Of a stretch of DNA of 64,000 nt, positions 1 through 64,000 are shown piece after piece. The notes under the pieces were generated by a model that searched no databases, was not told the DNA's origin, and saw only the letters and a list, made by a program, of their open reading frames with translations. The first letter of the stretch is position 1; every line of letters begins with the position of its first letter. The position numbers were made by a program, and so were the translations under genes. This stretch comes from Hyphomicrobiales bacterium (lineage in GTDB: Bacteria; Pseudomonadota; Alphaproteobacteria; Rhizobiales; Rhizobiaceae): the NCBI GenBank assembly GCA_900470155.1, contig UBZT01000015.1, positions 1 through 64,000 on the forward strand, given 5' to 3'.

Positions 1-1
1 A

Positions 2-409
2 GTTCAGGGTCTCAGGTCATTGTTTACCAATGACACGGTACTCGCCCAGCGGCTTCTCGATCCTGTCACAAACGTCCCCAAGATCTACCACGTCCAAGTT
101 AGGGGCGAGATTGGCGCATCCGAGCTAGAGCAGATGGTCGTTGGTATTCCCAGCGCTGGAGAACTGCTCCGCGCCACCTCCGTCGGCCTTCTGCGGCGGA
201 GCAGCAAGAATGCCTGGATCGAGGTCGAACTACGCGAGGGTCGGTACCGGCAAATCCGCAGAATGCTGGAAGGTGTTGGACTGGACTGTCTGCGCCTGGT
301 CAGGATAGCGGTCGACGCGCTGCGATTGGGTGACTTACAAAAAGGAGACAGCAGGCCTCTCACCACGTCCGAAATCGTTTCACTGCGCAAGCGCGCAGGC
401 TTCGAATAA
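2..409 (+). CDS. RsuA/RluE-family pseudouridine synthase, C-terminal part (5' end outside window)
   Basis: The reading frame is open from the window edge, so this is a C-terminal fragment of about 135 residues. Family features visible are a VPKIYHVQV segment following a LLDP turn, and near the C-terminus the REGRYRQIRRM motif typical of RsuA/RluB/RluE/RluF enzymes, which isomerise uridine to pseudouridine in rRNA or tRNA. The catalytic Asp region lies upstream of the window. A TTG at position 20 could be read as a start but would remove conserved sequence. The substrate (rRNA site or tRNA) cannot be told from this part. Confidence 0.82.
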   Translation, partial: VQGLRSLFTNDTVLAQRLLDPVTNVPKIYHVQVRGEIGASELEQMVVGIPSAGELLRATSVGLLRRSSKNAWIEVELREGRYRQIRRMLEGVGLDCLRLVRIAVDALRLGDLQKGDSRPLTTSEIVSLRKRAGFE

Positions 410-727
410 TGAATTTTGCATCTCACTGTTTGTGAGCCAAGCCGGCGCTTGCTGCCAATATCCGGCAGCTCAGATTGTGACTGAAGATGATCCAGGGTCT
501 ACGAGTTTCGGAAACGTGACGGTTGTTGTCACAGGACAGGAAGCAACAGGGCGCCTATCCCCGGAGCCTGATCGACAATGGAGAATTTGCCGAAAAAAGC
601 ACCGTTTCGCCGCAGAAATCGCCACGGCATCATCATCGGCGTTCAACCATGCAGTATATGCAGGGCATTAGGATGGCATGAGGTTTGCAGGGGAGGGATA
701 CCTGCATATCGCTCGGCGGCGCCAATT
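410..727. other. Intergenic region, no gene recognised
   Basis: No convincing coding frame lies between the pseudouridine synthase stop and the next start. A pair of perfect 9-base inverted arms (656-664 and 701-709, ATATGCAGG/CCTGCATAT) is separated by 36 bases and could form a long-looped structure just ahead of the next gene. I assign no function to it. Confidence 0.4.
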
Positions 728-1039
728 ATGTTCCACTCTTTGATGACCTGTCTTCTCCTGAGCGCCGCTGCCGGTTTGAGCATGCGGCGGTTTCTTCTGC
801 CGTACTTTCCCGGCGGCGATGCTGCAGAAAAGCGTGCACCGGTGACAATGGTGGCCAGCGCTGTCTTCCTGGCAGCGATTGCCTTCACGGTCTCTGATCA
901 AAAACTCTGGGCCTTTCCGATCGTTTTGACCCTCAGCCTCTGGCTTGCGTCATTATTCGACGACGTCAAGCCGAACAAGACGATCGCCGTCTCCGTCGTA
1001 AGCTTGGCAACCTATCTCGGCCTCCGATCGATCCAGTGA
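728..1039 (+). CDS. Small hypothetical membrane protein
   Basis: A 103-residue protein. I take the ATG at 728 because the longer in-frame extension upstream is rich in Arg and Cys and does not look like protein. From 728 there is a hydrophobic N-terminal segment (about residues 4-18) and two further hydrophobic stretches (about 40-55 and 62-78), separated by a short polar piece with GGDAAEKR, so probably three membrane passes. No family recognised. It is separated from the convergent HPP gene by about 95 bases. Confidence 0.5.
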   Translation: MFHSLMTCLLLSAAAGLSMRRFLLPYFPGGDAAEKRAPVTMVASAVFLAAIAFTVSDQKLWAFPIVLTLSLWLASLFDDVKPNKTIAVSVVSLATYLGLRSIQ

Positions 1040-1135
1040 TCACAGCGTGCCGTGCACGGCCATTTTCGATATCGCGCGTCTTGGTATCTCACGACACATT
1101 TTGGCGCCCCTTTGAGCGCTTCGAAATCGAGGTGC

Positions 1136-2269
1136 TTAAAGGTTTATCGCCGCTATTTGATGAGGCACTTTTGGAAGCGACCGCGCGACGGCACTCAAAA
1201 GGTCGGTCTGGGAAATCAGCCCGATAATGTGGCTCTGCTCGTCGACGACGATCACCGCATGTGTTCTGCCGTCCGTCAGGATGGGAAGCAGGCTCAGGGC
1301 CCGATCGGCAGCCGAAGCGGTCGTTGGCGGAGAGATAAAGTCCTTCAAGAAACCTTCTCCCATCGCTAATTCTCTCAAACCCACAGTACCGAGCAGTTGT
1401 CCGTTTCGATCCTTGACCGGTAGAGTTCGGATATTGTGCTTGAGAAGCAGTTCCCGCGCCTGTTCGATGTTGGCATCGATTTCGGCCACGACGACGTCGC
1501 GCGACATGATGTCTGCACATTTTATCCCGTCATTGGAGCGGGCGACAGCCTCGAACTCCACACGGCGAAGCAATAGTCCGAGGTCGGTGCGGTCAATATC
1601 GAATGTCTCGTGAAGGGCCTCAAGGGCGGCGTCGATATCCTCGTCACGAAACCCTATCCGCTCGGCTGCTGGAAGGTCTGCGGTCAGATGGCCGTTCACC
1701 GTAGGCGAGGCGACATGCGGGTAGTTATGCCTGGATAGCTTGTGGAACAACAGGCCCACTACGACGAGGATGCAGGAGTTCAGGGCAACTGGAATGAACG
1801 GGAACAGCATGCCCCAGCTTGCGACCGCAGGTCCACCGAGGACGGCTGTCAGGGCTGCCGCCCCGCCAGGTGGATGGAGACATCGGGTAAAGGACATCGC
1901 CGCTATTGCCAGTGACACGCCCACACCAGTAGCGATTATGGGATCGCTGATCAGACTGGCGGCGAGCACTCCCATGATGGCGGAAATCGTGTTGCCTCCG
2001 ATGATCGACCAGGGTTGGGCGAGCGGGCTTGCCGGAACGGCAAACAGCAGCACGGCCGAAGCGCCCATCGGCGCAACAATCAAAGGCAGATGTGATCCTT
2101 TTCCGAGCAGGTGGCTGCAAATCAGGCCTGTCAGCGCGATTGCCGCGAGAGCGCCAAGGCATGCAAGCAGCCGATCGCGTAACGTTGCGCCGGCAAGAAT
2201 TGGTCGGAACAGCCATAGGGACAGAAGCGCGCGCTTCTGGGCCGCTCCTCGGGGGGCGGAAGGGGGCAT
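1136..2269 (-). CDS. HPP family membrane protein with C-terminal CBS-domain pair
   Basis: 377 residues from the ATG at 2269; a further in-frame extension upstream would overlap the LysR gene and is Cys/Arg-rich, so it is rejected. The N-terminal half (about 25-175) has several membrane helices and the HPPGGA motif that names the HPP family, plus a GASAVLLF segment. The C-terminal part (about 255-370) carries two CBS repeats, which in other proteins bind adenine nucleotides and regulate the attached domain. Some HPP proteins in cyanobacteria and chloroplasts have been linked to nitrite transport; for this one the substrate is unknown. A LysR gene lies immediately upstream on the same strand, 31 bases away, and may control it. 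Confidence 0.85.
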   Translation of the reverse strand: MPPSAPRGAAQKRALLSLWLFRPILAGATLRDRLLACLGALAAIALTGLICSHLLGKGSHLPLIVAPMGASAVLLFAVPASPLAQPWSIIGGNTISAIMGVLAASLISDPIIATGVGVSLAIAAMSFTRCLHPPGGAAALTAVLGGPAVASWGMLFPFIPVALNSCILVVVGLLFHKLSRHNYPHVASPTVNGHLTADLPAAERIGFRDEDIDAALEALHETFDIDRTDLGLLLRRVEFEAVARSNDGIKCADIMSRDVVVAEIDANIEQARELLLKHNIRTLPVKDRNGQLLGTVGLRELAMGEGFLKDFISPPTTASAADRALSLLPILTDGRTHAVIVVDEQSHIIGLISQTDLLSAVARSLPKVPHQIAAINL

Positions 2270-2300
2270 GGGAAAACCTGATGAAAGACTGCGTTGGCGG

Positions 2301-3218
2301 TCAGGAAAGAGAAAGGGAAGCGGAGAGCAGAGGCGTTGACGCCAGAAGCATATCCTCAAATCCGCGAAGCGGATCACACCTTCGATCATTCCTGGAAATG
2401 AGCAGTGTGTCGACCGCCCCAAGGGAATGCACAGCGATATCGGCGGTCCAGTACATGCCATCAAGGACAGAGCGCGGTATGACACCCACCGCGTTTCCTG
2501 CAACGACGTGGGCGAGAATGGAGTGATAGGAGGTCAATTCCACGGTTGGAACGTCAGCTCCAAACTTCACCCAACGCTCGGCAATACGGCGATAGGTACA
2601 ACCAGGTTCAAGAGCTGCAAGAGCCGTTGGCCTGATGTCGCCGGCGTCGCGGAGCGGAGGATGGTTGGACGGCAAGATCAGAAGCAGCTCTTCCTGAAAG
2701 ACCCTTGTCGCGTGAAGCAGTTGCTCTTGACGCCCTAGCATCCCCGTCCATTCTTCCTGATCAGGTGGTTGGGCGATGAGAGCGCAATCGAGTTCGTCGG
2801 CAATCACCGCCTTTGCCAATTCCTGCGTTGCGCCAAGTGTCAAACGCAATGACACCTGTGGCCAAGCCTCATTAAACGCTGCAAGCACCGGCGGCAGGCG
2901 GCTTGCCGCCGTGCTTTCCATAGTGCCCACCCGCAACATCTCCCCTTGATTTTCTTTCCTGAGCGCAAGACGAGCTTCAGTGGCAAGGGCGTGCATTTTC
3001 TTCGCGTAGCCCAAGAAAATCTGTCCTTCCCGGGTCAGAGTCATCCTCTTTCCCTCCCGGCTGAACAGCAAGGCGCCAACTTGCTCCTCAAGAAGCTGGA
3101 TACGCGTTGTTATGTTCGAGGGCGCCCGACCAAGCTGCTTTGCTGCGCGCGTCACGCTCGTCTCGGCGGCGACGATCAGAAAAATATGCAATGAGGTCGG
3201 GTCCAAAAAGGTCTCCAT
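2301..3218 (-). CDS. LysR family transcriptional regulator
   Basis: 305 residues from the ATG at 3218. The N-terminal winged helix-turn-helix is clear: SVTRAAKQLGRAPSNITTRIQ at about 20-41, followed by LLEEQVGALLFSREGKRM and the long linker helix. The rest (about 90-300) is the periplasmic-binding-protein-like effector domain. It sits just upstream of and codirectional with the HPP-CBS gene and is divergent from the cyclo-ligase-like gene, with about 95 bases of shared promoter space, so either may be its target. LysR proteins usually regulate divergent neighbours. The effector cannot be inferred. Confidence 0.93.
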   Translation of the reverse strand: METFLDPTSLHIFLIVAAETSVTRAAKQLGRAPSNITTRIQLLEEQVGALLFSREGKRMTLTREGQIFLGYAKKMHALATEARLALRKENQGEMLRVGTMESTAASRLPPVLAAFNEAWPQVSLRLTLGATQELAKAVIADELDCALIAQPPDQEEWTGMLGRQEQLLHATRVFQEELLLILPSNHPPLRDAGDIRPTALAALEPGCTYRRIAERWVKFGADVPTVELTSYHSILAHVVAGNAVGVIPRSVLDGMYWTADIAVHSLGAVDTLLISRNDRRCDPLRGFEDMLLASTPLLSASLSLS

Positions 3219-3313
3219 TGAAGAACGATATTGCCTTATTATTCTCCATAAGCGAACATCACGCAAGCGGATGGTGATGGTTCGAAGCCATTAGATAGAA
3301 AAAGAAATGTCAG

Positions 3314-4018
3314 ATGAGCGACCAAAATCAGAATGACAATCCTAATGGCTTCTCTTCTCCGGCCTGTTTTATGCACGAAGTCGATCCAGCCTATATGGGA
3401 TTGGAGGGTAATGGTGAAACGATCAAGGAATGGCGCAAAGGTGAGCGCCACCGTCTTACCGATCATCGCGCCAGTCTCAACGCAGAAGAGCGCGAGCAGA
3501 AATCCTTGCGGATCAGGCAGAACCTCGATCGGCTTTTGCCTGAAGTTACGGGGCGGACTGTCAGTCTCTATTGGCCATTTCTGGGCGAACCTGATCTTCG
3601 CGGCTGGTTGACAGCGGCTTCAGCCCGTGGCGCAACATGCCTGTTACCGGTGGTGTCTGACAAGAACAAGCCTCTCACGTTTCGATCCTGGCGGATTGGC
3701 GAGAAATTGACGCGCGGAGTCCTGAATATCCCTGTTCCGCTGCACGGTGATGAACGCCAACCGGATATCGTCATTGCCCCGGTTGTCGGGTTTGACGCGC
3801 AGTGTTACCGGCTCGGGTTCGGAGGCGGCTATTTTGATAGAACGCTCGCTGTACTTCAGCCAAAGCCTGTCGTGATCGGCGTCGGTTTCGAATTCCAGCA
3901 GATCGAGACGATCCGTCCTCAGGATCATGACATTCCCATGGATGCGATCGTGACCGATACTGACATCCGGTTTCGCCAAGGCTGTGATACCCTTTTAGCT
4001 TGGAAATTCGAGGGCTAG
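3314..4018 (+). CDS. 5-formyltetrahydrofolate cyclo-ligase family protein
   Basis: 234 residues. The core (about 45-225) matches the 5-FCL/YgfA family: an Arg/Lys-rich N-terminal helix, the SLYWPFLGEPD segment, and the LGFGGGYFDR motif that forms the ATP/folate site, followed by a FEFQQIETI stretch. The family makes 5,10-methenyl-THF from 5-formyl-THF using ATP. Unusually, about 40 residues precede the usual start, with an SSPACFMHEVDP motif that is not part of the canonical enzyme. The gene is not in the usual zapA-6S RNA-ygfA setting but beside LysR and HPP genes, so this is probably a specialised paralogue. Family firm, exact reaction inferred. Confidence 0.85.
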   Translation: MSDQNQNDNPNGFSSPACFMHEVDPAYMGLEGNGETIKEWRKGERHRLTDHRASLNAEEREQKSLRIRQNLDRLLPEVTGRTVSLYWPFLGEPDLRGWLTAASARGATCLLPVVSDKNKPLTFRSWRIGEKLTRGVLNIPVPLHGDERQPDIVIAPVVGFDAQCYRLGFGGGYFDRTLAVLQPKPVVIGVGFEFQQIETIRPQDHDIPMDAIVTDTDIRFRQGCDTLLAWKFEG

Positions 4019-4021
4019 CCG

Positions 4022-4348
4022 ATGAGTTGGCTTAGCGTTACTTCACTCATTCCAGTATGTCTAACGGCGGCCAAAGCGCCCAGCTGGAACCCATTTCTGA
4101 TCCTTTACCGAAACAATACTCTTGCTGTGCATACACCCGTCATGACGACGCTCGCCGCTAGCCTGGCCTTGACGGCGGTGACCTTCACCTATTCCAAATT
4201 AGGAGCAACGACCGGGAGCCTCGTGTTTGCGACCGGCCTGATGCTCTCGATACCGTTGCGCGGCAATCTACGGCATGAGATCGGCATAGTCCTCTCAGCC
4301 GTGTGCCTTTTTGTTTGTTTTTCCATACCAAACAGCGTTCAAACGTAG
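4022..4348 (+). CDS. Small hypothetical membrane protein
   Basis: 108 residues, starting 3 bases after the preceding stop and therefore probably cotranslated with it. The second half (about 41-105) is made of hydrophobic stretches (TTLAASLALTAVTF, GSLVFATGLML, IGIVLSAVCLFVCF) that look like three membrane helices. An ATG at 4142 would give a 68-residue protein consisting only of the hydrophobic part; 4022 is preferred because GAGGG lies at a suitable distance upstream. No family recognised. Confidence 0.45.
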   Translation: MSWLSVTSLIPVCLTAAKAPSWNPFLILYRNNTLAVHTPVMTTLAASLALTAVTFTYSKLGATTGSLVFATGLMLSIPLRGNLRHEIGIVLSAVCLFVCFSIPNSVQT

Positions 4349-4694
4349 GAGCGAGCGATGCTTATGGATCGCAGGCCATCAAGGAGAACCTGGTTGCACT
4401 GGTATGCGTGGCACCCTGTCTGGCCAGCGGGCGATACAATATGTTGGCTGGAGATTGTGTTCCGGCGAAAGGCGGCCACCGGTAGGTGGGAGTATCGATC
4501 AACGCGGCCTGAACGAGAACGGCTCCTGGCTCAAGCTTGCATTCCTGTCTCCCCTGGAGCTTGAATTAAAGATTAGCGTGTCGTTCTTCAGGACAGGCAT
4601 CTATTCGATCTTATCGATATCGGGAGTAGACCGGCATGGAAAATTGCTATAGCTCGGCGAACGAGGCGCGAGCAGCCGCGAAAGCCTCTGCCAT
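4349..4694. other. Region without a recognisable gene
   Basis: Several short open frames overlap here on the plus strand, none with a recognisable motif or good start. On the minus strand a 16-codon frame at about 4652-4702 lies directly after the haemoglobin relic. The stretch looks like decayed sequence between two functional genes. Confidence 0.4.
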
Positions 4695-4889
4695 TTATGA
4701 CCGCTGGTTAGGGTCATCCAATGCTGGATTGTAGAATAACGACAATGTCAGGCTTCGGGCGATACGCTCTGCCGTCGCAAAGAACCATGCTTAGGCGTCT
4801 TCATTCGTGACGACGTCGTCCAGCGTTGTTTTAAACAGCTCCAGCCATTTTGGGAAGAGTTCTGGCGTTAGGTTGGCCCACGTCCCGAA
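4695..4889 (-). pseudogene. Relic of a group III truncated haemoglobin gene
   Basis: Reading the minus strand from 4889 gives LTPELFPKWLELF, then TLDDVV, an in-frame TAA at 4791-4793, and then AERIARSLTLSLFYNP up to a TAA at 4695-4697. This order (LTPE.F..WL.LF, then AERIA.SL ... F) is the C-terminal third of group III truncated haemoglobins of proteobacteria. There is another stop (TGA at 4902-4904) just upstream and no N-terminal half before the carbonic anhydrase gene, so the gene is both interrupted and truncated. I read this by eye; a profile search would settle it. Such globins handle O2 or NO at low oxygen, consistent with the nearby cbb3 oxidase locus. Confidence 0.58.
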
Positions 4890-4972
4890 GTACCTTTGGC
4901 CTCAGGATATTGCCTGTTTGAAGGCGCGCGAATATCGGTTAAACCCCACTACATACAAGCTGGAGACGGTTG

Positions 4973-5572
4973 ATGATCGAAGATCTTTTCGCGCGCAATA
5001 AGGCTTGGTCTAAGGAGCGAATCGCCGAACGAGCCAACTATTTCGAAAGCTTGTCAAACCTACAGCAACCCGAATATCTCTGGATCGGTTGTTCCGACAG
5101 CCGCGTTCCGGCCAATGTAATCGCTGGGCTAGAGCCTGGCGAGGTATTCGTTCATCGGAATGTCGCCAACCTCATTCACCCAGCGGATTTGAACATGCTT
5201 TCCGTGGTCGAGTTTGCAGTAGAGCATTTGTGCGTGAAGCATATCATCATTTGCGGACACTATGGCTGCGGCGGCATTCACGCTGCTGTGGCTGGTAAGC
5301 GGTTTGGGCTGATCGATCATTGGCTTCAGCCTGTCCGAGACGTGGCAGAGGTGCGTTTCTCATGCCAGACGTGCGAAGACTGGAGCGACGAAGACCTTGA
5401 TCGCCTTTGCGAGGCCTCTGTTGTCGAACAGGTCAAGCGCCTGGCGCGTACGCCAATCATGCAAGGTGCGTGGAGCACACGGGCTGACATTGCAATTCAT
5501 GGATGGATCTACGGTCTGAAAGATGGACTGCTTTCAGATCTCGGCTGCACTATAACTGGGCCTGCCGCCTGA
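4973..5572 (+). CDS. Beta-class carbonic anhydrase
   Basis: 199 residues from the ATG at 4973, with GGAGA 6 bases upstream; a TTG directly before it is less likely. The zinc ligands and active-site dyad are present: Cys40 and the Asp42-Arg44 pair in CSDSR, and His96 and Cys99 in HYGCGG. Length and motifs fit the bacterial plant-type beta class that interconverts CO2 and bicarbonate in the cytoplasm. It stands alone between a decayed globin gene and a convergent small membrane gene. Supply of bicarbonate for carboxylations or pH control are the usual roles. Confidence 0.95.
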   Translation: MIEDLFARNKAWSKERIAERANYFESLSNLQQPEYLWIGCSDSRVPANVIAGLEPGEVFVHRNVANLIHPADLNMLSVVEFAVEHLCVKHIIICGHYGCGGIHAAVAGKRFGLIDHWLQPVRDVAEVRFSCQTCEDWSDEDLDRLCEASVVEQVKRLARTPIMQGAWSTRADIAIHGWIYGLKDGLLSDLGCTITGPAA

Positions 5573-5637
5573 ATCGATTTCGTCTCGGTGAACGAAACAC
5601 TGCGGTCACTTGGCAATACAAGCGGCGGACTTCCTGA

Positions 5638-5937
5638 CTATTTCCGAATGTCCCGCCGTGGAACGACTCCCTTCGCAACGGCCAAAATCGCACCAATCAT
5701 ACCGCCGGTGACGATGCCCGCCGAACCTCCGGCAAGGCCCGCAAGAGCGCAGTAGCCCAGCAAATATAGGCTGAAGTCCGTCGACACTACGACGGCAGCA
5801 ACCACGCCGACGAGCACGCCGATCACTCCGAACACTATACTAAGGCCTGTCACCGCATCGGACGGATCGACAACCCGTACACGTCGCGTGACCTTCCCCT
5901 CGGAAACACTCGCCGTCGAATCCCGTTTCGTAACCAT
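5638..5937 (-). CDS. Small glycine-rich membrane protein
   Basis: 99 residues with an excellent ribosome site (AAGGAGCG, 5942-5949) before the ATG at 5937. A polar N-terminus of about 28 residues is followed by two hydrophobic segments rich in Gly, Val and Ala (about 30-52 and 57-90), the second with GLAGGSAGIVTGGMIGAI, a helix-packing pattern. It lies 58 bases downstream of fixS on the same strand and could be the last gene of the cbb3 transcript. No family recognised. Confidence 0.6.
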   Translation of the reverse strand: MVTKRDSTASVSEGKVTRRVRVVDPSDAVTGLSIVFGVIGVLVGVVAAVVVSTDFSLYLLGYCALAGLAGGSAGIVTGGMIGAILAVAKGVVPRRDIRK

Positions 5938-5995
5938 GTTCCGCTCCTTGTCTCAATGTTTCACGCGGTCATATCCGGTTGGTTTCCCGATAGTG

Positions 5996-6148
5996 TCAGC
6001 CAACATGATCCTCGTCGTCCAGGAGGATTCGCTCAGCCGCGCCATCGAGGTCTTCATACTGCTTCGAACGCATCGACCAGAGAAACGCAAGTAAGCCTGC
6101 CGCTCCCATCGCCAGGGTCAAGGGAACGAGGACACTAAGAGCGGTCAT
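5996..6148 (-). CDS. fixS: cbb3 oxidase maturation protein FixS/CcoS
   Basis: A 50-residue protein. The ATG at 6146-6148 overlaps the fixI stop in an ATGA arrangement, so it is translationally coupled. It has one N-terminal membrane helix (about 4-24, LVPLTLAMGAAGLLAFLW) followed by an acidic tail with YEDLDGAAERIL and a DDED cluster. This is the normal CcoS layout: a single helix, a Q(Y/F)DDL-like motif and an acidic end. CcoS is needed for cofactor assembly of the cbb3 oxidase together with the CcoI copper pump. Confidence 0.9.
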   Translation of the reverse strand: MTALSVLVPLTLAMGAAGLLAFLWSMRSKQYEDLDGAAERILLDDEDHVG

Positions 6149-8415
6149 GTTTGCGCTTCCACCACGTTGCTGCGCCTGGGCATCTGTGCATCCTCGACAT
6201 TCATTCGCGGAAGCGAAAGCCTAAGCGCGTTGGCCACCACCAGAATGGACGACGACGACATAGCCACCGTGGCGATGAGAGGCGTCACGTACCCGCAAAG
6301 CGCAAGAGGAATGCCAACGATATTATAAGCCACGGCCAGCGCGAAATTCTGCCTGATCAGCCTCATGGCCATGGTCACCGCTTCAAGGCTCTTTCCGACC
6401 ACCGACAGGTTATCACCCAGGAATACGAAGTCGGCGGCGCTGCGACCGATGTCGCTCCCCGACGACGGCGCCATTGAAACATGTGCAGCGCGCAATGCGG
6501 GGGCGTCGTTGATCCCGTCGCCGACCATAAGGACCTTGCGCCCTTTACCCTGCAATTCAGCGATGGCTTTCACCTTGTCGCCGGGCAAAAGCCCGGCGGA
6601 GTATTCCTCGATGCCCAGCAAACGTGCGATCCTGCCGACAGCCGGTGCTGAGTCTCCCGACAGGATCCTGACATCGATCCGCTTCGATCGAAGCGATCTG
6701 ACGAGATCGGCAGCACCCGGGCGCAGCGTTTCTCCGAACGTGAAGTTCGCCACTGCCTGCCCGTTCCGCGACAGGGTGACGGCGGAGAGTTCCCCTGTCG
6801 CTGCGATCTCGTGATCCAACGCCCAATCGGGCCGGCCAAGTCGGTATTTGTCCGAGCCGACGGTGGCCTCGAGGCCGTATCCGGTGAGCTCATGCGTGTC
6901 GTCAAAGGCAATCGCCTTCAGTCCCGAACGGGAGTGCGCCGATGACAATGCCTTGGATATTGGGTGCCTTGAAAGACGCGCCATCGATCCAGCAATCACC
7001 AGGGCTTCTTCGGGTATTTCCTCGCGATCAAGAAGCCTGGGTTCCCCGGTGGTGAGGGTGCCGGTCTTATCGAGCACGACAGTGTCGATTTCTGCGAGGC
7101 GCTCGAATGCGGAGCCATCCGTCGCCATGACGCCCCTGTCAAACAAGCGGCGGGCGAGGACCACCTGGACCATCGGGACCGCAATCCCCAGTGCGCAAGG
7201 GCACGTTATGACGAGAACGGTGATCGCGATCGTCAGAGCCCTATGGATATCGCCAGAGCCGTAGAGCCAGCCGATCAGGGCCAGCAGAGACAGGGAATGA
7301 ACCACCGGGGCATAGAGGGCCGCAGCACGATCGGCGAGCCGTCGGTAACGCGACCGGGCGTTTTCAGCGGTCGCGAGCATCCTCGTCATTTCCGAGAGAA
7401 GCGAATCCGCAGGCGCGACGGAGGCCGTCAACACAAAGGGTGCGCCCTGATTGATCGCGCCTGCCCGCACCTTGCTTCCGACATCGATCGGTTGCCAGAC
7501 ACTTTCTCCGGTGACAAGCGAACTGTCCAGTTCGGAGCGGCCTTCGACGACCAAGCCATCCGTGGGCACGCTGCTGCCGACCGCCACAAGCAACCGCGAT
7601 CGGGGGCCTACCTCGTTCAAGGGGACGTAGTCGACCGACCCGTCCGCTGCCACGACGTTCGCGCCCTGCGGCAGGAGGCGCGCCAGCCCTGCCACCGCGG
7701 ACTTTGCCTTACGCCGCATCATGTGATCCAGCACGCGGCCGCCAAGAAGCACAAACAATAACGACGTGCTGGCTTCAAAATATGCCTGCGGCGCGTTGCT
7801 TGTGGCGTCATAGAGGCTGAGCCCGAAGGACAGGAGCACGCCGGCGCTTATCGGCACGTCCATGTTCGTCCGGCCATGAGCCAGCGCTCGCCAAGCGGAA
7901 GCGTAGAAGGCGCTTCCCGAATAAACCACGGCGGGGAGAGCCAGCGCCGCGGACAGAAAGTGAAAAGCCTGCCGTGTTCCGGCATCCGCGCCGGTCCAGA
8001 CCGAGACGGAAAGCAACATGATGTTCATCGAACAGAAACCGGCGACGGCAAGCGCCCGCAACAGGCTGGAATGAACCCGGTCCTCCTCACCCATATCAGT
8101 GGTGGGCAGGTGCGACGAATAGCCGACAGCTGCCAGAGCGCCTGTGAGATCGGGGGGCGACCCACAGTCTCCCTTCCAGTTCACGACTACCGTTCGCATC
8201 GAGAGGTTGGCACGGGCGGTTTCGACGCCGTCGATCGCCGAAAGCGCGTTCTCGATCGCGCGGATGCAAGAGGCGCAACGCATTTCCGGTACGGATAGGG
8301 TGGTCTGCCTCATTCCGTCTCTCAGCGCCTTGCTGGACAGCGCGACTTCCTCAGGCGTGCATCGTTCAGGATGTCCGATGCCGATTGCAGCAGTGCTTGA
8401 CGCGCAGCATGTCAT
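6145..8415 (-). CDS. fixI: Copper-transporting P1B-type ATPase FixI/CcoI
   Basis: 756 residues from the ATG at 8415, which overlaps the preceding stop (ATGA). An N-terminal heavy-metal domain carries MRCASC (about 45-50). After the first membrane helices come the actuator TGES (302-305), the intramembrane CPC (405-407), the phosphorylation motif DKTGT (449-453) and later GDGINDAPAL. This is the FixI/CcoI subgroup that delivers copper for cbb3 oxidase assembly at the inner membrane. It lies between a DUF2189-like gene and fixS. In the standard fixGHIS operon FixG and FixH would precede it; neither is present here. Confidence 0.95.
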   Translation of the reverse strand: MTCCASSTAAIGIGHPERCTPEEVALSSKALRDGMRQTTLSVPEMRCASCIRAIENALSAIDGVETARANLSMRTVVVNWKGDCGSPPDLTGALAAVGYSSHLPTTDMGEEDRVHSSLLRALAVAGFCSMNIMLLSVSVWTGADAGTRQAFHFLSAALALPAVVYSGSAFYASAWRALAHGRTNMDVPISAGVLLSFGLSLYDATSNAPQAYFEASTSLLFVLLGGRVLDHMMRRKAKSAVAGLARLLPQGANVVAADGSVDYVPLNEVGPRSRLLVAVGSSVPTDGLVVEGRSELDSSLVTGESVWQPIDVGSKVRAGAINQGAPFVLTASVAPADSLLSEMTRMLATAENARSRYRRLADRAAALYAPVVHSLSLLALIGWLYGSGDIHRALTIAITVLVITCPCALGIAVPMVQVVLARRLFDRGVMATDGSAFERLAEIDTVVLDKTGTLTTGEPRLLDREEIPEEALVIAGSMARLSRHPISKALSSAHSRSGLKAIAFDDTHELTGYGLEATVGSDKYRLGRPDWALDHEIAATGELSAVTLSRNGQAVANFTFGETLRPGAADLVRSLRSKRIDVRILSGDSAPAVGRIARLLGIEEYSAGLLPGDKVKAIAELQGKGRKVLMVGDGINDAPALRAAHVSMAPSSGSDIGRSAADFVFLGDNLSVVGKSLEAVTMAMRLIRQNFALAVAYNIVGIPLALCGYVTPLIATVAMSSSSILVVANALRLSLPRMNVEDAQMPRRSNVVEAQT

Positions 8416-9224
8416 GCCGTCTCCCGCATTTCTTTGTAAGCATGCCACGTCGCGTGGCCGAGCCACGGAAAGATCACGATCAGTCCGATCAAGCCCGTGA
8501 CGACACAGAGCAGGAAGAGCACCAGCACGATAGCCCCCCATAGCAACATGGGACGCAGGTTGTTCCAGACGATCGCCATACTCACGCCCATCGCCGTCAT
8601 CGCATCGATCCTGCGGTCGAGAAGCATGGGGATCGAGAACACGCTGATGGCGAACGCGAAGCCCGCGAACAAGCTTCCAACTAGGCCGCCGACCAAAAGC
8701 ATGGCCCAGCCCACGGGGGTCGTGATCAACATCGTCGCAACGTGGTCGAGACCCGGAAATGGGCGCACGCCGAAAAAGAGCGCGTAGACCAGAACGGCTG
8801 CCCGCATCCACAGGAGCATCAGCATGGTCAGAACCATTCCGGTGAAGAATACCTGCGCGCCTGCGAGCGGTTGGACGGACATCATTGAGCGAAGGTTGAC
8901 AGGCTGCCCATTCTCAATACTGCGGCTCTTCAGATAGAGCCCAGCCGCAACCAGCGGCCCGACGATCATGAACCCCGCTAGGGCGGGGAACAGGAAGTAG
9001 TCCCTGCCCGTGTCGTACATGTAGACGATGAAGACCATCGAGGCGACGAACACCGCCACGCCGTAAATCAGGCTCGGAATAGGCCGCGTCCAGAGATCCC
9101 GCCATCCGTGACCCAGCCAGCCGAACACCGCTTCGTAGGATACGTCCCGCTTGTACCTCTCGCTGCGGGTCTCCTCGATATCCGATACCTCGGAAACCAG
9201 AACCGGCGTGTTTTCTCTAACCAT
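8412..9224 (-). CDS. DUF2189-like integral membrane protein
   Basis: 270 residues, ATG at 9224 with AGGAG upstream. A polar N-terminus of about 30 residues leads into a segment with W.DLW..P.PSL.YG, then six predicted membrane helices and a short tail ending HATWHAYKEM. The layout and the recurrent LIYG / PWLGHATWHAY motifs resemble the DUF2189 family, whose function I do not know. Its stop overlaps the fixI start and it follows fixP and a tiny gene, so it is embedded in the cbb3 operon where fixG and fixH would be expected. A role in oxidase assembly is an inference from position only. Confidence 0.75.
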   Translation of the reverse strand: MVRENTPVLVSEVSDIEETRSERYKRDVSYEAVFGWLGHGWRDLWTRPIPSLIYGVAVFVASMVFIVYMYDTGRDYFLFPALAGFMIVGPLVAAGLYLKSRSIENGQPVNLRSMMSVQPLAGAQVFFTGMVLTMLMLLWMRAAVLVYALFFGVRPFPGLDHVATMLITTPVGWAMLLVGGLVGSLFAGFAFAISVFSIPMLLDRRIDAMTAMGVSMAIVWNNLRPMLLWGAIVLVLFLLCVVTGLIGLIVIFPWLGHATWHAYKEMRETA

Positions 9225-9239
9225 CGTGAACTCCTGGCA

Positions 9240-9434
9240 TCAACATGCCGATTTGGCGGCCCGATATGCGCTGGGCGAACTTCCCTTGTCCTTGAGATGA
9301 GGGACGCAGTCGGGTTGGGTGGAGACAGCAATATAAACCAGATGCGCGTTCGCGCCGATCACAAGCAACGTCGCCGCAGAAAGCAGCCACAATGGTCTAA
9401 ACCAACATCGCCTCTTCGCCGCCGCCTGCGTCAT
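9240..9434 (-). CDS. Small single-helix protein of the cbb3 operon
   Basis: 64 residues; its ATG directly abuts the fixP TGA, with no spacer, so translation is coupled to fixP. One membrane helix (about 13-34, LWLLSAATLLVIGANAHLVY) is followed by a periplasmic tail with QPDCVPHLK and a Cys at the very C-terminus (AAKSAC). The two Cys residues and a His could bind metal or form a disulfide. It is too small and dissimilar to be FixH. Function unknown; the operon position suggests an accessory role for the oxidase. Confidence 0.7.
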   Translation of the reverse strand: MTQAAAKRRCWFRPLWLLSAATLLVIGANAHLVYIAVSTQPDCVPHLKDKGSSPSAYRAAKSAC

Positions 9435-10316
9435 TCACGGCTCCTTCTGTCCGAGCGCGTTCACGTAGAGCGCCAGGATTTTGATCTCCGATGGCGAAAG
9501 CCGCTCGTCCCAGGTCGGCATATGCCCCTGCCGCCCTCCATGGATCGTATCGATGATACTCTGCAAGCTCCCACCGTAAATCCACTGGCTGTCTGTGAGA
9601 TTCGGGGCCCCAACGTCCGGATTGCCTTTGGCATTCTCGCCGTGACAGGCAGCACAGGTGGTAAGAAAGACCTCGCGTCCCTCATCGACTTGGTTGATGT
9701 TTTCGGCGGTCGAAGTGGTGGGATCACTCAGCGATATCACAAAGGCGGCGACGTCGCGAACCTGCTGACGGTCGAGCATCTCGTCCTTGCCGAAGGCGGG
9801 CATCTGAGCGACACGGGTATCCGCATGCCTCGAATTGATGCCGACCGTCAAGGTCTGCTGGATTTTCTCAGGTCCGCCTCCCCAGATCCAATCATCGTCC
9901 GCAAGGTTGGGGTAGTTATTGCCGCCCTTTCCGTCGCGTCCATGACAGGCCGCGCAATTGTCCCCGAAGAGCTGGTTGCCCGTGGTGCGCACCGTGGCCA
10001 TGAGCTGCTCGTCCGCGCGGATCTGGTCGTACGACATGCTATCGATCTTGCTGACCCACGAAGCCCTGGCGTCCACCCCTTCGCGCAACGTCTCTTCCAC
10101 AGTTGTCTTCTGGTCAATGCCCAGCAGCCCCTTGGTGTAGGTTGTGCCGAGCGGCCACGTCGGGAGCAGGAACCACCAGAGCACTGCGAAGATATGCGTC
10201 ACGATTAGAAACAGCAACACGCCCCGCGGTATTGGCGTGTCGAGTTCCTTGATACCGTTCCAGATGTGGCCCGTCGTTTTCCGGCCGGTGACGGGATCGA
10301 CTTCTTCTACTGCCAT
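9435..10316 (-). CDS. fixP: cbb3-type cytochrome c oxidase subunit III (dihaem) FixP/CcoP
   Basis: 293 residues. An N-terminal membrane anchor (about 31-52, RGVLLFLIVTHIFAVLWWF) is followed by two cytochrome c domains, each with a CAACH haem-binding motif (121-125 and 221-225) and downstream Met ligands in MPAFG and MPTW. FixP passes electrons from soluble cytochrome c to the catalytic subunit. The start overlaps the fixQ stop by 10 bases. Length is normal for the family. Confidence 0.97.
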   Translation of the reverse strand: MAVEEVDPVTGRKTTGHIWNGIKELDTPIPRGVLLFLIVTHIFAVLWWFLLPTWPLGTTYTKGLLGIDQKTTVEETLREGVDARASWVSKIDSMSYDQIRADEQLMATVRTTGNQLFGDNCAACHGRDGKGGNNYPNLADDDWIWGGGPEKIQQTLTVGINSRHADTRVAQMPAFGKDEMLDRQQVRDVAAFVISLSDPTTSTAENINQVDEGREVFLTTCAACHGENAKGNPDVGAPNLTDSQWIYGGSLQSIIDTIHGGRQGHMPTWDERLSPSEIKILALYVNALGQKEP

Positions 10317-10477
10317 GGGGCATCTTCCTTGTCGAAAATTTCCCTTTCCGCGCCTTCGAATCTTTTCTTGTTCGAAGGCAGGAAGGTGTAGATGACCACG
10401 CAGATCGAAAAACCGATCAGATAGAACAGTCCCCAGGTTTTGGAGGCTTCGACAAGCGTATCGTGGGTGAACTCCAT
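10307..10477 (-). CDS. fixQ: cbb3-type cytochrome c oxidase subunit FixQ/CcoQ
   Basis: A 56-residue protein found by translating the gap between fixO and fixP. It has one membrane helix (about 16-33, GLFYLIGFSICVVIYTF) followed by a basic then acidic tail (NKKRFEGAEREIF) and ends with APWQ. That is the standard CcoQ build; it stabilises the oxidase complex. ATG at 10475-10477 with AGGA upstream; it ends inside fixP. Confidence 0.92.
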   Translation of the reverse strand: MEFTHDTLVEASKTWGLFYLIGFSICVVIYTFLPSNKKRFEGAEREIFDKEDAPWQ

Positions 10478-10486
10478 CGCGTCCTC

Positions 10487-11239
10487 CTAGTTGCTGGGGT
10501 CGGGCATCTTTTCAGGGGCGGAGGTGTTCTCGTAGGCGGCCTTCGTCAGTTGCCCAAGCACCTGGAGATAGGCGACCAGCGCGTCCATTTCACTAACGTT
10601 CGTCGTCACGCCATCGAAAGCGGAAACCTGCGTCGCCTCACCATAGCGTTCCGATACACCCGTCGACTGGTCGCTATCCGGAACGGCTTGGCCACGGGCA
10701 TCGGCAGATGCGTTGGCTATCATATCATCGGTATAAGGAACCCCGACGGATCTCTGCGCCTTCAGCATCAGGGGCAGGTTATCGACCTCCAATGGCGTTG
10801 TGGCCAGCCATTTGTAAGATGGCATGTTTGATTCTGGAACGACGTCGCGTGGGTTGCTCAGGTGGGCGACATGCCAGAAGTCGGAATACTTGCCACCGAC
10901 GCGGGCAAGATCAGGCCCGGTTCGTTTCGAACCCCAAAGCATAGGGTGGTCATACTTCGATTCGACCGCGAGCGAATAAGGTCCATAGCGCTCCACATCG
11001 TCACGCAGCGTCCGGATCATCTGACTGTGACATGCGTAGCATCCTTCGCGGACATAGATGTCGCGTCCGGCGAGCTCCAGCGGCGTATAGAGCCGCATGT
11101 CCTTCACGTCTTCGACGGTGTCGTCGATCGTGAAAAGCGGCGCGATCTCGACAAGCCCGCCGACGCTGGCTGCTGCGACAATCGCCAGCATGAAGCCCGT
11201 TGCCGATCGTTCCAGTTTTCTGTGGGGCGTATCGGTCAT
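10487..11239 (-). CDS. fixO: cbb3-type cytochrome c oxidase subunit II (monohaem) FixO/CcoO
   Basis: 250 residues from the ATG at 11239; a longer frame upstream would overlap fixN and is rejected. There is one N-terminal membrane helix (about 15-36) followed by a cytochrome c domain with CYACH (67-71) and a Met ligand in ESNMPSY. A conserved YGPYS / [11 protein letters not shown] segment is visible. It lies 4 bases after fixN and 9 bases before fixQ. FixO is the membrane-bound monohaem subunit needed for assembly of the catalytic core. Confidence 0.97.
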
Positions 11240-11243
11240 GTGT

Positions 11244-12899
11244 CTACTCCGCGGCCAATGGAATTGCGCCTGTGTGGTCGGCGACGGGCAAATCATCGTC
11301 TGCCGGGGACGGCGCAGGATTCCGGGTGCGGACGGTCATCCAGACATTGTAGGATGCGACAATCGCGCCGATGAGGAACAGCAACCCTCCGAACGCACGG
11401 GCGATGTAATAGGGATACATCGCAACCAGACTATCGACGAACGAATAGACCAGGGCATTGTCCTCGGAATAGGTCCGCCACATCAGTCCCTGGATAATCC
11501 CGGAATTCCACATCGCAAACACGTAAATGAGCGTCCCAACGAGAGCCAGCCAGAAATGGATTTCCACGAGGACTGCGGAGTACATTCGCTCGCGCTTCCA
11601 GATCGACGGCACGAGCGTGTACAACGACCCAAACGTGATCATTGCGACCCATCCCAGTGCGCCCGCATGAACATGGCCCACGGTCCAATCCGTGTAATGT
11701 GACAGGGAATTCACGGGACGTATCGCGAGGAAGGATCCCTCGAACGTCGAGAGACCGTAGAAAAATGCCGCCATCATCATGAAGCGCAGGGTCGCGTCGT
11801 CGCGCACTTTGTGCCACGCGCCATTGAGCGTCAACAGGGCATTCCCGGCCGAAGCCCAGGACGGAACAAGCAGCATCACCGAAAAGGTCATTCCGAGGTT
11901 TTGAACCCAATGCGGCAGGGCGGTGTAGTGCAGATGGTGAGAACCTGCCCACATATAGAAGAAGGTGATGCCCCAAAAACTCAGGATCGAAAGACGGTAG
12001 GAAAAGATCGGGCGCTCCGCCCGTTTGGGAAGATAGTAGTAGAGCATCGCCAGGAAGCCCGCCGTCAGGAAGAAGGCGACTGCGTTGTGTCCGTACCACC
12101 ACTGCACCATCGAGTCCTGCACCCCAGCCCAGATCGTATAGCTCTTCGCCTGGGCGAACGAAATCGGTACCGCGAGATTGTTGACGATATGCAGGATGGC
12201 GACAACGATGATGAAGGCCAAATAGTACCAGTTGGCGACGTAGATATGCGGCTCCTTGCGCCGCGCCAGCGTTCTCACATAGAGGACGAAGTAAGCCACC
12301 CAGACGACAACCAGCCAGATGTCGGCATACCATTCCGCCTCCGCGTATTCCTTGGACTGGGTAACGCCGAGGAAATAGCCAGAAACTGCGATCAGACAGA
12401 AGAGGTTAAAGCCGAGAAGAACAAACCAGGGAGAGAATTGGTCGGCAAGACGTGCTCGAGACGTCCGCTGGACGACGTGGTAGGATGTCGTGATCAGGGC
12501 ATTTCCGCCAAACCCAAAGATCACGCCGGATGTATGAGCAGGGCGGATGCGGCCGAAACTGGCCCAAGATGTATCGAAGTTTAGGCTCGGCCATGCAAGC
12601 TGGGCGGCGGCCCACACACCAATGAACATGCCGAAAACCGCCCATGCTAGGGTGAAGCCCACGCCGACCTTGATCGGGTCGTCATAATATTTGCCGAGGC
12701 GTGCCGAATCGGGAGCCGGGCCGAAAGCGCTGGACATAAGCACGAACAGCAGGCCGATGCTGCAGAGTAAAACCATGACGCCGTGAATGCCGAGGGGTTC
12801 GTTGCCTCCTACTGCCGCCATGGTTATGCCAATGATGGCCATGAATACGAGAACCGCACCGGCGAGGTCCCGTTCCCCTGACGTCAGCTGACCTATCAA
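11244..12899 (-). CDS. fixN: cbb3-type cytochrome c oxidase catalytic subunit FixN/CcoN
   Basis: 551 residues, about the usual length. A TTG start at 12899 is chosen because GGGGAGA lies 8 bases upstream and no ATG precedes the first helix. Haem-copper oxidase features are visible: YHVVQ early, [15 protein letters not shown] (the CuB ligand and cross-linked Tyr region), GSHHLHYT with the His pair, and [10 protein letters not shown] near haem b ligands. The subunit reduces O2 to water with high affinity at the inner membrane and pumps protons. First gene of the fixNOQP operon. I found no clear TTGAT-N4-ATCAA FixK/FNR box in the 300 bases upstream. Confidence 0.96.
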
Positions 12900-13529
12900 G
12901 TCTATTCTCCCCTAGAGCGTCGAAATGTATCACGGAATACGTTTTACGCTTCATTATCATAAACCTCGATTGTGGGGAACGAGCATCTGACATTTCGCCA
13001 CCCCGCCACAAGTCGGGAATATGACGCGCGTTGTGCGCATCGACCTACTGGAAATCTTCGAGGAATGTTAACGTCGATGCGTGAAAATGTGGATGCCGTT
13101 ATGGGTCCGAAATATCTGTCTGCCTCACTGGGAAGCCCGACTGTCTTCGCGAGAGGAGTGATCCACATGGGACTTTTTAACATCATCCGTCGAATGACGC
13201 TGCGCGGAAAGCAGTCGATCGCGAGATCAGCCGACCTATCGGGCTGTCGCGCACGTGGGCCAGGTCTGACGGCAGTTGGCACCGAGGCCACAATCTATCG
13301 TTCCAATTTCTCATCACCGGGATGAAGGAAATCCACCCTTGAAGGGGATTGGAACCGTTGCGTCGCCCGGCGTTTTTGCCATGCGCTTGTCCGGTTTATT
13401 TTATCCCCGCGTAAGAGGCTGCCTCAAAAAGAAGTGGGTGATTAAACAGTTTATGATTCCTTCGGATTTGCAAAGATTCGATGAAGTTCACGATGGCCTA
13501 AATTGAAATCAACGGCCGGCAATATGCGC
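12900..13529. other. Leader and intergenic region upstream of fixN, no gene recognised
   Basis: This holds the fixN promoter region. Open frames exist on both strands (12972-13325 plus; 12944-13291 minus) but both are Arg/Pro/Ser-rich and lack a recognisable domain. A short frame from 13168 begins MGLFNIIRRM, loosely like the start of DUF1127 proteins, but it does not continue as one. Confidence 0.4.
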
Positions 13530-13538
13530 GGCGAACGG

Positions 13539-13620
13539 CCCGCTACGCGACTTTACGGATCGGGAACGGCTTGAGCCTTTTCTGCCGATGCCCCGCCGCT
13601 TGGCCCGTCCGCGCACCACG
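13539..13620 (+). pseudogene. Possible transposase relic (IS5-like N-terminus)
   Basis: One plus-strand frame reads FTDRERLEPFLPMPRRLARP, which resembles the Y.(L/T)(S/T)D.(E/Q)W..(I/L).P.LP start of IS5-family transposases, with a residue missing after DRE. The similarity stops after about 25 residues, and no downstream DDE-containing part or terminal repeats were seen. Low confidence. Confidence 0.3.
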
Positions 13621-13739
13621 CTGGGACTTTGGGCACGCGTCAACCCTCATCTGGTGATGGAGACCCGTGAGCTGGAGTGTACGGAAAGCGGCGGCATACA
13701 AGCTTGATGCGGGCAAGAAAATCAAAGGGCGCACACGTC

Positions 13740-14339
13740 ATATTGAATAGATGGAGTGGTCATCATTGGGCCGCCTTCAGATGAGTGGAAAAGTCCAGTC
13801 AGTGGCAGACCCAGTCAGACCATCACCAGCACATGGGCGCGCCACTCATTCCTCGGCGACATCCACGCCGATGTAGTCAGCAATGACTGTTGACTACTTG
13901 CTGACCGACCAAGCGCCGCTGGCCGTAGCGGTTCTCAACAAACCAGGTCACTCGCGGCTGATCGGCATATTTGAGGACACACGGGAGCGTCACGCGATCG
14001 ACGCCATCCGCCGGCGTTTCGGTATCCACACGCGGCGCGAGACCGGGGTTGAGAGCGGCAATAGCCGGCACGACCATGCAAATCCAGATAAACAAAGTGA
14101 ACCACATCGACCTGTTCCCAATATTGCGACAAACAGCGTCCGCGCCGTTGCTGATGGTCAAGAGAAAGGAGCACCGGAAGAATGTTCGTGCCGAGAAACG
14201 TCACATCACCCTCGGATTGTGCCGACCAATAGAGGCGAAGCTGCCGATGGTCGAAAATGCTTCAATCACGTGAAAGCACTGAGCAACTCTCACCGCGATC
14301 TCAAAATGCCACGGCAGCAACGGAATTTCGTCAAACTAT
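13740..14339. other. Gene-poor region upstream of the haem receptor
   Basis: Overlapping short frames on both strands, the longest 94 codons on the minus strand (13877-14161) with one hydrophobic stretch (MWFTLFIWICMVVPAIAAL). That frame could encode a small exported protein, but there is no good ribosome site and no family match. I leave it unassigned. Confidence 0.35.
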
Positions 14340-14364
14340 AAACATGATGAAAAGAATCATGTTT
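14340..14364. promoter_or_regulatory. Candidate RirA-type iron-responsive operator upstream of the haem receptor
   Basis: A perfect inverted repeat with 9-base arms, AAACATGAT and ATCATGTTT, separated by 7 bases. It contains TGA-N9-TCA (14345-14359), the pattern reported for RirA iron-responsive operators in rhizobia. A third half-site, ATCATGTTA, follows at 14381-14389. The site lies 65 bases before the receptor ATG at 14429, a suitable place for an operator over a promoter. The pattern is seen directly; the regulator is inferred. Confidence 0.6.
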
Positions 14365-14428
14365 AAACTTGACTCTAACGATCATGTTAAATACGACCGC
14401 CTTGCTACTAATCTTGAGGGGTCAAATC

Positions 14429-16717
14429 ATGAAATTCCGGGGTCGAGCGACGTCTTGCGCGTCATTGCAGCACCGTGTCCAAATGCTGGCAGCGAGCGCT
14501 GCCTTTGTTGCTGTGTGCTTACCAATATCGGTTCTAGCCGAGGACACGGTCCTTGACCAGATTGTCGTCTCGACGCGCTCGGACAAGAAGCTTCTGGACG
14601 TGCCGCAGAACATCACCGTCGTGACCCGAGAAGAATTGCAGGACTACAATGTCCGCGACATCCAGGACCTCGTGCGCCGCGAACCCGGCGTTTCCGTCGC
14701 CCGTCCAACCTCCATTACCAACCCCTGGGGACAGCTCAGCAGCTTTACCATCCGTGGCATGGGCGGCAACCGTGTGCTGACGATGGTCGATGGCTCCCGT
14801 GTCCAGGAACTGATCACCGATGGTAGCCGCGATTTCTTCGACATGGGCAACTTCAAGTCGGTCGAAATCGTGCGTGGGCCGAACTCAGTGCTCTGGGGTG
14901 CCGATGCACTCGGCGGTTCGGTGATGTTCCGAACGCTCGATCCATCCGACCTGCTCGCAGAGAGCGACAAGCCCTGGGCGCTTGAGCTGAAGAGCAGCTA
15001 TGACAGCTTCGACGATAGCTGGAAGAAGCAGATCACAGGGGCCTATGACTTCGGCGATATCCAGGTTCTGGGCAGCTATGGGCATACATCTGCAAGCGAG
15101 GCAGAACTGAGCAATGCCAGAGCCGACGGCGGCATCTGGGGATGCACACGCCTGAATTTCGGTTGCGATCAGCTCTTTCCCGCCGACACCGATGTCGACA
15201 ATGCCCTGCTGAAAATGGTCTGGACGCCGGACGCGCAAAACACCGTCAAGCTGACCGGCGAACTGTTCGGCCGCGCGACCGAGGTTCTGCAGCTCTACGA
15301 CATGAGCGCCTCGACCACCGGCATTCCCACAACGACGTCTTATGTCAACGACCCCTATGTCCGCGACCTCGACATGAGCCGCAAGCGCATCGCTCTCGAG
15401 CATGAGTGGTTGGCCGATCTGCCGTGGCTCGACAGCCTGAACTGGCGCCTGTCCTATTCGCCCCAGGAACGCACCACAGACAGCAACCAGCGGCGTGTCT
15501 ATTCGAACCGGATCCAGTTGCACAATCAATACCGCGACTACAGCGAAACCTTCTTCGAAGGCGACATCCAGATGAAGTCGAGCTTTGACCTCGGCCCAAC
15601 TCATCACACGCTGACCTATGGCTTCGACGGCGACCGGACCCAGGGTGACTACGAGGGAACCAACACCACCTACAATGCCCTGACCGGGCTAACCACGATC
15701 GCCACAAACCAGGGGTTCAGCTTCCCCAGGGTCGAGACTCAGCGCGCAGATATCTACCTGCAGGATGAGATTGCGCTGCTCGATGATCGCCTTACGCTGA
15801 CGCCCGGCGTGCGCCTTGCGACCTACTCCATCGATCCGACAGGTGACACCAGCTATCCCGGCCTGCCAGGCTATGCTCCGGCCAAGCAGGAAAGCACCGA
15901 ACTGCTCAAGGCGTTCAGTGCAGTCTACAAGCTCGACGAGGTCTATTCGGTCTATGCCTCCTACGGCGAAGGCTTCAAGATGCCGACCTCAGCACAGCTC
16001 TTCCAGTCGAGCACTGATCTGTTCACCGGATCTTCGATCATCCCGAACCCGGAGCTTCGGCCGGAATCCGTTCAGAGCTATGAAATCGGCCTGCGCGGCG
16101 AATACGAGCAAGGCTTCTTCAGTGTCAACACCTTCTATGCCGACTACCACGACTTCATCCGTAGCCTGCAGGAAACCACCGTTCTTAACGGATCCGGGAC
16201 GCCGGTCACGGCCTATACGTCCAACAATGTCGAGGATGCGCAACTCTGGGGCGTCGAATTCAGTGGCGAATATGAAGTGCTCGACTTCACCACGCTCTCG
16301 GCCAACCTGAGCTGGAGCAAGGGACGCCAGAAAGTAAATGCCGCTTCTGCGACAACCGCGTTCGACGGGGCAGCACCGTTTACGGCGGTGCTGGGCGTCA
16401 AACACGAGCTGCCGGACTACAATCTGCAGTTTGAACTCTTCGGCACCTTTGCTGCCGGTCGCACGGAGGCCAGCAGTGCGGCCTACTACCTGCCGTCCGG
16501 CTATGCCGTCTTCGACGCATACGCAAAGTGGGAACCGAAGAAAAACGTCGAGGTGACGTTCGGCATCGAGAACATCTTCGATCGTCGATATTTCCCCAAC
16601 ACCCTGACGGGCTTCAACACTGTTCCGGCGTCCACCGCGGTCGCCAACGTCAATCCGCTGGAACTGCAAACCGGTGCGGGACGGACCTTCAAGATCGGTG
16701 CCACGGTAAAATTCTGA
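14429..16717 (+). CDS. TonB-dependent haem/haemoglobin receptor
   Basis: 762 residues from the ATG at 14429, preceded by GAGGGG. It has a signal peptide (about 1-37, cleavage after VLA), a TonB-box-like DQIVVSTRS (about 43-51), a plug domain with SSFTIRGMGGNRVLTMVDG and VEIVRGPNSVLWG, then a beta barrel ending in Phe (GATVKF). The GEGFKMP ... NPELRPE pair corresponds to the FRAP and NPNL boxes of haem receptors such as HemR, HmuR and ShmR, but I see no His between them where the classical haem ligand lies. It transports haem across the outer membrane using TonB. Neighbours encode haem-handling proteins, which supports the call. Confidence 0.9.
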   Translation: MKFRGRATSCASLQHRVQMLAASAAFVAVCLPISVLAEDTVLDQIVVSTRSDKKLLDVPQNITVVTREELQDYNVRDIQDLVRREPGVSVARPTSITNPWGQLSSFTIRGMGGNRVLTMVDGSRVQELITDGSRDFFDMGNFKSVEIVRGPNSVLWGADALGGSVMFRTLDPSDLLAESDKPWALELKSSYDSFDDSWKKQITGAYDFGDIQVLGSYGHTSASEAELSNARADGGIWGCTRLNFGCDQLFPADTDVDNALLKMVWTPDAQNTVKLTGELFGRATEVLQLYDMSASTTGIPTTTSYVNDPYVRDLDMSRKRIALEHEWLADLPWLDSLNWRLSYSPQERTTDSNQRRVYSNRIQLHNQYRDYSETFFEGDIQMKSSFDLGPTHHTLTYGFDGDRTQGDYEGTNTTYNALTGLTTIATNQGFSFPRVETQRADIYLQDEIALLDDRLTLTPGVRLATYSIDPTGDTSYPGLPGYAPAKQESTELLKAFSAVYKLDEVYSVYASYGEGFKMPTSAQLFQSSTDLFTGSSIIPNPELRPESVQSYEIGLRGEYEQGFFSVNTFYADYHDFIRSLQETTVLNGSGTPVTAYTSNNVEDAQLWGVEFSGEYEVLDFTTLSANLSWSKGRQKVNAASATTAFDGAAPFTAVLGVKHELPDYNLQFELFGTFAAGRTEASSAAYYLPSGYAVFDAYAKWEPKKNVEVTFGIENIFDRRYFPNTLTGFNTVPASTAVANVNPLELQTGAGRTFKIGATVKF

Positions 16718-16723
16718 GCCAAC

Positions 16724-16748
16724 AGGTGCCGGCTCGGCCGGCACCTTT
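16724..16748 (+). terminator. Stem-loop after the haem receptor gene
   Basis: AGGTGCCGG / CCGGCACCT arms of 9 bases with a 5-base loop (16724-16746), followed by TTCT. It sits 7 bases after the receptor stop and 16 bases before the next start. It fits a Rho-independent terminator or partial attenuator that gives more receptor than downstream transcript. The U tract is short. Confidence 0.65.
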
Positions 16749-16763
16749 CTCAGCGGGAACATC

Positions 16764-18470
16764 ATGTTGATCCTTTTTCGACAATTCAAGCGGCTTATCG
16801 CCATCTGCGTTTCGGCACCCGGAGGACGGTTTAATCTCGTCCTCTATGGGCTTGCCGTCGCGCTCAATCTCGGCAGCGTTTATGCCGCTGTTCGTCTGGT
16901 CCAATGGACCGGCGAATTCTATTCCGCGATCGAGAAGGTCAACGGTCCGGAAGTCCTGCGGCAGATCGGCATCTTCGCAGTCATTATCGCCGCCAATTCG
17001 GCCCGCGGCCTCTCCTATGAATATCTGCGCAAGGTGCTGGAAATCCGTTTGCGCCGGGCGCTGACCGACCATGCACTGCTCCTCTGGACCCGCAACAAGG
17101 CCTTCTGGCACATGGCAGCCGATCCGGTCGACCGGATCGACAATCCCGATCAGCGCATCGCCGAGGATTGTCGCCTCTTCGCGCGCGGCCTGCTTGGAGA
17201 GACGCTCGACCTGATTGGCGAGATCGTTGGGCTGTTTTCCTATCTCACCGTACTCTGGGGTCTGTCGAACTTCGCCCTGTCGCTGGCACCGATCGGCATC
17301 GATCTGGAACTGCCGCGCTACATGGTCTGGGCCGCTTTCCTCTATGTCGCAATCAGCAGTCTCGTCACCCATCTGCTTGGCAGGCCCCTGAAGGGCGTTC
17401 TGGCAGAGCAGCAGCATCGGGAAGCCAGCTTCCGCTTCAGCATGGCTCGGTGGCGTACCGCGTTTGATGAGGTCGCCTTGTCCAACGGGGAAGAGGCGGA
17501 AAAGCGGCAGTTCCGCCAACGCTTCGATGATCTCGCAGAAAACTGGAAGAGGCTGATCCGTGCCGAACTCGTGCTCGGAAGCTTCACGTTCCCGTTCCGG
17601 CACTCCGTGTTGCGTATACCGCTGTTCGTCGCGCTGCCAGGCTATCTGGCCGGTCACGTCGCCTTCGGCGGCCTGATGCAGTTGAGCATGGCATTTTCGC
17701 AGGTCGTGACGACGCTGTCGTGGTTCATCTTTTCCTATCGAGATCTTGCGGAACTGGTTGCCACGGCATCGCGCCTAGATGGGTTCCTGCAGGCGGCAAA
17801 GCGACATGGTAGCCACAGACCCGTCGTTGCGCGCTCACTGCAGGAGACCGGTGTGTGCCTTCGCCACGTCGAAGTCATGGCGTCGGACGGCCGGACGCTG
17901 CTCCGGTTGCCGGACATCACGCTTGCGCCAGGCGACACCCTGTTGCTTAGAGGTCGGTCCGGGATCGGCAAGACGACGCTGGTCAAGGCACTGGCTGGTT
18001 TCTGGCCGCATGGTGGTGGTAAGCTGGCTATTCCAGACAGCGAGCCATTCTTCCTGCCGCAAAAAGCCTATTTTCCAATGGGATCGCTTGCTGCAGCTGC
18101 GGCCTATCCTGCACGGATCGAAGATTTCGACACGCATGCAGTCCAGAATGCTTTGACAGATGTCGGGCTCGCCCACCTGATGCACAAGCGCCAAGCCGCA
18201 TCAGATGGCGACCTGGCAAGGCTTTCCGGTGGTGAACTGCAAAGACTGGCTCTTGCGAGGCTTCTGCTGCACCGTCCCCGGTTTGCGGTTCTCGATGAAG
18301 CAACAAGTTCGCTCGACCATGCGGCCGAGACATTGCTGCTGCAGACGATCCGCAGCCGGCTGCCCGACACCATCCTCATACTGATCGCGCACCGACTGCC
18401 GCAGTCGCTGCAGAACTTGAAGATCCACGATCTCGACCTGCAGCCATCTCTTCTTTCCGCCTCCCGCTGA
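16764..18470 (+). CDS. SbmA/BacA-like ABC transporter, fused membrane and ATP-binding domains (ABCD type)
   Basis: 568 residues. The first 330 residues form the membrane domain with several helices and the EFYSAIEKVN and RRALTDHALLLW segments typical of the SbmA/BacA/YddA and peroxisomal ABCD group. The C-terminal ABC domain has Walker A GRSGIGKTT (397-405), a signature LSGGELQR and Walker B FAVLDEATSSLD. It sits between the haem receptor and two haem-handling genes, in the position where a HmuTUV importer would be expected. No binding protein or separate permease is present. Whether it moves haem inward or another compound is not known; the context argues for haem or tetrapyrrole traffic. 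Confidence 0.85.
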   Translation: MLILFRQFKRLIAICVSAPGGRFNLVLYGLAVALNLGSVYAAVRLVQWTGEFYSAIEKVNGPEVLRQIGIFAVIIAANSARGLSYEYLRKVLEIRLRRALTDHALLLWTRNKAFWHMAADPVDRIDNPDQRIAEDCRLFARGLLGETLDLIGEIVGLFSYLTVLWGLSNFALSLAPIGIDLELPRYMVWAAFLYVAISSLVTHLLGRPLKGVLAEQQHREASFRFSMARWRTAFDEVALSNGEEAEKRQFRQRFDDLAENWKRLIRAELVLGSFTFPFRHSVLRIPLFVALPGYLAGHVAFGGLMQLSMAFSQVVTTLSWFIFSYRDLAELVATASRLDGFLQAAKRHGSHRPVVARSLQETGVCLRHVEVMASDGRTLLRLPDITLAPGDTLLLRGRSGIGKTTLVKALAGFWPHGGGKLAIPDSEPFFLPQKAYFPMGSLAAAAAYPARIEDFDTHAVQNALTDVGLAHLMHKRQAASDGDLARLSGGELQRLALARLLLHRPRFAVLDEATSSLDHAAETLLLQTIRSRLPDTILILIAHRLPQSLQNLKIHDLDLQPSLLSASR

Positions 18471-18511
18471 GAGAGGCCAATTTCAATCATGTTTCGACAA
18501 ATGGAAAACCA

Positions 18512-19258
18512 ATGACTGACATCGAACCACAAACCCGTCACCGCCTCGAAGCACGCGCTTCCGATATCATCCAGCGACTGCCAGCCATGGGCAAGCTGAT
18601 GATCATCGGCAAAGGCAAAGGCGCGACCCATGAACGGATCGGCAAGGTCGAAACCGTGACGGAGATCAGCGGCAGGCTCGTCTGTGGTGGAATACATCAC
18701 AAGTCCAGCATAGATCCGAACCTCATCGCCGACGTCATTTTCGACACGTCCAGCATCATGCAAAACCAAGTTTATCCGCGGCTCGATTTCCGCAAGGCCG
18801 ATGGCGCGACCCTGTTTGCAGCGGTCGGCTTCGAGGGGCTGGAAAAGTTTGAGACGGCCCTGGCGGATATCGGCCGCAGCACAGATCCTTCGACCCGCGA
18901 TATGAGCAGGCCGCAGCGCCCGGAACTCGACCCTGCCGATCCAGGCGTCGCTCCCCTTAATCAGGCTCTGGAGGCCGCCAATCCGGTCACGTTGCGTTAC
19001 GACGAACCGGGCTTCAGCCAGAGCTGGACCGGGATCGTCTCGAAAGTGAGCCCGGGCATGGGCTTCATCAATGTGATGACCGAAGACTTCCACCTGCATC
19101 TTCTCGGCGGCACGGTGGCGCAGTGGACAAAGGAGGAGACGCCGGATTCCGGGCAACGTCTCTCCGCCGTCAATTCAGAAGGTGAACCGATCGGGTTGAC
19201 CCTCATCCTGTCCGACGCACCATCAAACGCCCAGGGAAACGGAAAGCATGAAGATTGA
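18512..19258 (+). CDS. HemS/HutX-like haem-trafficking protein
   Basis: 248 residues, without signal peptide or membrane segments, so cytoplasmic. Two similar halves can be seen. The first (about 25-125) has LMIIGKGKGATHE and YPRLDFRKADGATLFAAVG, like HutX/ChuX and the N-terminal half of HemS/HmuS. The second (about 165-235) has VSPGMGFINVMTEDFHLHLL and LSAVNSEGEPI, like the second half. These proteins carry or degrade haem after import. At 248 residues it is shorter than the usual HmuS of about 350. It ends 11 bases inside the next gene. Family assignment by eye, moderate certainty. Confidence 0.72.
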   Translation: MTDIEPQTRHRLEARASDIIQRLPAMGKLMIIGKGKGATHERIGKVETVTEISGRLVCGGIHHKSSIDPNLIADVIFDTSSIMQNQVYPRLDFRKADGATLFAAVGFEGLEKFETALADIGRSTDPSTRDMSRPQRPELDPADPGVAPLNQALEAANPVTLRYDEPGFSQSWTGIVSKVSPGMGFINVMTEDFHLHLLGGTVAQWTKEETPDSGQRLSAVNSEGEPIGLTLILSDAPSNAQGNGKHED

Positions 19259-20078
19259 GCACCGACCCGGCACTTGGCTCGACGGCGTCACCGGATCAAC
19301 CGTCAGCCATCAGGCTCTGATGGCGCAGATGGCTCGCAAACGCGTCGTGCTGCTCGGCGAGACACATGACAGGTATGATATTCACCGCTGGCAACTGCAT
19401 GTGATTGCGGCTCTGCATGCGCTGCGTGAAAAGGTCGTTGTGGGCTTTGAAATGTTCCCAAGACGTGTCCAATCCGCCCTGGATCGATGGGCAGAGGGGA
19501 GTTTGGACACAGAGGACTTTCTCTCTCAGTCCGAGTGGAAAACAGTCTGGGGCTTTCCAGCCGAACTTTACCTGCCCATCTTCCACTATTGCAGGCAATT
19601 CAGAGCGCCGATGAAGGCGCTCAATTGCCGCCGAGCCCTGGTAACGGAGGTTGGAAAATTGGGATGGGACGCCGTTCCGGTCAGCGATCGGGACGGATTG
19701 ACCCCAGCTCTGACGGCATCCGCGGCCTACCGGCAGTATCTGTTCGACATCACCGGCGGCGTCAGGTCTGATCGAACTGCAAAGGAAGCGCAGGATCCGG
19801 AATTCGATCGTTTCGTGCGTGCCCAGCAAACGTGGGACCGGGCGTTTGCCTGCAACATCGCGCATGCCCTGGACGAGACGCCCGACGCCCTTGTCGTCGG
19901 CGTGATCGGCAGGGGGCATCTCGAATACGGTCACGGCACGCCATGGCAGCTTGGCGATCTCTACGTTGAGGATGTCGCCGTTCTATTGCCGGAAGATGAG
20001 CCTTCATTCGACCTCGGCCATCGCCGTGGTGTCGCCAACGCCGTGTTTCGCCTGGATACGAAGACCAGTTCGACCTGA
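19248..20078 (+). CDS. ChaN-like haem-binding protein
   Basis: 276 residues. Motifs of the ChaN/EreA-like fold are present: VVLLGETHDRYDIH near residue 33, a GFEMFPRRVQ segment, and GVIGRGHLEYGHGTP near residue 224. Known ChaN proteins are lipoproteins that bind two haems in the periplasm. Here the N-terminus (MKIEHRPGTW) shows neither a signal peptide nor a lipobox, so this version seems cytoplasmic. It overlaps the end of the HemS-like gene by 11 bases, the last gene of the haem cluster. Confidence 0.8.
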   Translation: MKIEHRPGTWLDGVTGSTVSHQALMAQMARKRVVLLGETHDRYDIHRWQLHVIAALHALREKVVVGFEMFPRRVQSALDRWAEGSLDTEDFLSQSEWKTVWGFPAELYLPIFHYCRQFRAPMKALNCRRALVTEVGKLGWDAVPVSDRDGLTPALTASAAYRQYLFDITGGVRSDRTAKEAQDPEFDRFVRAQQTWDRAFACNIAHALDETPDALVVGVIGRGHLEYGHGTPWQLGDLYVEDVAVLLPEDEPSFDLGHRRGVANAVFRLDTKTSST

Positions 20079-20307
20079 GACGTCGTGTGAACTGCCTGAA
20101 GGTCGCTACTGTGCCATCAGCAGCTCAGGCCGTGCGCCTGGAAATTTCCGCGTGGCTCCGCATCTGTCCGGGTCTTGTGACCATACTCTGCAGTATGCGG
20201 CAGGGCTTGCCATTGCAGATGGCCTCAGCCGGTCGGTGCATTGTCCTGCCCGTGTCAAAGGAAAGCGCAGCTACTCGCAAAATCTCTTCGAGGTTTTTGC
20301 AGATCCA

Positions 20308-20353
20308 GCATCAATCCGGCGCATCAATCCGGAGCATCAATCCGGAGCATCAA
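20308..20353. repeat. 13-base tandem repeat, 3.5 copies
   Basis: The unit GCATCAATCCGG(C/A) is repeated at 20308-20320, 20321-20333 and 20334-20346, with a partial copy to 20353. The stop codon of the phosphatase gene (20337-20339, minus strand) lies inside the third unit, so copy number changes alter the 3' flank rather than the protein. Confidence 0.85.
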
Positions 20354-20936
20354 GAATTGGGGCAAAGGTTGTGGCATTGAAAACCTCCAATCTTGCCTCG
20401 TCCTTTGGAAAAGCCAGGATCGTTAGGCTCGCTGGCCCGACGGGAATGATGCGGGCCGGTGCCAGGCCGAGTGCGCCATCAAGTGCTGCGCGAATGACCC
20501 CGCCATGGCATACCATCAGCACGGTATCTGCTGGAGCTGCTCTCGCTTTGGCAATCGCCAGTCCGACACGCTCGCGGAAATCGGCCCAGATTTCGCCGTT
20601 TTCCGGGGCAAACGTGCCGGCCCTCCAGCCCGAATAGGCTGCCGGAGCATCCCTGATCAGTTGTTCGATCTCTACACCTGTCCATGTGCCGACATTCTGC
20701 TCCCGCAAAAGGGGCTCGCGCACGGCCTCCGGATAACCGAGAAGATGGGCCGTGTTTGCCGCCCGCTTCAAGTCCGATGTGAGCACCAGAGCCGGGTTGA
20801 ATCTCGCCACCATGGGCGCGAGGGCAAGAGCCTGTTGCTCGCCGCGCTCGGACAGTCCGATATCTGCCTGCCCTTGAAGACGGCGGATCGCGTTCCACTC
20901 GCTCTCGCCGTGGCGCACCAAAAGTATGCGTTTCAT
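20337..20936 (-). CDS. Histidine phosphatase family protein
   Basis: 199 residues from the ATG at 20936; its start overlaps the stop of the ABC ATPase by 4 bases. The catalytic LVRHGESEWN (about 5-14) and the second active-site VCHGGVIRAAL (about 151-161) are intact, with the expected Arg/Glu residues between. The family removes phosphate from sugar phosphates, phosphoglycerate or similar compounds through a phosphohistidine. As the last gene of an RpiR-ABC operon it may dephosphorylate the imported substrate. Confidence 0.9.
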   Translation of the reverse strand: MKRILLVRHGESEWNAIRRLQGQADIGLSERGEQQALALAPMVARFNPALVLTSDLKRAANTAHLLGYPEAVREPLLREQNVGTWTGVEIEQLIRDAPAAYSGWRAGTFAPENGEIWADFRERVGLAIAKARAAPADTVLMVCHGGVIRAALDGALGLAPARIIPVGPASLTILAFPKDEARLEVFNATTFAPILDAPD

Positions 20937-21973
20937 AGAATGCGCTTTCCTTCGTTGTCGAAAATGGCGGATGGGGCGCCGGGGAGGCGGAAACACAGCT
21001 TGGCGGACCGGTTTACAGCATGGTTTGAAACCGCGGTGATCCGGTGGCCGTGAACCAGGCCCGTCACCAGGTAACGGCCGGCCATGGGCGCAACCTCGGC
21101 CAGGACGGCATCAAATGCGCGGACATCATCGTTGGATGTGATTTCGATCTGTTCGGCCCGGACCATGGCATGGCCGCTGTGGCCACGTAGAAGCGGGTCG
21201 GCCATGGTGCCGAACCATTTGCCCTCTTCTATCGGAATGAGATTGGCGGGGGGCGTGCCGACGAAACCGGCGACGAAAGCAGAAGACGGTTCGCTAAGCA
21301 GTCTGTCCGGCGCGTCGAATTGTTCAATACGCCCTTTGTTCATCACTGCCACATGCGTGGCCATCGTCATGGCTTCTACCTGGTCATGCGTAACGTAGAC
21401 GGCCGTGGCGCCGGTTGCGGCGTGCACCTTGAGCAATTCGAACCGCATTTCGACGCGTAGCGTCGCATCCAGGTTGGAAAGGGGTTCGTCGAACAGCATC
21501 ACTTTCGGACGGGGTGCGATCATCCGGGCAAGCGCCACGCGCTGCTGTTGGCCACCGGAAATTTCTCCTGGATAACGATTTGCCAGCATCTCGATGCCCA
21601 GCATCCGCATGGCATCCAGGACGCGATTTTTCCTTTCGGCAGCGCTGAGTTTTGCAACTTTCAGCGGCCATTCGATATTGCCGGCGACCGTCATGTGGGG
21701 CCAGAGCGCATACGATTGAAAAACGAGGCCGGTGCCTCGATTGGCCGGCGGTAGCGCAAGCCCTGCAGCGCCATCGGCCACAAGAGTGTCTCCAAAGTGC
21801 ATCGTCCCTGATGTCGGCTGATCAAGACCGGCCAGCATGCGCAACATTGTGCTCTTGCCGCAGCCGGACGGGCCGAGCAGCACGAGGAACGCACCCTCAG
21901 GAACAGAAAAGCTGACTTCGGAGACGGCATGGGCTGCCCCGAAGGTTTTGGTGATCTTGTCGAGGGAAATCAC
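20933..21973 (-). CDS. ABC transporter ATP-binding protein (Fe3+/AfuC/PotA type)
   Basis: 346 residues. Walker [10 protein letters not shown] at 34-42, Q-loop in VFQSYALWP, signature ISGGQQQR near 138-145, Walker [13 protein letters not shown] at 158-169 and the H-loop in YVTHDQVEA. The C-terminal 110 residues form a TOBE-like regulatory domain. Subtype matches the FbpC/AfuC/PotA branch. It drives the neighbouring fused permease, 9 bases upstream in the transcript. Confidence 0.93.
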
Positions 21974-21982
21974 GGTTTGGCC

Positions 21983-23710
21983 TCACACAAAGGATGGGCG
22001 ACGGGTGCCGCGCAGAAGCGTGGCGGCGCCGGTGGCCAGCATGGAGATAATCAGGATGATGAGCGTCACTGCGTTGGCAAATTGGTAGAAACCGTCGGAC
22101 GCATAGCTGTAGGACAAGACGGCGAGCAGCGGCGAGGTCGGTGTGTAGAGCAGGATTGTGATCGCCAGATCTCCGATGACATTCACGAAGGAAATCAACA
22201 GGCCGGCCACAAGCCCGCGTGCGGCCAACGGCAGCGTGATGGCGTATAGCCTTTGGAAGAAGCCGGCACCCGTCATCAAAGCCGCTTCATCGATATCGCC
22301 GGAGATTTGCGCCACGGTCGCTCGGCCCGTCTGCACGGCAAAGGGCAGCATCGCCGCAGTCAGCGCCAAACCAAGCAACAGCTTGGTGCCGTACAGGGCG
22401 GGAAAAGGCCCGATTGGCGCGCCGTACAGGGCAATATAGGCCGCGGCAAAGGCGATGCCCGGTAACAGCATCGGAAGGAAGGCGAGTTGTGAGACGATAC
22501 TGCTGACGAAAGGAACCTTCTGTCGGGTCAACGCCACGGCAATGAGGATGCCGATGATATTGGCGGCAAGCGCCACCGACACACCCAGTATCAGCGTGGT
22601 TGTCAAAGCGGACAGGAGCTGTGGGTTGTGGACTATACCGGGTTGGCCGCGAGCGAAGGCCGGATCGGAGTTTCCGATCCAGTAATGCAGGGTCCAGTCG
22701 GAGAAAGGCGAAAGCGACGAGGGTGCAAGACTTGCCGCGAGCATCAAAACAAGCGGCAGGATCGTCGTCAGGAAGCAGATGATCCACGCCGCTGCTGCCA
22801 GTGGCAGGCGTGCGCCTCCGAGAGAAAAGCGACGCGGACGTGCGCCTTTGCCGCTGATTGTTGCAAAGCTGCGGCGTCCGGAAAGCAAGCGGTTGCTGAG
22901 CCCGAGAATGACGGCCGATATGCCAATCAGCAGGATGGCGAGCACGTAGCCGCGTTCCGTCTGGCCGATCTCGATCATGCCGAACAAGCGGGTCGACAAC
23001 GTCTGCATCCTCACCGGCAGGCCGAGCAGGGCAGGGGCGGCGAAGTTGGAGACAGCTCCCGCAAAAGCCAGCGAGCCGCCAGCGATGATGGCGGGCGTGA
23101 CGATAGGCAGGACAATGCCGAACAGGATACGCTTACGCGAGGCGCCGGTCATCTGCGCGGCTTCGACGAGATCTGCATTCACCGTTGCAAGTGATGCCGC
23201 AATGACAGTGAATGCCAGCGCGTAATAGTGTGCGATCAGCACGATGATCGTCGGCGTCATGCCCCAGGACAGCCAATCGGGCACGGAGACACCGAGACCT
23301 TCCAGCAGGCCGCCACCGCCGCCGACGCGGCCGTTGCGAAAAACGGTGCCCCAGGCAAGTGCTGTTGCAAAACTTGGAATCATGAAAGGCAATGTTGCCA
23401 TGAAGGCGATTACCGGGCGTCCCGGAATGTCGGTCATCACGACAAGCCAGGCAAGAAAGCCGCCGAGCAGGACACAGCCGGCGGCGACGCCGATGCCGAT
23501 AATCATCGAGTTGATGGTTGGGCGCCAGAACAGGTTTTGCGACAATCGGCTTGCCAGCACGTCGAACCAGGCTTGCGCCGAAGGGAATAACGTCTGGATG
23601 AGGATGGTGGCAAGCGGCGCGGCCACCAGGACGACCAGTGCCAGCGCCATCGCGAACGTCAGGCCCTGTCTGCGAATTGCTGAGCCGATGCGGCCGAGCG
23701 AGAGTGTCAT
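21983..23710 (-). CDS. ABC transporter permease, two fused membrane domains (FbpB/AfuB-like)
   Basis: 575 residues from the ATG at 23710, with GGAG 7 bases upstream. Two homologous halves each carry about six helices and an EAA motif: VEAAQMTGASRKRI ... LPIVTPAI in the first half and DEAALMTGAGFFQRL ... LPLAARGL in the second. Duplicated permeases of this kind occur in Fe3+ (FbpB), hexose-phosphate (AfuB) and 2-aminoethylphosphonate importers. Confidence 0.92.
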   Translation of the reverse strand: MTLSLGRIGSAIRRQGLTFAMALALVVLVAAPLATILIQTLFPSAQAWFDVLASRLSQNLFWRPTINSMIIGIGVAAGCVLLGGFLAWLVVMTDIPGRPVIAFMATLPFMIPSFATALAWGTVFRNGRVGGGGGLLEGLGVSVPDWLSWGMTPTIIVLIAHYYALAFTVIAASLATVNADLVEAAQMTGASRKRILFGIVLPIVTPAIIAGGSLAFAGAVSNFAAPALLGLPVRMQTLSTRLFGMIEIGQTERGYVLAILLIGISAVILGLSNRLLSGRRSFATISGKGARPRRFSLGGARLPLAAAAWIICFLTTILPLVLMLAASLAPSSLSPFSDWTLHYWIGNSDPAFARGQPGIVHNPQLLSALTTTLILGVSVALAANIIGILIAVALTRQKVPFVSSIVSQLAFLPMLLPGIAFAAAYIALYGAPIGPFPALYGTKLLLGLALTAAMLPFAVQTGRATVAQISGDIDEAALMTGAGFFQRLYAITLPLAARGLVAGLLISFVNVIGDLAITILLYTPTSPLLAVLSYSYASDGFYQFANAVTLIILIISMLATGAATLLRGTRRPSFV

Positions 23711-23764
23711 AGGGAACTCCGGGATTGTCCGACTGGCGTCTGCGGCTGCCCATCTATCGCATGC

Positions 23765-23800
23765 CGGCACCTTCTTTCCGATCGCCAGGAGAAGGTGCCG
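23765..23800 (-). terminator. Intercistronic stem-loop between binding protein and permease genes
   Basis: Arms CGGCACCTTCT and AGAAGGTGCCG (11 bases, loop 14) lie in the 146-base gap after the binding-protein stop. No U tract follows on the minus strand, so it is more likely an mRNA-stabilising or partial read-through structure that sets a high binding-protein to permease ratio than a strong terminator. Confidence 0.6.
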
Positions 23801-23856
23801 AACACGGTGGGCGCCATAGCGGGCCTGCCTTCAAGCATATGCAGCCCGCTTAAAGC

Positions 23857-24969
23857 TCACTGCAGGGTGAGAATGAAATCTGCCACATCGGCGCGGATCT
23901 TCGCGGTTTCGGCCGGTGCCATCTGCCAGCCCTTGAAATCGGCAAGCTGAATTGCGTCGGGATGCGGCTTGATATCCGAGCGTGTGGCCCAGTCGCCGGC
24001 CACATAGAACGGCTTGAAGCCTTCGCCGCCGGTTTCGCTGTCGTCGCCCATCAGGAAATCGACGGCAAGGCGGGCAGCAGCTGGGTTGGGTTGTTTGGCA
24101 TTAAGCGCGATAAAGGCCGGGAAGACGATCCCGTTGGAGGGCTGGACATCGTTTGCAACCTGCAGCGCCCAGCCTTCGTCCTCATTGTCGCGACGGTCCG
24201 AATAGCTGCTGAAGCCGATCGGCGGGTTCTGCTGGCCCTTGGCGCCAATCGCCTTGTTGACGTCGTCTGTCGAACCGACCAGGACGAGATCGTTGGCAAA
24301 GAGATCGGAAATGAACTGTTGGCCGGCGTTCTCGTGGCCTTCGGTGAGTTCGATCGGCTTGCCAAAGGCGGTTGCATAGGCGGTTGCCATTTCGTCCGAT
24401 TTGAGGACTATCTCTGTCATCAGATCGAGATAGTCACCGCGCTGCAGCGGATCGACCATGATGACGCGACCCTTCCATTCCGGTTTGGTGAGATCCCAGA
24501 GGTTTGTAACTGGCGAACCGTTCGGATGGGCCTCCTCGTTATACATCAGCACCTTCGTCGAAAGGCGCTGGGCCAGAAGCGGGGCTTTGTACTGGTCGGC
24601 CAATTCGCCAGCAACGCGCGGCGGGACATAAGGTATGATGAGATTTTGGGTGAGCAGCTCTGTCAGCACGACAGGCGCATCGGAGATGTAGATCACGTCG
24701 GCACCCGGCAGACCGGCCTGCGCTTCGCTTTTGATCCGGGCGATCTGTTCGGTGGACGACATGTCAAAGGTCACCATGTCGATACCCGGATAGGCCGCCT
24801 CGAAGGCCTTCTCGACGCGGCCGATACGGCTGGTAAAGGCGTAGACGGTGACCTTGGCCTCCTGCTTGGCCTGGGCGACCAGGTCTGCTGCTGATTTGGT
24901 ATCCAGGTTTTGGGCATGGGCGGTCGTCGCTAGCGCCAGCGCGCAGAGCGGGGTCAGAATTTTGTACAT
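23857..24969 (-). CDS. ABC transporter substrate-binding protein (Fe3+/AfuA-like)
   Basis: 370 residues from the ATG at 24969 (GGAGACG upstream). A signal peptide (about 1-19, ending AHA) is followed by a class II periplasmic binding fold with KVTVYAFTSRIGRVEKAFEAAYPGI, GADVIYISD, and PEWKGRVIMVDP segments. The family covers Fe3+, thiamine, phosphonate and hexose-phosphate binders. The Tyr pair that binds Fe3+ in FbpA is not evident, which with the RpiR regulator and phosphatase points to a phosphorylated organic substrate. Inference only. Confidence 0.88.
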   Translation of the reverse strand: MYKILTPLCALALATTAHAQNLDTKSAADLVAQAKQEAKVTVYAFTSRIGRVEKAFEAAYPGIDMVTFDMSSTEQIARIKSEAQAGLPGADVIYISDAPVVLTELLTQNLIIPYVPPRVAGELADQYKAPLLAQRLSTKVLMYNEEAHPNGSPVTNLWDLTKPEWKGRVIMVDPLQRGDYLDLMTEIVLKSDEMATAYATAFGKPIELTEGHENAGQQFISDLFANDLVLVGSTDDVNKAIGAKGQQNPPIGFSSYSDRRDNEDEGWALQVANDVQPSNGIVFPAFIALNAKQPNPAAARLAVDFLMGDDSETGGEGFKPFYVAGDWATRSDIKPHPDAIQLADFKGWQMAPAETAKIRADVADFILTLQ

Positions 24970-25050
24970 GGGCGTCTCCTCTTGGATGGAACTATAGCCC
25001 ATGTAGAGTTTTCTTGCTACAGTTTTATGACGTGCAAGATAACTTGCATT

Positions 25051-25908
25051 TCAGCCCTCGAATTTTGCAATCATGTCCCGCAGGCGGTCGAGCGTCGCAA
25101 GGGCCTCATCGCCTCGGCGGTCGGCCAGCGCCAGAATGATGGCATTGCAGATTGCCATGGGAACGGTGAGCGTCTGGAAGCTGTCGGGCATCCCGGTGCG
25201 CGGTGCCGACAACAGCACGTCCGGTGCGGGTGTCAGCGACGGTCCGATCGTGCCTGATATGACCACCGTCTTCGAATTGACGTCTGCGGCGATCTGCATC
25301 AGGTGATCATAACCTGGCGGTTTCCGTCGGAAGGCGAACACGAGAAGCGCGTCATCGGCCGATAGCGTCAGCATCTGTTCAGCCAAATCGCGTGCACTCC
25401 CAGTCAAAGGGTGGCAATCGATACCGAGCCGCCTCAGCCGCCGTTCCATCAATACGGCCAAAACCTCGGCGTTTCCATGTGCGTGAATGAACACGCGTCG
25501 ACGATCCAGCGTTTCGGCAGCCTGGAGAATACGTTCATCGGTCACATGTTGGCTCATTGCCGAAAGCGCTGCGGTTTCGTTGGCAATCAGCAACGGCAGG
25601 AACCCCTGGGAACGGGCGTCGTTCAGTGTCGCGGAAATGCGCTCGGCCGGGTCTGCCACCTTGAGGAATTCGCGACGCAACGCGTCACGGAATTCGGCGT
25701 ATGAGGAAAAGCCAAGCTTTCGGGCCAGACGGGACGTTGTCGCCTCGTGCACGCCCAGACGGGCGGCGAATTCACTTGACGTGCCGATCGCCACTTCGCG
25801 TGGGGCCCGCATCAGTTCCGAGATCAGTTTCTGCTCGGTCGATGTCAGGCTGGCTGCCACACGCTGAACGCGCTCGACCAGTGCCTTTTGGGAATCAACC
25901 TTGGACAT
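25051..25908 (-). CDS. MurR/RpiR family transcriptional regulator
   Basis: 285 residues from the ATG at 25908. The N-terminal HTH_6 domain (about 1-77) has EFAARLGVHEATTSRLARKLGFSSYAEF, and the C-terminal SIS domain (about 115-265) binds phosphosugars in characterised members, with RRVFIHAHGNAEV at its start and VNSKTVVISG later. It is the first gene of the ABC operon on the same strand, about 80 bases before the binding-protein gene, and probably regulates it. Confidence 0.93.
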   Translation of the reverse strand: MSKVDSQKALVERVQRVAASLTSTEQKLISELMRAPREVAIGTSSEFAARLGVHEATTSRLARKLGFSSYAEFRDALRREFLKVADPAERISATLNDARSQGFLPLLIANETAALSAMSQHVTDERILQAAETLDRRRVFIHAHGNAEVLAVLMERRLRRLGIDCHPLTGSARDLAEQMLTLSADDALLVFAFRRKPPGYDHLMQIAADVNSKTVVISGTIGPSLTPAPDVLLSAPRTGMPDSFQTLTVPMAICNAIILALADRRGDEALATLDRLRDMIAKFEG

Positions 25909-26219
25909 GAACAGCACTCGCAAATTGGACCTTCTTTCCGGCTACCGCGACACTGGCGGAAAAGCAATCGGGGTCGACTTTGCGTGAAGCGTCGGCATCA
26001 GCCGACGAGTTCGCCGCTGACGCGCGCCCATCAGCCGGAACGGTGTCGTAAAAAGGATCTGCTTTGACGGCTTGTGGTCAAGCGGCAAAGTTGGCGGTCG
26101 GTCTGTCAATAATACGGCTGAAGACTTTTATGGGATGCGACCCAAGCCATGTGTAATGGCCCCATAGACATCCGGACACGATCTCCCACTTAACCAGTGT
26201 GCGAGGTAAACTTCCCATT
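25909..26219. other. Region without recognised gene
   Basis: The RpiR promoter region lies at the low end. The rest has no coding frame with recognisable motifs. It is next to a transposase fragment and may be insertion-element debris. Confidence 0.35.
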
Positions 26220-26310
26220 ATGACCAGTCACAATCCGACGATGGAAGTCCTGTCCGGCCCAGAGCGCCGCCGTCGCTGGTCGACGGCAGAAAAGCTTGCC
26301 ATCTCAAAGC
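26220..26310 (+). pseudogene. Transposase OrfA/TnpA fragment (IS66/IS3-type)
   Basis: From the ATG at 26220 the frame reads MTSHNPTMEVLSGPERRRRW followed by STAEKLAI, the typical start of TnpA (helix-turn-helix) proteins of IS66-like elements in rhizobia. After about 28 residues the match stops abruptly, so only the N-terminal stub remains. No second transposase gene or terminal repeats were found. The rest of the frame to 26504 is unrelated. Confidence 0.7.
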
Positions 26311-26498
26311 GGAGCGCAGAAGAGTTTGATGGAAAAGCTTTCAACTACGGTGAGATCGAAGCATTCAGTAGTTGCTGCCAAGGTGCCTTGTCGAATGTGG
26401 CAAACCCCCGTCCATTGGGTTTGATGGCGAAGGACGAGATATGCCGACGTCGAGATCCAGCGACACATCGACACCTTCCGCGGACAGCACGAAACTCT

Positions 26499-27605
26499 TC
26501 ATGATCCCGTGCTTTGGCTGCTGACATGCACTTGCATCGGGAACAGTATGCAGGCAGGGGCTGCGATGGAAATGGTGCCGGGGATGCGGTCAGGTGCGCC
26601 GCTGACCGGGTTCAGTTGGAACAGGCAGAGGCTGCCCGATTTCTGGTTCGCTACAATCAGCCATCGCCCGCTCGGATCAATTGCGAGGTCGCGTGGATGA
26701 CGGCCGCCGCAGTCGATCTGGCCCTGAAGCCGGAGGCTGCCATCCGACGCCACAGCCATCCAGGCAATGGCAGATTGGTTGCGTCCGGCGACGTAGAGGA
26801 ACCGCTTATCCCAGGAGAGCTTGACGGCGGAAAGCGCACCATCACAAACCTCGCTCGCCCCGAAGGGCGCGAGCCGCGCTCGGACGTGGTAGAGACCGTC
26901 TATCTGTTCTATTGTGTACACGTTCTCGTCGAGTTCGCAGACGAGATATAGCATGCCGTCACCTTCAACCAGATGACGGGGGCCGCAACCTGGTGGCAGG
27001 GCCAGGCGCTGGCGTGGGACCAGCTTTGGGCTAGCGTTCATATCCAGGTCGAAAAAATGAATGGCGTCGCCCCCGAGATCGGTGAGGGCTAGTGCGGTGC
27101 CATCCTCGATGAAGGCGGCGAAATGCGCGTGAGAGCCACTCTGCCGCTCGCTGTTTGGTCCGTAGCCCATCAGTTGCAGACGCTGGAGCAGCGATGCGGT
27201 TCCGGTGTCGGTTGCGATCTGCCAGAGCGCTGCCGATCCGTCGCTGTAATGCGCTGTTGCCGCAAGCGGCTGTGTCGGGTGAACGCCGATATGGCAGGGA
27301 TGGCCGCCGGCAAGCGCGGCCGCATTGAGCGGGACGACCTCGCTCTCGCCCATCCTGAAAGTCAGCAGCCGAGGCCAGTCGGCTGTCCCGACTTCCTCGA
27401 TGGCCAGCAGCATCCGGGACCGGGGCAGCAAGCTAATCCAGGTCGGGCTCCGGGCTTCCGCGACCAGTCGGCTTTCGGCGCGCTCAGGCACCGCGCCGGG
27501 AAGCCGGACGTGGTGGATGCCGCCCCCGGAGCACGTGGTGTAGGATCCGACATAGAATTCCAGGTTCGGAGCCGGGCTTGCCATCTCAAGCGAAGGCTCT
27601 GGCAT
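26499..27605 (-). CDS. Lactonase family seven-bladed beta-propeller protein
   Basis: 368 residues from the ATG at 27605, which lies inside the end of the mannonate dehydratase gene (20-base overlap). Propeller motifs recur: FYVGSYT at the start, GGHPCHIGVHPTQPLAATAHYSDGS, GSHAHFA, and CGGRHPRDLAIDPSGRWLIVANQKSGSL near the end. These match the YbhE/Pgl 6-phosphogluconolactonase-like family, which hydrolyses sugar lactones. In this operon a lactone made by the Gfo/Idh/MocA oxidoreductase would be a natural substrate. Confidence 0.88.
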   Translation of the reverse strand: MPEPSLEMASPAPNLEFYVGSYTTCSGGGIHHVRLPGAVPERAESRLVAEARSPTWISLLPRSRMLLAIEEVGTADWPRLLTFRMGESEVVPLNAAALAGGHPCHIGVHPTQPLAATAHYSDGSAALWQIATDTGTASLLQRLQLMGYGPNSERQSGSHAHFAAFIEDGTALALTDLGGDAIHFFDLDMNASPKLVPRQRLALPPGCGPRHLVEGDGMLYLVCELDENVYTIEQIDGLYHVRARLAPFGASEVCDGALSAVKLSWDKRFLYVAGRNQSAIAWMAVASDGSLRLQGQIDCGGRHPRDLAIDPSGRWLIVANQKSGSLCLFQLNPVSGAPDRIPGTISIAAPACILFPMQVHVSSQSTGS

Positions 27606-28638
27606 ACTCACCCATGCGCAGTAGCCCCTGCATGTAGCCGATCGCATGGGCCCGTCCGCGGTGGTTCCAGGGGCTGTCGTCGTCCATGACAGGCACATGG
27701 TCGTCGATGATGAAGCCGTCGAAACCGTTGCGCGCAAGCAGTGCCATTGCTTCTGCGGGATCGAAATTGCCGTCGCCGATGAAGCATTCGGTGAAGTGCG
27801 GGACAGTCCCCTGCACATCGCGGAAATGCACATAGGCGATCGCGCCCAAGGGTGCGAAATGCTGGATCATGGTCACGACATTGTCGCGTCCCCCCGGCAT
27901 TTCTGAACAACAGCCAAGGCACAGATCCAGCGCCCATGAAGGGCTGCCTCCAGCGATCTCGTGGGCGCGCATGAAGTTTGCCGGCGAATTGAAGATGCGC
28001 GCGACACCGCCGAGGCTTTCCACCGGTGGATCATCGGGATGGAGTGCGAGACGGATGCCCTCTTCTTCGGCAACCGGCAGGACCGCATTGATGAAATACG
28101 TGTAGTTCTCCCACATCTGCTTAGCCGAAATGGCAAGCTCCGGGCCTGTATGCAGCGGCAATGCGTTCGCCAGGCCGAGGTTGACCGGCAGGAAACTCTT
28201 TAGAACCTCGGCATTGTCAATATTCGCGGAGACCATGCCCATGTCGAAGCTGCGGGCCTTGGCGCCGCCGCGTGTCGTGGTCGTTCTGTCGGTTGTCCAG
28301 ACACTGTTGGGTGTGAAGTGATAGCCAAGCACCGGAATACCGGCACGCGCGACGGAGCGGATGGTATGGCAATAGTTCTCGATCTGCTCGTCGCGTCCGG
28401 GCTCACCGAGCATGGCCTTGTTGTAGAACTGGACGGGAACGTTTTCGATTGCCTCGAAGACCAGCCCAAACGCCTTGACCTTTTCGACCAGCGGGCGGAT
28501 GTCCTCGACTTCCCAGCGTGTCTCGCCGGGAAGGATGGGATTGTTCATCTGAATTCCGGTGACACCGGACTGGGTGGCGAACCGGAGTTTTTCATCGGTC
28601 AGCTCGCGGAACTGGCCGATTGCCAGGCGTATGCTCAT
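27586..28638 (-). CDS. Mannonate dehydratase family protein (UxuA-like)
   Basis: 350 residues. TIM-barrel enzyme with EAIENVP, a HPDDPP motif (about 206-211) and CLGCC (about 248-252), which correspond to conserved metal and active-site regions of UxuA. UxuA converts D-mannonate to 2-keto-3-deoxygluconate in the Ashwell pathway. No uxuB or kdgK is nearby, so the product would have to enter pathways encoded elsewhere, or the true substrate is a related aldonic acid. The ATG overlaps the ThuA-like stop (ATGA). Confidence 0.88.
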   Translation of the reverse strand: MSIRLAIGQFRELTDEKLRFATQSGVTGIQMNNPILPGETRWEVEDIRPLVEKVKAFGLVFEAIENVPVQFYNKAMLGEPGRDEQIENYCHTIRSVARAGIPVLGYHFTPNSVWTTDRTTTTRGGAKARSFDMGMVSANIDNAEVLKSFLPVNLGLANALPLHTGPELAISAKQMWENYTYFINAVLPVAEEEGIRLALHPDDPPVESLGGVARIFNSPANFMRAHEIAGGSPSWALDLCLGCCSEMPGGRDNVVTMIQHFAPLGAIAYVHFRDVQGTVPHFTECFIGDGNFDPAEAMALLARNGFDGFIIDDHVPVMDDDSPWNHRGRAHAIGYMQGLLRMGEYARAFA

Positions 28639-29393
28639 TCGGCTTCCTCCATGCTGCGGATCGGCTCGAGTGGCTGTGGCCGATGCCTGTTGACCATGCG
28701 TGTACCATCCTCATGCGGCGTCGCGCACCAGCGCGCGGCATTGGCCAGAACCTGACGAATTTCGGGTTGATAGTAGATCGGGAAGCTTTCGTGGCCAGGG
28801 CTGAAATAGAAGATGCGACCGCGGCCACGATGATAGCAGCAGCCCGACCGGAAGACCTCTCCGCCTTCCACCCAGCTGGCGAAGACAAGATGATCCGGCT
28901 GGGGAATGTCGAAGGGCTCTCCATACATTTCCGATTGCGGCACGACGATCGATTCCGGCAGGCCCCTGGCGATCGGATGCGCCGGATCGATGACCCAGAC
29001 GCGCTCGCGCTCGCCGCCTTCATGCTCGCGCCAGCTGAGATTGCAGGATGTCCCCATCATGCGGCCGAAGATTTTCGAATGATGACCGGAATGCAGGACG
29101 ACCAGGCCCATGCCGTCGAGTACCCTCTTTTGGATCCGGGTCACCAATTCGTCCGGGATCTGCTTGTGAACGACGTGGCCCCACCAGAAGAGGACATCGG
29201 TATTGTCGAGCACCTCGTCGGTCAGGCCATGTTCCGGATCGAAGAATGTCGCGCAGCGGATCTCGAAATCATCGCAGGCAATACCTTGGCTGATCGCACC
29301 ATGAATGCCGTCCGGGTAGACCGCACGGATATGGGGCTCGTTCGTTTCATGCCAGAATTCGTTCCAGATGGTAATGCGGATAGGCTTGGTCAT
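28635..29393 (-). CDS. ThuA-like protein
   Basis: 252 residues. Class I glutamine-amidotransferase-like fold of the ThuA family: RITIWNEFWHE at the N-terminus, FWWGHVVHK, a GLVVLHSGHHSKIF segment and RIFYFSPGHESFPIYY near the C-terminus. ThuA and ThuB take part in catabolism of imported trehalose and related disaccharides in Ensifer and Agrobacterium through 3-keto-sugar derivatives. Both ends overlap neighbouring genes in ATGA arrangements. Confidence 0.88.
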   Translation of the reverse strand: MTKPIRITIWNEFWHETNEPHIRAVYPDGIHGAISQGIACDDFEIRCATFFDPEHGLTDEVLDNTDVLFWWGHVVHKQIPDELVTRIQKRVLDGMGLVVLHSGHHSKIFGRMMGTSCNLSWREHEGGERERVWVIDPAHPIARGLPESIVVPQSEMYGEPFDIPQPDHLVFASWVEGGEVFRSGCCYHRGRGRIFYFSPGHESFPIYYQPEIRQVLANAARWCATPHEDGTRMVNRHRPQPLEPIRSMEEAE

Positions 29394-30406
29394 GCGGGCT
29401 CCCAGGGATTGGTCTGGAGAAGGAGGTTTGTTCCTTGCTCCTCGGAGGATTGCTTGATGAGGTCCCAGAGCTCCGCCAGATGAAGGCTACGCTCTGCTGT
29501 TGAAGGATTGGCGATGTGGCCGGTGCAGGTGTCGGCAAAGACGCTCAGCACGGCGTTCAGATCTTCCCCGGCCGTTTCCCGTGTAAGCACGGCCCCCTGG
29601 CGCAGTTCGATCCACTTGCCCCAGATGTCGACGCGCAGGATCGCATTTTCGTAAAACAGGGTCAGGCTCGACTCGCAGCCGGGGATCGTGTCGCCACAAA
29701 AGCTCAGATTGACTGGCACGCCACCGTCAAGAGAGGCGAATACACCGCCGACGAGCTCATAGGCCCGGCCGCGATTGTCCAGCATTGCGCAGACTTTTTG
29801 AAAGCGTCGGCCCGTCATCTGCAGCACCGCATTGAAGAGATGCGAGCCCGTGTCGAATATGAAGCCGCCGCCAGAGAGGGCCGGGATTTGTTTCCAGCTC
29901 GAACCGTACCGGTCCTGCCAGTCTTCCCAGACCTCGCCGTGCACGTTTAGGAGTGCTCCGAACTCGCCGGCCAAAGCGCGTTGCCGCAGCCGCTCGAGCA
30001 GCGGCGAAAGCGATGCCTGATAGGCAATGACGACCTGTCTGTCGGCCTTGTTTCTAGCAAGGAGGATGTCGCGCGCCTCGGAAGCGTCGAGCGCCATCGG
30101 CTTTTCGAGGAGAAGGTGGATGCCCTTCTCAAGCGCTGCCTTGGCATATCCCGCATGATAGGCATGCGGCGTCGAAATATAGATCGCGTCGACGTTTTCA
30201 GCTTCGGCCGCCAGCAAAGCCTCGGCATCTGCATAGATCCGGGGATTGTTCCCAGCTTTGCGAACGATGTCGGCATAGCGCTCGATCGAGCCGGGATTGG
30301 TGTCGGTGAGCGCGATGAAACGTGGCTGAAGCGGGCTGTTGACCCAGGCACGTGCATAACTTGCCGCCTTCAGGCCGCAGCCGATGACGCCTATTCTCAA
30401 ACTCAT
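29390..30406 (-). CDS. Gfo/Idh/MocA family oxidoreductase (ThuB-like)
   Basis: 338 residues from the ATG at 30406, chosen because GGAG lies 5 bases before it; an ATG at 30427 overlapping the ATPase stop is also possible. The Rossmann fold begins RIGVIGCGLKAASYA and contains the EKP motif (LLLEKPMALD) that is diagnostic of the family, followed by a GGFIFDTGSHL segment at the active site. It probably oxidises or reduces a sugar ring carbon with NAD(P), as ThuB does. Confidence 0.9.
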   Translation of the reverse strand: MSLRIGVIGCGLKAASYARAWVNSPLQPRFIALTDTNPGSIERYADIVRKAGNNPRIYADAEALLAAEAENVDAIYISTPHAYHAGYAKAALEKGIHLLLEKPMALDASEARDILLARNKADRQVVIAYQASLSPLLERLRQRALAGEFGALLNVHGEVWEDWQDRYGSSWKQIPALSGGGFIFDTGSHLFNAVLQMTGRRFQKVCAMLDNRGRAYELVGGVFASLDGGVPVNLSFCGDTIPGCESSLTLFYENAILRVDIWGKWIELRQGAVLTRETAGEDLNAVLSVFADTCTGHIANPSTAERSLHLAELWDLIKQSSEEQGTNLLLQTNPWEPA

Positions 30407-30423
30407 GGTGTCTCCAGTCTCAG

Positions 30424-31512
30424 TCATGGACGGGCCCGGCGGATAGCCTTGCCCGCGCGGTCGAAGATGTGGCAGGCGGCCCGATTGATGCGGAATGCCA
30501 CCGCGTCACCTGAGCCGATCCGGTGATCGCCGGCGATCCTTGCGATTGCCGGCTCCTGGCCGGTGTCGAAAGTGACGTATGTCTCCATGCCGAGACGCTC
30601 AGACAGGTGCGCCGTCGTGATGATGTCGCCAGTGGAGGTGTCGGCCAGCGAAAGGTCTTCGGGGCGGATGCCAAGCAGGATCAGGTCTCCGGCGCGCAAG
30701 TCCTGAATTCGGTCGAGTTCGGTCGACCAGCCGGCCGTGGTGGAAATGCGGGCGGTGCCACTTGCGACGCTCTCAACCCTTGCTTCGAACACGTTCATCT
30801 TCGGCGAGCCGATGAACTGTGCGACGAAAAGATTGTCGGGTTCCTGATAGAGGGCGATCGGGTGATCGGCCTGCTGGACCTCCCCCTCCTTCAAGACCAC
30901 GATGCGATCGGCGAGCGTCATGGCTTCCACCTGATCATGCGTCACATAGATGATTGTAGATCCGGTGTTTCTATGCAGCTGCTGCAGTTCCGCGCGCATC
31001 TGGACGCGAAGAGCTGCATCCAGATTGGACAGCGGTTCATCGAACAGGATGACTTTCGGTTGCTTGATGATGGCGCGCCCGATGGCCACACGCTGGCGCT
31101 GCCCACCGGAGAGCGCCTGGGGCCGCCGGTCGAGCAGCGCAGACAGTTGTAGTTTTTCCGCCACTTCTCCCACACGGCGTTTGATTTCAGGCTTGTCGAT
31201 GCCCTTTAGATCGAGAGAAAAACCAATATTTTCTGCCACCGTCATATGTGGATAGAGTGCGTATGACTGGAAGACCATGGCGAGGCCCCGCTTGTCCGGG
31301 GAGACGTCGTTCATCAACTCTCCATCCAGCCTGAATTCGCCATCACTGATTGTCTCCAGGCCGGCGATCATGCGCAGCAATGTTGACTTGCCGCAGCCCG
31401 AGGGGCCGACGAAGACCGCAAATTCCCCGTCGGCGATGGAAATATCGACGCCCTTGATGACTTCGAGAGCCCCGAAGCGCTTGCGCACATTGGTGAGTGT
31501 TATGGAGGACAT
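30424..31512 (-). CDS. Sugar ABC transporter ATP-binding protein (MalK/UgpC type)
   Basis: 362 residues. Walker [10 protein letters not shown] (36-44), Q-loop VFQSYALYPHM, signature LSGGQRQR (134-141), Walker [13 protein letters not shown] (154-165). The C-terminal part is the MalK-type TOBE regulatory domain (GIRPEDLSL). It energises the two permeases that precede it in the operon. Confidence 0.95.
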   Translation of the reverse strand: MSSITLTNVRKRFGALEVIKGVDISIADGEFAVFVGPSGCGKSTLLRMIAGLETISDGEFRLDGELMNDVSPDKRGLAMVFQSYALYPHMTVAENIGFSLDLKGIDKPEIKRRVGEVAEKLQLSALLDRRPQALSGGQRQRVAIGRAIIKQPKVILFDEPLSNLDAALRVQMRAELQQLHRNTGSTIIYVTHDQVEAMTLADRIVVLKEGEVQQADHPIALYQEPDNLFVAQFIGSPKMNVFEARVESVASGTARISTTAGWSTELDRIQDLRAGDLILLGIRPEDLSLADTSTGDIITTAHLSERLGMETYVTFDTGQEPAIARIAGDHRIGSGDAVAFRINRAACHIFDRAGKAIRRARP

Positions 31513-31518
31513 GTCGGT

Positions 31519-32421
31519 TTATCCCTTCAATCCGCCGCCAAATGTCTGCACCAGGAAACGCCGCGCGAAGGCAAAGGCGATGATGGCAGGGGCGGTGTAA
31601 ACAACGGCGATGGCGGCCAGGAGGCCATAATCGATCTGGCTGTCGCGCAGGAAGGCGCTGTAGATTCCAAGCGGCAGCATCTTCAGCTCCGGGGAGGAAA
31701 TGAAGGTCAGCGGGAACAGGAAGTCTCCCCAGGCGGCGATGAAGGCAAAGAGACCGGATGCGGCAAGCCCAGGCATCGCCAGGGGCAGGAGAACCCGGCG
31801 CAGGCGCTGGCCGAAGGTCGCTCCATCCATGATGGCCGCCTCTTCATATTCGGGTGAGACGCTGTCGAAGAAGGTCTTCATGATCCAGAGTGCGAGCGGC
31901 AGATGCATGGTCGCAAGCAATAGGATCAGACCGAGATAGCCGTCGATGAAGCCGACAATGCGCATGGTTGAGCGGAAATATTCCGGCGGCAGAAGCGGCC
32001 GAAGGATCCCCGAAATCGCAAGGTTACATGTCAGCATGACCTTGTAGAGTGGCACGATCAGCGCCGTCGGTGGGATCACGCGGATCAGGATGATCGCGTA
32101 GAGAAAGGGGCGCTTCCACCATGCTCTGGTCCGTGACAGGGCGTAGCCGCCAAATCCCGCCAGCACCATGACGAGCAGGGTTGCCCCACCGCAGACGATC
32201 AGGGAATTCATCAGCCACAGGAAGCCATCTTCCTCGCGAAAGACGCGCACGAAATTTGCAAGGCTGAAATCCTCAGGCACTTCCAGGAACAGCCCGGCAT
32301 CCGGGTCGAATGCTGCCAGCAACAGCCAGATGAATGGCATGATGCAATAGAGACTGATGAGAAGCAGCAAGCCGAAGCGGGAGGCCGCAGACTTTGCACT
32401 GTTCGCCGTGGAGTTCATCAT
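31519..32421 (-). CDS. Sugar ABC transporter permease (MalG type)
   Basis: 300 residues, six predicted helices, with the EAA loop EEAAIMDGATFGQRLRRVLLPL at about 195-216. Two ATGs are adjacent at the start; the first overlaps the stop of the upstream permease. Pairs with the MalF-type permease for carbohydrate uptake. Confidence 0.94.
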   Translation of the reverse strand: MMNSTANSAKSAASRFGLLLLISLYCIMPFIWLLLAAFDPDAGLFLEVPEDFSLANFVRVFREEDGFLWLMNSLIVCGGATLLVMVLAGFGGYALSRTRAWWKRPFLYAIILIRVIPPTALIVPLYKVMLTCNLAISGILRPLLPPEYFRSTMRIVGFIDGYLGLILLLATMHLPLALWIMKTFFDSVSPEYEEAAIMDGATFGQRLRRVLLPLAMPGLAASGLFAFIAAWGDFLFPLTFISSPELKMLPLGIYSAFLRDSQIDYGLLAAIAVVYTAPAIIAFAFARRFLVQTFGGGLKG

Positions 32422-33302
32422 ACGTCCACCTTTAAAGCGCGGACATAGATCATGCCGACGATGAGCGAGAAAACCAGGACGACAACTGCGACGGCCGAGC
32501 CATAGCCAAGCTGGTAGGAATTGAAGGACTGATTGTAGATGTAGATGCCGATCAACTCGGTTGAGCCGGCCGGGCCACCTCTGGTCAGGGCGAAGATCAG
32601 GCCGAAGATGGCGATCGTGGAGACGGTCGACACCAGGAGATAGAGGAAGATGGTCGGCACCAGCAGCGGCAGGGTGATGCGGCTGAAGATCTGCCGACTG
32701 TTTGCCCCATCCATGCGGGCTGCTTCATAGAGCTCATTGGAGATCGAGGTGAGGCCCGATGTCATCAGGATCATCGCAAAGCCGATGCCGCGCCAGATGT
32801 TGACGATGATGATCATGGTCAATGGGAAGGTGGTGAGCCAGCGCTGCGGATCGACGCCGAACCAGGCGACGATATTGTTCAAGGTCCCGTATTCGCCGGC
32901 GGCCAGCATCGAGGCCCACATGAGAGCTGCGACCACTTCTGGAACCGCATTCGGCATCAGGATGATGGCATTGACGAGCGGGCGCAGTGCAAAAGGCTTG
33001 CGCAGCAGCAGCGCCGAAAGAAGTCCAAGCACGAGCTGGCCGATGACGGCAGAAAACAGGACGAACCAGAAGGTGATGGTCAGCGAGCGCCAGAAGTTCC
33101 CGTCTGTCAGAAGCTTGGCATAGTTGTCAAAGCCGATGAAGCGGGGATTGAGGGCGGCCGGACCACTCAAGGACAGGTTTGTCAGACTGGTATAGACGGC
33201 AAAACCGGCTGGATAAACGACGAATGCGGTCAGGAGAAGCACGGATGGCAGGATCAGAAACCTGTTGCGCCATGCTTCCTGGCGCTTGAAGCGGACTGAC
33301 AT
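32418..33302 (-). CDS. Sugar ABC transporter permease (MalF type)
   Basis: 294 residues, six predicted helices, with the EAA loop YEAARMDGANSRQIFSRITLPLL at about 188-210. AGAGGA precedes the start. First of two permeases after the binding-protein gene, separated from it by 122 bases that hold a strong stem-loop. Confidence 0.94.
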   Translation of the reverse strand: MSVRFKRQEAWRNRFLILPSVLLLTAFVVYPAGFAVYTSLTNLSLSGPAALNPRFIGFDNYAKLLTDGNFWRSLTITFWFVLFSAVIGQLVLGLLSALLLRKPFALRPLVNAIILMPNAVPEVVAALMWASMLAAGEYGTLNNIVAWFGVDPQRWLTTFPLTMIIIVNIWRGIGFAMILMTSGLTSISNELYEAARMDGANSRQIFSRITLPLLVPTIFLYLLVSTVSTIAIFGLIFALTRGGPAGSTELIGIYIYNQSFNSYQLGYGSAVAVVVLVFSLIVGMIYVRALKVDV

Positions 33303-33387
33303 TGGCTCGCATTCCTCTGAAATTCGGGCGTATTCGATGCGCGGCTTGAGACGGGTGTGTAAAGAGGCGTAACACCTCCTGAGGACC

Positions 33388-33412
33388 GCCGGCGTGAGCT
33401 CCTCACGCCGGC
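33388..33412 (-). terminator. Strong stem-loop downstream of the sugar-binding protein gene
   Basis: A perfect 11-base stem (GCCGGCGTGAG / CTCACGCCGGC) with a 3-base loop, 12 bases after the binding-protein stop. A U-rich tract does not follow directly on the minus strand. It probably stabilises the binding-protein mRNA or gives partial termination before the permeases, as in other MalE-type operons. Confidence 0.7.
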
Positions 33413-33424
33413 TGCACCTTGCTC

Positions 33425-34717
33425 TTATTTCACCTGATCGTCGCCGAGTGTGCTCTTGACGTAATCGACCAGGATCTTCTGCGCGCCTTCGGCGTCCGCC
33501 TGGCCGAGAAGCAGAGCTTCCGTTGCCCGGCCCACACCCTCGATCACGGTCGAGAAGCCGGGGGCCGTCTTGAGATAGGCACCCTTGTCGAGGCTGTCCA
33601 TCAGGGTCGGCAGGGGCACGAGTTTCTGGAACTCGGCATTGTCACGTGCATCCTTGCGTGCCGGCAGGTTGCCCTCGTTGACGGCATAGCTAACCATGAG
33701 GTCGATGGATCCCATGGCCTGAAGGACCTTCTTGGCGGCTTCAGGATTGGCGGCCGAGGTTCCCACGGCCCACGGGTGGCTGAGGCTGACCATCACATGC
33801 TCGCCACCGTCCTTGCCCGGAACCGCCCAGGTGCCAACGACCTTGTCGACATCGGGGATGGGATTCTTGCTCTTCGGGCCCCAGTCGAAGATGTAGCACC
33901 AGGAGCCGCAGCTTGTGATCAGGAGATCGCCGGCAGGAAACATCTGGTATTTCGGAATGACCCAGGGTTCGGGGCCCAAGAGCGGATCGACGGGCAGGAG
34001 TTCGTTCTTCACCATCTCTTCGTAGAAGCCGAAGACTTCGCGAATGCCGGTGCTGGTCAGATCGAGCTTGCCGTCGTCCGTTGCGATCTGCGGCGTGGAG
34101 CTGCCGACGAGGAGATGACGGAAGCCTTCGATGAAAGGCCCGCCACCCCAGGTGACGCCCATGGGCAGCATGAGTGCGAACTTGCCGGTCTTTGCCTTGG
34201 CATCGACCGCGCGCTGCATCAGTTCGGCCCATGTCTTCGGCTGTTCGGTCGAGATGCCGGCTTTTTCCAGGATATCGCGCCGGAAATAGAGCTGCTGGAC
34301 CGAAAGCATGGTCGGCATGACGTAGATCTTGTCGCCGGTCGACGAAGCCAGATCCTTGGCAACCTGGTAAAACTGGGGATAGGCCTCGGAACCCGTTACC
34401 TCGGCGGTGACGTCGGCAAGATAGCCGGCCGTCGAGAAATCGACGACCTGGTCGATTGCGGGCAACGAGAAAATGTCCGGTCCCGTTCCAGCTGCAAGCT
34501 CGGTCAGAAGCTTTGAGACATATTCGCGGTCTGGGCCTGGATATTCGACGATTTCGACATCAATCCCGGTCGCCTGCTTAATGTTCGGAATGACCGCCTT
34601 CAGGGCCTCGATCCGAGCTGCCCTGTGTTCGGCAATCCTGACGGTTTCGGCCATGGCGTGCTGGCTGAACAGTCCCGCTGCGAGAACGCAGCATGCCCAA
34701 AGTCCATGCTTTCTCAT
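33425..34717 (-). CDS. Sugar ABC transporter substrate-binding protein
   Basis: 430 residues with a signal peptide (about 1-23, ending AMA) and the class I extracellular solute-binding fold (SBP family 1): VEYPGPDREYVSKLLTELAAGTGPDIFSL, then YFRRDILEKAGI and TWAELMQRA. GGAGGAG precedes the start. First gene of the operon that runs through permeases, ATPase, Gfo/Idh oxidoreductase, ThuA-like, UxuA-like and lactonase genes. The ligand is unknown; the ThuAB-like genes favour a disaccharide or oxidised sugar. Confidence 0.92.
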   Translation of the reverse strand: MRKHGLWACCVLAAGLFSQHAMAETVRIAEHRAARIEALKAVIPNIKQATGIDVEIVEYPGPDREYVSKLLTELAAGTGPDIFSLPAIDQVVDFSTAGYLADVTAEVTGSEAYPQFYQVAKDLASSTGDKIYVMPTMLSVQQLYFRRDILEKAGISTEQPKTWAELMQRAVDAKAKTGKFALMLPMGVTWGGGPFIEGFRHLLVGSSTPQIATDDGKLDLTSTGIREVFGFYEEMVKNELLPVDPLLGPEPWVIPKYQMFPAGDLLITSCGSWCYIFDWGPKSKNPIPDVDKVVGTWAVPGKDGGEHVMVSLSHPWAVGTSAANPEAAKKVLQAMGSIDLMVSYAVNEGNLPARKDARDNAEFQKLVPLPTLMDSLDKGAYLKTAPGFSTVIEGVGRATEALLLGQADAEGAQKILVDYVKSTLGDDQVK

Positions 34718-34860
34718 TGATTTCTCCTCCCAATGGATTGTCCAAGTCCGACGTGGTGGCTGAGCCCCTCTCTCCCAAGGGTTGGCCCGTCATGACTTGA
34801 CAACGGTTGACAGAGTAATTCACATATCTCCATGAATTCTTGGTTCGGCTTGATAATTTT

Positions 34861-35748
34861 ATGGGAATATTTGATATCACGGGATCGTTCACGGTCAGCC
34901 TCAGCGCCCAGATCGGGCCTGATGATTCCTTTCATGTGAACCGCCCATTCATAGAGCGGACGCCGCCCCGGACCTTTCACGATCACGAGTTCTTCGAGTG
35001 TTTCTGGATCCTGACGGGTGGCTGCACGCATTACATCAACCGAACCATAGGACGGGTGGATGCAGGCAGCCTTGTCTTCATTCGCCCAGCTGATGTTCAT
35101 GCATTCCAGAATATCGATGGACCACCATGTCAGATGGTCAATGTGGCCTTTTCAGCCGAGACCGTGCGGCATCTGGGGCGCCGTTACACCACGGATCTGG
35201 AGGGACGCTTTTTCTGGACGGACGAGCTGATGCCGGCCTCCTTTAAACTCGATACGGCTCAGATGCGCGATCTCTCCCTGCTTGAGCAGGGGCTCGACCG
35301 TGGAGCCCGCTCGCTTGCCCGGATCGAAGCCTTCCTCCTCAATCTCATGACCGATCTGCTTGGCGGCATTGCAAGCGATACCGCCGGAGCCCCGGACTGG
35401 GTCAATCGTGCCTGTGACGCCATGTCGGATCCGGCAGCGTTGAGGGAAGGGGTCTCGGCGCTTGTCGCTTTGACGGGCCGCAGTCACGAGCATGTCTCGA
35501 GGACATTTCGCCGACTGTTCGGGCAGACGCCATCGGCCTATGTCAACGCGTTACGAATGAACCAGGCGGCGCGGCAATTGAGTGACACGGATACGCCGAT
35601 CATGGAAGTCGCGCTCGACTGCGGCATCGAGGATTTGAGTCATTTCTACCGGCTGTTCCGACAAGCCCACGGGATCAGCCCCATGCGCTACCGCCGCCGT
35701 ACGCGGGTCGATCTCGTTCATCCGCAGAAGCTCGCAGTGTACGAATAA
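34861..35748 (+). CDS. AraC family transcriptional regulator with cupin sensor
   Basis: 295 residues from the ATG at 34861; a TTG at 34840 is an alternative. The N-terminal half is a cupin-like sensor (HDHEFFECFWILTGGCTHYIN, then DAGSLVFIRPADVHAFQN). The C-terminal AraC domain has two helix-turn-helix units, the second with IMEVALDCGIEDLSHFYRLFRQAHGISPMRYRR, a textbook signature. It is divergent from the sugar operon; TTGACA hexamers at 34797 and 34807 in the shared region may belong to its promoter. It probably activates the operon in response to the imported sugar. Confidence 0.92.
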   Translation: MGIFDITGSFTVSLSAQIGPDDSFHVNRPFIERTPPRTFHDHEFFECFWILTGGCTHYINRTIGRVDAGSLVFIRPADVHAFQNIDGPPCQMVNVAFSAETVRHLGRRYTTDLEGRFFWTDELMPASFKLDTAQMRDLSLLEQGLDRGARSLARIEAFLLNLMTDLLGGIASDTAGAPDWVNRACDAMSDPAALREGVSALVALTGRSHEHVSRTFRRLFGQTPSAYVNALRMNQAARQLSDTDTPIMEVALDCGIEDLSHFYRLFRQAHGISPMRYRRRTRVDLVHPQKLAVYE

Positions 35749-35771
35749 GGACAAGTCACAGGAGGAATGCC

Positions 35772-36593
35772 ATGAAGATCGCACTGACTGGAGCAGGCGG
35801 TAAACTGGGACAGGCGATCCTGCCCCAGGCCTTGGCGGCAGGCCACGACGTGGTCGCCATCGATCGACAACTGCCGGAGAACTTGCCTGACGGCGTGATC
35901 GGCGCGACGGTCGAAATGAGCGACTTCAATGGCCTTTGCAACGCCTTCACGGGCTGCGATGCCCTCATCCACATGGCGGCTATTCCAAGCCCGAAATCTA
36001 TCGATGAGCGTGAGGTGCACAACAACAATGTTGTCGGCAGTTACAACGCCATGAGGGCCGCAATCGATGTTGGTATCCGGCGGATCTGCCAAGGCTCAAG
36101 CGTCAACGCAATCGGGCTTGCCTATGCGCTAAAGCCGCAATTCGACTATTTTCCCATCGACGAGGCGCATCCGACCTATGCGGACGAGGGCTACAGCCTC
36201 TCCAAGTGGATCTGCGAGCAGCAGGCAGATGGCCTGGCAAGACGCCATGACGGCCTCTCTATCGCCAGTCTGCGCTTTCACTGGGTGGTTGCTGACCGAG
36301 CGCAGGCAGCATCCGTTCAGACACTCTTTAGCGATAAAGGCCGAAAGGAACTCTGGGGTTATGTCCTGGCCGAGGATGCCGCTCGCGCCTGCCTGCTCAG
36401 TCTTACTGCAGATTTTGCCGGCCACGAGGTCTTCTACATCGCCGCATCCGATACGACACTCGACGAACCGACGGCAGAAGTCGCAGCACGCTTCTATCCA
36501 ATGGTTGAATGGCGCCAGGATGGAAGTGGCAGACGGTCATTTTTCTGCAGTGACAAGGCGAGGAGAGTTCTCGGGTGGCACGAATATGGCTGA
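35772..36593 (+). CDS. NAD-dependent epimerase/dehydratase (SDR), uronate-dehydrogenase-like
   Basis: 273 residues, preceded by AGGAGG. Rossmann motif TGAGGKLGQ at 6-14, LIHMAAIPSP, and the catalytic YSLSK (Tyr and Lys separated by three residues) near residue 142. Overall it resembles uronate dehydrogenase and other extended SDRs without a bound sugar nucleotide. It follows the AraC gene by 23 bases and is probably cotranscribed with it, so its job is likely oxidation or epimerisation of a sugar handled by the divergent operon. Confidence 0.82.
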   Translation: MKIALTGAGGKLGQAILPQALAAGHDVVAIDRQLPENLPDGVIGATVEMSDFNGLCNAFTGCDALIHMAAIPSPKSIDEREVHNNNVVGSYNAMRAAIDVGIRRICQGSSVNAIGLAYALKPQFDYFPIDEAHPTYADEGYSLSKWICEQQADGLARRHDGLSIASLRFHWVVADRAQAASVQTLFSDKGRKELWGYVLAEDAARACLLSLTADFAGHEVFYIAASDTTLDEPTAEVAARFYPMVEWRQDGSGRRSFFCSDKARRVLGWHEYG

Positions 36594-37068
36594 TGGAAGG
36601 ATGCGGCCCTGCGATGGCGGGGAAAGGCACCGATAGAGGGAGAACCGCCCCTGCAAGCAAAACCAGGACTGGCCGCTGCTCGTCACCCTTGGGCGACTTC
36701 GCGGGCCTTGCGCATATGAACGCCAGGCGCGACCCCTGACCCCTTGTGTGTGCCGCAACGCGGATACGGCATGCCAGGGCATGCGACAGCGACGGTCATT
36801 CAAACGTCACGGACCGATGCGATGTCAGGCGGTTAGGTAGGACGAGCTTGCTTCGTGGCCAATGCCCCAGCACAATATCTGCAAAGGCTACGGCACCTGT
36901 CAGGTAGGAGACGTGATTTCGACGGTCATCGTCGACGGCGCCTTCTCGCCCGGCTGAACCCGATGCTGATCGATCAAAAGAGTGATGTAAGGACATGAAG
37001 ACCATTCAGCCACAAGCGATGAACCATGATGGAGCCCGCCTTTTGTGTTCCTGTGGACTGTCCTCTCA
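36594..37068. other. Intergenic region without recognised gene
   Basis: Open frames on both strands here are Arg/Ser/Pro-rich and start inside or run against neighbouring genes. No domain or ribosome site supports any of them. Confidence 0.4.
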
Positions 37069-37143
37069 GGGCCCGGGCTCTCGGGGCCCGGGCTCTCGGG
37101 GGCTGTGCTCTTCGGGGCTGAGTTATTTGGGGCCAGGTTCATC
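37069..37143. repeat. 15-base degenerate tandem repeat, five units
   Basis: Units begin at 37069, 37084, 37099, 37114 and 37129. The first two are identical (GGGCCCGGGCTCTCG); the later ones keep GGGGC(T/C) at the start and diverge. The array ends 17 bases before the LacI-family start codon at 37161, so it occupies its promoter or leader. Confidence 0.8.
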
Positions 37144-37160
37144 ATTTCTGGCGTCTTTTC

Positions 37161-38186
37161 ATGCGCCGGAATAATTCCCCCCTCTTCGTGAGCGCCAAGA
37201 TGGTGGCCGAGCGCGCGGGCGTGTCCCGTTCCGCCGTGTCGCGCACCTTCACCGATGGAGCCAGTGTATCGCATGAAACGCGGCGCAAGGTGATCGAGGC
37301 GGCGGAAGCGCTCGGCTACCATGTCAACCATCTGGCCCGGCAGTTGCGCGAACGCAGCAATATCGTCTGTCTGATCGTGTCAGATCTGACCACGCCCGTC
37401 CGGGCAGCCATGGTCGATCGGTTGACGCGCAAGCTACAGGCCGCAGGCAAGATCACGGTGGTCCTCAACACGGAAAGCGATGAGGCAAGCGTCAATCATG
37501 CCCTGAAACTGACCCTTCATTACCGCGCCGATGCAACGGTGGTCCTGTCGGGAACGCCTTCGACAGGGCTCGTTAAAACGGCGCTCGCAAATGGCCAGCA
37601 GGTCGTCCTGATCAACCGGGACGATGGTCTCGAGGGCTGCGAGAATGTCAGCCTCGACAATGCGACCGCGGCGAGGGAGGCGCTGTTTCTGCTGCGCAGG
37701 GCCGGATGCCTGCGCGTCGGGATCCTTGTCTCTGCTGCGCGAACACCGAGCCTCGTCGAGCGGGAACAGCGGTTCTTGGAAGCAGCTTCCAATGCGGGGC
37801 TTTCCGTGATCTCGGTTGAGGCGGAGACGACCACCTATCGTGCCGGTTTGGGGGCCGCAAAGCGCGTGTTCGCCCGATCAGAGCCGCCTGACGGCGTCTT
37901 CTGCGTCACGGATCTGCTTGCCCTGGGCTTCATGGATGGCGCTCGCTCCGAGTTCGGCCTGAGAGTTCCGGACGATCTCTGTGTCATCGGCTTCGACAAT
38001 ATCGAACAGGCTTCCTGGGAAGCGTATCGGCTGACGACATTCGAGCAGCCACTCGAAAAGATCGCCAATCATGTCGTTTCGCTCCTGACGGATGTTGAAG
38101 CTCCGGCTCAGACACCCGATCGCGACGAAGCGGTCTTTGAGCCGGTAGCCGTTTGGCGACGCTCGGTTCGTCCCCATCCCGGCTAG
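37161..38186 (+). CDS. LacI family transcriptional regulator
   Basis: 341 residues. The N-terminal helix-turn-helix and hinge are clear (VSAKMVAERAGVSRSAVSRTF, then VSHETRRKVIEAAEALGYHVN). The effector domain follows, with VIGFDNIEQASW near residue 278 typical of LacI/PurR. It lies 270 bases upstream of, and codirectional with, the ABC-phosphodiesterase-phosphatase operon and is its likely repressor. GTGCACTC is repeated twice in the gap (38193-38200 and 38203-38210) as a possible operator. Confidence 0.93.
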   Translation: MRRNNSPLFVSAKMVAERAGVSRSAVSRTFTDGASVSHETRRKVIEAAEALGYHVNHLARQLRERSNIVCLIVSDLTTPVRAAMVDRLTRKLQAAGKITVVLNTESDEASVNHALKLTLHYRADATVVLSGTPSTGLVKTALANGQQVVLINRDDGLEGCENVSLDNATAAREALFLLRRAGCLRVGILVSAARTPSLVEREQRFLEAASNAGLSVISVEAETTTYRAGLGAAKRVFARSEPPDGVFCVTDLLALGFMDGARSEFGLRVPDDLCVIGFDNIEQASWEAYRLTTFEQPLEKIANHVVSLLTDVEAPAQTPDRDEAVFEPVAVWRRSVRPHPG

Positions 38187-38456
38187 ACATGGTGCACTCG
38201 TGTGCACTCCACCAATGTCATTAAAACGTCGTCTAACCCCTTTAGAAAAGATGCGTCCGGGCAAGAAGACTGCACGCCTGTGCAATCTGTTTTGCCGTCT
38301 TGCTGTGTGACCCGATGCGGCGGTTCTCATCAGCGGGCAGGCGCGGACGCTGAATTTCGAGAGATGCATGGTCCAGCCATCCGGCTCGGTCCTGGGGCGT
38401 CTCGGATTTTGACAATGGGCCGACGTCGTATGGCGCGGCAACAACGGGAGAAGACG

Positions 38457-39608
38457 ATGAAGCGTCGCGCATTCCTGATTTCCACCGCCGGCTCCGTTGC
38501 CGGCATGATGATCTTGCCGAAGCTATCCTTTGCAGCCGAAGGCCAGATCGACTGGTACACCGGCTCCGATGCCAATGTGCTCGATTTCTGGACCAATACC
38601 GTCAAGCCGGCTTTCGAAGCGGCCAATGCCAGTGTGAAGCTCAACCTCGTCGATGCGGGCGACAATGCCGGTATCCAGGCCATTGCCGAGCGCGCCATCG
38701 CAGCGATGCAGACGAACACGGACCCGCAGGCCGACTACTTCGAACATTCCGATCCGCGTCTGCCCAAGGGCGCGATCGAAGCCGGCCTCTACGTCAACAT
38801 GAAGGAAGCTGGTCTGTCGAACTACGCGAAGGTCAACCCGCTCGCCGTCGACAGCGAGTTCTCGCTTCCCTATCGCGGTAGCCAGGTCCTGCTGGCTTAT
38901 GACGCCACCAAGCTGTCGGCTGCCGATGCGCCGAAGACATGGGATGCTCTCGTTGCCTGGATCAAGGCGAACCCCGGTCAATTCGTCTACAATCGCCCCG
39001 ACAAGGGTGGTTCCGGCGGCAACTTCGTTCGCCGTGCTATCCATCAGGCCAACGGCCTCGATCCCAAGGCCTTCACGGTCGACAACTACACCGACGCCTT
39101 CGGCAATGAGGCACTCGGCAAAGCCTGGGAAATCCTGAAGGATATCTCGCCCTCGCTTTACGACAACGGCGCTTACTCCTCCGGCAATACCCAGTCGATC
39201 CAGTTGCTCGCCCAAGGCGTGGTCACCATGACCCCCGTCTGGTCCGATCAGGTTCTCCAGGCGATCGCCCAGGGGGTACTCCCGGAAACGACCGGCATTG
39301 TGCAGCTTCAGGACCTCGCCCTCTGTGGCAATTTCTCGCGCGCTGTTGTTCTCAGCAATGGCAAGAACCGCGATGCAGCGCTCAAGCTGGCGGATTTCAT
39401 CCTGGGAGAAGAGATCCAGGGTGCCATTCTTTCGGAGCTCGGTGGCTTCCCGGGCGTCAAGTGGGATCACGTGTCGGCTGATCTGCGCGAGAAGTTCGCA
39501 GACATTATCCCGAACAGCATTCCGACCTTCCCCTCGGGTGCCTGGGAGGTTGCAGTGAACGATGGCTGGTACCGCAACGTGGCGCCGACCATCGACCGCA
39601 AGTCGTGA
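38457..39608 (+). CDS. ABC transporter substrate-binding protein with Tat-like signal
   Basis: 383 residues from the ATG at 38457 with GGGAGAAG upstream; the longer upstream frame is rejected. The signal peptide starts MKRRAFLIS, a twin-arginine pattern, and ends at SFAA (about 28). The mature part is a class II binding fold with IDWYTGSDANVLDFW and FVYNRPDKGGSGGNFV segments, closest to the PotD/Fe3+/thiamine-type proteins served by CysTW- or PotBC-like permeases. First gene of a seven-gene run ending with a phosphatase; the ligand is inferred to be a phosphodiester. Confidence 0.9.
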   Translation: MKRRAFLISTAGSVAGMMILPKLSFAAEGQIDWYTGSDANVLDFWTNTVKPAFEAANASVKLNLVDAGDNAGIQAIAERAIAAMQTNTDPQADYFEHSDPRLPKGAIEAGLYVNMKEAGLSNYAKVNPLAVDSEFSLPYRGSQVLLAYDATKLSAADAPKTWDALVAWIKANPGQFVYNRPDKGGSGGNFVRRAIHQANGLDPKAFTVDNYTDAFGNEALGKAWEILKDISPSLYDNGAYSSGNTQSIQLLAQGVVTMTPVWSDQVLQAIAQGVLPETTGIVQLQDLALCGNFSRAVVLSNGKNRDAALKLADFILGEEIQGAILSELGGFPGVKWDHVSADLREKFADIIPNSIPTFPSGAWEVAVNDGWYRNVAPTIDRKS

Positions 39609-39616
39609 GTTGAGGC

Positions 39617-40483
39617 GTGACACTGTCTGTGACGTCAGCCAAGAAATCGCGCAGGGGGCTGATCGGCCTCCTGCTCGTCGGCCTGCCGGTTTCGCTCGTC
39701 GGCTGGCTGGTGATCTGGCCGATCATCAGTGCGGTCCTTCGCACTGTCTGGCGCAGCTCACCCGAAGGGAAGGTCGGCTTTGATCTTTCGACCTATATCT
39801 TCTTCTTCTCCGACGCCTATAGCCTCAACAATCTCAGCCTGACGCTGTGGACCACAGGTGTCTGCGCGCTGCTGCTCCTCATTGTGTCGCTGCCGATCGC
39901 GCTTTATTTGCGCTTTGCCAAAGGCGGCATCGCCTCCTATGTCCAGGCGCTTGCAATCCTGCCGATGTTCGTACCCTCGATCATCCTCGCCTATGCGCTG
40001 ATCCGGGTTCTTGGTCCGAACGGCATGGTCGATCTCCTGTTGAATTTCGCTGGCCTGCCCAAGCTGCGCACGCCCTATCTGACGCCCTGGGGCCCGGTCA
40101 TCGGACTGGTCTGGGACAATATCCCGCTGACGGTCCTGATCCTTCTGTCGGGTCTCGGATCAGTCAGCAACATGGCCATCGAGGCGGCACGCGACGTCGG
40201 AGCAAGTCGGCTCCGGGTCCTTTGGCATATCATCCTGCCGCAGATCACCAATTCCATCCTGGTCGCGCTTTCCTTCGCAGTGCTTGGCATCTTTTCGGCC
40301 TTCACACTGCCCTATCTGCTGGGGCCCGCTTCGCCGGAAATGATGGGACCGTTCATGCAGCGCACTTTTCGGGACCTGAACGATCCCGTCAGTGCCATCA
40401 CGCAGGCCGTCATTACCTTCGGCTTCTGCATTGTCTTCGGCCTGTTTTACGTGCGGTCGGTCGCCCGCAATCAGGGGAAATGA
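39617..40483 (+). CDS. ABC transporter permease (PotB/CysT type)
   Basis: 288 residues. GTG start at 39617, 8 bases after the binding-protein stop. Six predicted helices; the EAA motif EAARDVGASRLRVLWHIILPQI is near residues 193-214. Works with the next permease as a heterodimer. Confidence 0.93.
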   Translation: MTLSVTSAKKSRRGLIGLLLVGLPVSLVGWLVIWPIISAVLRTVWRSSPEGKVGFDLSTYIFFFSDAYSLNNLSLTLWTTGVCALLLLIVSLPIALYLRFAKGGIASYVQALAILPMFVPSIILAYALIRVLGPNGMVDLLLNFAGLPKLRTPYLTPWGPVIGLVWDNIPLTVLILLSGLGSVSNMAIEAARDVGASRLRVLWHIILPQITNSILVALSFAVLGIFSAFTLPYLLGPASPEMMGPFMQRTFRDLNDPVSAITQAVITFGFCIVFGLFYVRSVARNQGK

Positions 40484-40488
40484 CGACC

Positions 40489-41313
40489 ATGCGCGAACCT
40501 CTTGCAAAACTGCGCCCGTTTGACAGCACCGGCATTCTGCTTGCCCTCGTGCTCACGATCGTCGTCGTCCTTCCGCTCCTGGCCGTCGGCGTCTGGGCCT
40601 TCACCGAGGTCTGGCGTTATCCCAACGTGCTGCCGCAGCAGTTCGGTCTGCGCTTCTGGGAGCAGACACTGAACCGTTCGGATGTGTGGAATGCGCTCTG
40701 GCTCAGCCTCACGCTATCGGCTGTCGTGACGTTCGCCTCCGCCATCATCTGCCTGCCGGCGGCTTACGCCTTCGCACGCATGAGGTTCCCGGGCCGGGAC
40801 CTCCTGTTCTTCTCGTTCCTCGCAGGCCACGCCTTCCCGAAGTTCGGACTTCTGGTGGCGATCGCTGCCATCTTCCTGCAGCTCGACCTGATCGGCACCT
40901 TCTGGGGCGTCGCCCTGATCCAGCTCGCCAACACGCTGATGTTCATGATCTGGATCCCGGTTGCGGCTTTCCAGGCAGTCGACCGGCGCATGGAAGAGGC
41001 AGCCCGCGATGTGGGCGCCGGCCCGTTTCGCGTGTTCTGGTCAATCACCCTGCCACAGGCAGCCCCCACGATCGCGGCCGCCATTCTCCTGACCTTTGTC
41101 GGGACATTCTACGAGACGGAGGGTGCCTGGCTGATCGGCGCGCCGGGCATCCGCACCATGCCCGTGCTGATGATCAGCTTCATCAACAATCAGATGGTCA
41201 TCCAGTTCGGCGCGGTCTTATCCGTCATGCTTTGGGTGCCGTCCTTCATCGCGCTGATGTTCGCCCGCCGGGTGATTGGCGGAAACGCCTTTGCCAGGGG
41301 GTTTGGCGGATGA
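40489..41313 (+). CDS. ABC transporter permease (PotC type)
   Basis: 274 residues from the ATG at 40489, with AGGGGA about 10 bases upstream; an ATG at 40480 that overlaps the previous stop has no spacing for a ribosome site. Six predicted helices and the EAA motif EEAARDVGAGPFRVFWSITLPQA near 169-191. Confidence 0.92.
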   Translation: MREPLAKLRPFDSTGILLALVLTIVVVLPLLAVGVWAFTEVWRYPNVLPQQFGLRFWEQTLNRSDVWNALWLSLTLSAVVTFASAIICLPAAYAFARMRFPGRDLLFFSFLAGHAFPKFGLLVAIAAIFLQLDLIGTFWGVALIQLANTLMFMIWIPVAAFQAVDRRMEEAARDVGAGPFRVFWSITLPQAAPTIAAAILLTFVGTFYETEGAWLIGAPGIRTMPVLMISFINNQMVIQFGAVLSVMLWVPSFIALMFARRVIGGNAFARGFGG

Positions 41314-41338
41314 AAAGCAGCATTACAGGAAGACGAGC

Positions 41339-42385
41339 ATGTCGAAACTGAGTATCCGAGGCGCCTCCAAGATCTTTCAGGGCGGGACGACGGCGGTCGA
41401 CGACGTCTCGCTCGAGGTGGCGGATGGCGAGCTTGTCTGCCTGCTCGGTCCTTCAGGGTCAGGCAAATCAACATTGCTGCGCATGGTCGGCGGCTTCGAG
41501 CAGCCGACATCGGGCATGATTGCGATCGACGGGCAGGACGTAACACGCCTGCCGCCCGAGCAGCGACCGACGGGCATGGTGTTCCAGAGCCATGCGCTCT
41601 GGTCGCACATGAACGTCTTTGCCAATCTCGCTTTCGGCCTCAAGCTGCGCCGGCGTCCGGCAGGGGAGATCCGCGATAGGGTCGAGGCCGTGCTCGAATT
41701 GGTTGGCCTCAAGGGCTATGACCGCCGGATGACCAACGAGCTCTCGGGCGGCCAGCAACAGCGTGTCGCTCTTGCGCGCTCCCTGATCCTCGAGCCAAAG
41801 ATCCTGCTTCTCGACGAACCCTTCGCCAGTCTCGACCAGCATCTGCGTGAGCGGCTGCGAGAGGAGGTGCGCGATATCCAGCTGCGCCTGAAGATCACCA
41901 CGCTCTTCGTCACGCATGGCCAGGACGAGGCGCTGTCCATGGCCGACCGGATCGTCGTCATGCGGAACGGCCGGACCGAACAGGCCGATCGGCCTGAAGT
42001 CATCTATCGCGATCCGCAGACGCCCTTCGTCGCCGGCTTCATTGGAACCATGAATTTCATCGAGGGCAGGGTGGAGGATGGCCGCTTCAAACATGCGGAT
42101 GTGGCCGTGGATCTGCCCGTGGAGGATGGGCCGATCACGCTTGCCGTGCGGCCAGAGGCGCTGGATCTTCTACCCAGCGCAGTCGGCCAGGCGACCGTTC
42201 ATCGTGTCACCGATTTCGGAAGTCATGGCCTCGTCGATCTGCACCTTTCCGATGGTACGCGGGTCAAATCCCTGGTTCGCAGCCCAAAGCCTTTCAAGAC
42301 CGGCCAGACCGTTGACCTCAGCCCTCGTGCTTTCGCCGCCTTCCGCGACAACAGCAAAATCTACCGGACTGCCGATGTACATTGA
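41339..42385 (+). CDS. ABC transporter ATP-binding protein (PotA/FbpC type)
   Basis: 348 residues from the ATG at 41339 (GGAAG upstream). Walker A GPSGSGKST (37-45), Q-loop VFQSHALWSHM, signature LSGGQQQR (135-142), Walker B ILLLDEPFASLD (155-166), and a C-terminal TOBE-like domain. Its last 11 bases overlap the phosphodiesterase gene, so transport and hydrolysis are translationally linked. Confidence 0.94.
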   Translation: MSKLSIRGASKIFQGGTTAVDDVSLEVADGELVCLLGPSGSGKSTLLRMVGGFEQPTSGMIAIDGQDVTRLPPEQRPTGMVFQSHALWSHMNVFANLAFGLKLRRRPAGEIRDRVEAVLELVGLKGYDRRMTNELSGGQQQRVALARSLILEPKILLLDEPFASLDQHLRERLREEVRDIQLRLKITTLFVTHGQDEALSMADRIVVMRNGRTEQADRPEVIYRDPQTPFVAGFIGTMNFIEGRVEDGRFKHADVAVDLPVEDGPITLAVRPEALDLLPSAVGQATVHRVTDFGSHGLVDLHLSDGTRVKSLVRSPKPFKTGQTVDLSPRAFAAFRDNSKIYRTADVH

Positions 42386-43223
42386 TCCCATTTTCGTCGA
42401 ACGCGATGACCACAGAACGCTGGTCAAGTGGCACCGAGCAAGGCGAAAGGCGTCCGATCCCGAATTCACGCCAACGCGCATTCTCGAAGCAATGCGTCTC
42501 GGCGCCAGCGTCGAGGTCGATCTCGTGGTGCATGCCGATCAGGGTTTTGCCATCCTCCACGATCTCGAACTGGATCACGGCACGACCGGAACCGGCTCTG
42601 TCTCCAGGGCAACCGCAGACTATCTCCGGCAGCTCTTCCTGCGGGCAAACGATGGGAGAGCAATCAGCGACCGGGTGATGCTGCTCGAAGACCTCTGCGC
42701 CCTGTTGAAGGCCCATCCCGCGCATCCCGATGCCCTGCTGCAGCTCGACTACAAGGAAGACCTCTCCCGTCTCTCATCATCGGTCGTTGCCAACTTCGCG
42801 GCGGCAGTTGCGCCGGTATCTCACACGATGATCCTTTCTGGTGGAGACAGCGCTGCGGTCGCCTTGCTCGCGGCATCTACCCCGGGTCTGCGGACGGGCT
42901 ACGACCCGACTTATGCCGGTGTCCTCGATGATCTGAAGTCGGCTGACGATTTTTCAAACTTCATCTCTGTTGCGCTGAAGACCGCGCCGGATGCTGCAAT
43001 GATCTACCTCGCCTATGAGTTGATCCTTGCGGCAGATGCTGTCGGTGTCGATCTCATCGCGGCCGCCCGAGCCGACAAGCGCCGCGTCGACGCCTGGACC
43101 ATCCGGTCGATCGATTCCGTGACCGTCAACCAGATCCGGCGCCTGCTCGAACTGCGTGTCGACCAGATCACCACAGATGATCCCGAAGGTCTCATCGCCA
43201 CTTTAAGCCGAGGAAATGTCTGA
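42375..43223 (+). CDS. GDPD-family phosphodiesterase, divergent
   Basis: 282 residues from the ATG at 42375. It has the GDPD TIM-barrel outline: WHRARR (His-Arg, about 19-24), the metal-binding EVDLVVH (about 51-57) and the downstream ILHDLEL with catalytic His (about 63-69), then DALLQLDYKED (about 119-129). The usual HRG...ENT start is altered, since Gly and Glu-Asn-Thr are not visible, so the substrate may differ from glycerophosphodiesters. No signal peptide, so it would act on the imported substrate in the cytoplasm. It overlaps both neighbouring genes. Confidence 0.84.
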   Translation: MYIDPIFVERDDHRTLVKWHRARRKASDPEFTPTRILEAMRLGASVEVDLVVHADQGFAILHDLELDHGTTGTGSVSRATADYLRQLFLRANDGRAISDRVMLLEDLCALLKAHPAHPDALLQLDYKEDLSRLSSSVVANFAAAVAPVSHTMILSGGDSAAVALLAASTPGLRTGYDPTYAGVLDDLKSADDFSNFISVALKTAPDAAMIYLAYELILAADAVGVDLIAAARADKRRVDAWTIRSIDSVTVNQIRRLLELRVDQITTDDPEGLIATLSRGNV

Positions 43224-44032
43224 TGCCCATCGACCCCACAACCGTTCTCAGCGACATGATCGAGGCTGCGCGACGAGCGGGAACCCTCACGCTTGAACAT
43301 TTTCATCGTCGGGAGACGCTGGAGATCGGCATCAAGGGGCCCGGCGATTTCGTCAGCATTGCCGACGAGCAGTCTGAAACGCTGATCCGGGACTATCTGC
43401 TGACACGGTATCCCGACTGGAGTCTGAGCGGAGAAGAATTTCCGCCTGTCGAGGGCGTGGATAGCACTTACCGTTTCCTGGTGGACCCGATCGACGGAAC
43501 CACCAACTTCCTGAATGGCCTCGATTATACCATCACGATTGCGCTGCGGCAGGGTGGAGAGACCATTTGCGGTCTCGTCTACAATCCGGTGACGGACGAA
43601 ATGTTCACGGCACTGAAGGGGCATGGCGCCTATCTCAATGGCAAGAGGCTTGCCATGCGCGGTGGCACCGATGTCGGTCAAATGGTCGTCGGTACCGGTC
43701 TTCCGACCCCCAACCTCTCCACGCATGCGGGTGCCTATGCAAGACTTGACGCGATCCGCGCGCCGATCGGTGCTGTGCGCGTGCTCGGCAGTGCCGCCAA
43801 TTGCTGCGCCTATGTCGCCTGCGGCCGTTTTACAGGGTATTTCGAACAGACCGGCTTCGTCGATACTGCCGCAGGCATCCTGCTTGTCGAGGAAGCCGGC
43901 GGGGTCGTGACAGACTGGTGGGGAAGGGGGCCCGAATTCTTCGAAAAATCCGGATTGCTGATCGTGGCCAATCGCGCCACTCATGCCTTCCTCTTACAAC
44001 ACCTCTCCAGGGTCAAGTTAACCGCTCAATAA
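43223..44032 (+). CDS. Inositol-monophosphatase family phosphatase
   Basis: 269 residues; ATG overlaps the phosphodiesterase stop by 1 base. The metal site is intact: GEE (about 70-72) and DPIDGTTNF (about 88-96). The third motif, normally WDxAAG, reads VDTAAG (about 213-218), keeping the Asp. The family dephosphorylates inositol-1-phosphate and related sugar phosphates. Coupled with the GDPD gene, it would release free alcohol and phosphate from the first hydrolysis product. Confidence 0.92.
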   Translation: MPIDPTTVLSDMIEAARRAGTLTLEHFHRRETLEIGIKGPGDFVSIADEQSETLIRDYLLTRYPDWSLSGEEFPPVEGVDSTYRFLVDPIDGTTNFLNGLDYTITIALRQGGETICGLVYNPVTDEMFTALKGHGAYLNGKRLAMRGGTDVGQMVVGTGLPTPNLSTHAGAYARLDAIRAPIGAVRVLGSAANCCAYVACGRFTGYFEQTGFVDTAAGILLVEEAGGVVTDWWGRGPEFFEKSGLLIVANRATHAFLLQHLSRVKLTAQ

Positions 44033-44391
44033 TCCAGGCGCTCAATGCATCCGAGCTGAGCAGTTCGATCACCACGTCCTCGCGGTCGTTCCTTCCCAGA
44101 TGGCGCATGGTACCGACGGCAATGACCGCATTTTCGACGAATGCTTGCTCCCTGACCCGTAGCAAATGGGGGTAGGGGATCTGCAAAATGAAAGCGTGCG
44201 GTCCAATTGCTTGTCTCAGGTCGCTCCTGGAAGCGGAACGCCCGGCCAGGGGAGGTCGGTCCCGCCTGACCCTCAGGGTCGCTTTGCTCAGGCTCCTGCG
44301 GCTTCCCTTTTTCCGGCCTTGGCGTGGCGAGAATTCCCGGCATCCCGCCCGTGCCGGACGTCGCTTTGCTAATGCCTCCGATATTCTTCAT
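44013..44391 (-). pseudogene. Unidentified gene remnant, frameshifted
   Basis: One minus-strand frame ending at 44013 reads well as protein for about 70 codons (VREQAFVENAVIAVGTMRHL ... VVIELLSSDALSAWIIERLT), while another from an ATG near 44391 gives a Pro/Glu-rich N-terminus. Neither is complete alone and the two would join by a frameshift near 44240. It converges on and slightly overlaps the phosphatase gene. Family unknown. Confidence 0.35.
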
Positions 44392-44571
44392 TGTTCGTCC
44401 GGATCTCGCGCAAGCGCGGTTTTGATCCGGGTGATGGATCGGGGGCGCATTCCAGGCTGGACACCGACCCACATTGTCAACAGAATTGGTGTCGTGGTCT
44501 GGCTATCGCGTGCCTTCCACCCTTCAAAGCGGCCAATTGGCCGCCGCGGACGGACGAGTCTGCAACGGCCC

Positions 44572-45080
44572 TCAATTCAGTTGAGATATCGCCGGATGTT
44601 TCAGGCACCCGGCTGCCCCTAGCCCCTTGCGCTCCACATCAGAAAAGGTTTCGCGGTCATCCCCTGCGGTTGCTGCTATCGCGAGATAGTCCGGCTTCCA
44701 GACCTCACGGACGAACGCGTGCGTCGTCGTGGACAATTCCGGGCGATCCTCAAGTTCGCCATGGAAGCGAACGACGTCATTGTTTAAGGCGTCGGCGGTT
44801 GAGGTGTCGTCCTTCCATTTTTACGGCGTCCGGAACCGCTTGAGAAATTCGTCTTCCACGTCCTTGCGCGTTGTCTCGATGTAGCGACACTCGACGGGAC
44901 GGCCGCTTTCCCTGCCGATGATCATGGCCAGTTCGTTCATCGAGATATCCTGAGAGCCGACTTCGAGAGAGACTCGGTGTCTTTCCGTCGGATTGGTGAG
45001 TTCCCCTGCGCCAGCCATGCAATGTCATCGATCGCTACCCAGGGCATCTGGTCGATATAGGCGTGGTGCAGCCCCAGCAC
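44572..45080 (-). pseudogene. Relic of an NmrA-like NAD(P)-binding protein
   Basis: A minus-strand frame around 45050 reads MPWVAIDDIAWLA, then after a frame shift near 45000 the sequence continues ELTNPTERHRVSLEVG, MNELAMIIGRESGRPVECRY and DVEDEFLKRF. This order is the C-terminal part of NmrA/SDR-a5 proteins. A TAA at 44821-44823 interrupts the frame, which then stays open to 44572. The broken frame, the internal stop and missing N-terminus mark it as a pseudogene. Confidence 0.58.
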
Positions 45081-45370
45081 TGATAGGAGCGCAGATCGCG
45101 CGTGCGCATTATGGCGAGCTTCGAAAACTTTTCGTCAAGCAGTGAGGCCGCAGCCAGCGGAAGATCTATTACACGGTGCGTGTTGCCAACCGTTTCCTCG
45201 ACTGTCGCTTCGGGGGGAGGCGTCTGCAGTCCGAGTGCGCCCAAACCTAAGAAGAAGTTCGCGCATGCGCCATGTTGTTGCTATGTTGTGTTAACCGGCG
45301 TGATTTTTCACGTTTGTGCCACAGCACCGAGGAGTGGTTCTGGATAGGTCGACAACACCTTAGATTGAAA

Positions 45371-46195
45371 ATGCATATGGTCGAAATTCGAGAAGACTTT
45401 TACAGCCTCGCCGCCTGGCAACACTATGAACGATGCAACCCATGGATTACGGCCAAGCCGGAAATCGACGCGATGGCTTTACGCGTGCTTACTAACGGCT
45501 TTGTAGAGCCGCTAACAGGAACCCGTGTAGCACCTGAGCAAGTTCAGAAGGGTAGCGGCCTTCGCGAGGGTCTTCTTTTTGAGGGCATCAGTTCCCGTGT
45601 AAGAGCCGTGTTACAGACAATCGAAGACCTAGCTCAGATAGACGACAAATTCAGTCACCGCATTTATGCGGCGGAGGCGTTGACGCCATTCGCATTGAGA
45701 ATGAGGGGTATGTATCCTCGTTTTGTTGGCTCGGAATACACCGAGGACCAACAAAAACGGCACTGGCTTCATCCTATTCTGGTGGAAGACCTGTTAGCCC
45801 TTACCTTTGATAGCAATCATTTCAATCTAGTGTCGACGAACGAAGTGCTGGAGCATGTCCCATCGATCGATAAAGCCATGACTGAACTGCATCGCATTCT
45901 GCAACCGGGAGGATGGCACATTGGCACGTGTCCGTTTTACTTCTACCAAGAGGCATCGGTCGTGAAGGCCAAGGTGAAAGATGGGAAGATTGAACATTTA
46001 ATGAAGCCCGAGTTCCACGGGAACCCAATGAGCGAAGCCGGTTCTCTTGTTTTTGAGCTTCCTGGCTGGAACCTAATGGACCGCTTGAAGTCACTAGGCT
46101 TTCAAAAATCGTTTATGCGCTTCATCGCCTCAGACAATCACGGGATTGTTGATGATTTGGCAACCGGAGTATTCGTGCTTTGCTGTCAAAAATAG
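45371..46195 (+). CDS. Class I SAM-dependent methyltransferase-like protein
   Basis: 274 residues from the ATG at 45371; the longer upstream frame is rejected for lack of domain sequence. The recognisable methyltransferase part is the middle: NLVSTNEVLEHVPSIDKAMTELHRILQPGGWHIGTCPFYFY, matching motifs IV-VI of Methyltransf_11. The glycine-rich SAM loop (motif I) is not obvious. A+T content is higher than in the operons before it, fitting the polysaccharide locus that follows. It stands alone between gene relics. Confidence 0.7.
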   Translation: MHMVEIREDFYSLAAWQHYERCNPWITAKPEIDAMALRVLTNGFVEPLTGTRVAPEQVQKGSGLREGLLFEGISSRVRAVLQTIEDLAQIDDKFSHRIYAAEALTPFALRMRGMYPRFVGSEYTEDQQKRHWLHPILVEDLLALTFDSNHFNLVSTNEVLEHVPSIDKAMTELHRILQPGGWHIGTCPFYFYQEASVVKAKVKDGKIEHLMKPEFHGNPMSEAGSLVFELPGWNLMDRLKSLGFQKSFMRFIASDNHGIVDDLATGVFVLCCQK

Positions 46196-46352
46196 CTAAG
46201 TAATTTAAGCGTACTGACCACATCCAGCGTAGTGTCAGCAACAGATGACGATTGTGAATGAGCGTGACGGCCTGGTGCACGACTTCAGTGCCTAGAAGCC
46301 AAGAAGGGGGCGACGATACTGAGATCGTGTTTCCGGAAAGGGTAGTGGCGAG

Positions 46353-46461
46353 TTGGCCCTTAATCGCTTGCCGAGGTGGAACGCGGCCGAGAGGGCAGAA
46401 GACCGAAAAGATGCCCGAGTTGCCCGCGAGTTAGAGCTTTCACTGCCGCACGAGCTCAATG
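46353..46461 (+). pseudogene. MobA/MobL-type relaxase fragment
   Basis: The plus-strand frame contains [20 protein letters not shown] followed by [11 protein letters not shown]. The WNAAE.AE.RK.A.VARE.E..LP.EL pattern is characteristic of MobA/MobL and Ti/Sym-plasmid TraA relaxases. Only about 35 residues remain; the flanking frame is unrelated and no oriT-like repeats were noticed. It is a relic of a mobile or conjugative element. Confidence 0.65.
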
Positions 46462-46809
46462 CGAGCCGAACATCTGACGCTGATGCTGTCAAGCCTATCA
46501 TGCCCGCGGCTGCCATAGCTGATCTGTCGACCATCAGAGATTAATTTGTAAAAAGCGCGCGATTGATGGTCGGTCAGTTTAAAAATTCGTTGTAGTGACA
46601 GTAGCTCAGTTTAGTATTCTGAACGCGAGAGGCCAGGCTGAATCTAGCAGGATGGCCCACTACTGACGGATGTCTTCACCGAGGCGGAAGTTCTTCAGGT
46701 GCTACGTTTAAAATGTTTGCGAGCATGCGGCGAAACAGGAACCTCATCCAGCGAACGGTTGACCCTGTGGCCCTGACGGTGAACATTTCTGGGGATTCCG
46801 TGGACTTTT
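46462..46809. other. Region without recognised gene
   Basis: Short frames only. It lies between two gene fragments and seems to be decayed DNA. Confidence 0.4.
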
Positions 46810-46887
46810 TTATTCGGCTGTTGTGACGACTGTTTACACGTTCGTCTTCAGTGTGGTGTTAAAGGCGCGTTGGAAAGATATCCCAGC
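46810..46887 (+). pseudogene. Fragment of a polysaccharide ABC exporter permease (Wzm-like)
   Basis: The frame reads VYTFVFSVVLKARW (about 46830-46871) before a stop at about 46890. The same motif, VYTFVFSEVFKARW, occurs in the intact Wzm at 58649-59467 in this window. Only about 20 residues remain, so it is a relic, probably of an earlier O-antigen export gene displaced by the present locus. Confidence 0.55.
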
Positions 46888-47042
46888 ATATCGCCCATGA
46901 GGTCGTGATCTTGGTATTGCTGTGCAACGAGGGCCGTATCCGGTTTCCATATATCTGACATTCGGCCCCCCATCCAGGCTTAGATTCTGCTCTGGCGGGG
47001 TGTCGCTCGGTAAGTAACTCAAGCTCAGAGCTGGAAGATAGA

Positions 47043-48041
47043 ATGCAACTTAAAAACAAGAAAGTCTTAGTGACGGGGGCCGACGGATTTATCGGCAGCC
47101 ACTTGGTTGAAGCTTTGCTTGATTATGGATGCGATGTACGCGCCTTTGTGTTCTACAACTCATTCAATAGCTGGGGTTGGCTCGACACAATCCCTCCCGA
47201 AAAACTTCGCTCCCTAGATGTCTTCGCAGGTGATATACGCGACCCGAATGGCGTTGCTAAGGCGATGGATGGGTGTGATGTAGTGTTTCATCTGGCGGCG
47301 TTGATCGCCATACCATTCTCCTACCACTCTCCCGACTCATACGTTGATACCAACATCAAGGGCACGCTAAATGTCTTGCAGGCGGCAAGACGCTTCGAAA
47401 CGGAGCGAGTGCTCGTCACGTCCACCTCTGAAGTATACGGCACCGCCCAATACGCTCCGATCGATGAGCTTCATCCCTTTCAGGGGCAGTCCCCGTATAG
47501 TGCCACGAAAATCGGAGCTGATAGGCTGGCGGAATCCTACTTTCGCTCATTCGACACGCCAGTCACAATCGTACGACCATTCAATACCTTTGGCCCGAGG
47601 CAGTCGGCACGGGCGGTGATCCCGACAGTGATCACTCAGCTGCTTTCGGGGGCGACTGAGTTGCATCTTGGCAGTCTCTCGCCGACGCGCGATTTTAATT
47701 TTGTTGATGATACTGTTGCTGGGTTCATAGCACTGGCTGAGTGCGATGCTGCGGTAGGTCAAGAGGTTAACATTGCGACCGGGATCGAGCATAGCGTGGG
47801 AGATGTTGCCAATTTCTTGATCTCCCAAATAAATCCGGCGGCTTGTATTGTCGCTGACGATCAGCGTCTAAGGCCAGATGCTTCTGAAGTGTTTCGGCTA
47901 ATTGGCGACAATAAAAAAATAACTTCGCTTACCGCCTGGCGCCCTGAACACAATATCGAAAGTGGCCTCAAAAAAACAGTTACATGGTTTGAGCAGCCAC
48001 AGAACCTTTCGCGCTACAAAGCTTGGCTCTATAACCTCTGA
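47043..48041 (+). CDS. NAD-dependent sugar-nucleotide 4,6-dehydratase, LegB-like
   Basis: 332 residues. Rossmann motif GADGFIGSHLVEALL (14-28), DVFAGDIRDPNGV, VFHLAALIAIPFSYHSPDSYVD and the catalytic YSATK (Tyr/Lys) near residue 157, with TSTSEVYG before it. The AIPFSYHSP and FNTFGPRQSARAVIPTVI stretches are typical of the LegB group, which makes 4-keto-6-deoxy sugar nucleotides. In legionaminic acid loci an aminotransferase (LegC) follows; here it does not, so the product probably has another fate. Confidence 0.87.
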   Translation: MQLKNKKVLVTGADGFIGSHLVEALLDYGCDVRAFVFYNSFNSWGWLDTIPPEKLRSLDVFAGDIRDPNGVAKAMDGCDVVFHLAALIAIPFSYHSPDSYVDTNIKGTLNVLQAARRFETERVLVTSTSEVYGTAQYAPIDELHPFQGQSPYSATKIGADRLAESYFRSFDTPVTIVRPFNTFGPRQSARAVIPTVITQLLSGATELHLGSLSPTRDFNFVDDTVAGFIALAECDAAVGQEVNIATGIEHSVGDVANFLISQINPAACIVADDQRLRPDASEVFRLIGDNKKITSLTAWRPEHNIESGLKKTVTWFEQPQNLSRYKAWLYNL

Positions 48042-48054
48042 TCGGAATAATAAT

Positions 48055-48765
48055 ATGAGAGCAGTTATACTCGCTGGAGGCAAGGGTACACGTCTCCGAC
48101 CCTATAGCACACTTATACCCAAGCCTTTGGTGCCTCTTGGAGGTAAGTATTCGATACTAGAAATAATAATCATGCAGCTGCGTGCTGCGGGCTTCACTCG
48201 AATCACCCTGGCCGTCAACCATCTTTCGCACCTGATAATGGCTTACTTCGGTGATGGCGCGCGCCTTGGTGTTGAGCTCGATTACTCGCTTGAAGAGGGT
48301 GAATTGAGTACCATTGGCCCTCTAACTCTTATCGACGATCTGCCGGAAAATTTTCTGGTTATGAATGGAGATATCCTTTGCAATCTAGATTATCGCGCTT
48401 TTTTTGAAACGCACGTCGCTGGCGGGAGCCGGATCTCCGTCTCCGCATTTAAGCGCCAAATGAAAATCGACTTTGGAGTGCTTAGGTACGATTCAACGGG
48501 TCAACTTGAGGCCTTTGAAGAGAAGCCGGAATACGATTTCGATGTCAGTATGGGAATTTATTGCCTCAATCGAGGAGTGGTGGAAACACTAGCTCGTGGA
48601 GGTAAATATGGCTTTGACAACCTCATGATCGACAGTCTGGCATCGGGTAGCCGTGTTGATATCCGGCCGTTCGAGGGATACTGGTTGGACATTGGTCGCC
48701 CCGATGACTATGAGTACGCGGACACGAACTTTAGTGAAATTGCCGCTCGCTTAGGAATAGAATGA
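48055..48765 (+). CDS. Sugar-phosphate nucleotidyltransferase
   Basis: 236 residues from the ATG at 48055; the longer upstream frame overlaps the dehydratase gene. The pyrophosphorylase signature AGGKGTRLRPYS with Lys in IPKPLVPLGGK is at residues 6-29, VMNGDILC (metal-binding Asp) near 101-108, and a FEEKPEYDFDVSMGIY segment later. It makes an NDP-sugar from a sugar 1-phosphate; the nucleotide is uncertain, with mannose-1-phosphate guanylyltransferase-like enzymes the nearest in motif. It overlaps the next gene by 4 bases. Confidence 0.88.
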   Translation: MRAVILAGGKGTRLRPYSTLIPKPLVPLGGKYSILEIIIMQLRAAGFTRITLAVNHLSHLIMAYFGDGARLGVELDYSLEEGELSTIGPLTLIDDLPENFLVMNGDILCNLDYRAFFETHVAGGSRISVSAFKRQMKIDFGVLRYDSTGQLEAFEEKPEYDFDVSMGIYCLNRGVVETLARGGKYGFDNLMIDSLASGSRVDIRPFEGYWLDIGRPDDYEYADTNFSEIAARLGIE

Positions 48766-49625
48766 CAACTAAGGTTCTTATCACTGGGTCCTCTGGCGCC
48801 TTGGGTCGCGTTTTAACAGATCGACTTGAGGCTGATCCAGCACGATACCAGGTGATCGCTCCTCGACGAGGTGATACCGGTGATCGGCTTTTAGACATGC
48901 GTGATGCGCATCAGATCGCCGATAGCATAGCTCACCATCGTCCTGAAATGATCTTACATCTGGCGGCTACTTTTTCGAGCGATTTCGAGGAAGCATATTC
49001 CATAAACGTATCCGCAGCCCGCCATATACTCTCGAAGGTTGCGGAATCATCCTTGTCTACTCGCGTTTTGCTAGTTGGGTCTGCCGCTGAATATGGGGTG
49101 GTCGAGGCTCAAGAGAATCCTGTTGCAGAAGACCGGGTCCTTCGCCCGGTGTCTGTCTACGGTATAACAAAGGCGTGGCAGACGGAGCTTGCATATCTAT
49201 ACGCCGGTCGGGGGGTCGATGTTGTAGTGGCGAGAATCTTCAATCTGGTTGGCCCTCGTCTCTCGGAAAGATTGTTCGTAGGTCGACTACGCAAGCAGAT
49301 TGAAGAGGTGCGCAGAGGGGAGCGTGGTCGCATTGAGGTTGGCTCGCTTTCGGCAAGCCGCGATTACATAACGATCGAGGATGCTGCGACACAATTGCTT
49401 GCTATTGCCGAGCTGGGAGACGCTGGTAGGGTTTACAATGTCGGCAGCGGTGTCCCCATTACGATGAAGGACCTCCTTTGCCAGGAGCTGGCGTCCAACG
49501 GTCTGGCGGACGTTACCGTTGTGGAAGCAACCGGAGCCACAGATAACCGAGGATACGATGTCCCTCTTATATATGCAGATGTATCACATGTATCTGCATT
49601 GTTAGCGAGGCGAGGAGAACGATGA
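48762..49625 (+). CDS. NAD-dependent epimerase/reductase (SDR), GDP-4-keto-6-deoxymannose reductase-like
   Basis: 287 residues. N-terminal TGSSGALGR (8-16), LHLAATFSSD, VLLVGSAAEYG and a catalytic YGITK (Tyr/Lys) near residue 132. Layout and the SAAEYG motif resemble Rmd-type reductases of 4-keto-6-deoxy sugar nucleotides. With the two previous genes it forms a short activation-dehydration-reduction set for a 6-deoxy sugar. It overlaps its neighbours by 4 bases on each side. Confidence 0.83.
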   Translation: MTTKVLITGSSGALGRVLTDRLEADPARYQVIAPRRGDTGDRLLDMRDAHQIADSIAHHRPEMILHLAATFSSDFEEAYSINVSAARHILSKVAESSLSTRVLLVGSAAEYGVVEAQENPVAEDRVLRPVSVYGITKAWQTELAYLYAGRGVDVVVARIFNLVGPRLSERLFVGRLRKQIEEVRRGERGRIEVGSLSASRDYITIEDAATQLLAIAELGDAGRVYNVGSGVPITMKDLLCQELASNGLADVTVVEATGATDNRGYDVPLIYADVSHVSALLARRGER

Positions 49626-50581
49626 CCGATATTCAGCTCACAGTTATTGCGCCGGTTTATAACGAAGCAGATATCATTGGAGTGTTTCACGAGAGCATTA
49701 GCCAGGTACTGGAAAGTCTTCCAGGCGTGGATGCAAAGATACTTTACATAGTGGATCGATGCACTGATAATACGGTGGAAATTCTACGGGAGGTGATTGC
49801 GCGTGATCCTCGTACGAGAGCCATAGTACTTTCATCGCGCTTTGGGCACCAGATGTCGCTGATGGCTGGTATAGACAATGCAGTAGGTTCCGATGCCATT
49901 ATCATGATGGACAGCGACCTGCAGCATCCGCCGGAGCTGATTCCCGTCCTAATTGAGAACTTTCGAAATGGTTTCGAAATTGTCTATACGGTGCGCAGGG
50001 ATACGGAGGCGATTAGTCCCTTCCGAAAGCTTGCCGGAAACATGTTCTACGGTGTGCTTTCGAAGCTGTCCCATGCGCCAATGAATGCCAATGCGGCGGA
50101 TTTTCGTCTGATATCGGGGCGTGTCGGCAGAGTTCTATCGACTGACTTTCGCGAGAGAAATCTATTCCTGCGAGGCTTGTTCAACTGGATTGGTTTTCGG
50201 CAGATCGGCGTTGAGTATGTGGCTCGAAAAAGAGCTGGCGGATACTCAAAATATTCGCTCTCGAAAATGATGCAGCTAGCGACTGCGGCAATATTGTCCT
50301 TTAGTACAAAGCCATTGCAGTTTGGAATATTTGTCGGATTGGGTTTCTCTTTACTGTCGTTTATGTTGATTTTTTGGGCTGTCATCAAGTTTTTCATTGT
50401 CCAAACTATCCCGGATGGTTGGACAACGCTGGTGGTGTTGTTGCTCTTGTTTAGTGGTATCCAGTTAACGGTTATGGGCATCATAGGAGCCTACATCGGC
50501 GGCATCTACGAGGAGGTCAAGAGTCGGCCTCGCTACATCATAGAAGAAGAGATCATAAACAATGAACAAACCCAAAGTTGA
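49622..50581 (+). CDS. GtrB/ArnC-like polyprenyl-phosphate glycosyltransferase (GT2)
   Basis: 319 residues. GT-A domain (about 1-230) with TVIAPVYNEAD, MMDSDLQHPPELIP (the D-x-D) and KRAGGYSKYSLSKM near 200-213. Two membrane helices follow (about 235-263 and 268-300). This is the DPM1/GtrB/ArnC build that puts a sugar on polyprenyl phosphate at the cytoplasmic face. It is immediately followed by a methyltransferase and GtrA genes. Confidence 0.9.
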   Translation: MTDIQLTVIAPVYNEADIIGVFHESISQVLESLPGVDAKILYIVDRCTDNTVEILREVIARDPRTRAIVLSSRFGHQMSLMAGIDNAVGSDAIIMMDSDLQHPPELIPVLIENFRNGFEIVYTVRRDTEAISPFRKLAGNMFYGVLSKLSHAPMNANAADFRLISGRVGRVLSTDFRERNLFLRGLFNWIGFRQIGVEYVARKRAGGYSKYSLSKMMQLATAAILSFSTKPLQFGIFVGLGFSLLSFMLIFWAVIKFFIVQTIPDGWTTLVVLLLLFSGIQLTVMGIIGAYIGGIYEEVKSRPRYIIEEEIINNEQTQS

Positions 50582-51248
50582 CTTCGACCAATACACACAA
50601 AATTACAACGAGCTACTGCGCGAGGGCACGGGATTTTTTTCGAAGAACGAGGCTTACTTTGCTGAATACAAGGTGAAAATTGCACGGCGAGAATTCTCTT
50701 CCGAGCCAAAGAACGTGCTAGAATATGGCTGTGGTATCGGACGGAACATTCCCTATCTTCGCGCTGCATTCCCGGGCGCGACCATTAGTGGCTCCGATAT
50801 TTCTGTCGCGAGTTTAGAGATAGCTCGCCAGGAGAATCCCGGGGTAGAATTCTTTATGGAGAATTCCGATATATCTGGATCTACGCTTTACGATATGATT
50901 TTTGTAGCTGGGGTTTTCCACCATATACCGGTGGAACAGCGTCTCCCGGCCATGATGTCGTTGCACAAGAGGCTCGCCCCCGGTGGCGCAGTGATTGTGT
51001 TCGAGCATAACCCATTCAATCCCGTTACGCGTAGGATAGTCAACGACTGTCCGTTCGATCTAGATGCGGTACTTTTGCGCCCGTCCGAACTAAAGAAGCT
51101 CTATACAGCGGCGGGTTTTCATGTCGAGGGACATGCCTATTGCCTCTTTGTCCCGCCATCCCTTCCTTTCTTGCTACCGCTCGAGGAGAGACTAGGTAAA
51201 CTGCCTTTGGGCGGTCAGTATTGGGTCAAGGCCGTACGCGCGCTATGA
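50562..51248 (+). CDS. Class I SAM-dependent methyltransferase
   Basis: 228 residues, starting 20 bases inside the previous gene. Motif I VLEYGCGIGRNIPYL (about 48-62), an acidic residue after ISGSDIS (about 73-79), and MIFVAGVFHHIP (about 110-121). The C-terminal part has few hydrophobic stretches and a LLRPSELKKLY helix. In this operon it probably methylates the sugar or glycan being made. Confidence 0.88.
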   Translation: MNKPKVDFDQYTQNYNELLREGTGFFSKNEAYFAEYKVKIARREFSSEPKNVLEYGCGIGRNIPYLRAAFPGATISGSDISVASLEIARQENPGVEFFMENSDISGSTLYDMIFVAGVFHHIPVEQRLPAMMSLHKRLAPGGAVIVFEHNPFNPVTRRIVNDCPFDLDAVLLRPSELKKLYTAAGFHVEGHAYCLFVPPSLPFLLPLEERLGKLPLGGQYWVKAVRAL

Positions 51249-51610
51249 CTCAGTTTGTCAGATTTGTCTTGGCTGGCATCGCCAATACGATTGTGGGATA
51301 TGCGATAATTTTCGCATGCATGTACTTACTGGGGCTGTCGCCGGAACTCAGCAATGTGGCTGGCTACGCCCTTGGGTTGTGTATATCCTACTCCTTGAAC
51401 CGAAACTTCACGTTCAAGAGTTCGGGCCGCATTAGCGCAGAATTTTCTCGTTTCTTGTTCGTGTTCCTAGTCTCCTACACTGCAAATTTGGTGTTGCTCG
51501 TCGTTCTGGTGCGAATGCTATCGTTACACGCGGCACCAAGTCAAATCATCTCCGGAGTTGTGTACATGATGACGGCTTATATTCTGAACAAGCGCTATGT
51601 ATTTCGATAG
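51245..51610 (+). CDS. GtrA family membrane protein
   Basis: 121 residues from the ATG at 51245, overlapping the methyltransferase stop by 4 bases. Four predicted helices and the family motifs FVRFVLAGIANTIVGYAI at the start and YALGLCISYSLNRNFTFKS in the middle, ending KRYVFR. GtrA proteins are thought to flip polyprenyl-linked sugars across the inner membrane. Confidence 0.92.
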   Translation: MTQFVRFVLAGIANTIVGYAIIFACMYLLGLSPELSNVAGYALGLCISYSLNRNFTFKSSGRISAEFSRFLFVFLVSYTANLVLLVVLVRMLSLHAAPSQIISGVVYMMTAYILNKRYVFR

Positions 51611-53906
51611 ACACCATTCCGATCATCCCGCGGCACTTACTGACGCAAAGAGCGACATATGGCGTGAAATTCTTCCGCTGTTGGCGCTCGTCGGAATGTG
51701 GGGCTTTTTTCTGTGGGATGCGTTTGACGGTTCTCGCTCCTTTGCGCTTTTTATGGACAACGAATTTTTTATCGGAAGTGTGCTTTCAGCGATGTCATCG
51801 TCGTTTAGCGGTGGCGAATGGCCACTGCGAATAACAACTCTTGTGGGGGGGGTTCCCCTTTACAACTTCGCTCAGCTATCACCTTTCTATCCATTTTATC
51901 TTGCCATATTTCCGTTATTCAAAACTCCACTTGATGCGGCCGCCACTATGCACAGCATCGTTCTGGGGCATTTGCTGATTTTTACAATTAACACCTACAT
52001 TTTAATGCGCGTGCTGCATCTCTCACGTGTGGCGGCAGTTACCGGGGCTGTGTTTCTCGTTTTTGGGCCGAACAGCCTAGCCTATGCAGTATGGATGAAC
52101 ATTGTCGCCCCTTATTCTTGGCTTCCTTTATACCTTGCTGGTGTTATCGGGATATTAGAGGGCCGAAAATCCCTGAGATTTCCCCTAACTGCGTTGGTTG
52201 CGATTGTATTGCTAGCGTTGGCATCGCCATCGCAGCCGCTTATCCATGCTGTGATGCTGACCGGGATCCTTGTTCTAGTTCGAGCGGCGCAACCTCTGCT
52301 CTGCAATGCCCCCGGCTTGTCGCTCCGAAGCGTTCTCATACTAATCGGTGTGGGGGTAATCTCGATTCTGCTAGCTTCGCCGGTAATTGTGCCAACCGCG
52401 ATTGGTATGAGTGAGATGATTCGTTGGATTGGCCCCTATCCACCGGTAGTCGGTTACGATCGAATTCCATTTGAAGCGTTCCTGTTCGATCAGCTATCAA
52501 TTCCTGAACTTGGGGGAGTTTTAGTCAAGACTGCGGCGAAGTCTGTAGGAAGCCAATTCGTAGGACCGGTGGCTGTTACCTTGTCCCTCTATGCCCTCCT
52601 CATGAATTGGCGATCATGGATTGTGCTGGCGATGGGGTTCGTCGCTGTGTATGCACTGGCGTCTGCGGCTGGGGGTAACCTTGGACTTGCCTATCTAAAC
52701 TACTTGCTACCGTTGGTGAACAAGATACGTGAGCCAAGCCGATTTCTGTTTTTGTTTCAATTAGCTATTTCAGTTCTCTGCGCCTTTGGCATTGATGAAA
52801 TGCGCAAGCTTGTCTCCGGCGAGGATGCTGCCAAAGGATGGCACAGACCCTTCATTATTGCCTGCGTCGTAGCAGGCGCGTCGTTGCTTTTCGTCGTCTA
52901 CCTGGGAGAAGGCGATGCCAATCTGATCCGATCGCTCGTCGCTACGAGTCTCCTGCTGGCTGCAATCGCGGTGACCCTTGTTGCGGCCAGACGTCACTGG
53001 CGTTTCCGAAGCGAGGGGATAGGTTTATGCTGGAGTTTGGCCGCAATCTCTGTGCTTGCCACCAGCGTGAGTTGGACGCCGCCTTCTATATCGGCAAGTA
53101 CATACCTGACAAACGATGGTGTAGGGCTTGACGTGGCGCTTGATCGTGTGAACCAGCTCGATCCACGGCACAAATACCGCGTTGTTTTTGAGGGGAGCAT
53201 CGACAAGCAGATGGCCTCGATGCTGGCATCGTATGTCGGAATTCGTACACTAAACTTCTACATCAATCCCGCACCGTTTCGGCAGTTCGAGGAACTGTAT
53301 AATCATGGGCCAAGGAAGGACAATTACCTTCAAATCCTCGGGGCACGCTATCTAATTTGCAAAGACTGCAGCGATAGCAAATATGCAGGCTTCAAATTTC
53401 GCGAATCTATCAACGACTACGATTTGCACGAAGCAGTCGAAGCTCTGCCATTTGTCTATTCATCCCACCACGTGGACGGACAATTTGGGGGTATTGGTGA
53501 CTTCATTGAGAAGGCTGCGTCATTTTCACTGGCGGATGGATTGCTTTTCGTAGAGCAGGGGACGGAGATACCACTTGGGAGCGAGGCTTCAAGATCTGTT
53601 GGATGCGTTATCCGCGAAGAGGCGGAAAAGAAAAACTTTCTGCGCTATCTAGTGTCCTGCGCATCTCCAGCCATACTTGTTGTGAACGATTTCTTTAGCG
53701 AATCGTGGAGGCCACGAGTGGATGGCGTCGCGGTCGAGGCGCTGCGGGTTAATGGCAATCAGATCGGAGTTCCCGTTGGCCTTGGAGGGCATGTGGTTGA
53801 ACTGCACTTCAAGCCACGAATTTTCCTGTGGTCGTTAATGCTACCTGTCATTGGAGGGGGGTTGCTCCTATGTTGGCTGGCATGGATAAGAAGCAAGGTG
53901 AGATAA
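51597..53906 (+). CDS. Large polytopic membrane protein, GtrC/YfhO-like glycosyltransferase candidate
   Basis: 769 residues, start overlapping gtrA by 14 bases. About ten to twelve predicted helices in residues 25-480, with an acidic loop MDNEFFIG after the first helix and a REPSRFLFLFQL segment that is typical of YfhO-type (GT-C-like) proteins. A soluble portion of about 230 residues follows, then a final helix near 745-763. In Gtr systems the third component is a serotype-specific membrane transferase that moves the sugar from polyprenyl carrier to O-antigen; this gene holds that position. Confidence 0.72.
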   Translation: MYFDRHHSDHPAALTDAKSDIWREILPLLALVGMWGFFLWDAFDGSRSFALFMDNEFFIGSVLSAMSSSFSGGEWPLRITTLVGGVPLYNFAQLSPFYPFYLAIFPLFKTPLDAAATMHSIVLGHLLIFTINTYILMRVLHLSRVAAVTGAVFLVFGPNSLAYAVWMNIVAPYSWLPLYLAGVIGILEGRKSLRFPLTALVAIVLLALASPSQPLIHAVMLTGILVLVRAAQPLLCNAPGLSLRSVLILIGVGVISILLASPVIVPTAIGMSEMIRWIGPYPPVVGYDRIPFEAFLFDQLSIPELGGVLVKTAAKSVGSQFVGPVAVTLSLYALLMNWRSWIVLAMGFVAVYALASAAGGNLGLAYLNYLLPLVNKIREPSRFLFLFQLAISVLCAFGIDEMRKLVSGEDAAKGWHRPFIIACVVAGASLLFVVYLGEGDANLIRSLVATSLLLAAIAVTLVAARRHWRFRSEGIGLCWSLAAISVLATSVSWTPPSISASTYLTNDGVGLDVALDRVNQLDPRHKYRVVFEGSIDKQMASMLASYVGIRTLNFYINPAPFRQFEELYNHGPRKDNYLQILGARYLICKDCSDSKYAGFKFRESINDYDLHEAVEALPFVYSSHHVDGQFGGIGDFIEKAASFSLADGLLFVEQGTEIPLGSEASRSVGCVIREEAEKKNFLRYLVSCASPAILVVNDFFSESWRPRVDGVAVEALRVNGNQIGVPVGLGGHVVELHFKPRIFLWSLMLPVIGGGLLLCWLAWIRSKVR

Positions 53907-54223
53907 GATTACGACCGGGAAATATATAGTCGTTCGTTGGGCGGGACTATTGGCGGTAGGCTATTCGTATCGATTCTATGTTAACCGGCCATTTGGTTGC
54001 GGGATCTGGTTAAGCCTGTTTTGTCCGTGCCGAGGTCATGCTCCGTTTCGGAGGGGGCATGGCCTTGTTGTGAGGGTAACAAAAGTTCTGCCCCGCTAAC
54101 CTCCCCTTCCACCGTATTCGGAAATTTTGTTTGCAGGACAAGACTTTGACAATTATCTGTGCGCCTCTGCGCAGAGGGGATATACCGAGGTCTCCAAGTT
54201 TGCTCCCACTTCACGGATGATAG
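53907..54223. other. Gap between the two polysaccharide gene blocks
   Basis: No supported gene. A short hairpin (CTCCG-TTT-CGGAG at 54041-54053) lies in the middle. It may hold a terminator for the first block and a promoter for the second; the sequence gives no firm promoter. Confidence 0.4.
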
Positions 54224-55249
54224 ATGCCGGACGACAATTTACTTTCTTCATCTGAACCCTACCGGGAGGTCGCTGCAGTAACCGATCATATTCGTACGGC
54301 TGAGGCGATTGATTCCCGTGTCCACGACAATCTGCATGTTGCCATCCTGATGGGGACCTACAATGGAGCGCGTTTTCTGGAGGAGCAGTTGTCCTCTCTC
54401 GCGCGCCAGCGGCACCGTACTTGGACCCTTTATGCGTCGGATGACGGTTCTCAAGACGGTACTCTCAAGGTGCTCGAAGCGTTTCGTGACCAATGGGGCG
54501 ACGGCCGGGTGCATATATTACAAGGTCCCCGGAGAGGGTTTGTCGCCAACTTCCTATCGCTAGCCTGTAGGCCTGAAGTTTCTGCCGATTTCTTCGCTTG
54601 GTGCGATCAAGACGATATTTGGCGGGATGATAAGCTTGATGTGGCCTTGACCTGGCTTCGGACGATTCCTCACGAAATACCGGCTCTGTATTGTGGGCGT
54701 ACAGAAACTATCTCGCAAAGTGGTGTAAGTGAGGGGTTTTCTCCACTATTCAGGCGGACACCCGCTTTTGCGAATGCTCTAGTTCAGAGTATTGCTGGCG
54801 GAAATACGATGGTTTTCAATCAATCTGCGCGTGTTCTGTTGCAGGAAGCCGGCGATCATATGAAACTGCCGTCGCATGACTGGTGGGCGTACCAGCTGAT
54901 ATCCGGAGCAGGAGGCAAAGTATATTACGACGCTAAGCCAAAAGTTCTATATCGTCAGCATGAGGCCAATATCGTCGGTAGCAATTCTGGCGTTTCTGCT
55001 CGGTTGATGCGGATACGGCTGTTGCTAGAGGGCCGTTTTCGCCAATGGAATGAACAGACGCTACCCGCGCTGGATTCGATGAAGCACCGCTTAACTCGTG
55101 AAAGTGAAATCACCCTTTCGGCTTTCAAAGCGGCTCGTAGGCGAAAATTGCCTTGGCGTGTTTTTGGTTGTATTCGTGCGGGGATTTATCGACAAACCGT
55201 GCTCGGAACACTTGGCTTGTTCGCGGCAATCATTATGAAAAAGATCTGA
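54224..55249 (+). CDS. Glycosyltransferase family 2, rhamnosyltransferase-like
   Basis: 341 residues. GT-A core at about 36-250: [32 protein letters not shown], and [11 protein letters not shown] with the D-x-D-like DQDD. No membrane helices until a short hydrophobic tail. The family includes rhamnosyltransferases such as RgpB/WbbL relatives; rfbBDAC follow directly, which supports a rhamnose donor. First gene of the second block. Confidence 0.85.
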
Positions 55250-55253
55250 ATCA

Positions 55254-56324
55254 ATGACCATTCTTGTCACGGGCGGCGCAGGGTTTATCGGCTCAAATTT
55301 TGTTTTGGACTGGTTGGATCATTCGGATGAGGCAGTGATCAATCTCGACAAGCTGACTTATGCGGGCAACCTCGCCAATCTCGTTAGTATTGAGAGAAGT
55401 CAGCAGTACGTATTTGTTCATGGTGATATCGGTGATTCGGCATTGATCGGTCGATTGTTGGCCGAGCACCAGCCTCGGGCAATTCTGAATTTTGCCGCTG
55501 AGTCTCACGTCGATCGGTCTATTCATGGCCCGGGAGATTTTATCGAGACCAATATCGTTGGCACCTTTCACCTGCTGGAAGCAGTTCGGGCCTACTGGAG
55601 CCGACTTTCTCCAGACGGGCAGCGGAGCCTTCGTTTCCTACATGTATCCACTGATGAGGTTTACGGGTCGCTCAGCAAGGACGAGCCGGCGTTCACGGAG
55701 AACCACAGGTACGAGCCCAACAGCCCGTACTCCGCGAGCAAGGCTGCAAGCGATCATTTGGTACGTGCCTATCATCATACCTACGGTCTGCCGGTGCTGA
55801 CAACCAACTGTTCAAACAATTATGGCCCGTACCACTTCCCAGAAAAACTCATCCCGCTGATGATTGTCAACGCCTTGGCCGGCAAGCCTCTGCCAGTCTA
55901 CGGCGATGGCCAGCAGATCCGTGACTGGTTGTACGTTAAAGACCATTGCAGCGCGATACGTCGCGTGCTTGAGGCTGGCGCGCTCGGTGAAACCTACAAT
56001 ATTGGAGGTTGGAACGAGAAGCCCAATCTGGATATCGTGCACATGGTCTGCGCGATCCTCGATGAACTAAAGCCGCGTGCCGACGGCCGTGCCTACCGGG
56101 CACAGATCACCTATGTTGCCGACCGTCCCGGGCATGATCGACGCTATGCCATCGACGCCCGTAAAATAGAGCGGGAACTCGGCTGGAAGCCGGCGGAAAC
56201 ATTTGAGACGGGCATCCGAAAGACCGTCCAGTGGTATCTGGACAATCCGGATTGGACCGCCGATATCCAGTCTGGCGCGTACCGGGAATGGGTGGAAAAG
56301 AACTATACCGGACGCACTGCATGA
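55254..56324 (+). CDS. rfbB: dTDP-glucose 4,6-dehydratase
   Basis: 356 residues. [12 protein letters not shown] near the N-terminus, [23 protein letters not shown], and catalytic YSASK with the following [18 protein letters not shown] stretch, all diagnostic of RfbB/RmlB. It makes dTDP-4-keto-6-deoxyglucose, the second step of dTDP-L-rhamnose synthesis. The stop overlaps the rfbD start. Confidence 0.97.
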
Positions 56325-57226
56325 AGATTCTCTTGCTGGGTAAGAATGGGCAGGTGGGCTGGGAGTTGCAGAGAAGCCTGGCGCCGCTGGGAGAGGTGCT
56401 CGCATTGGATGCGAGAAGCATTGACTACAGCGGCGACCTGACCGACTTGAACGGATTGGTATCGACGGTGCAGCGTTACAAGCCGAATGTGATTGTCAAT
56501 GCCGCCGCATATACGGCAGTGGATAAGGCTGAGAGCGAGCCGTTACTCGCTATGCGGGTGAATGCCGAGGCCGTCGCGGTCCTTGCAAAGCAGGCATGTC
56601 TCCTGGGTAGCCTGCTGGTGCACTACTCGACTGACTATGTGTTTCCGGGAACCGGCGAGAAACCTTGGACGGAAAGCGATACGACTGCACCACTCAACCT
56701 TTACGGTCTGAGCAAGCATCAAGGCGAGACGGCGATTCAGGAATCCGGCTGTCAGCATCTCATTTTCCGTACTAGCTGGGTCTACTCGGCTCGCGGTAGT
56801 AATTTCGCAAGGACCATGTTGCGTCTTGCGATTGAGCGCGACAGCTTAAAGGTGATAGACGACCAGTTCGGCGCCCCTACGTCAGCCGAGCTTCTGGCGG
56901 ACGTCAGTGCCCATGCCATTTGGGCTTTCCAGAGGCAGCCGGGGCTCGGTGGACTTTATCACCTGGCGGCAGGGGGGGAGGCTTCCTGGAATAGCTACGC
57001 GCGATTTGTGCTTAATCAGGCCGAGGCGAAGGGAATGGCGCTCAAAGTATCTGCTAAGGATATTGAGGCCGTTCCGACAAGCGCCTACCTTACGGCCGCA
57101 AAGCGCCCTGCCAACTCGCGACTGAATACTGAGAAGCTGCGCATGGCATTCTCGTTGTACCTCCCTGACTGGCAGTCAGGTGTCACGCGAATGCTCACCG
57201 AAGTTCTGGAGAATTACAAATGCTAG
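56321..57226 (+). CDS. rfbD: dTDP-4-dehydrorhamnose reductase
   Basis: 301 residues from the ATG at 56321 (ATGA overlap with rfbB). [10 protein letters not shown] at 7-16, [21 protein letters not shown] and the YGLSK catalytic pair. It catalyses the last step to dTDP-L-rhamnose. Ends 7 bases inside rfbA. Confidence 0.96.
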
Positions 57227-58104
57227 AGCGTAAAGGTATTATCCTTGCCGGTGGTTCCGGCACGCGCTTGCACCCAGCAACTCTTGCGATTTCCAAGCAA
57301 TTATTGCCGGTGTATGACAAGCCGATGATTTACTACCCGCTCACGACTCTGATGCTAGCGGGCATACGTGATGTATTGATCATCTCCACACCACAGGACA
57401 CGCCTCGCTTCGAGCAGTTACTGGGGGACGGAAGTCGATGGGGCCTCAACATCAGCTATGCGGTACAGGCGTCACCGGACGGACTTGCGCAAGCCTTTCT
57501 AATCGGCGAAAGGTTTATCGGCGATGACCTGTCTGCTCTGGTTCTGGGTGACAACATCTATCATGGCCACGACTTTCAGGACCTATTGGTCAATGCAATG
57601 GCGCGGGTCGAAGGCGGTAGCGTGTTTGCCTACCATGTGCAGGACCCTGAGCGCTATGGTGTGGTCGAGTTTGACGCCGCAGGAAAGGCTATCAGCCTTG
57701 AAGAAAAGCCATCCAATCCCAAGTCCAATTATGCTGTGACTGGCTTGTACTTTTACGACCGGCATGTCGTCGAGATAGCAAAGAGCATCAAGCCTTCTCC
57801 ACGTGGCGAGTTGGAGATTACGGATCTCAATCGCGTTTACCTCGAGCAGGGCAAGCTCTCAGTCGAGATCATGGGCCGCGGCTATGCTTGGCTCGACACA
57901 GGGACCCATGAATCGCTGCTGGAAGCCAGTCAGTTCATCGCGACCCTCGAAAATCGTCAGGGTTTGAAGGTCGCATGTCCTGAAGAAATTGCGTTCCGTC
58001 GACGCTGGATCGATGCAGAACAGTTGGAAGCGCTTGCTGCGCCACTTTCGAAGAACAGCTATGGCAAGTACCTTAAGCGCATCCTGGTGGAGACAATTTA
58101 CTGA
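57220..58104 (+). CDS. rfbA: Glucose-1-phosphate thymidylyltransferase
   Basis: 294 residues. Nucleotide-binding [11 protein letters not shown] (11-21), [17 protein letters not shown] (25-41), [24 protein letters not shown] and [10 protein letters not shown], all standard for RfbA/RmlA. First step of dTDP-L-rhamnose synthesis; the product-binding allosteric site belongs to the same family. Abuts rfbC. Confidence 0.97.
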
Positions 58105-58649
58105 TGATTGCGACACGCATGACAATACCCGATGTGGTGCTGCTCCAGCCAAAGGTGTTTGGAGACGAACGCGGGTTTTTCTATGAAAGCTTCAACCAGC
58201 AGCGTTTCGAGGATGCGGTAGCTCGCTCTGTCACATTTGTTCAGGACAATCACTCAAAGTCGACCAGAGGCGTGCTGCGTGGTCTGCATTATCAAGTCCA
58301 GCAACCTCAGGGCAAGCTGGTGCGGGTTGTCGTTGGCGAGGTCTTCGATGTTGCGGTCGATTTGCGTGTGTCATCGCAGACTTATGGTAAGTGGGTCGGC
58401 GCTATATTGAGCGCCGAGAACAAGAGCCAGCTTTGGGTACCCGAGGGCTTCGCGCACGGATTTTTCGTGCTCAGCGAAACTGCGGAATTCCTTTACAAGA
58501 CCACGGACTACTATGCCGCTGAACACGAGCGATGCGTTGTCTGGAACGATTCCACTCTCAACATCCAATGGCCGAACGAGACAACGCCGTCACTTTCGGC
58601 GAAGGACGCACAAGGTACGCGTTTCCTGGACGCCGAGGTTTATGCCTGA
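58104..58649 (+). CDS. rfbC: dTDP-4-dehydrorhamnose 3,5-epimerase
   Basis: 181 residues. Cupin fold with FGDERGFFYESFN, NHSKSTRGVLRGLHYQ (catalytic His) and WVPEGFAHGFFVLSE, diagnostic of RfbC/RmlC. Completes the rfbBDAC set. Its ATG shares a base with the rfbA stop, and its stop overlaps the wzm start. Confidence 0.97.
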   Translation: MIATRMTIPDVVLLQPKVFGDERGFFYESFNQQRFEDAVARSVTFVQDNHSKSTRGVLRGLHYQVQQPQGKLVRVVVGEVFDVAVDLRVSSQTYGKWVGAILSAENKSQLWVPEGFAHGFFVLSETAEFLYKTTDYYAAEHERCVVWNDSTLNIQWPNETTPSLSAKDAQGTRFLDAEVYA

Positions 58650-59467
58650 TGCGTGACTTCCCCGCCAATCCTGCCGAATTGGTCCGCAGCCTGTGGCGCA
58701 ATCGGGAACTGATCAAGGCATCAGCAAGTCGCGACGTGTTGGGTCGCTATCGCGGCTCGATCATGGGGATACTGTGGTCATTTTTCAATCCGATGCTGAT
58801 GCTGAGCGTATATACATTTGTATTCAGCGAGGTGTTCAAGGCGCGCTGGAATGGGGGCAGCGGTTCCAAGGTCGAATTTGCGTTGGTGCTGTTTGCGGGC
58901 CTGATCATGTTTAACCTGTTTGCAGAATGCATCAATCGGGCTCCGCAAATCATCCTGTCGAATGTCAATTATGTCAAGAAAGTCGTGTTTCCGCTTGAAA
59001 TCCTTCCGTGGGTGGCCTTGGCCTCGGCCATGTTTCATGGATTAATCAGTTTCGGTGTCTGGATGGCAGCCTATGTCATTTTCTTTGGTCTGCCGCATTG
59101 GACCGTTTTGTATCTGCCGCTGATCGTCCTGCCATTTTTCATGCTGATTATGGGATTGAGCTGGGCATTGGCGTCGACCGGAGTCTTTCTGCGGGATGTA
59201 TCACAATTTATCGGCGTCATCACGACAGTCCTGATGTTCCTCAGTCCCATTTTTTATCCGGTCACGGCTTTGCCCGAAGCGTATCGCGCGATGCTTTATC
59301 TCAATCCGCTTGTGCCGGTGATCGAGCAGACGCGCGAAGTGTTGTTCTGGGGTAGGGTACCGGATTTCAGGCTCCTCGGCATCTGTTGGGTGCTCTCGGC
59401 CGTCGTCGCATGGTTGGGCTTTGCTTGGTTCCAGAAGACGCGGAAAGGTTTTGCTGATGTCCTCTGA
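58649..59467 (+). CDS. wzm: O-antigen/polysaccharide ABC exporter, permease subunit (Wzm)
   Basis: 272 residues from the ATG at 58649. ABC-2 type permease with an N-terminal amphipathic SASRDVLGRYRGSIMGILWSF segment, six predicted helices and the SNVNYVKKVVFPLEILP loop. VYTFVFSEVFKARW follows the first helix. With the next gene it exports an undecaprenyl-linked polysaccharide across the inner membrane. Lies directly after the rhamnose genes, so rhamnose is likely in that glycan. Confidence 0.93.
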   Translation: MRDFPANPAELVRSLWRNRELIKASASRDVLGRYRGSIMGILWSFFNPMLMLSVYTFVFSEVFKARWNGGSGSKVEFALVLFAGLIMFNLFAECINRAPQIILSNVNYVKKVVFPLEILPWVALASAMFHGLISFGVWMAAYVIFFGLPHWTVLYLPLIVLPFFMLIMGLSWALASTGVFLRDVSQFIGVITTVLMFLSPIFYPVTALPEAYRAMLYLNPLVPVIEQTREVLFWGRVPDFRLLGICWVLSAVVAWLGFAWFQKTRKGFADVL

Positions 59468-60830
59468 AATCGCCATCAAGGTCGAGAACCTCAGTAAGTG
59501 TTACCAGATTTACGATCAGCCGATTGATCGGTTGAAACAATTCTTCATGCCTCGGATACGGCGACTCATGGGGCTGGCGCCGACACAATATTATCGTGAA
59601 TTTTGGGCGCTACGGGATGTGTCCTTCGAGATCCGGAAAGGACAGACCGTCGGGATCATCGGCCGCAACGGTAGTGGCAAGTCGACATTCCTTCAGATGA
59701 TTTGCGGCACGCTCAACCCGACGGATGGTAGTATCCAAACCCATGGTCGCATCGCGGCGCTGTTGGAACTGGGATCCGGATTTAACCCAGAATTCACCGG
59801 GCGCGAAAACGTCTATATGAATGGCGCCCTCCTTGGATTGAGCAGATCTGATGTCGATCAGCGCTTCGACGATATTGCAGCGTTTGCGGATATCGGTGAC
59901 TTTATTGAGCAGCCGGTAAAGTCCTACTCAAGCGGCATGATGGTTCGGTTGGCCTTCGCCGTGATTGCTCATGTTGATGCAGACATTCTTGTTGTTGACG
60001 AAGCGCTAGCTGTTGGCGATGCATTCTTTACGCAAAAATGCATGCGCTTTCTGCGCGGTTTCATGAAGACCGGCACGATTTTGTTTGTGAGTCATGACAC
60101 CGGCGCTGTGGTCAATTTATGCAGCGAAGCGATCTTGCTAAACCATGGGGAAGTCAAAGCTACAGGATCGCCAAAAACCGTTATCGAGCGCTATCTCGCC
60201 ACGTTGTACGAAGCCGAACAAGTAGTAGATGGCGTTGCGCGAGAGATAGATCCCGAGCCAGCCGACCTGTCGGCAGTGCCGGACTACCGTGATATGCGCG
60301 AAGATATGATTCGCGCATCGAACTTGCGAAATGATATTGAAGTCTTCAAGTTCGATCCCGATCAGTCGGGCTTTGGTACGGGGAGTGCAAAGATTGTATC
60401 CGTACGCCTGCTTGATCAGGACGGTTCGCAGCTTTCATGGATCGTTGGGGGCGAAGACGTCGTCCTTGAAATTCGCTGTACAGCTGTTATGGACATCCTT
60501 CGACCGATCGTTGGCTTCCAATTTAAGGACCGCCTTGGCCAGATTATTTTCGCGGACAATACGTTCCTTGTTTACGAACACAATCCTCATTCGGTTTCGC
60601 AGGGTGAGGACCTACTGGCAACGTTCGAATTCCGTTTGCCTATGCTGCCAAATGGAGACTACAGTTTCACGGTTGCCCTTGCTGAAGGCTCACAGGAAAG
60701 TCACCTTCAGCATCACTGGATCCATGACGCTTTGGTAATCCGGGTGCACGCAAGTTCGATAGACCAAGGGCTGGTTGGCGTTCCGATGAAAAAGATCCAG
60801 TTTAACACAATAAAGAGCCATGATGAGTAA
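59457..60830 (+). CDS. wzt: O-antigen ABC exporter, ATP-binding subunit with C-terminal carbohydrate-binding domain (Wzt)
   Basis: 457 residues from the ATG at 59457. ABC domain (about 1-250) with Walker A GRNGSGKST (69-77), signature SSGM in YSSGMMVRLAFAVIAH and Walker B ILVVDEALAVGD. Residues about 320-445 form a beta-sandwich C-terminal domain (ENPHS-like VYEHNPHSVS, FRLPMLPNGDYSFTVALAEG) like that of E. coli O8/O9a Wzt, which recognises the modified non-reducing end of the glycan. This suggests export of a capped O-polysaccharide. Confidence 0.93.
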   Translation: MSSEIAIKVENLSKCYQIYDQPIDRLKQFFMPRIRRLMGLAPTQYYREFWALRDVSFEIRKGQTVGIIGRNGSGKSTFLQMICGTLNPTDGSIQTHGRIAALLELGSGFNPEFTGRENVYMNGALLGLSRSDVDQRFDDIAAFADIGDFIEQPVKSYSSGMMVRLAFAVIAHVDADILVVDEALAVGDAFFTQKCMRFLRGFMKTGTILFVSHDTGAVVNLCSEAILLNHGEVKATGSPKTVIERYLATLYEAEQVVDGVAREIDPEPADLSAVPDYRDMREDMIRASNLRNDIEVFKFDPDQSGFGTGSAKIVSVRLLDQDGSQLSWIVGGEDVVLEIRCTAVMDILRPIVGFQFKDRLGQIIFADNTFLVYEHNPHSVSQGEDLLATFEFRLPMLPNGDYSFTVALAEGSQESHLQHHWIHDALVIRVHASSIDQGLVGVPMKKIQFNTIKSHDE

Positions 60831-61554
60831 AGAACTAGATAAAGTAAAAAGCCAACAATGGTTTTATGAATTCACTCTGCCGGATGGGACAAAGACGGAA
60901 AGCTACCTGCCCGAAATAGCCAGAAGAGTTCACGAGACCCGCGAAAAGGCCCTCCGCAATCGTCTGGGTGCGATCGATGCAAATTATGAAACGTGCCTGG
61001 ATATTTCCTGTCACGAAGGCTATTTCTCAATTTTACTTTCCGAATACTTCAAGAATGTCACAGGGTTGGACAAAAACCCCGAATCTCTTGAGAAAGCAAA
61101 GCAGATCACCAATCTTCTCGGGAAAACGGGGATCCAATACAAGAATACCTCTCTGGAGTCTTGGGACGATAAAAAGGGTGCCGATTTCGTCCTATGCTTT
61201 GGATTGTTGTATCATGTGGAAAATCCGGTCGAGATTATTAGGAAGCTAGCCGTCTTGACCAAAAAGTCCGTGTGTATCGAAACGCAGGTTCTCCCTTACG
61301 ACTTAGATGGCCCGATTGAGGATGGGAGCTACATGTGGCAGCGGGACCTGCAAGGATCGTTTGGTCTTTGCGTTGACTATTCGCATCGCGCTGAGGGTGG
61401 ATTGACCGACTTGGCGCTAGTCCCTTCCCGCAAAGCCCTTGAGTTTCTGTTGCGGCAATTCGGCTTCAGAACGGTAGAGTTTTACAAGCCGGCCCCCGAT
61501 GACTACGAACAGTTTGTTCGGAATCATCGGGTTGTTGTCTTCGCAGAAAAGTAA
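60820..61554 (+). CDS. SAM-dependent methyltransferase of the O-antigen locus
   Basis: 244 residues; two ATGs lie side by side at the start, inside the end of wzt. Motif I CLDISCHEGYFSILLSEYF (about 57-75), then GLDKNPESLEKAKQI and VLCFGLLYHVENP. In Wzt systems with a C-terminal domain, methylation or phosphomethylation of the terminal sugar stops chain growth and is recognised by Wzt; this gene is a candidate for that step, by position. Confidence 0.85.
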   Translation: MMSKELDKVKSQQWFYEFTLPDGTKTESYLPEIARRVHETREKALRNRLGAIDANYETCLDISCHEGYFSILLSEYFKNVTGLDKNPESLEKAKQITNLLGKTGIQYKNTSLESWDDKKGADFVLCFGLLYHVENPVEIIRKLAVLTKKSVCIETQVLPYDLDGPIEDGSYMWQRDLQGSFGLCVDYSHRAEGGLTDLALVPSRKALEFLLRQFGFRTVEFYKPAPDDYEQFVRNHRVVVFAEK

Positions 61555-61570
61555 GAGCGGATACTGCCCA

Positions 61571-64000
61571 ATGGAATTCACTGGCGAGCGTTTCGTGCCC
61601 ACGCAAGATGGAAGAATCCGGCTTGAACACTATCATCGCTATGCGATCTTGCAAAACGCGGTCAAGGGGAAGCGGGTTCTCGACGTTGCCTGCGGAGAGG
61701 GCTACGGCTCGGCATTGGTCGCCGCCAGCGCCCAATCGGTCGTTGGCGTCGATATTTCTCAAGACGCGGTTGAGCACGCCAGGGTTACCTATGTCGCGCC
61801 GAACCTTTGTTTTCGCCAGGGCAGTGCCACCGCGCTCGAGTTTCCGGATGCCTCGTTTGACGTCGTGATTTCGTTCGAAACTATCGAACATCTTGGAGAG
61901 CAGGCTGAGATGCTCGCCGAAATCCGTCGAGTACTTCATTCCGACGGCATTCTGATAATCTCGTCGCCCAATCGCCCGGTTTATTCGGAAGAGAGTGGGG
62001 AGCATAACGACTTTCATGTCAAGGAGCTCGACTTCCAGGAATTGAACGCGCTACTGGAGTCGCAGTTCGGTACCATCGCCTATTTCGGACAAAGACTGAT
62101 GATGGGCTCCGTCATTCAGTCGATGGGGGAAGTCCAAGGCGCTTACCGCGCATTCTACGATGACGGCACTACGGTGTTTCCCGGCACCGGCGATCTTGTC
62201 GATCCGGTTTATTTTGTAGCGGTTTGCGCCCGCGCGGGTATTGACCTTCCCCGCCTTGACGCGTCAGTACTTTATCCTGCCAAGGTCGACCTCGTAAAAC
62301 ACTATGTCGGATTTGCCAAATGGGCCCAGTCGCTAGATAAACTAGTTGCGGATCAAAATTTCCGAATCCTCTCTGCTCAACAGGAGATCGACAATCTTTC
62401 GGACGAGCTCGCTCGCCGTGGCGAATGGGCCCAGCGCCTTGAGGATGAACGCGCGAGGCTGCTCACCAATAGGATTGCAAGGATTTTCACGATGCTGCGT
62501 GAGGACCAGCTCTGGCGCAAGGCGCCCGCCCGCCAGGTAGAGCGCTTACTTAAGTCATGTCTTCGCGTCAGCAAGATACAAGGAAAGCGCGGAATCAAAG
62601 CCGCCCTTAATCTAGCGAAGCGCAGCTACCAGCGCCTCCCGCTTAGCGAAAACACTAAGGCCGTACACCGGAAACATATCGCCAGGACCCTGCCGCGGCT
62701 TCTTCACCTTTCAGGCAGTCCCCCCGCAACGGTCCCGGACTTTGACATTCCAGGTTCGGACCTCAGTAGAAGGATAGTTCGCGAGCCCGCTAAGCTTGTC
62801 CAGGAAAATCTCTCCCGTGTTGCTGCCTTGGAAACGATGGTTTCCACGGAACCGGAGGTCAGCATCATCATCCCGGTCTACGGCAAGTACGAATATACAC
62901 TACACTGCCTAGCATCGATCGCCGAACATCCTCCTCAAACCCCTTTTGAGATCATCGTCATCGACGACTGTTCCCCCGACGCATCCGGCGAGAAGCTTGC
63001 TGAGATTAAGGGCATCCGTGTGCTTCTGAACGAGATGAACCAGGGGTTTATTCGCTCTTGCAACATCGGCGCCAACAACGCCCGCAGTTCTTTCTTGCAC
63101 TTCCTGAACAACGACACAGAGGTCACCGAAGGTTGGCTGGATGAATTGTTACGGACCTTCGAAGATTTCCCAGGCACAGGATTTGCGGGATCAAAGCTTG
63201 TTTATCCTGACGGCACTCTGCAAGAGGCCGGCGGAATTATCTGGCGTGACGGAAACGCCTGGAACTTCGGCCGCAACCAGAAATCAACCCTGCCCGTCTA
63301 CAATTATGCACGCGAGGTCGATTATTGCTCGGGTGCATCCGTACTCGTTCCGAAATCTTTATTCGAAGAGCTCGGGGGATTCGACGAGCATTATATTCCC
63401 GCGTATTGCGAGGATGCCGATCTTGCTCTGAAGATTCGCGACCGTGGCTATCGTGTTATCTACCAACCACTTTCCGTAGTCATTCACTACGAGGGAGTAA
63501 CATCCGGACGTGATGAGACTCAGGGCGTCAAGTCCTACCAAATCGTTAACATGCAGAAGATGTTTACCCGCTGGGAAGAGCGCCTTAAGAACCATCAGAT
63601 GACAGGTCAGGACATCGACCGGGCAAAGGATCGGATGGCAAGCCGTCGCGTCCTGGTGCTTGATCACTGCACGCCGACGCCCAACCAGGATGCCGGCTCA
63701 GTTCTTGCTTTCAACACCTTTCTTTTGTTTCGCGAAATGGGCTTCCAAGTTACTTTTATCGCAGAAGACAATTTTCTTTATGTGCCCGGCCATACCGAAG
63801 CCCTGCAGCGCATTGGAGTGGAAGTCCTCTATTGGCCATTTGTTCAGACTGTCGAGCAACACCTGAGGGAGTGCGGCAATCGGTACGACCTCGTGTATCT
63901 GGTACGCCCAAAGGTAGTTGACCGAAATCTAGATTTGGTCCGTAAACATTGTCCACAGGCTAAGGTGTTGTTTAATACTGTCGACCTTCATTTTATTCGA
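61571..64000 (+). CDS. Methyltransferase-glycosyltransferase fusion protein (3' end outside window)
   Basis: An uninterrupted frame of 810 codons from the ATG at 61571 to the window edge. Residues about 1-215 are a class I methyltransferase (FTGERFVP, VLDVACGEGYGSALV, ISFETIEHLGE). A helical linker with a short coiled-coil-like part follows (about 250-300). Residues about 435-680 are a GT2 domain (VSIIIPVYGKYEYTLHCLASI, IVIDDCSPDASG, FLNNDTEV, YCEDADLALKIRDRGYR). From about 692 a second domain starts (RRVLVLDHCTPTPNQDAGS), like the N-terminus of GT4-type transferases. It probably builds or caps the O-polysaccharide; the specificity is unknown. Confidence 0.88.
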   Translation, partial: MEFTGERFVPTQDGRIRLEHYHRYAILQNAVKGKRVLDVACGEGYGSALVAASAQSVVGVDISQDAVEHARVTYVAPNLCFRQGSATALEFPDASFDVVISFETIEHLGEQAEMLAEIRRVLHSDGILIISSPNRPVYSEESGEHNDFHVKELDFQELNALLESQFGTIAYFGQRLMMGSVIQSMGEVQGAYRAFYDDGTTVFPGTGDLVDPVYFVAVCARAGIDLPRLDASVLYPAKVDLVKHYVGFAKWAQSLDKLVADQNFRILSAQQEIDNLSDELARRGEWAQRLEDERARLLTNRIARIFTMLREDQLWRKAPARQVERLLKSCLRVSKIQGKRGIKAALNLAKRSYQRLPLSENTKAVHRKHIARTLPRLLHLSGSPPATVPDFDIPGSDLSRRIVREPAKLVQENLSRVAALETMVSTEPEVSIIIPVYGKYEYTLHCLASIAEHPPQTPFEIIVIDDCSPDASGEKLAEIKGIRVLLNEMNQGFIRSCNIGANNARSSFLHFLNNDTEVTEGWLDELLRTFEDFPGTGFAGSKLVYPDGTLQEAGGIIWRDGNAWNFGRNQKSTLPVYNYAREVDYCSGASVLVPKSLFEELGGFDEHYIPAYCEDADLALKIRDRGYRVIYQPLSVVIHYEGVTSGRDETQGVKSYQIVNMQKMFTRWEERLKNHQMTGQDIDRAKDRMASRRVLVLDHCTPTPNQDAGSVLAFNTFLLFREMGFQVTFIAEDNFLYVPGHTEALQRIGVEVLYWPFVQTVEQHLRECGNRYDLVYLVRPKVVDRNLDLVRKHCPQAKVLFNTVDLHFIR

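Follow-up and report, generated by a model that had tools for sequence, protein, structure and literature searches.

Can a Gtr-type surface decoration system carry the synthesis of its own sugar donor? The question is raised by a same-strand run of seven genes at positions 47043-53906 of the window, which here refers to the whole 64,000-nucleotide stretch of Hyphomicrobiales DNA that was analyzed. All seven open reading frames are intact. Five of the six junctions between them overlap (by 4, 4, 20, 4 and 14 bases) and the remaining one, LegB/NTP, is a 13-base gap, which bears out the original prediction of seven overlapping or closely spaced genes. GC content drops from 0.59-0.60 to about 0.52 at 45 kb, and the module lies within the low-GC region. 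The module and its downstream neighbors, of which the rml and Wzm/Wzt open reading frames were named from sequence, are as follows:

47043..48041, + strand: LegB-family NAD-dependent 4,6-dehydratase (TIGR04180; acid/base and triad pattern TSE(128)...YSATK(152))
48055..48765, + strand: sugar-1-phosphate nucleotidyltransferase (NTP; PF00483 above the curated cut-off)
48762..49625, + strand: extended SDR, likely a 4-keto reductase (PF01370 above cut-off; YGITK at 133)
49622..50581, + strand: GtrB-type GT2 with a DSD motif (PF00535 above cut-off; phrog_841)
50562..51248, + strand: class I SAM methyltransferase (MT) of a GtrB/GtrA-linked family (PF13489/PF08242; E[HN]NPxNP signature)
51245..51610, + strand: GtrA small membrane protein, putative flippase of lipid-linked sugar (PF04138; phrog_2224)
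51597..53906, + strand: multi-spanning membrane protein of 769 aa (sub-threshold YfhO match, hhalign, hydropathy)
54224..55249, + strand: context GT2 adjoining the rml-like genes (PF00535)
55254..58649, + strand: context rmlB, rmlD, rmlA and rmlC (dTDP-L-rhamnose supply)
58532..60830, + strand: context Wzm-like permease and Wzt-like ATPase (ABC-dependent O-antigen export)

We consider it reasonably probable that together the seven genes encode a three-component (GtrB-GtrA-GT-C) system for extracytoplasmic glycosylation that supplies its own donor. The proposal starts from protein families, gene order, overlaps, a two-unit make-up and an MT linkage that are established by sequence. For the substrates, the methylation step and the acceptor, all of which we infer, the scheme is as follows. 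NTP would convert a sugar-1-phosphate, probably GlcNAc-1-phosphate or GlcN-1-phosphate, to a GDP-sugar, LegB would turn this into the 4-keto-6-deoxy form, and the RMD-like SDR would reduce C4, leaving a 6-deoxy-HexNAc in NDP-linked form, either QuiNAc or the 4-epimer of QuiNAc. This 6-deoxy-HexNAc would be loaded onto undecaprenyl phosphate by the GtrB-type GT2, the MT would methylate the sugar, whether ahead of lipid linkage, on the lipid-linked form or as a component of that stage, GtrA would bring the lipid-linked sugar to the periplasm, and the YfhO-like GT-C would pass the sugar to an acceptor, the likeliest candidate being the O-polysaccharide that the adjacent genes produce. Transcription of the module as a single unit, which had also been predicted, gained no support, in that promoter-like and terminator-like sites around the module were no commoner than in shuffles. 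Searches of Rfam gave no match at the gathering threshold, and no tRNA genes were found.

The Gtr-like core was recovered as predicted. The GT2 matches phrog_841, annotated as GtrB-like O-antigen conversion, at 4.8e-84, and in the PDB it matches sll0501 at 9.4e-55 as well as ArnC-type transferases; its C-terminal membrane helices were read from sequence. It is the sole match in its own genome at E <= 1e-10, and it scores 244.7 bits against a PgfS-like model, under that model's cut-off of 500. Its product would be an undecaprenyl-phosphate-sugar. GtrA passes the PF04138 cut-off of 26.1 with 88.1 bits and matches phrog_2224 at 3.5e-7.

The assignment of the 769-aa protein is more remote. Thirteen hydrophobic stretches, some overlapping, precede residue 495, followed by a long soluble region and a final hydrophobic stretch at 740-766. 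The protein scores 19.8 bits (2.9e-4) against YfhO (PF09586), which does not pass the cut-off of 28.5, and the alignment rests on the soluble region toward the C terminus; the membrane-spanning part, where catalysis may take place, matched weakly (4.9 bits). In a nine-sequence hhalign search against a profile of 25 open reading frames from YfhO loci it reached a probability of 96.3, and six other membrane proteins gave E >= 0.69. It had no PDB match, and its structure model was unusable (pLDDT 36.7). A wider GT-C profile search matched one of 249 genomes, namely its own. These comparisons support a remote YfhO relative, not a family member, a relation that would make the protein a probable periplasmic GT-C transferase.

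YfhO, GtcA and CsbB are described, in the available portions of two papers, as the GT-C, flippase and GT2 of LTA or WTA glycosylation (PMC7389260, PMC8035078). The window shares with this Gram-positive system a PgfS-like GT2, a GtrA-family flippase and a large YfhO-related membrane protein, but differs in its Gram-negative O-antigen setting, in the extra LegB-NTP-SDR genes and MT, and in the remoteness of the YfhO relation. We predict a CsbB-GtcA-YfhO-like three-component system that brings its own donor and includes a fourth, recurrent protein.

What donor the first three genes supply was approached through LegB, which passes the curated TIGR04180 cut-off of 475 with 492.6 bits. Table 1 of PMC8987622 gives [ST]SE...YxxxK for GDP-mannose dehydratase and [ST]DE for the retaining UDP-GlcNAc dehydratase. 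The TSE pattern is common to the LegB family (all 63 loci readable by pattern, of 80) and therefore does not set the window's LegB apart. The substrate of C. jejuni LegB is GDP-GlcNAc according to the part of PMC7439481 at hand. The best NCBIfam model for NTP is the mannose-1-phosphate guanylyltransferase NF052502, at 128.1 bits far under its cut-off of 440, and both guanylyltransferases and uridylyltransferases are among its PDB matches. The SDR has the reductase triad without the dehydratase acid/base pair, and its top PDB match is 2pk3, a GDP-6-deoxy-D-lyxo-4-hexulose reductase (5.1e-32).

Membership in TIGR04180 could instead place LegB in a legionaminic-acid (nonulosonic acid) pathway, and the first readable gene after LegB relatives is indeed of the LegC family (legionaminic-acid aminotransferase) in 41 of 72 readable loci. 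In the window, as in the Elusimicrobia loci L018 and L019, LegB is however followed by NTP and then SDR, not LegC; the module has no aminotransferase, and a reductase stands in its place. A NeuB (PF03102) search gave no match in the window's own genome, a draft that is 99.4% complete, with a control positive in 9 of 14 genomes. We regard this pathway as disfavored and very improbable. Because the module lacks LegC and the genome a NeuB hit, LegB probably serves the synthesis of a 6-deoxy-HexNAc reduced at C4, perhaps GDP-linked, for which the LegB-SDR unit offers a candidate route. A literature search for this route found only a review of dehydratases.

The module is composite, consisting of a LegB-NTP-SDR unit and a GT2-MT-GtrA unit that are also found apart. 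The order LegB-NTP-SDR is repeated at L018 and L019 (identity 73/62/42-43%), with no GtrA or GtrB nearby. Of the 13 matching plasmid records, eight were opened and all eight carry GT2-MT-GtrA; on rhizobial plasmids, whose annotation is incomplete, these operons have no annotated sugar-synthesis genes nearby. These separate occurrences are what would be expected if LegB-NTP-SDR made an ordinary backbone sugar for cytoplasmic transferases and the Gtr part carried another sugar, their adjacency being patchwork. In the window, however, the two units are joined by a 4-base SDR/GT2 overlap, and the core is paired with another sugar-nucleotide gene set at L117 and L125, which would be unexpected under random patchwork. 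We judge this reading to be unlikely. A co-located nucleotide-sugar supply beside O-antigen-type genes is supported, as predicted, with the LegB, NTP and SDR families upstream of rml-like and wzm/wzt-like neighbors. The supply is nevertheless not unique, as CDP-sugar genes accompany the same core at two loci, one in another genome from the window's family and one on a Legionella adelaidensis plasmid. The expected recurrence of the seven-gene set failed to appear, with no complete set at any locus examined. Phage or plasmid carriage of the module was considered and is without support: no MT relative was found in a phage collection of 50,697 records (E <= 1e-10), and 72,556 plasmid records yielded no GT-C relative (E <= 1e-5).

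The role of the MT was addressed through its neighbors. It scores above the curated cut-off for PF13489 and others and gives a confident structure model (pLDDT 88), although both its Foldseek matches and its sequence profile are those of a generic class I fold; the Foldseek matches near the top include phosphoethanolamine MTs, FPP methyltransferases and AtmM, at a query TM of about 0.5-0.7. GtrB and/or GtrA lie within 1.5 kb at 13 of 17 MT-family loci versus 1 of 19 other MT-like open reading frames, with distance and E-value thresholds that were fixed after the first loci had been inspected. The 17 loci comprise 16 genomes and G294 (L017), the latter included via its GT-C relative and not its MT. 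Thus the MT tracks GtrB/GtrA and not the window's sugar, and a tie to this particular sugar is disfavored by that linkage. The predicted methylated 6-deoxy sugar is accordingly only one reading. A tentative alternative is that a distinct Gtr branch has the MT as its fourth component, methylating the Und-P-linked sugar (or the carrier) and so gating flipping or transfer whatever the sugar, with exchangeable donor cassettes, of GDP type in the window, of CDP type elsewhere and missing on rhizobial plasmids, joining a GtrB-MT-GtrA core. A family MT adjoins GtrA at only 1 of 27 alphaproteobacterial GtrA places outside the window's genome (L162) and therefore marks a minority of Gtr systems; L152 and L171 have weaker MT-like open reading frames outside the family (5e-11, 1e-13). 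The four MT-family loci without a GtrB/GtrA neighbor within 1.5 kb are L113, L115, L116 and L150. At L113 the MT starts 162 bases from the contig end, and at L116 only a weak, divergent GT2 (5e-15) lies by the MT.

In the Arn pathway of lipid A, NDP-sugar synthesis, the ArnC GT2, a flippase and a GT-C are encoded together. The likeness compared here is that of the GT2 to ArnC; the window differs in target, sugar chemistry, flippase type and MT. Phage and chromosomal gtrA-gtrB-gtrX O-antigen seroconversion cassettes have the GtrB and GtrA profiles in common with the window and likewise comprise few genes, the last of them for a large membrane protein; the window adds nucleotide-sugar synthesis of its own as well as an MT. 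Klebsiella gml is a case of such a cassette, and it is described in PMC11127046. From the legionaminic-acid pathway, which shares the LegB dehydratase, the window differs in that its module has an SDR reductase where LegC would be expected and that its genome gave no NeuB match.

The gene neighborhood would suggest LPS as the attachment site: 317 bases downstream of the module a GT2 begins, followed by rml-like and then wzm/wzt-like genes, and in G187 a relative combines MT-GtrA with a GT2 and a YfhO-like protein, likewise beside rml-like genes. Both observations argue against the same machinery serving another acceptor (capsule, exopolysaccharide, lipid A/core or protein) in an O-antigen island that merely collects glycan genes. 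Such an acceptor is a lesser but real possibility, because the rhizobial plasmid operons lack annotated O-antigen genes (within incompletely annotated 14-15 kb regions) and in Gram-positive bacteria YfhO relatives modify LTA or WTA, as described in the available parts of PMC7389260 and PMC8035078. With an O-polysaccharide acceptor, the available text of Kelly et al. 2024 (PMC11127046) offers a precedent in three-component decoration of ABC-exported O-polysaccharide. Its pentofuranose systems likewise add sugar outside the cytoplasm to the finished O-polysaccharide, but begin from another transferase and involve pentofuranose chemistry, whereas the window would use an NDP-6-deoxy sugar and GtrB; epimerase homologues are mentioned in some candidate systems. 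The word methyltransferase occurs there once, for a chain terminator, and is absent from the main text of PMC8035078. In the accessible portion of PMC13390465, a GtrA cluster includes a SAM-methyltransferase-domain protein to which no pathway role is assigned. No publication proposing an MT step in lipid-linked sugar traffic was found by titles and abstract openings.

Should the preferred reading hold, genes for Gtr-type decoration and for the supply of its donor can move together, and a recipient without the precursor pathway could acquire a new surface sugar through a single transfer. Each proposed step of the module is of a known kind, with the MT recurrent beside the same loading and flipping genes, and this recurrence directs attention to a step in the traffic of lipid-linked sugars. 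The window's own genome has a second GtrA elsewhere that adjoins a weak GT2 match (1.3e-4), so the module is not the genome's only candidate Gtr pair.

The seven closely packed genes claimed in the original prediction were borne out, with all seven open reading frames (ORFs) intact on the plus strand and overlaps at five of the six junctions:

47043-48041, plus strand, LegB-like dehydratase (LegB), intact ORF
48055-48765, plus strand, nucleotidyltransferase (NTP), intact ORF
48762-49625, plus strand, putative RMD-like reductase (SDR), intact ORF
49622-50581, plus strand, GtrB-type glycosyltransferase (GT2), intact ORF
50562-51248, plus strand, methyltransferase (MT), intact ORF
51245-51610, plus strand, GtrA, intact ORF
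51597-53906, plus strand, 769-residue membrane protein, intact ORF

The GtrB-like GT2 and GtrA that had also been claimed were confirmed by PHROG matches (GtrB-like, 4.8e-84; GtrA-like, 3.5e-7) and by Pfam matches for both, and the LegB-like dehydratase was upheld at 492.6 bits, above the curated NCBIfam cut-off of 475. Beyond these observed protein families and their gene linkage, we infer the substrates, methylation and acceptor of the module as follows. NTP, LegB and SDR would make a donor sugar that GtrB would place onto undecaprenyl phosphate; the sugar would at some stage be methylated by the MT, the lipid-linked sugar flipped by GtrA, and the sugar transferred onto O-polysaccharide by a YfhO-like GT-C.

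The legionaminic-acid reading of LegB is disfavoured because NeuB had no match in the genome carrying the module (GCA_900470155.1), with the control search positive in 9 of 14 genomes. LegB was scanned against genome_contigs (84,980 species), and the best 80 loci of a longer list were used, from which near kin of this genome are perhaps missing. Among the LegB matches listed, the two best-ranked are Elusimicrobia (L018 and L019), both of which keep the order LegB-NTP-SDR, with identities of 73, 62 and 42% and of 73, 62 and 43%, respectively. LegB of rhizobial plasmids is only 53-61% identical (20 rows listed of 27), and the LegB-NTP-SDR unit was therefore probably acquired from a distant source, judging by these identities. 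Two further loci hold LegB with an NTP truncated by the contig end (L024), and LegB, NTP (48%) and a remoter SDR (27%) followed by GT2-like and PAP2-like proteins (L087). The first gene 3' of LegB was readable in 72 of the best 80 loci, and belongs to the LegC family in 41 and matches NTP_transferase in 11 of these. LegB of the module has the pattern TSE...YSATK, and TSE is common to all 63 pattern-readable loci, the other 17 of the best 80 being unreadable by pattern. According to Table 1 of PMC8987622, [ST]SE marks GDP-mannose dehydratases and [ST]DE retaining UDP-GlcNAc dehydratases, and the substrate of C. jejuni LegB is given as GDP-GlcNAc in PMC7439481. The best solved relative of the SDR is 2pk3, a GDP-6-deoxy-4-keto-hexulose reductase (5.1e-32). 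Taken together, the TSE pattern, the C. jejuni substrate and the SDR relative favor a GDP-linked 6-deoxy-HexNAc as the putative product.

A single-protein search with the MT, METHYLTRANSFERASE, matched 13 of 299 genomes, its own included; in most of the remaining 12, GT2 and/or GtrA is matched within the 1.5 kb flanking the MT. MT profile A1 found 17 of 398 genomes, again including its own, with one match per genome at E <= 1e-35. The motif E148-H-N-P-x-N-P154 is invariant across a 14-row alignment; across 98 loci scanned, E[HN]NPxNP is present in all 17 MT-family ORFs from elsewhere (16 genomes of the A1 search plus G294) and absent from every non-family ORF. GtrB (E < 1e-40) and/or GtrA (E < 1e-8) lies within 1.5 kb at 13 of the 17 family loci. 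The 98 loci also contain 19 MT-like ORFs outside the family, of which a single one, in the G294 module, has such a neighbour. In the reverse count, a family MT occurs at 1 of 27 other alphaproteobacterial GtrA places, and a weaker MT-like ORF at two more. For two family members (L115:9153-9893 and L150:8964-9677), about 9 kb to each side gave no match to GtrB or GtrA; these MTs are either orphans or work with a Gtr pair located far away.

The MT also matched 13 plasmid records at E <= 1e-20. GT2-MT-GtrA is present in all eight that were opened; among the remaining five, GT2 and/or GtrA is listed beneath the match in three, and nothing is listed there in two. One membrane-protein family of ~490-510 aa continues the operon in five of the eight, and a relative lies near the MT in L114, L119, L147 and L148. 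Seven of the operons are on rhizobial plasmids (L123, L124, L126-L130), with the ~500-aa protein next in five, and no annotated sugar-synthesis genes were found near them, plasmid annotation being incomplete. In Rhizobium sp. RCAM05350 (L129:6322-9637), where GT2 is unannotated and was detected by profile, the operon copy looks broken or misread because the MT and the membrane protein are each split over two reading frames.

The module GT2 is the sole match of its kind in its genome at E <= 1e-10; among solved structures it is related to sll0501 and ArnC-type transferases. A second GtrA on a different contig adjoins a weak GT2 match. The 769-residue protein is rare: of 297 genomes in the order, two match at E <= 1e-10, its own and G294 (24% identity), and a two-row profile found its own genome alone among 249 of the phylum (E <= 1e-15). 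A YfhO-type profile was built from 25 ORFs of PF09586-matching loci, two of them below the PF09586 cut-off. In a nine-sequence search this profile matched the 769-residue protein (1.6e-9), a 765-aa protein of G187 (2.2e-9) and the G294 relative (9.1e-5), with six other membrane proteins at E >= 0.69. By hhalign, the 769-residue protein matched the profile over its C-terminal region with very high probability; its AlphaFold model was of very low confidence and unusable.

The architecture of a GtrB-MT-GtrA core with an exchangeable donor supply is recurrent, as four loci demonstrate. In G265, of the same family as the genome studied, one minus-strand gene run (L117:8820-17452) holds GtrA, MT, GtrB-like GT2, glucose-1-phosphate cytidylyltransferase (389.5 bits; cut-off 300.25), and CDP-glucose 4,6-dehydratase (424.4 bits; cut-off 278.45). 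The run further includes one protein bearing C-methyltransferase domains, another with a Gfo/Idh domain, and a 711-aa membrane protein that has no family match. A Legionella adelaidensis plasmid (L125:4496-10987) is annotated with class I MT, Gfo/Idh, GT2, MT, GtrA, rfbF and rfbG; the gene list is common to both, the extra MT having C-methyltransferase domains in L117 and being class I by annotation only in L125. G187, also of the same family, has MT-GtrA beside rmlC-, rmlA-, rmlD- and rmlB-like genes, with a GT2 and the YfhO-like 765-aa protein (L121), and G294 has GT2, MT, GtrA, a second MT-like ORF and a YfhO-like protein.

The closest known systems are CsbB-GtcA-YfhO (PMC7389260, PMC8035078), gtrABX, and the three-component decoration of ABC-exported O-polysaccharide (PMC11127046). 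A methyltransferase was not found as a recurring Gtr partner in the available parts of the literature searched, including PMC11127046, PMC13390465 and PMC7389260. PMC13390465 describes a GtrA cluster in which one protein has a SAM-methyltransferase domain and is predicted to span the membrane with two helices.

At 45 kb in the window, GC content declines from 0.59-0.60 to about 0.52, and it then stays at 0.48-0.58 up to the end, which suggests that 45000-64000 is an acquired O-antigen island. The following lie 3' of the module:

3' of module, GT2, identified by family scan
3' of module, rmlB, rmlD, rmlA and rmlC, named from sequence alone
3' of module, Wzm-like permease and Wzt-like ATPase, named from sequence alone
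L016:5623-7651, just past the window, minus strand, gmd-like and rmd-like genes, named from sequence and similarity

The gmd-like and rmd-like pair suggests that GDP-D-rhamnose is also produced at this locus. A 1123-aa ORF located towards the end of the O-antigen cluster (window 61499-64000; L016:1500-4871) combines an N-terminal methyltransferase domain with a GT2 domain. Elsewhere, similarity points to Rhizobiaceae as the probable family of the host: a Rhizobium sp. WL3 plasmid shares 89% identity with part of window 17000-41500.
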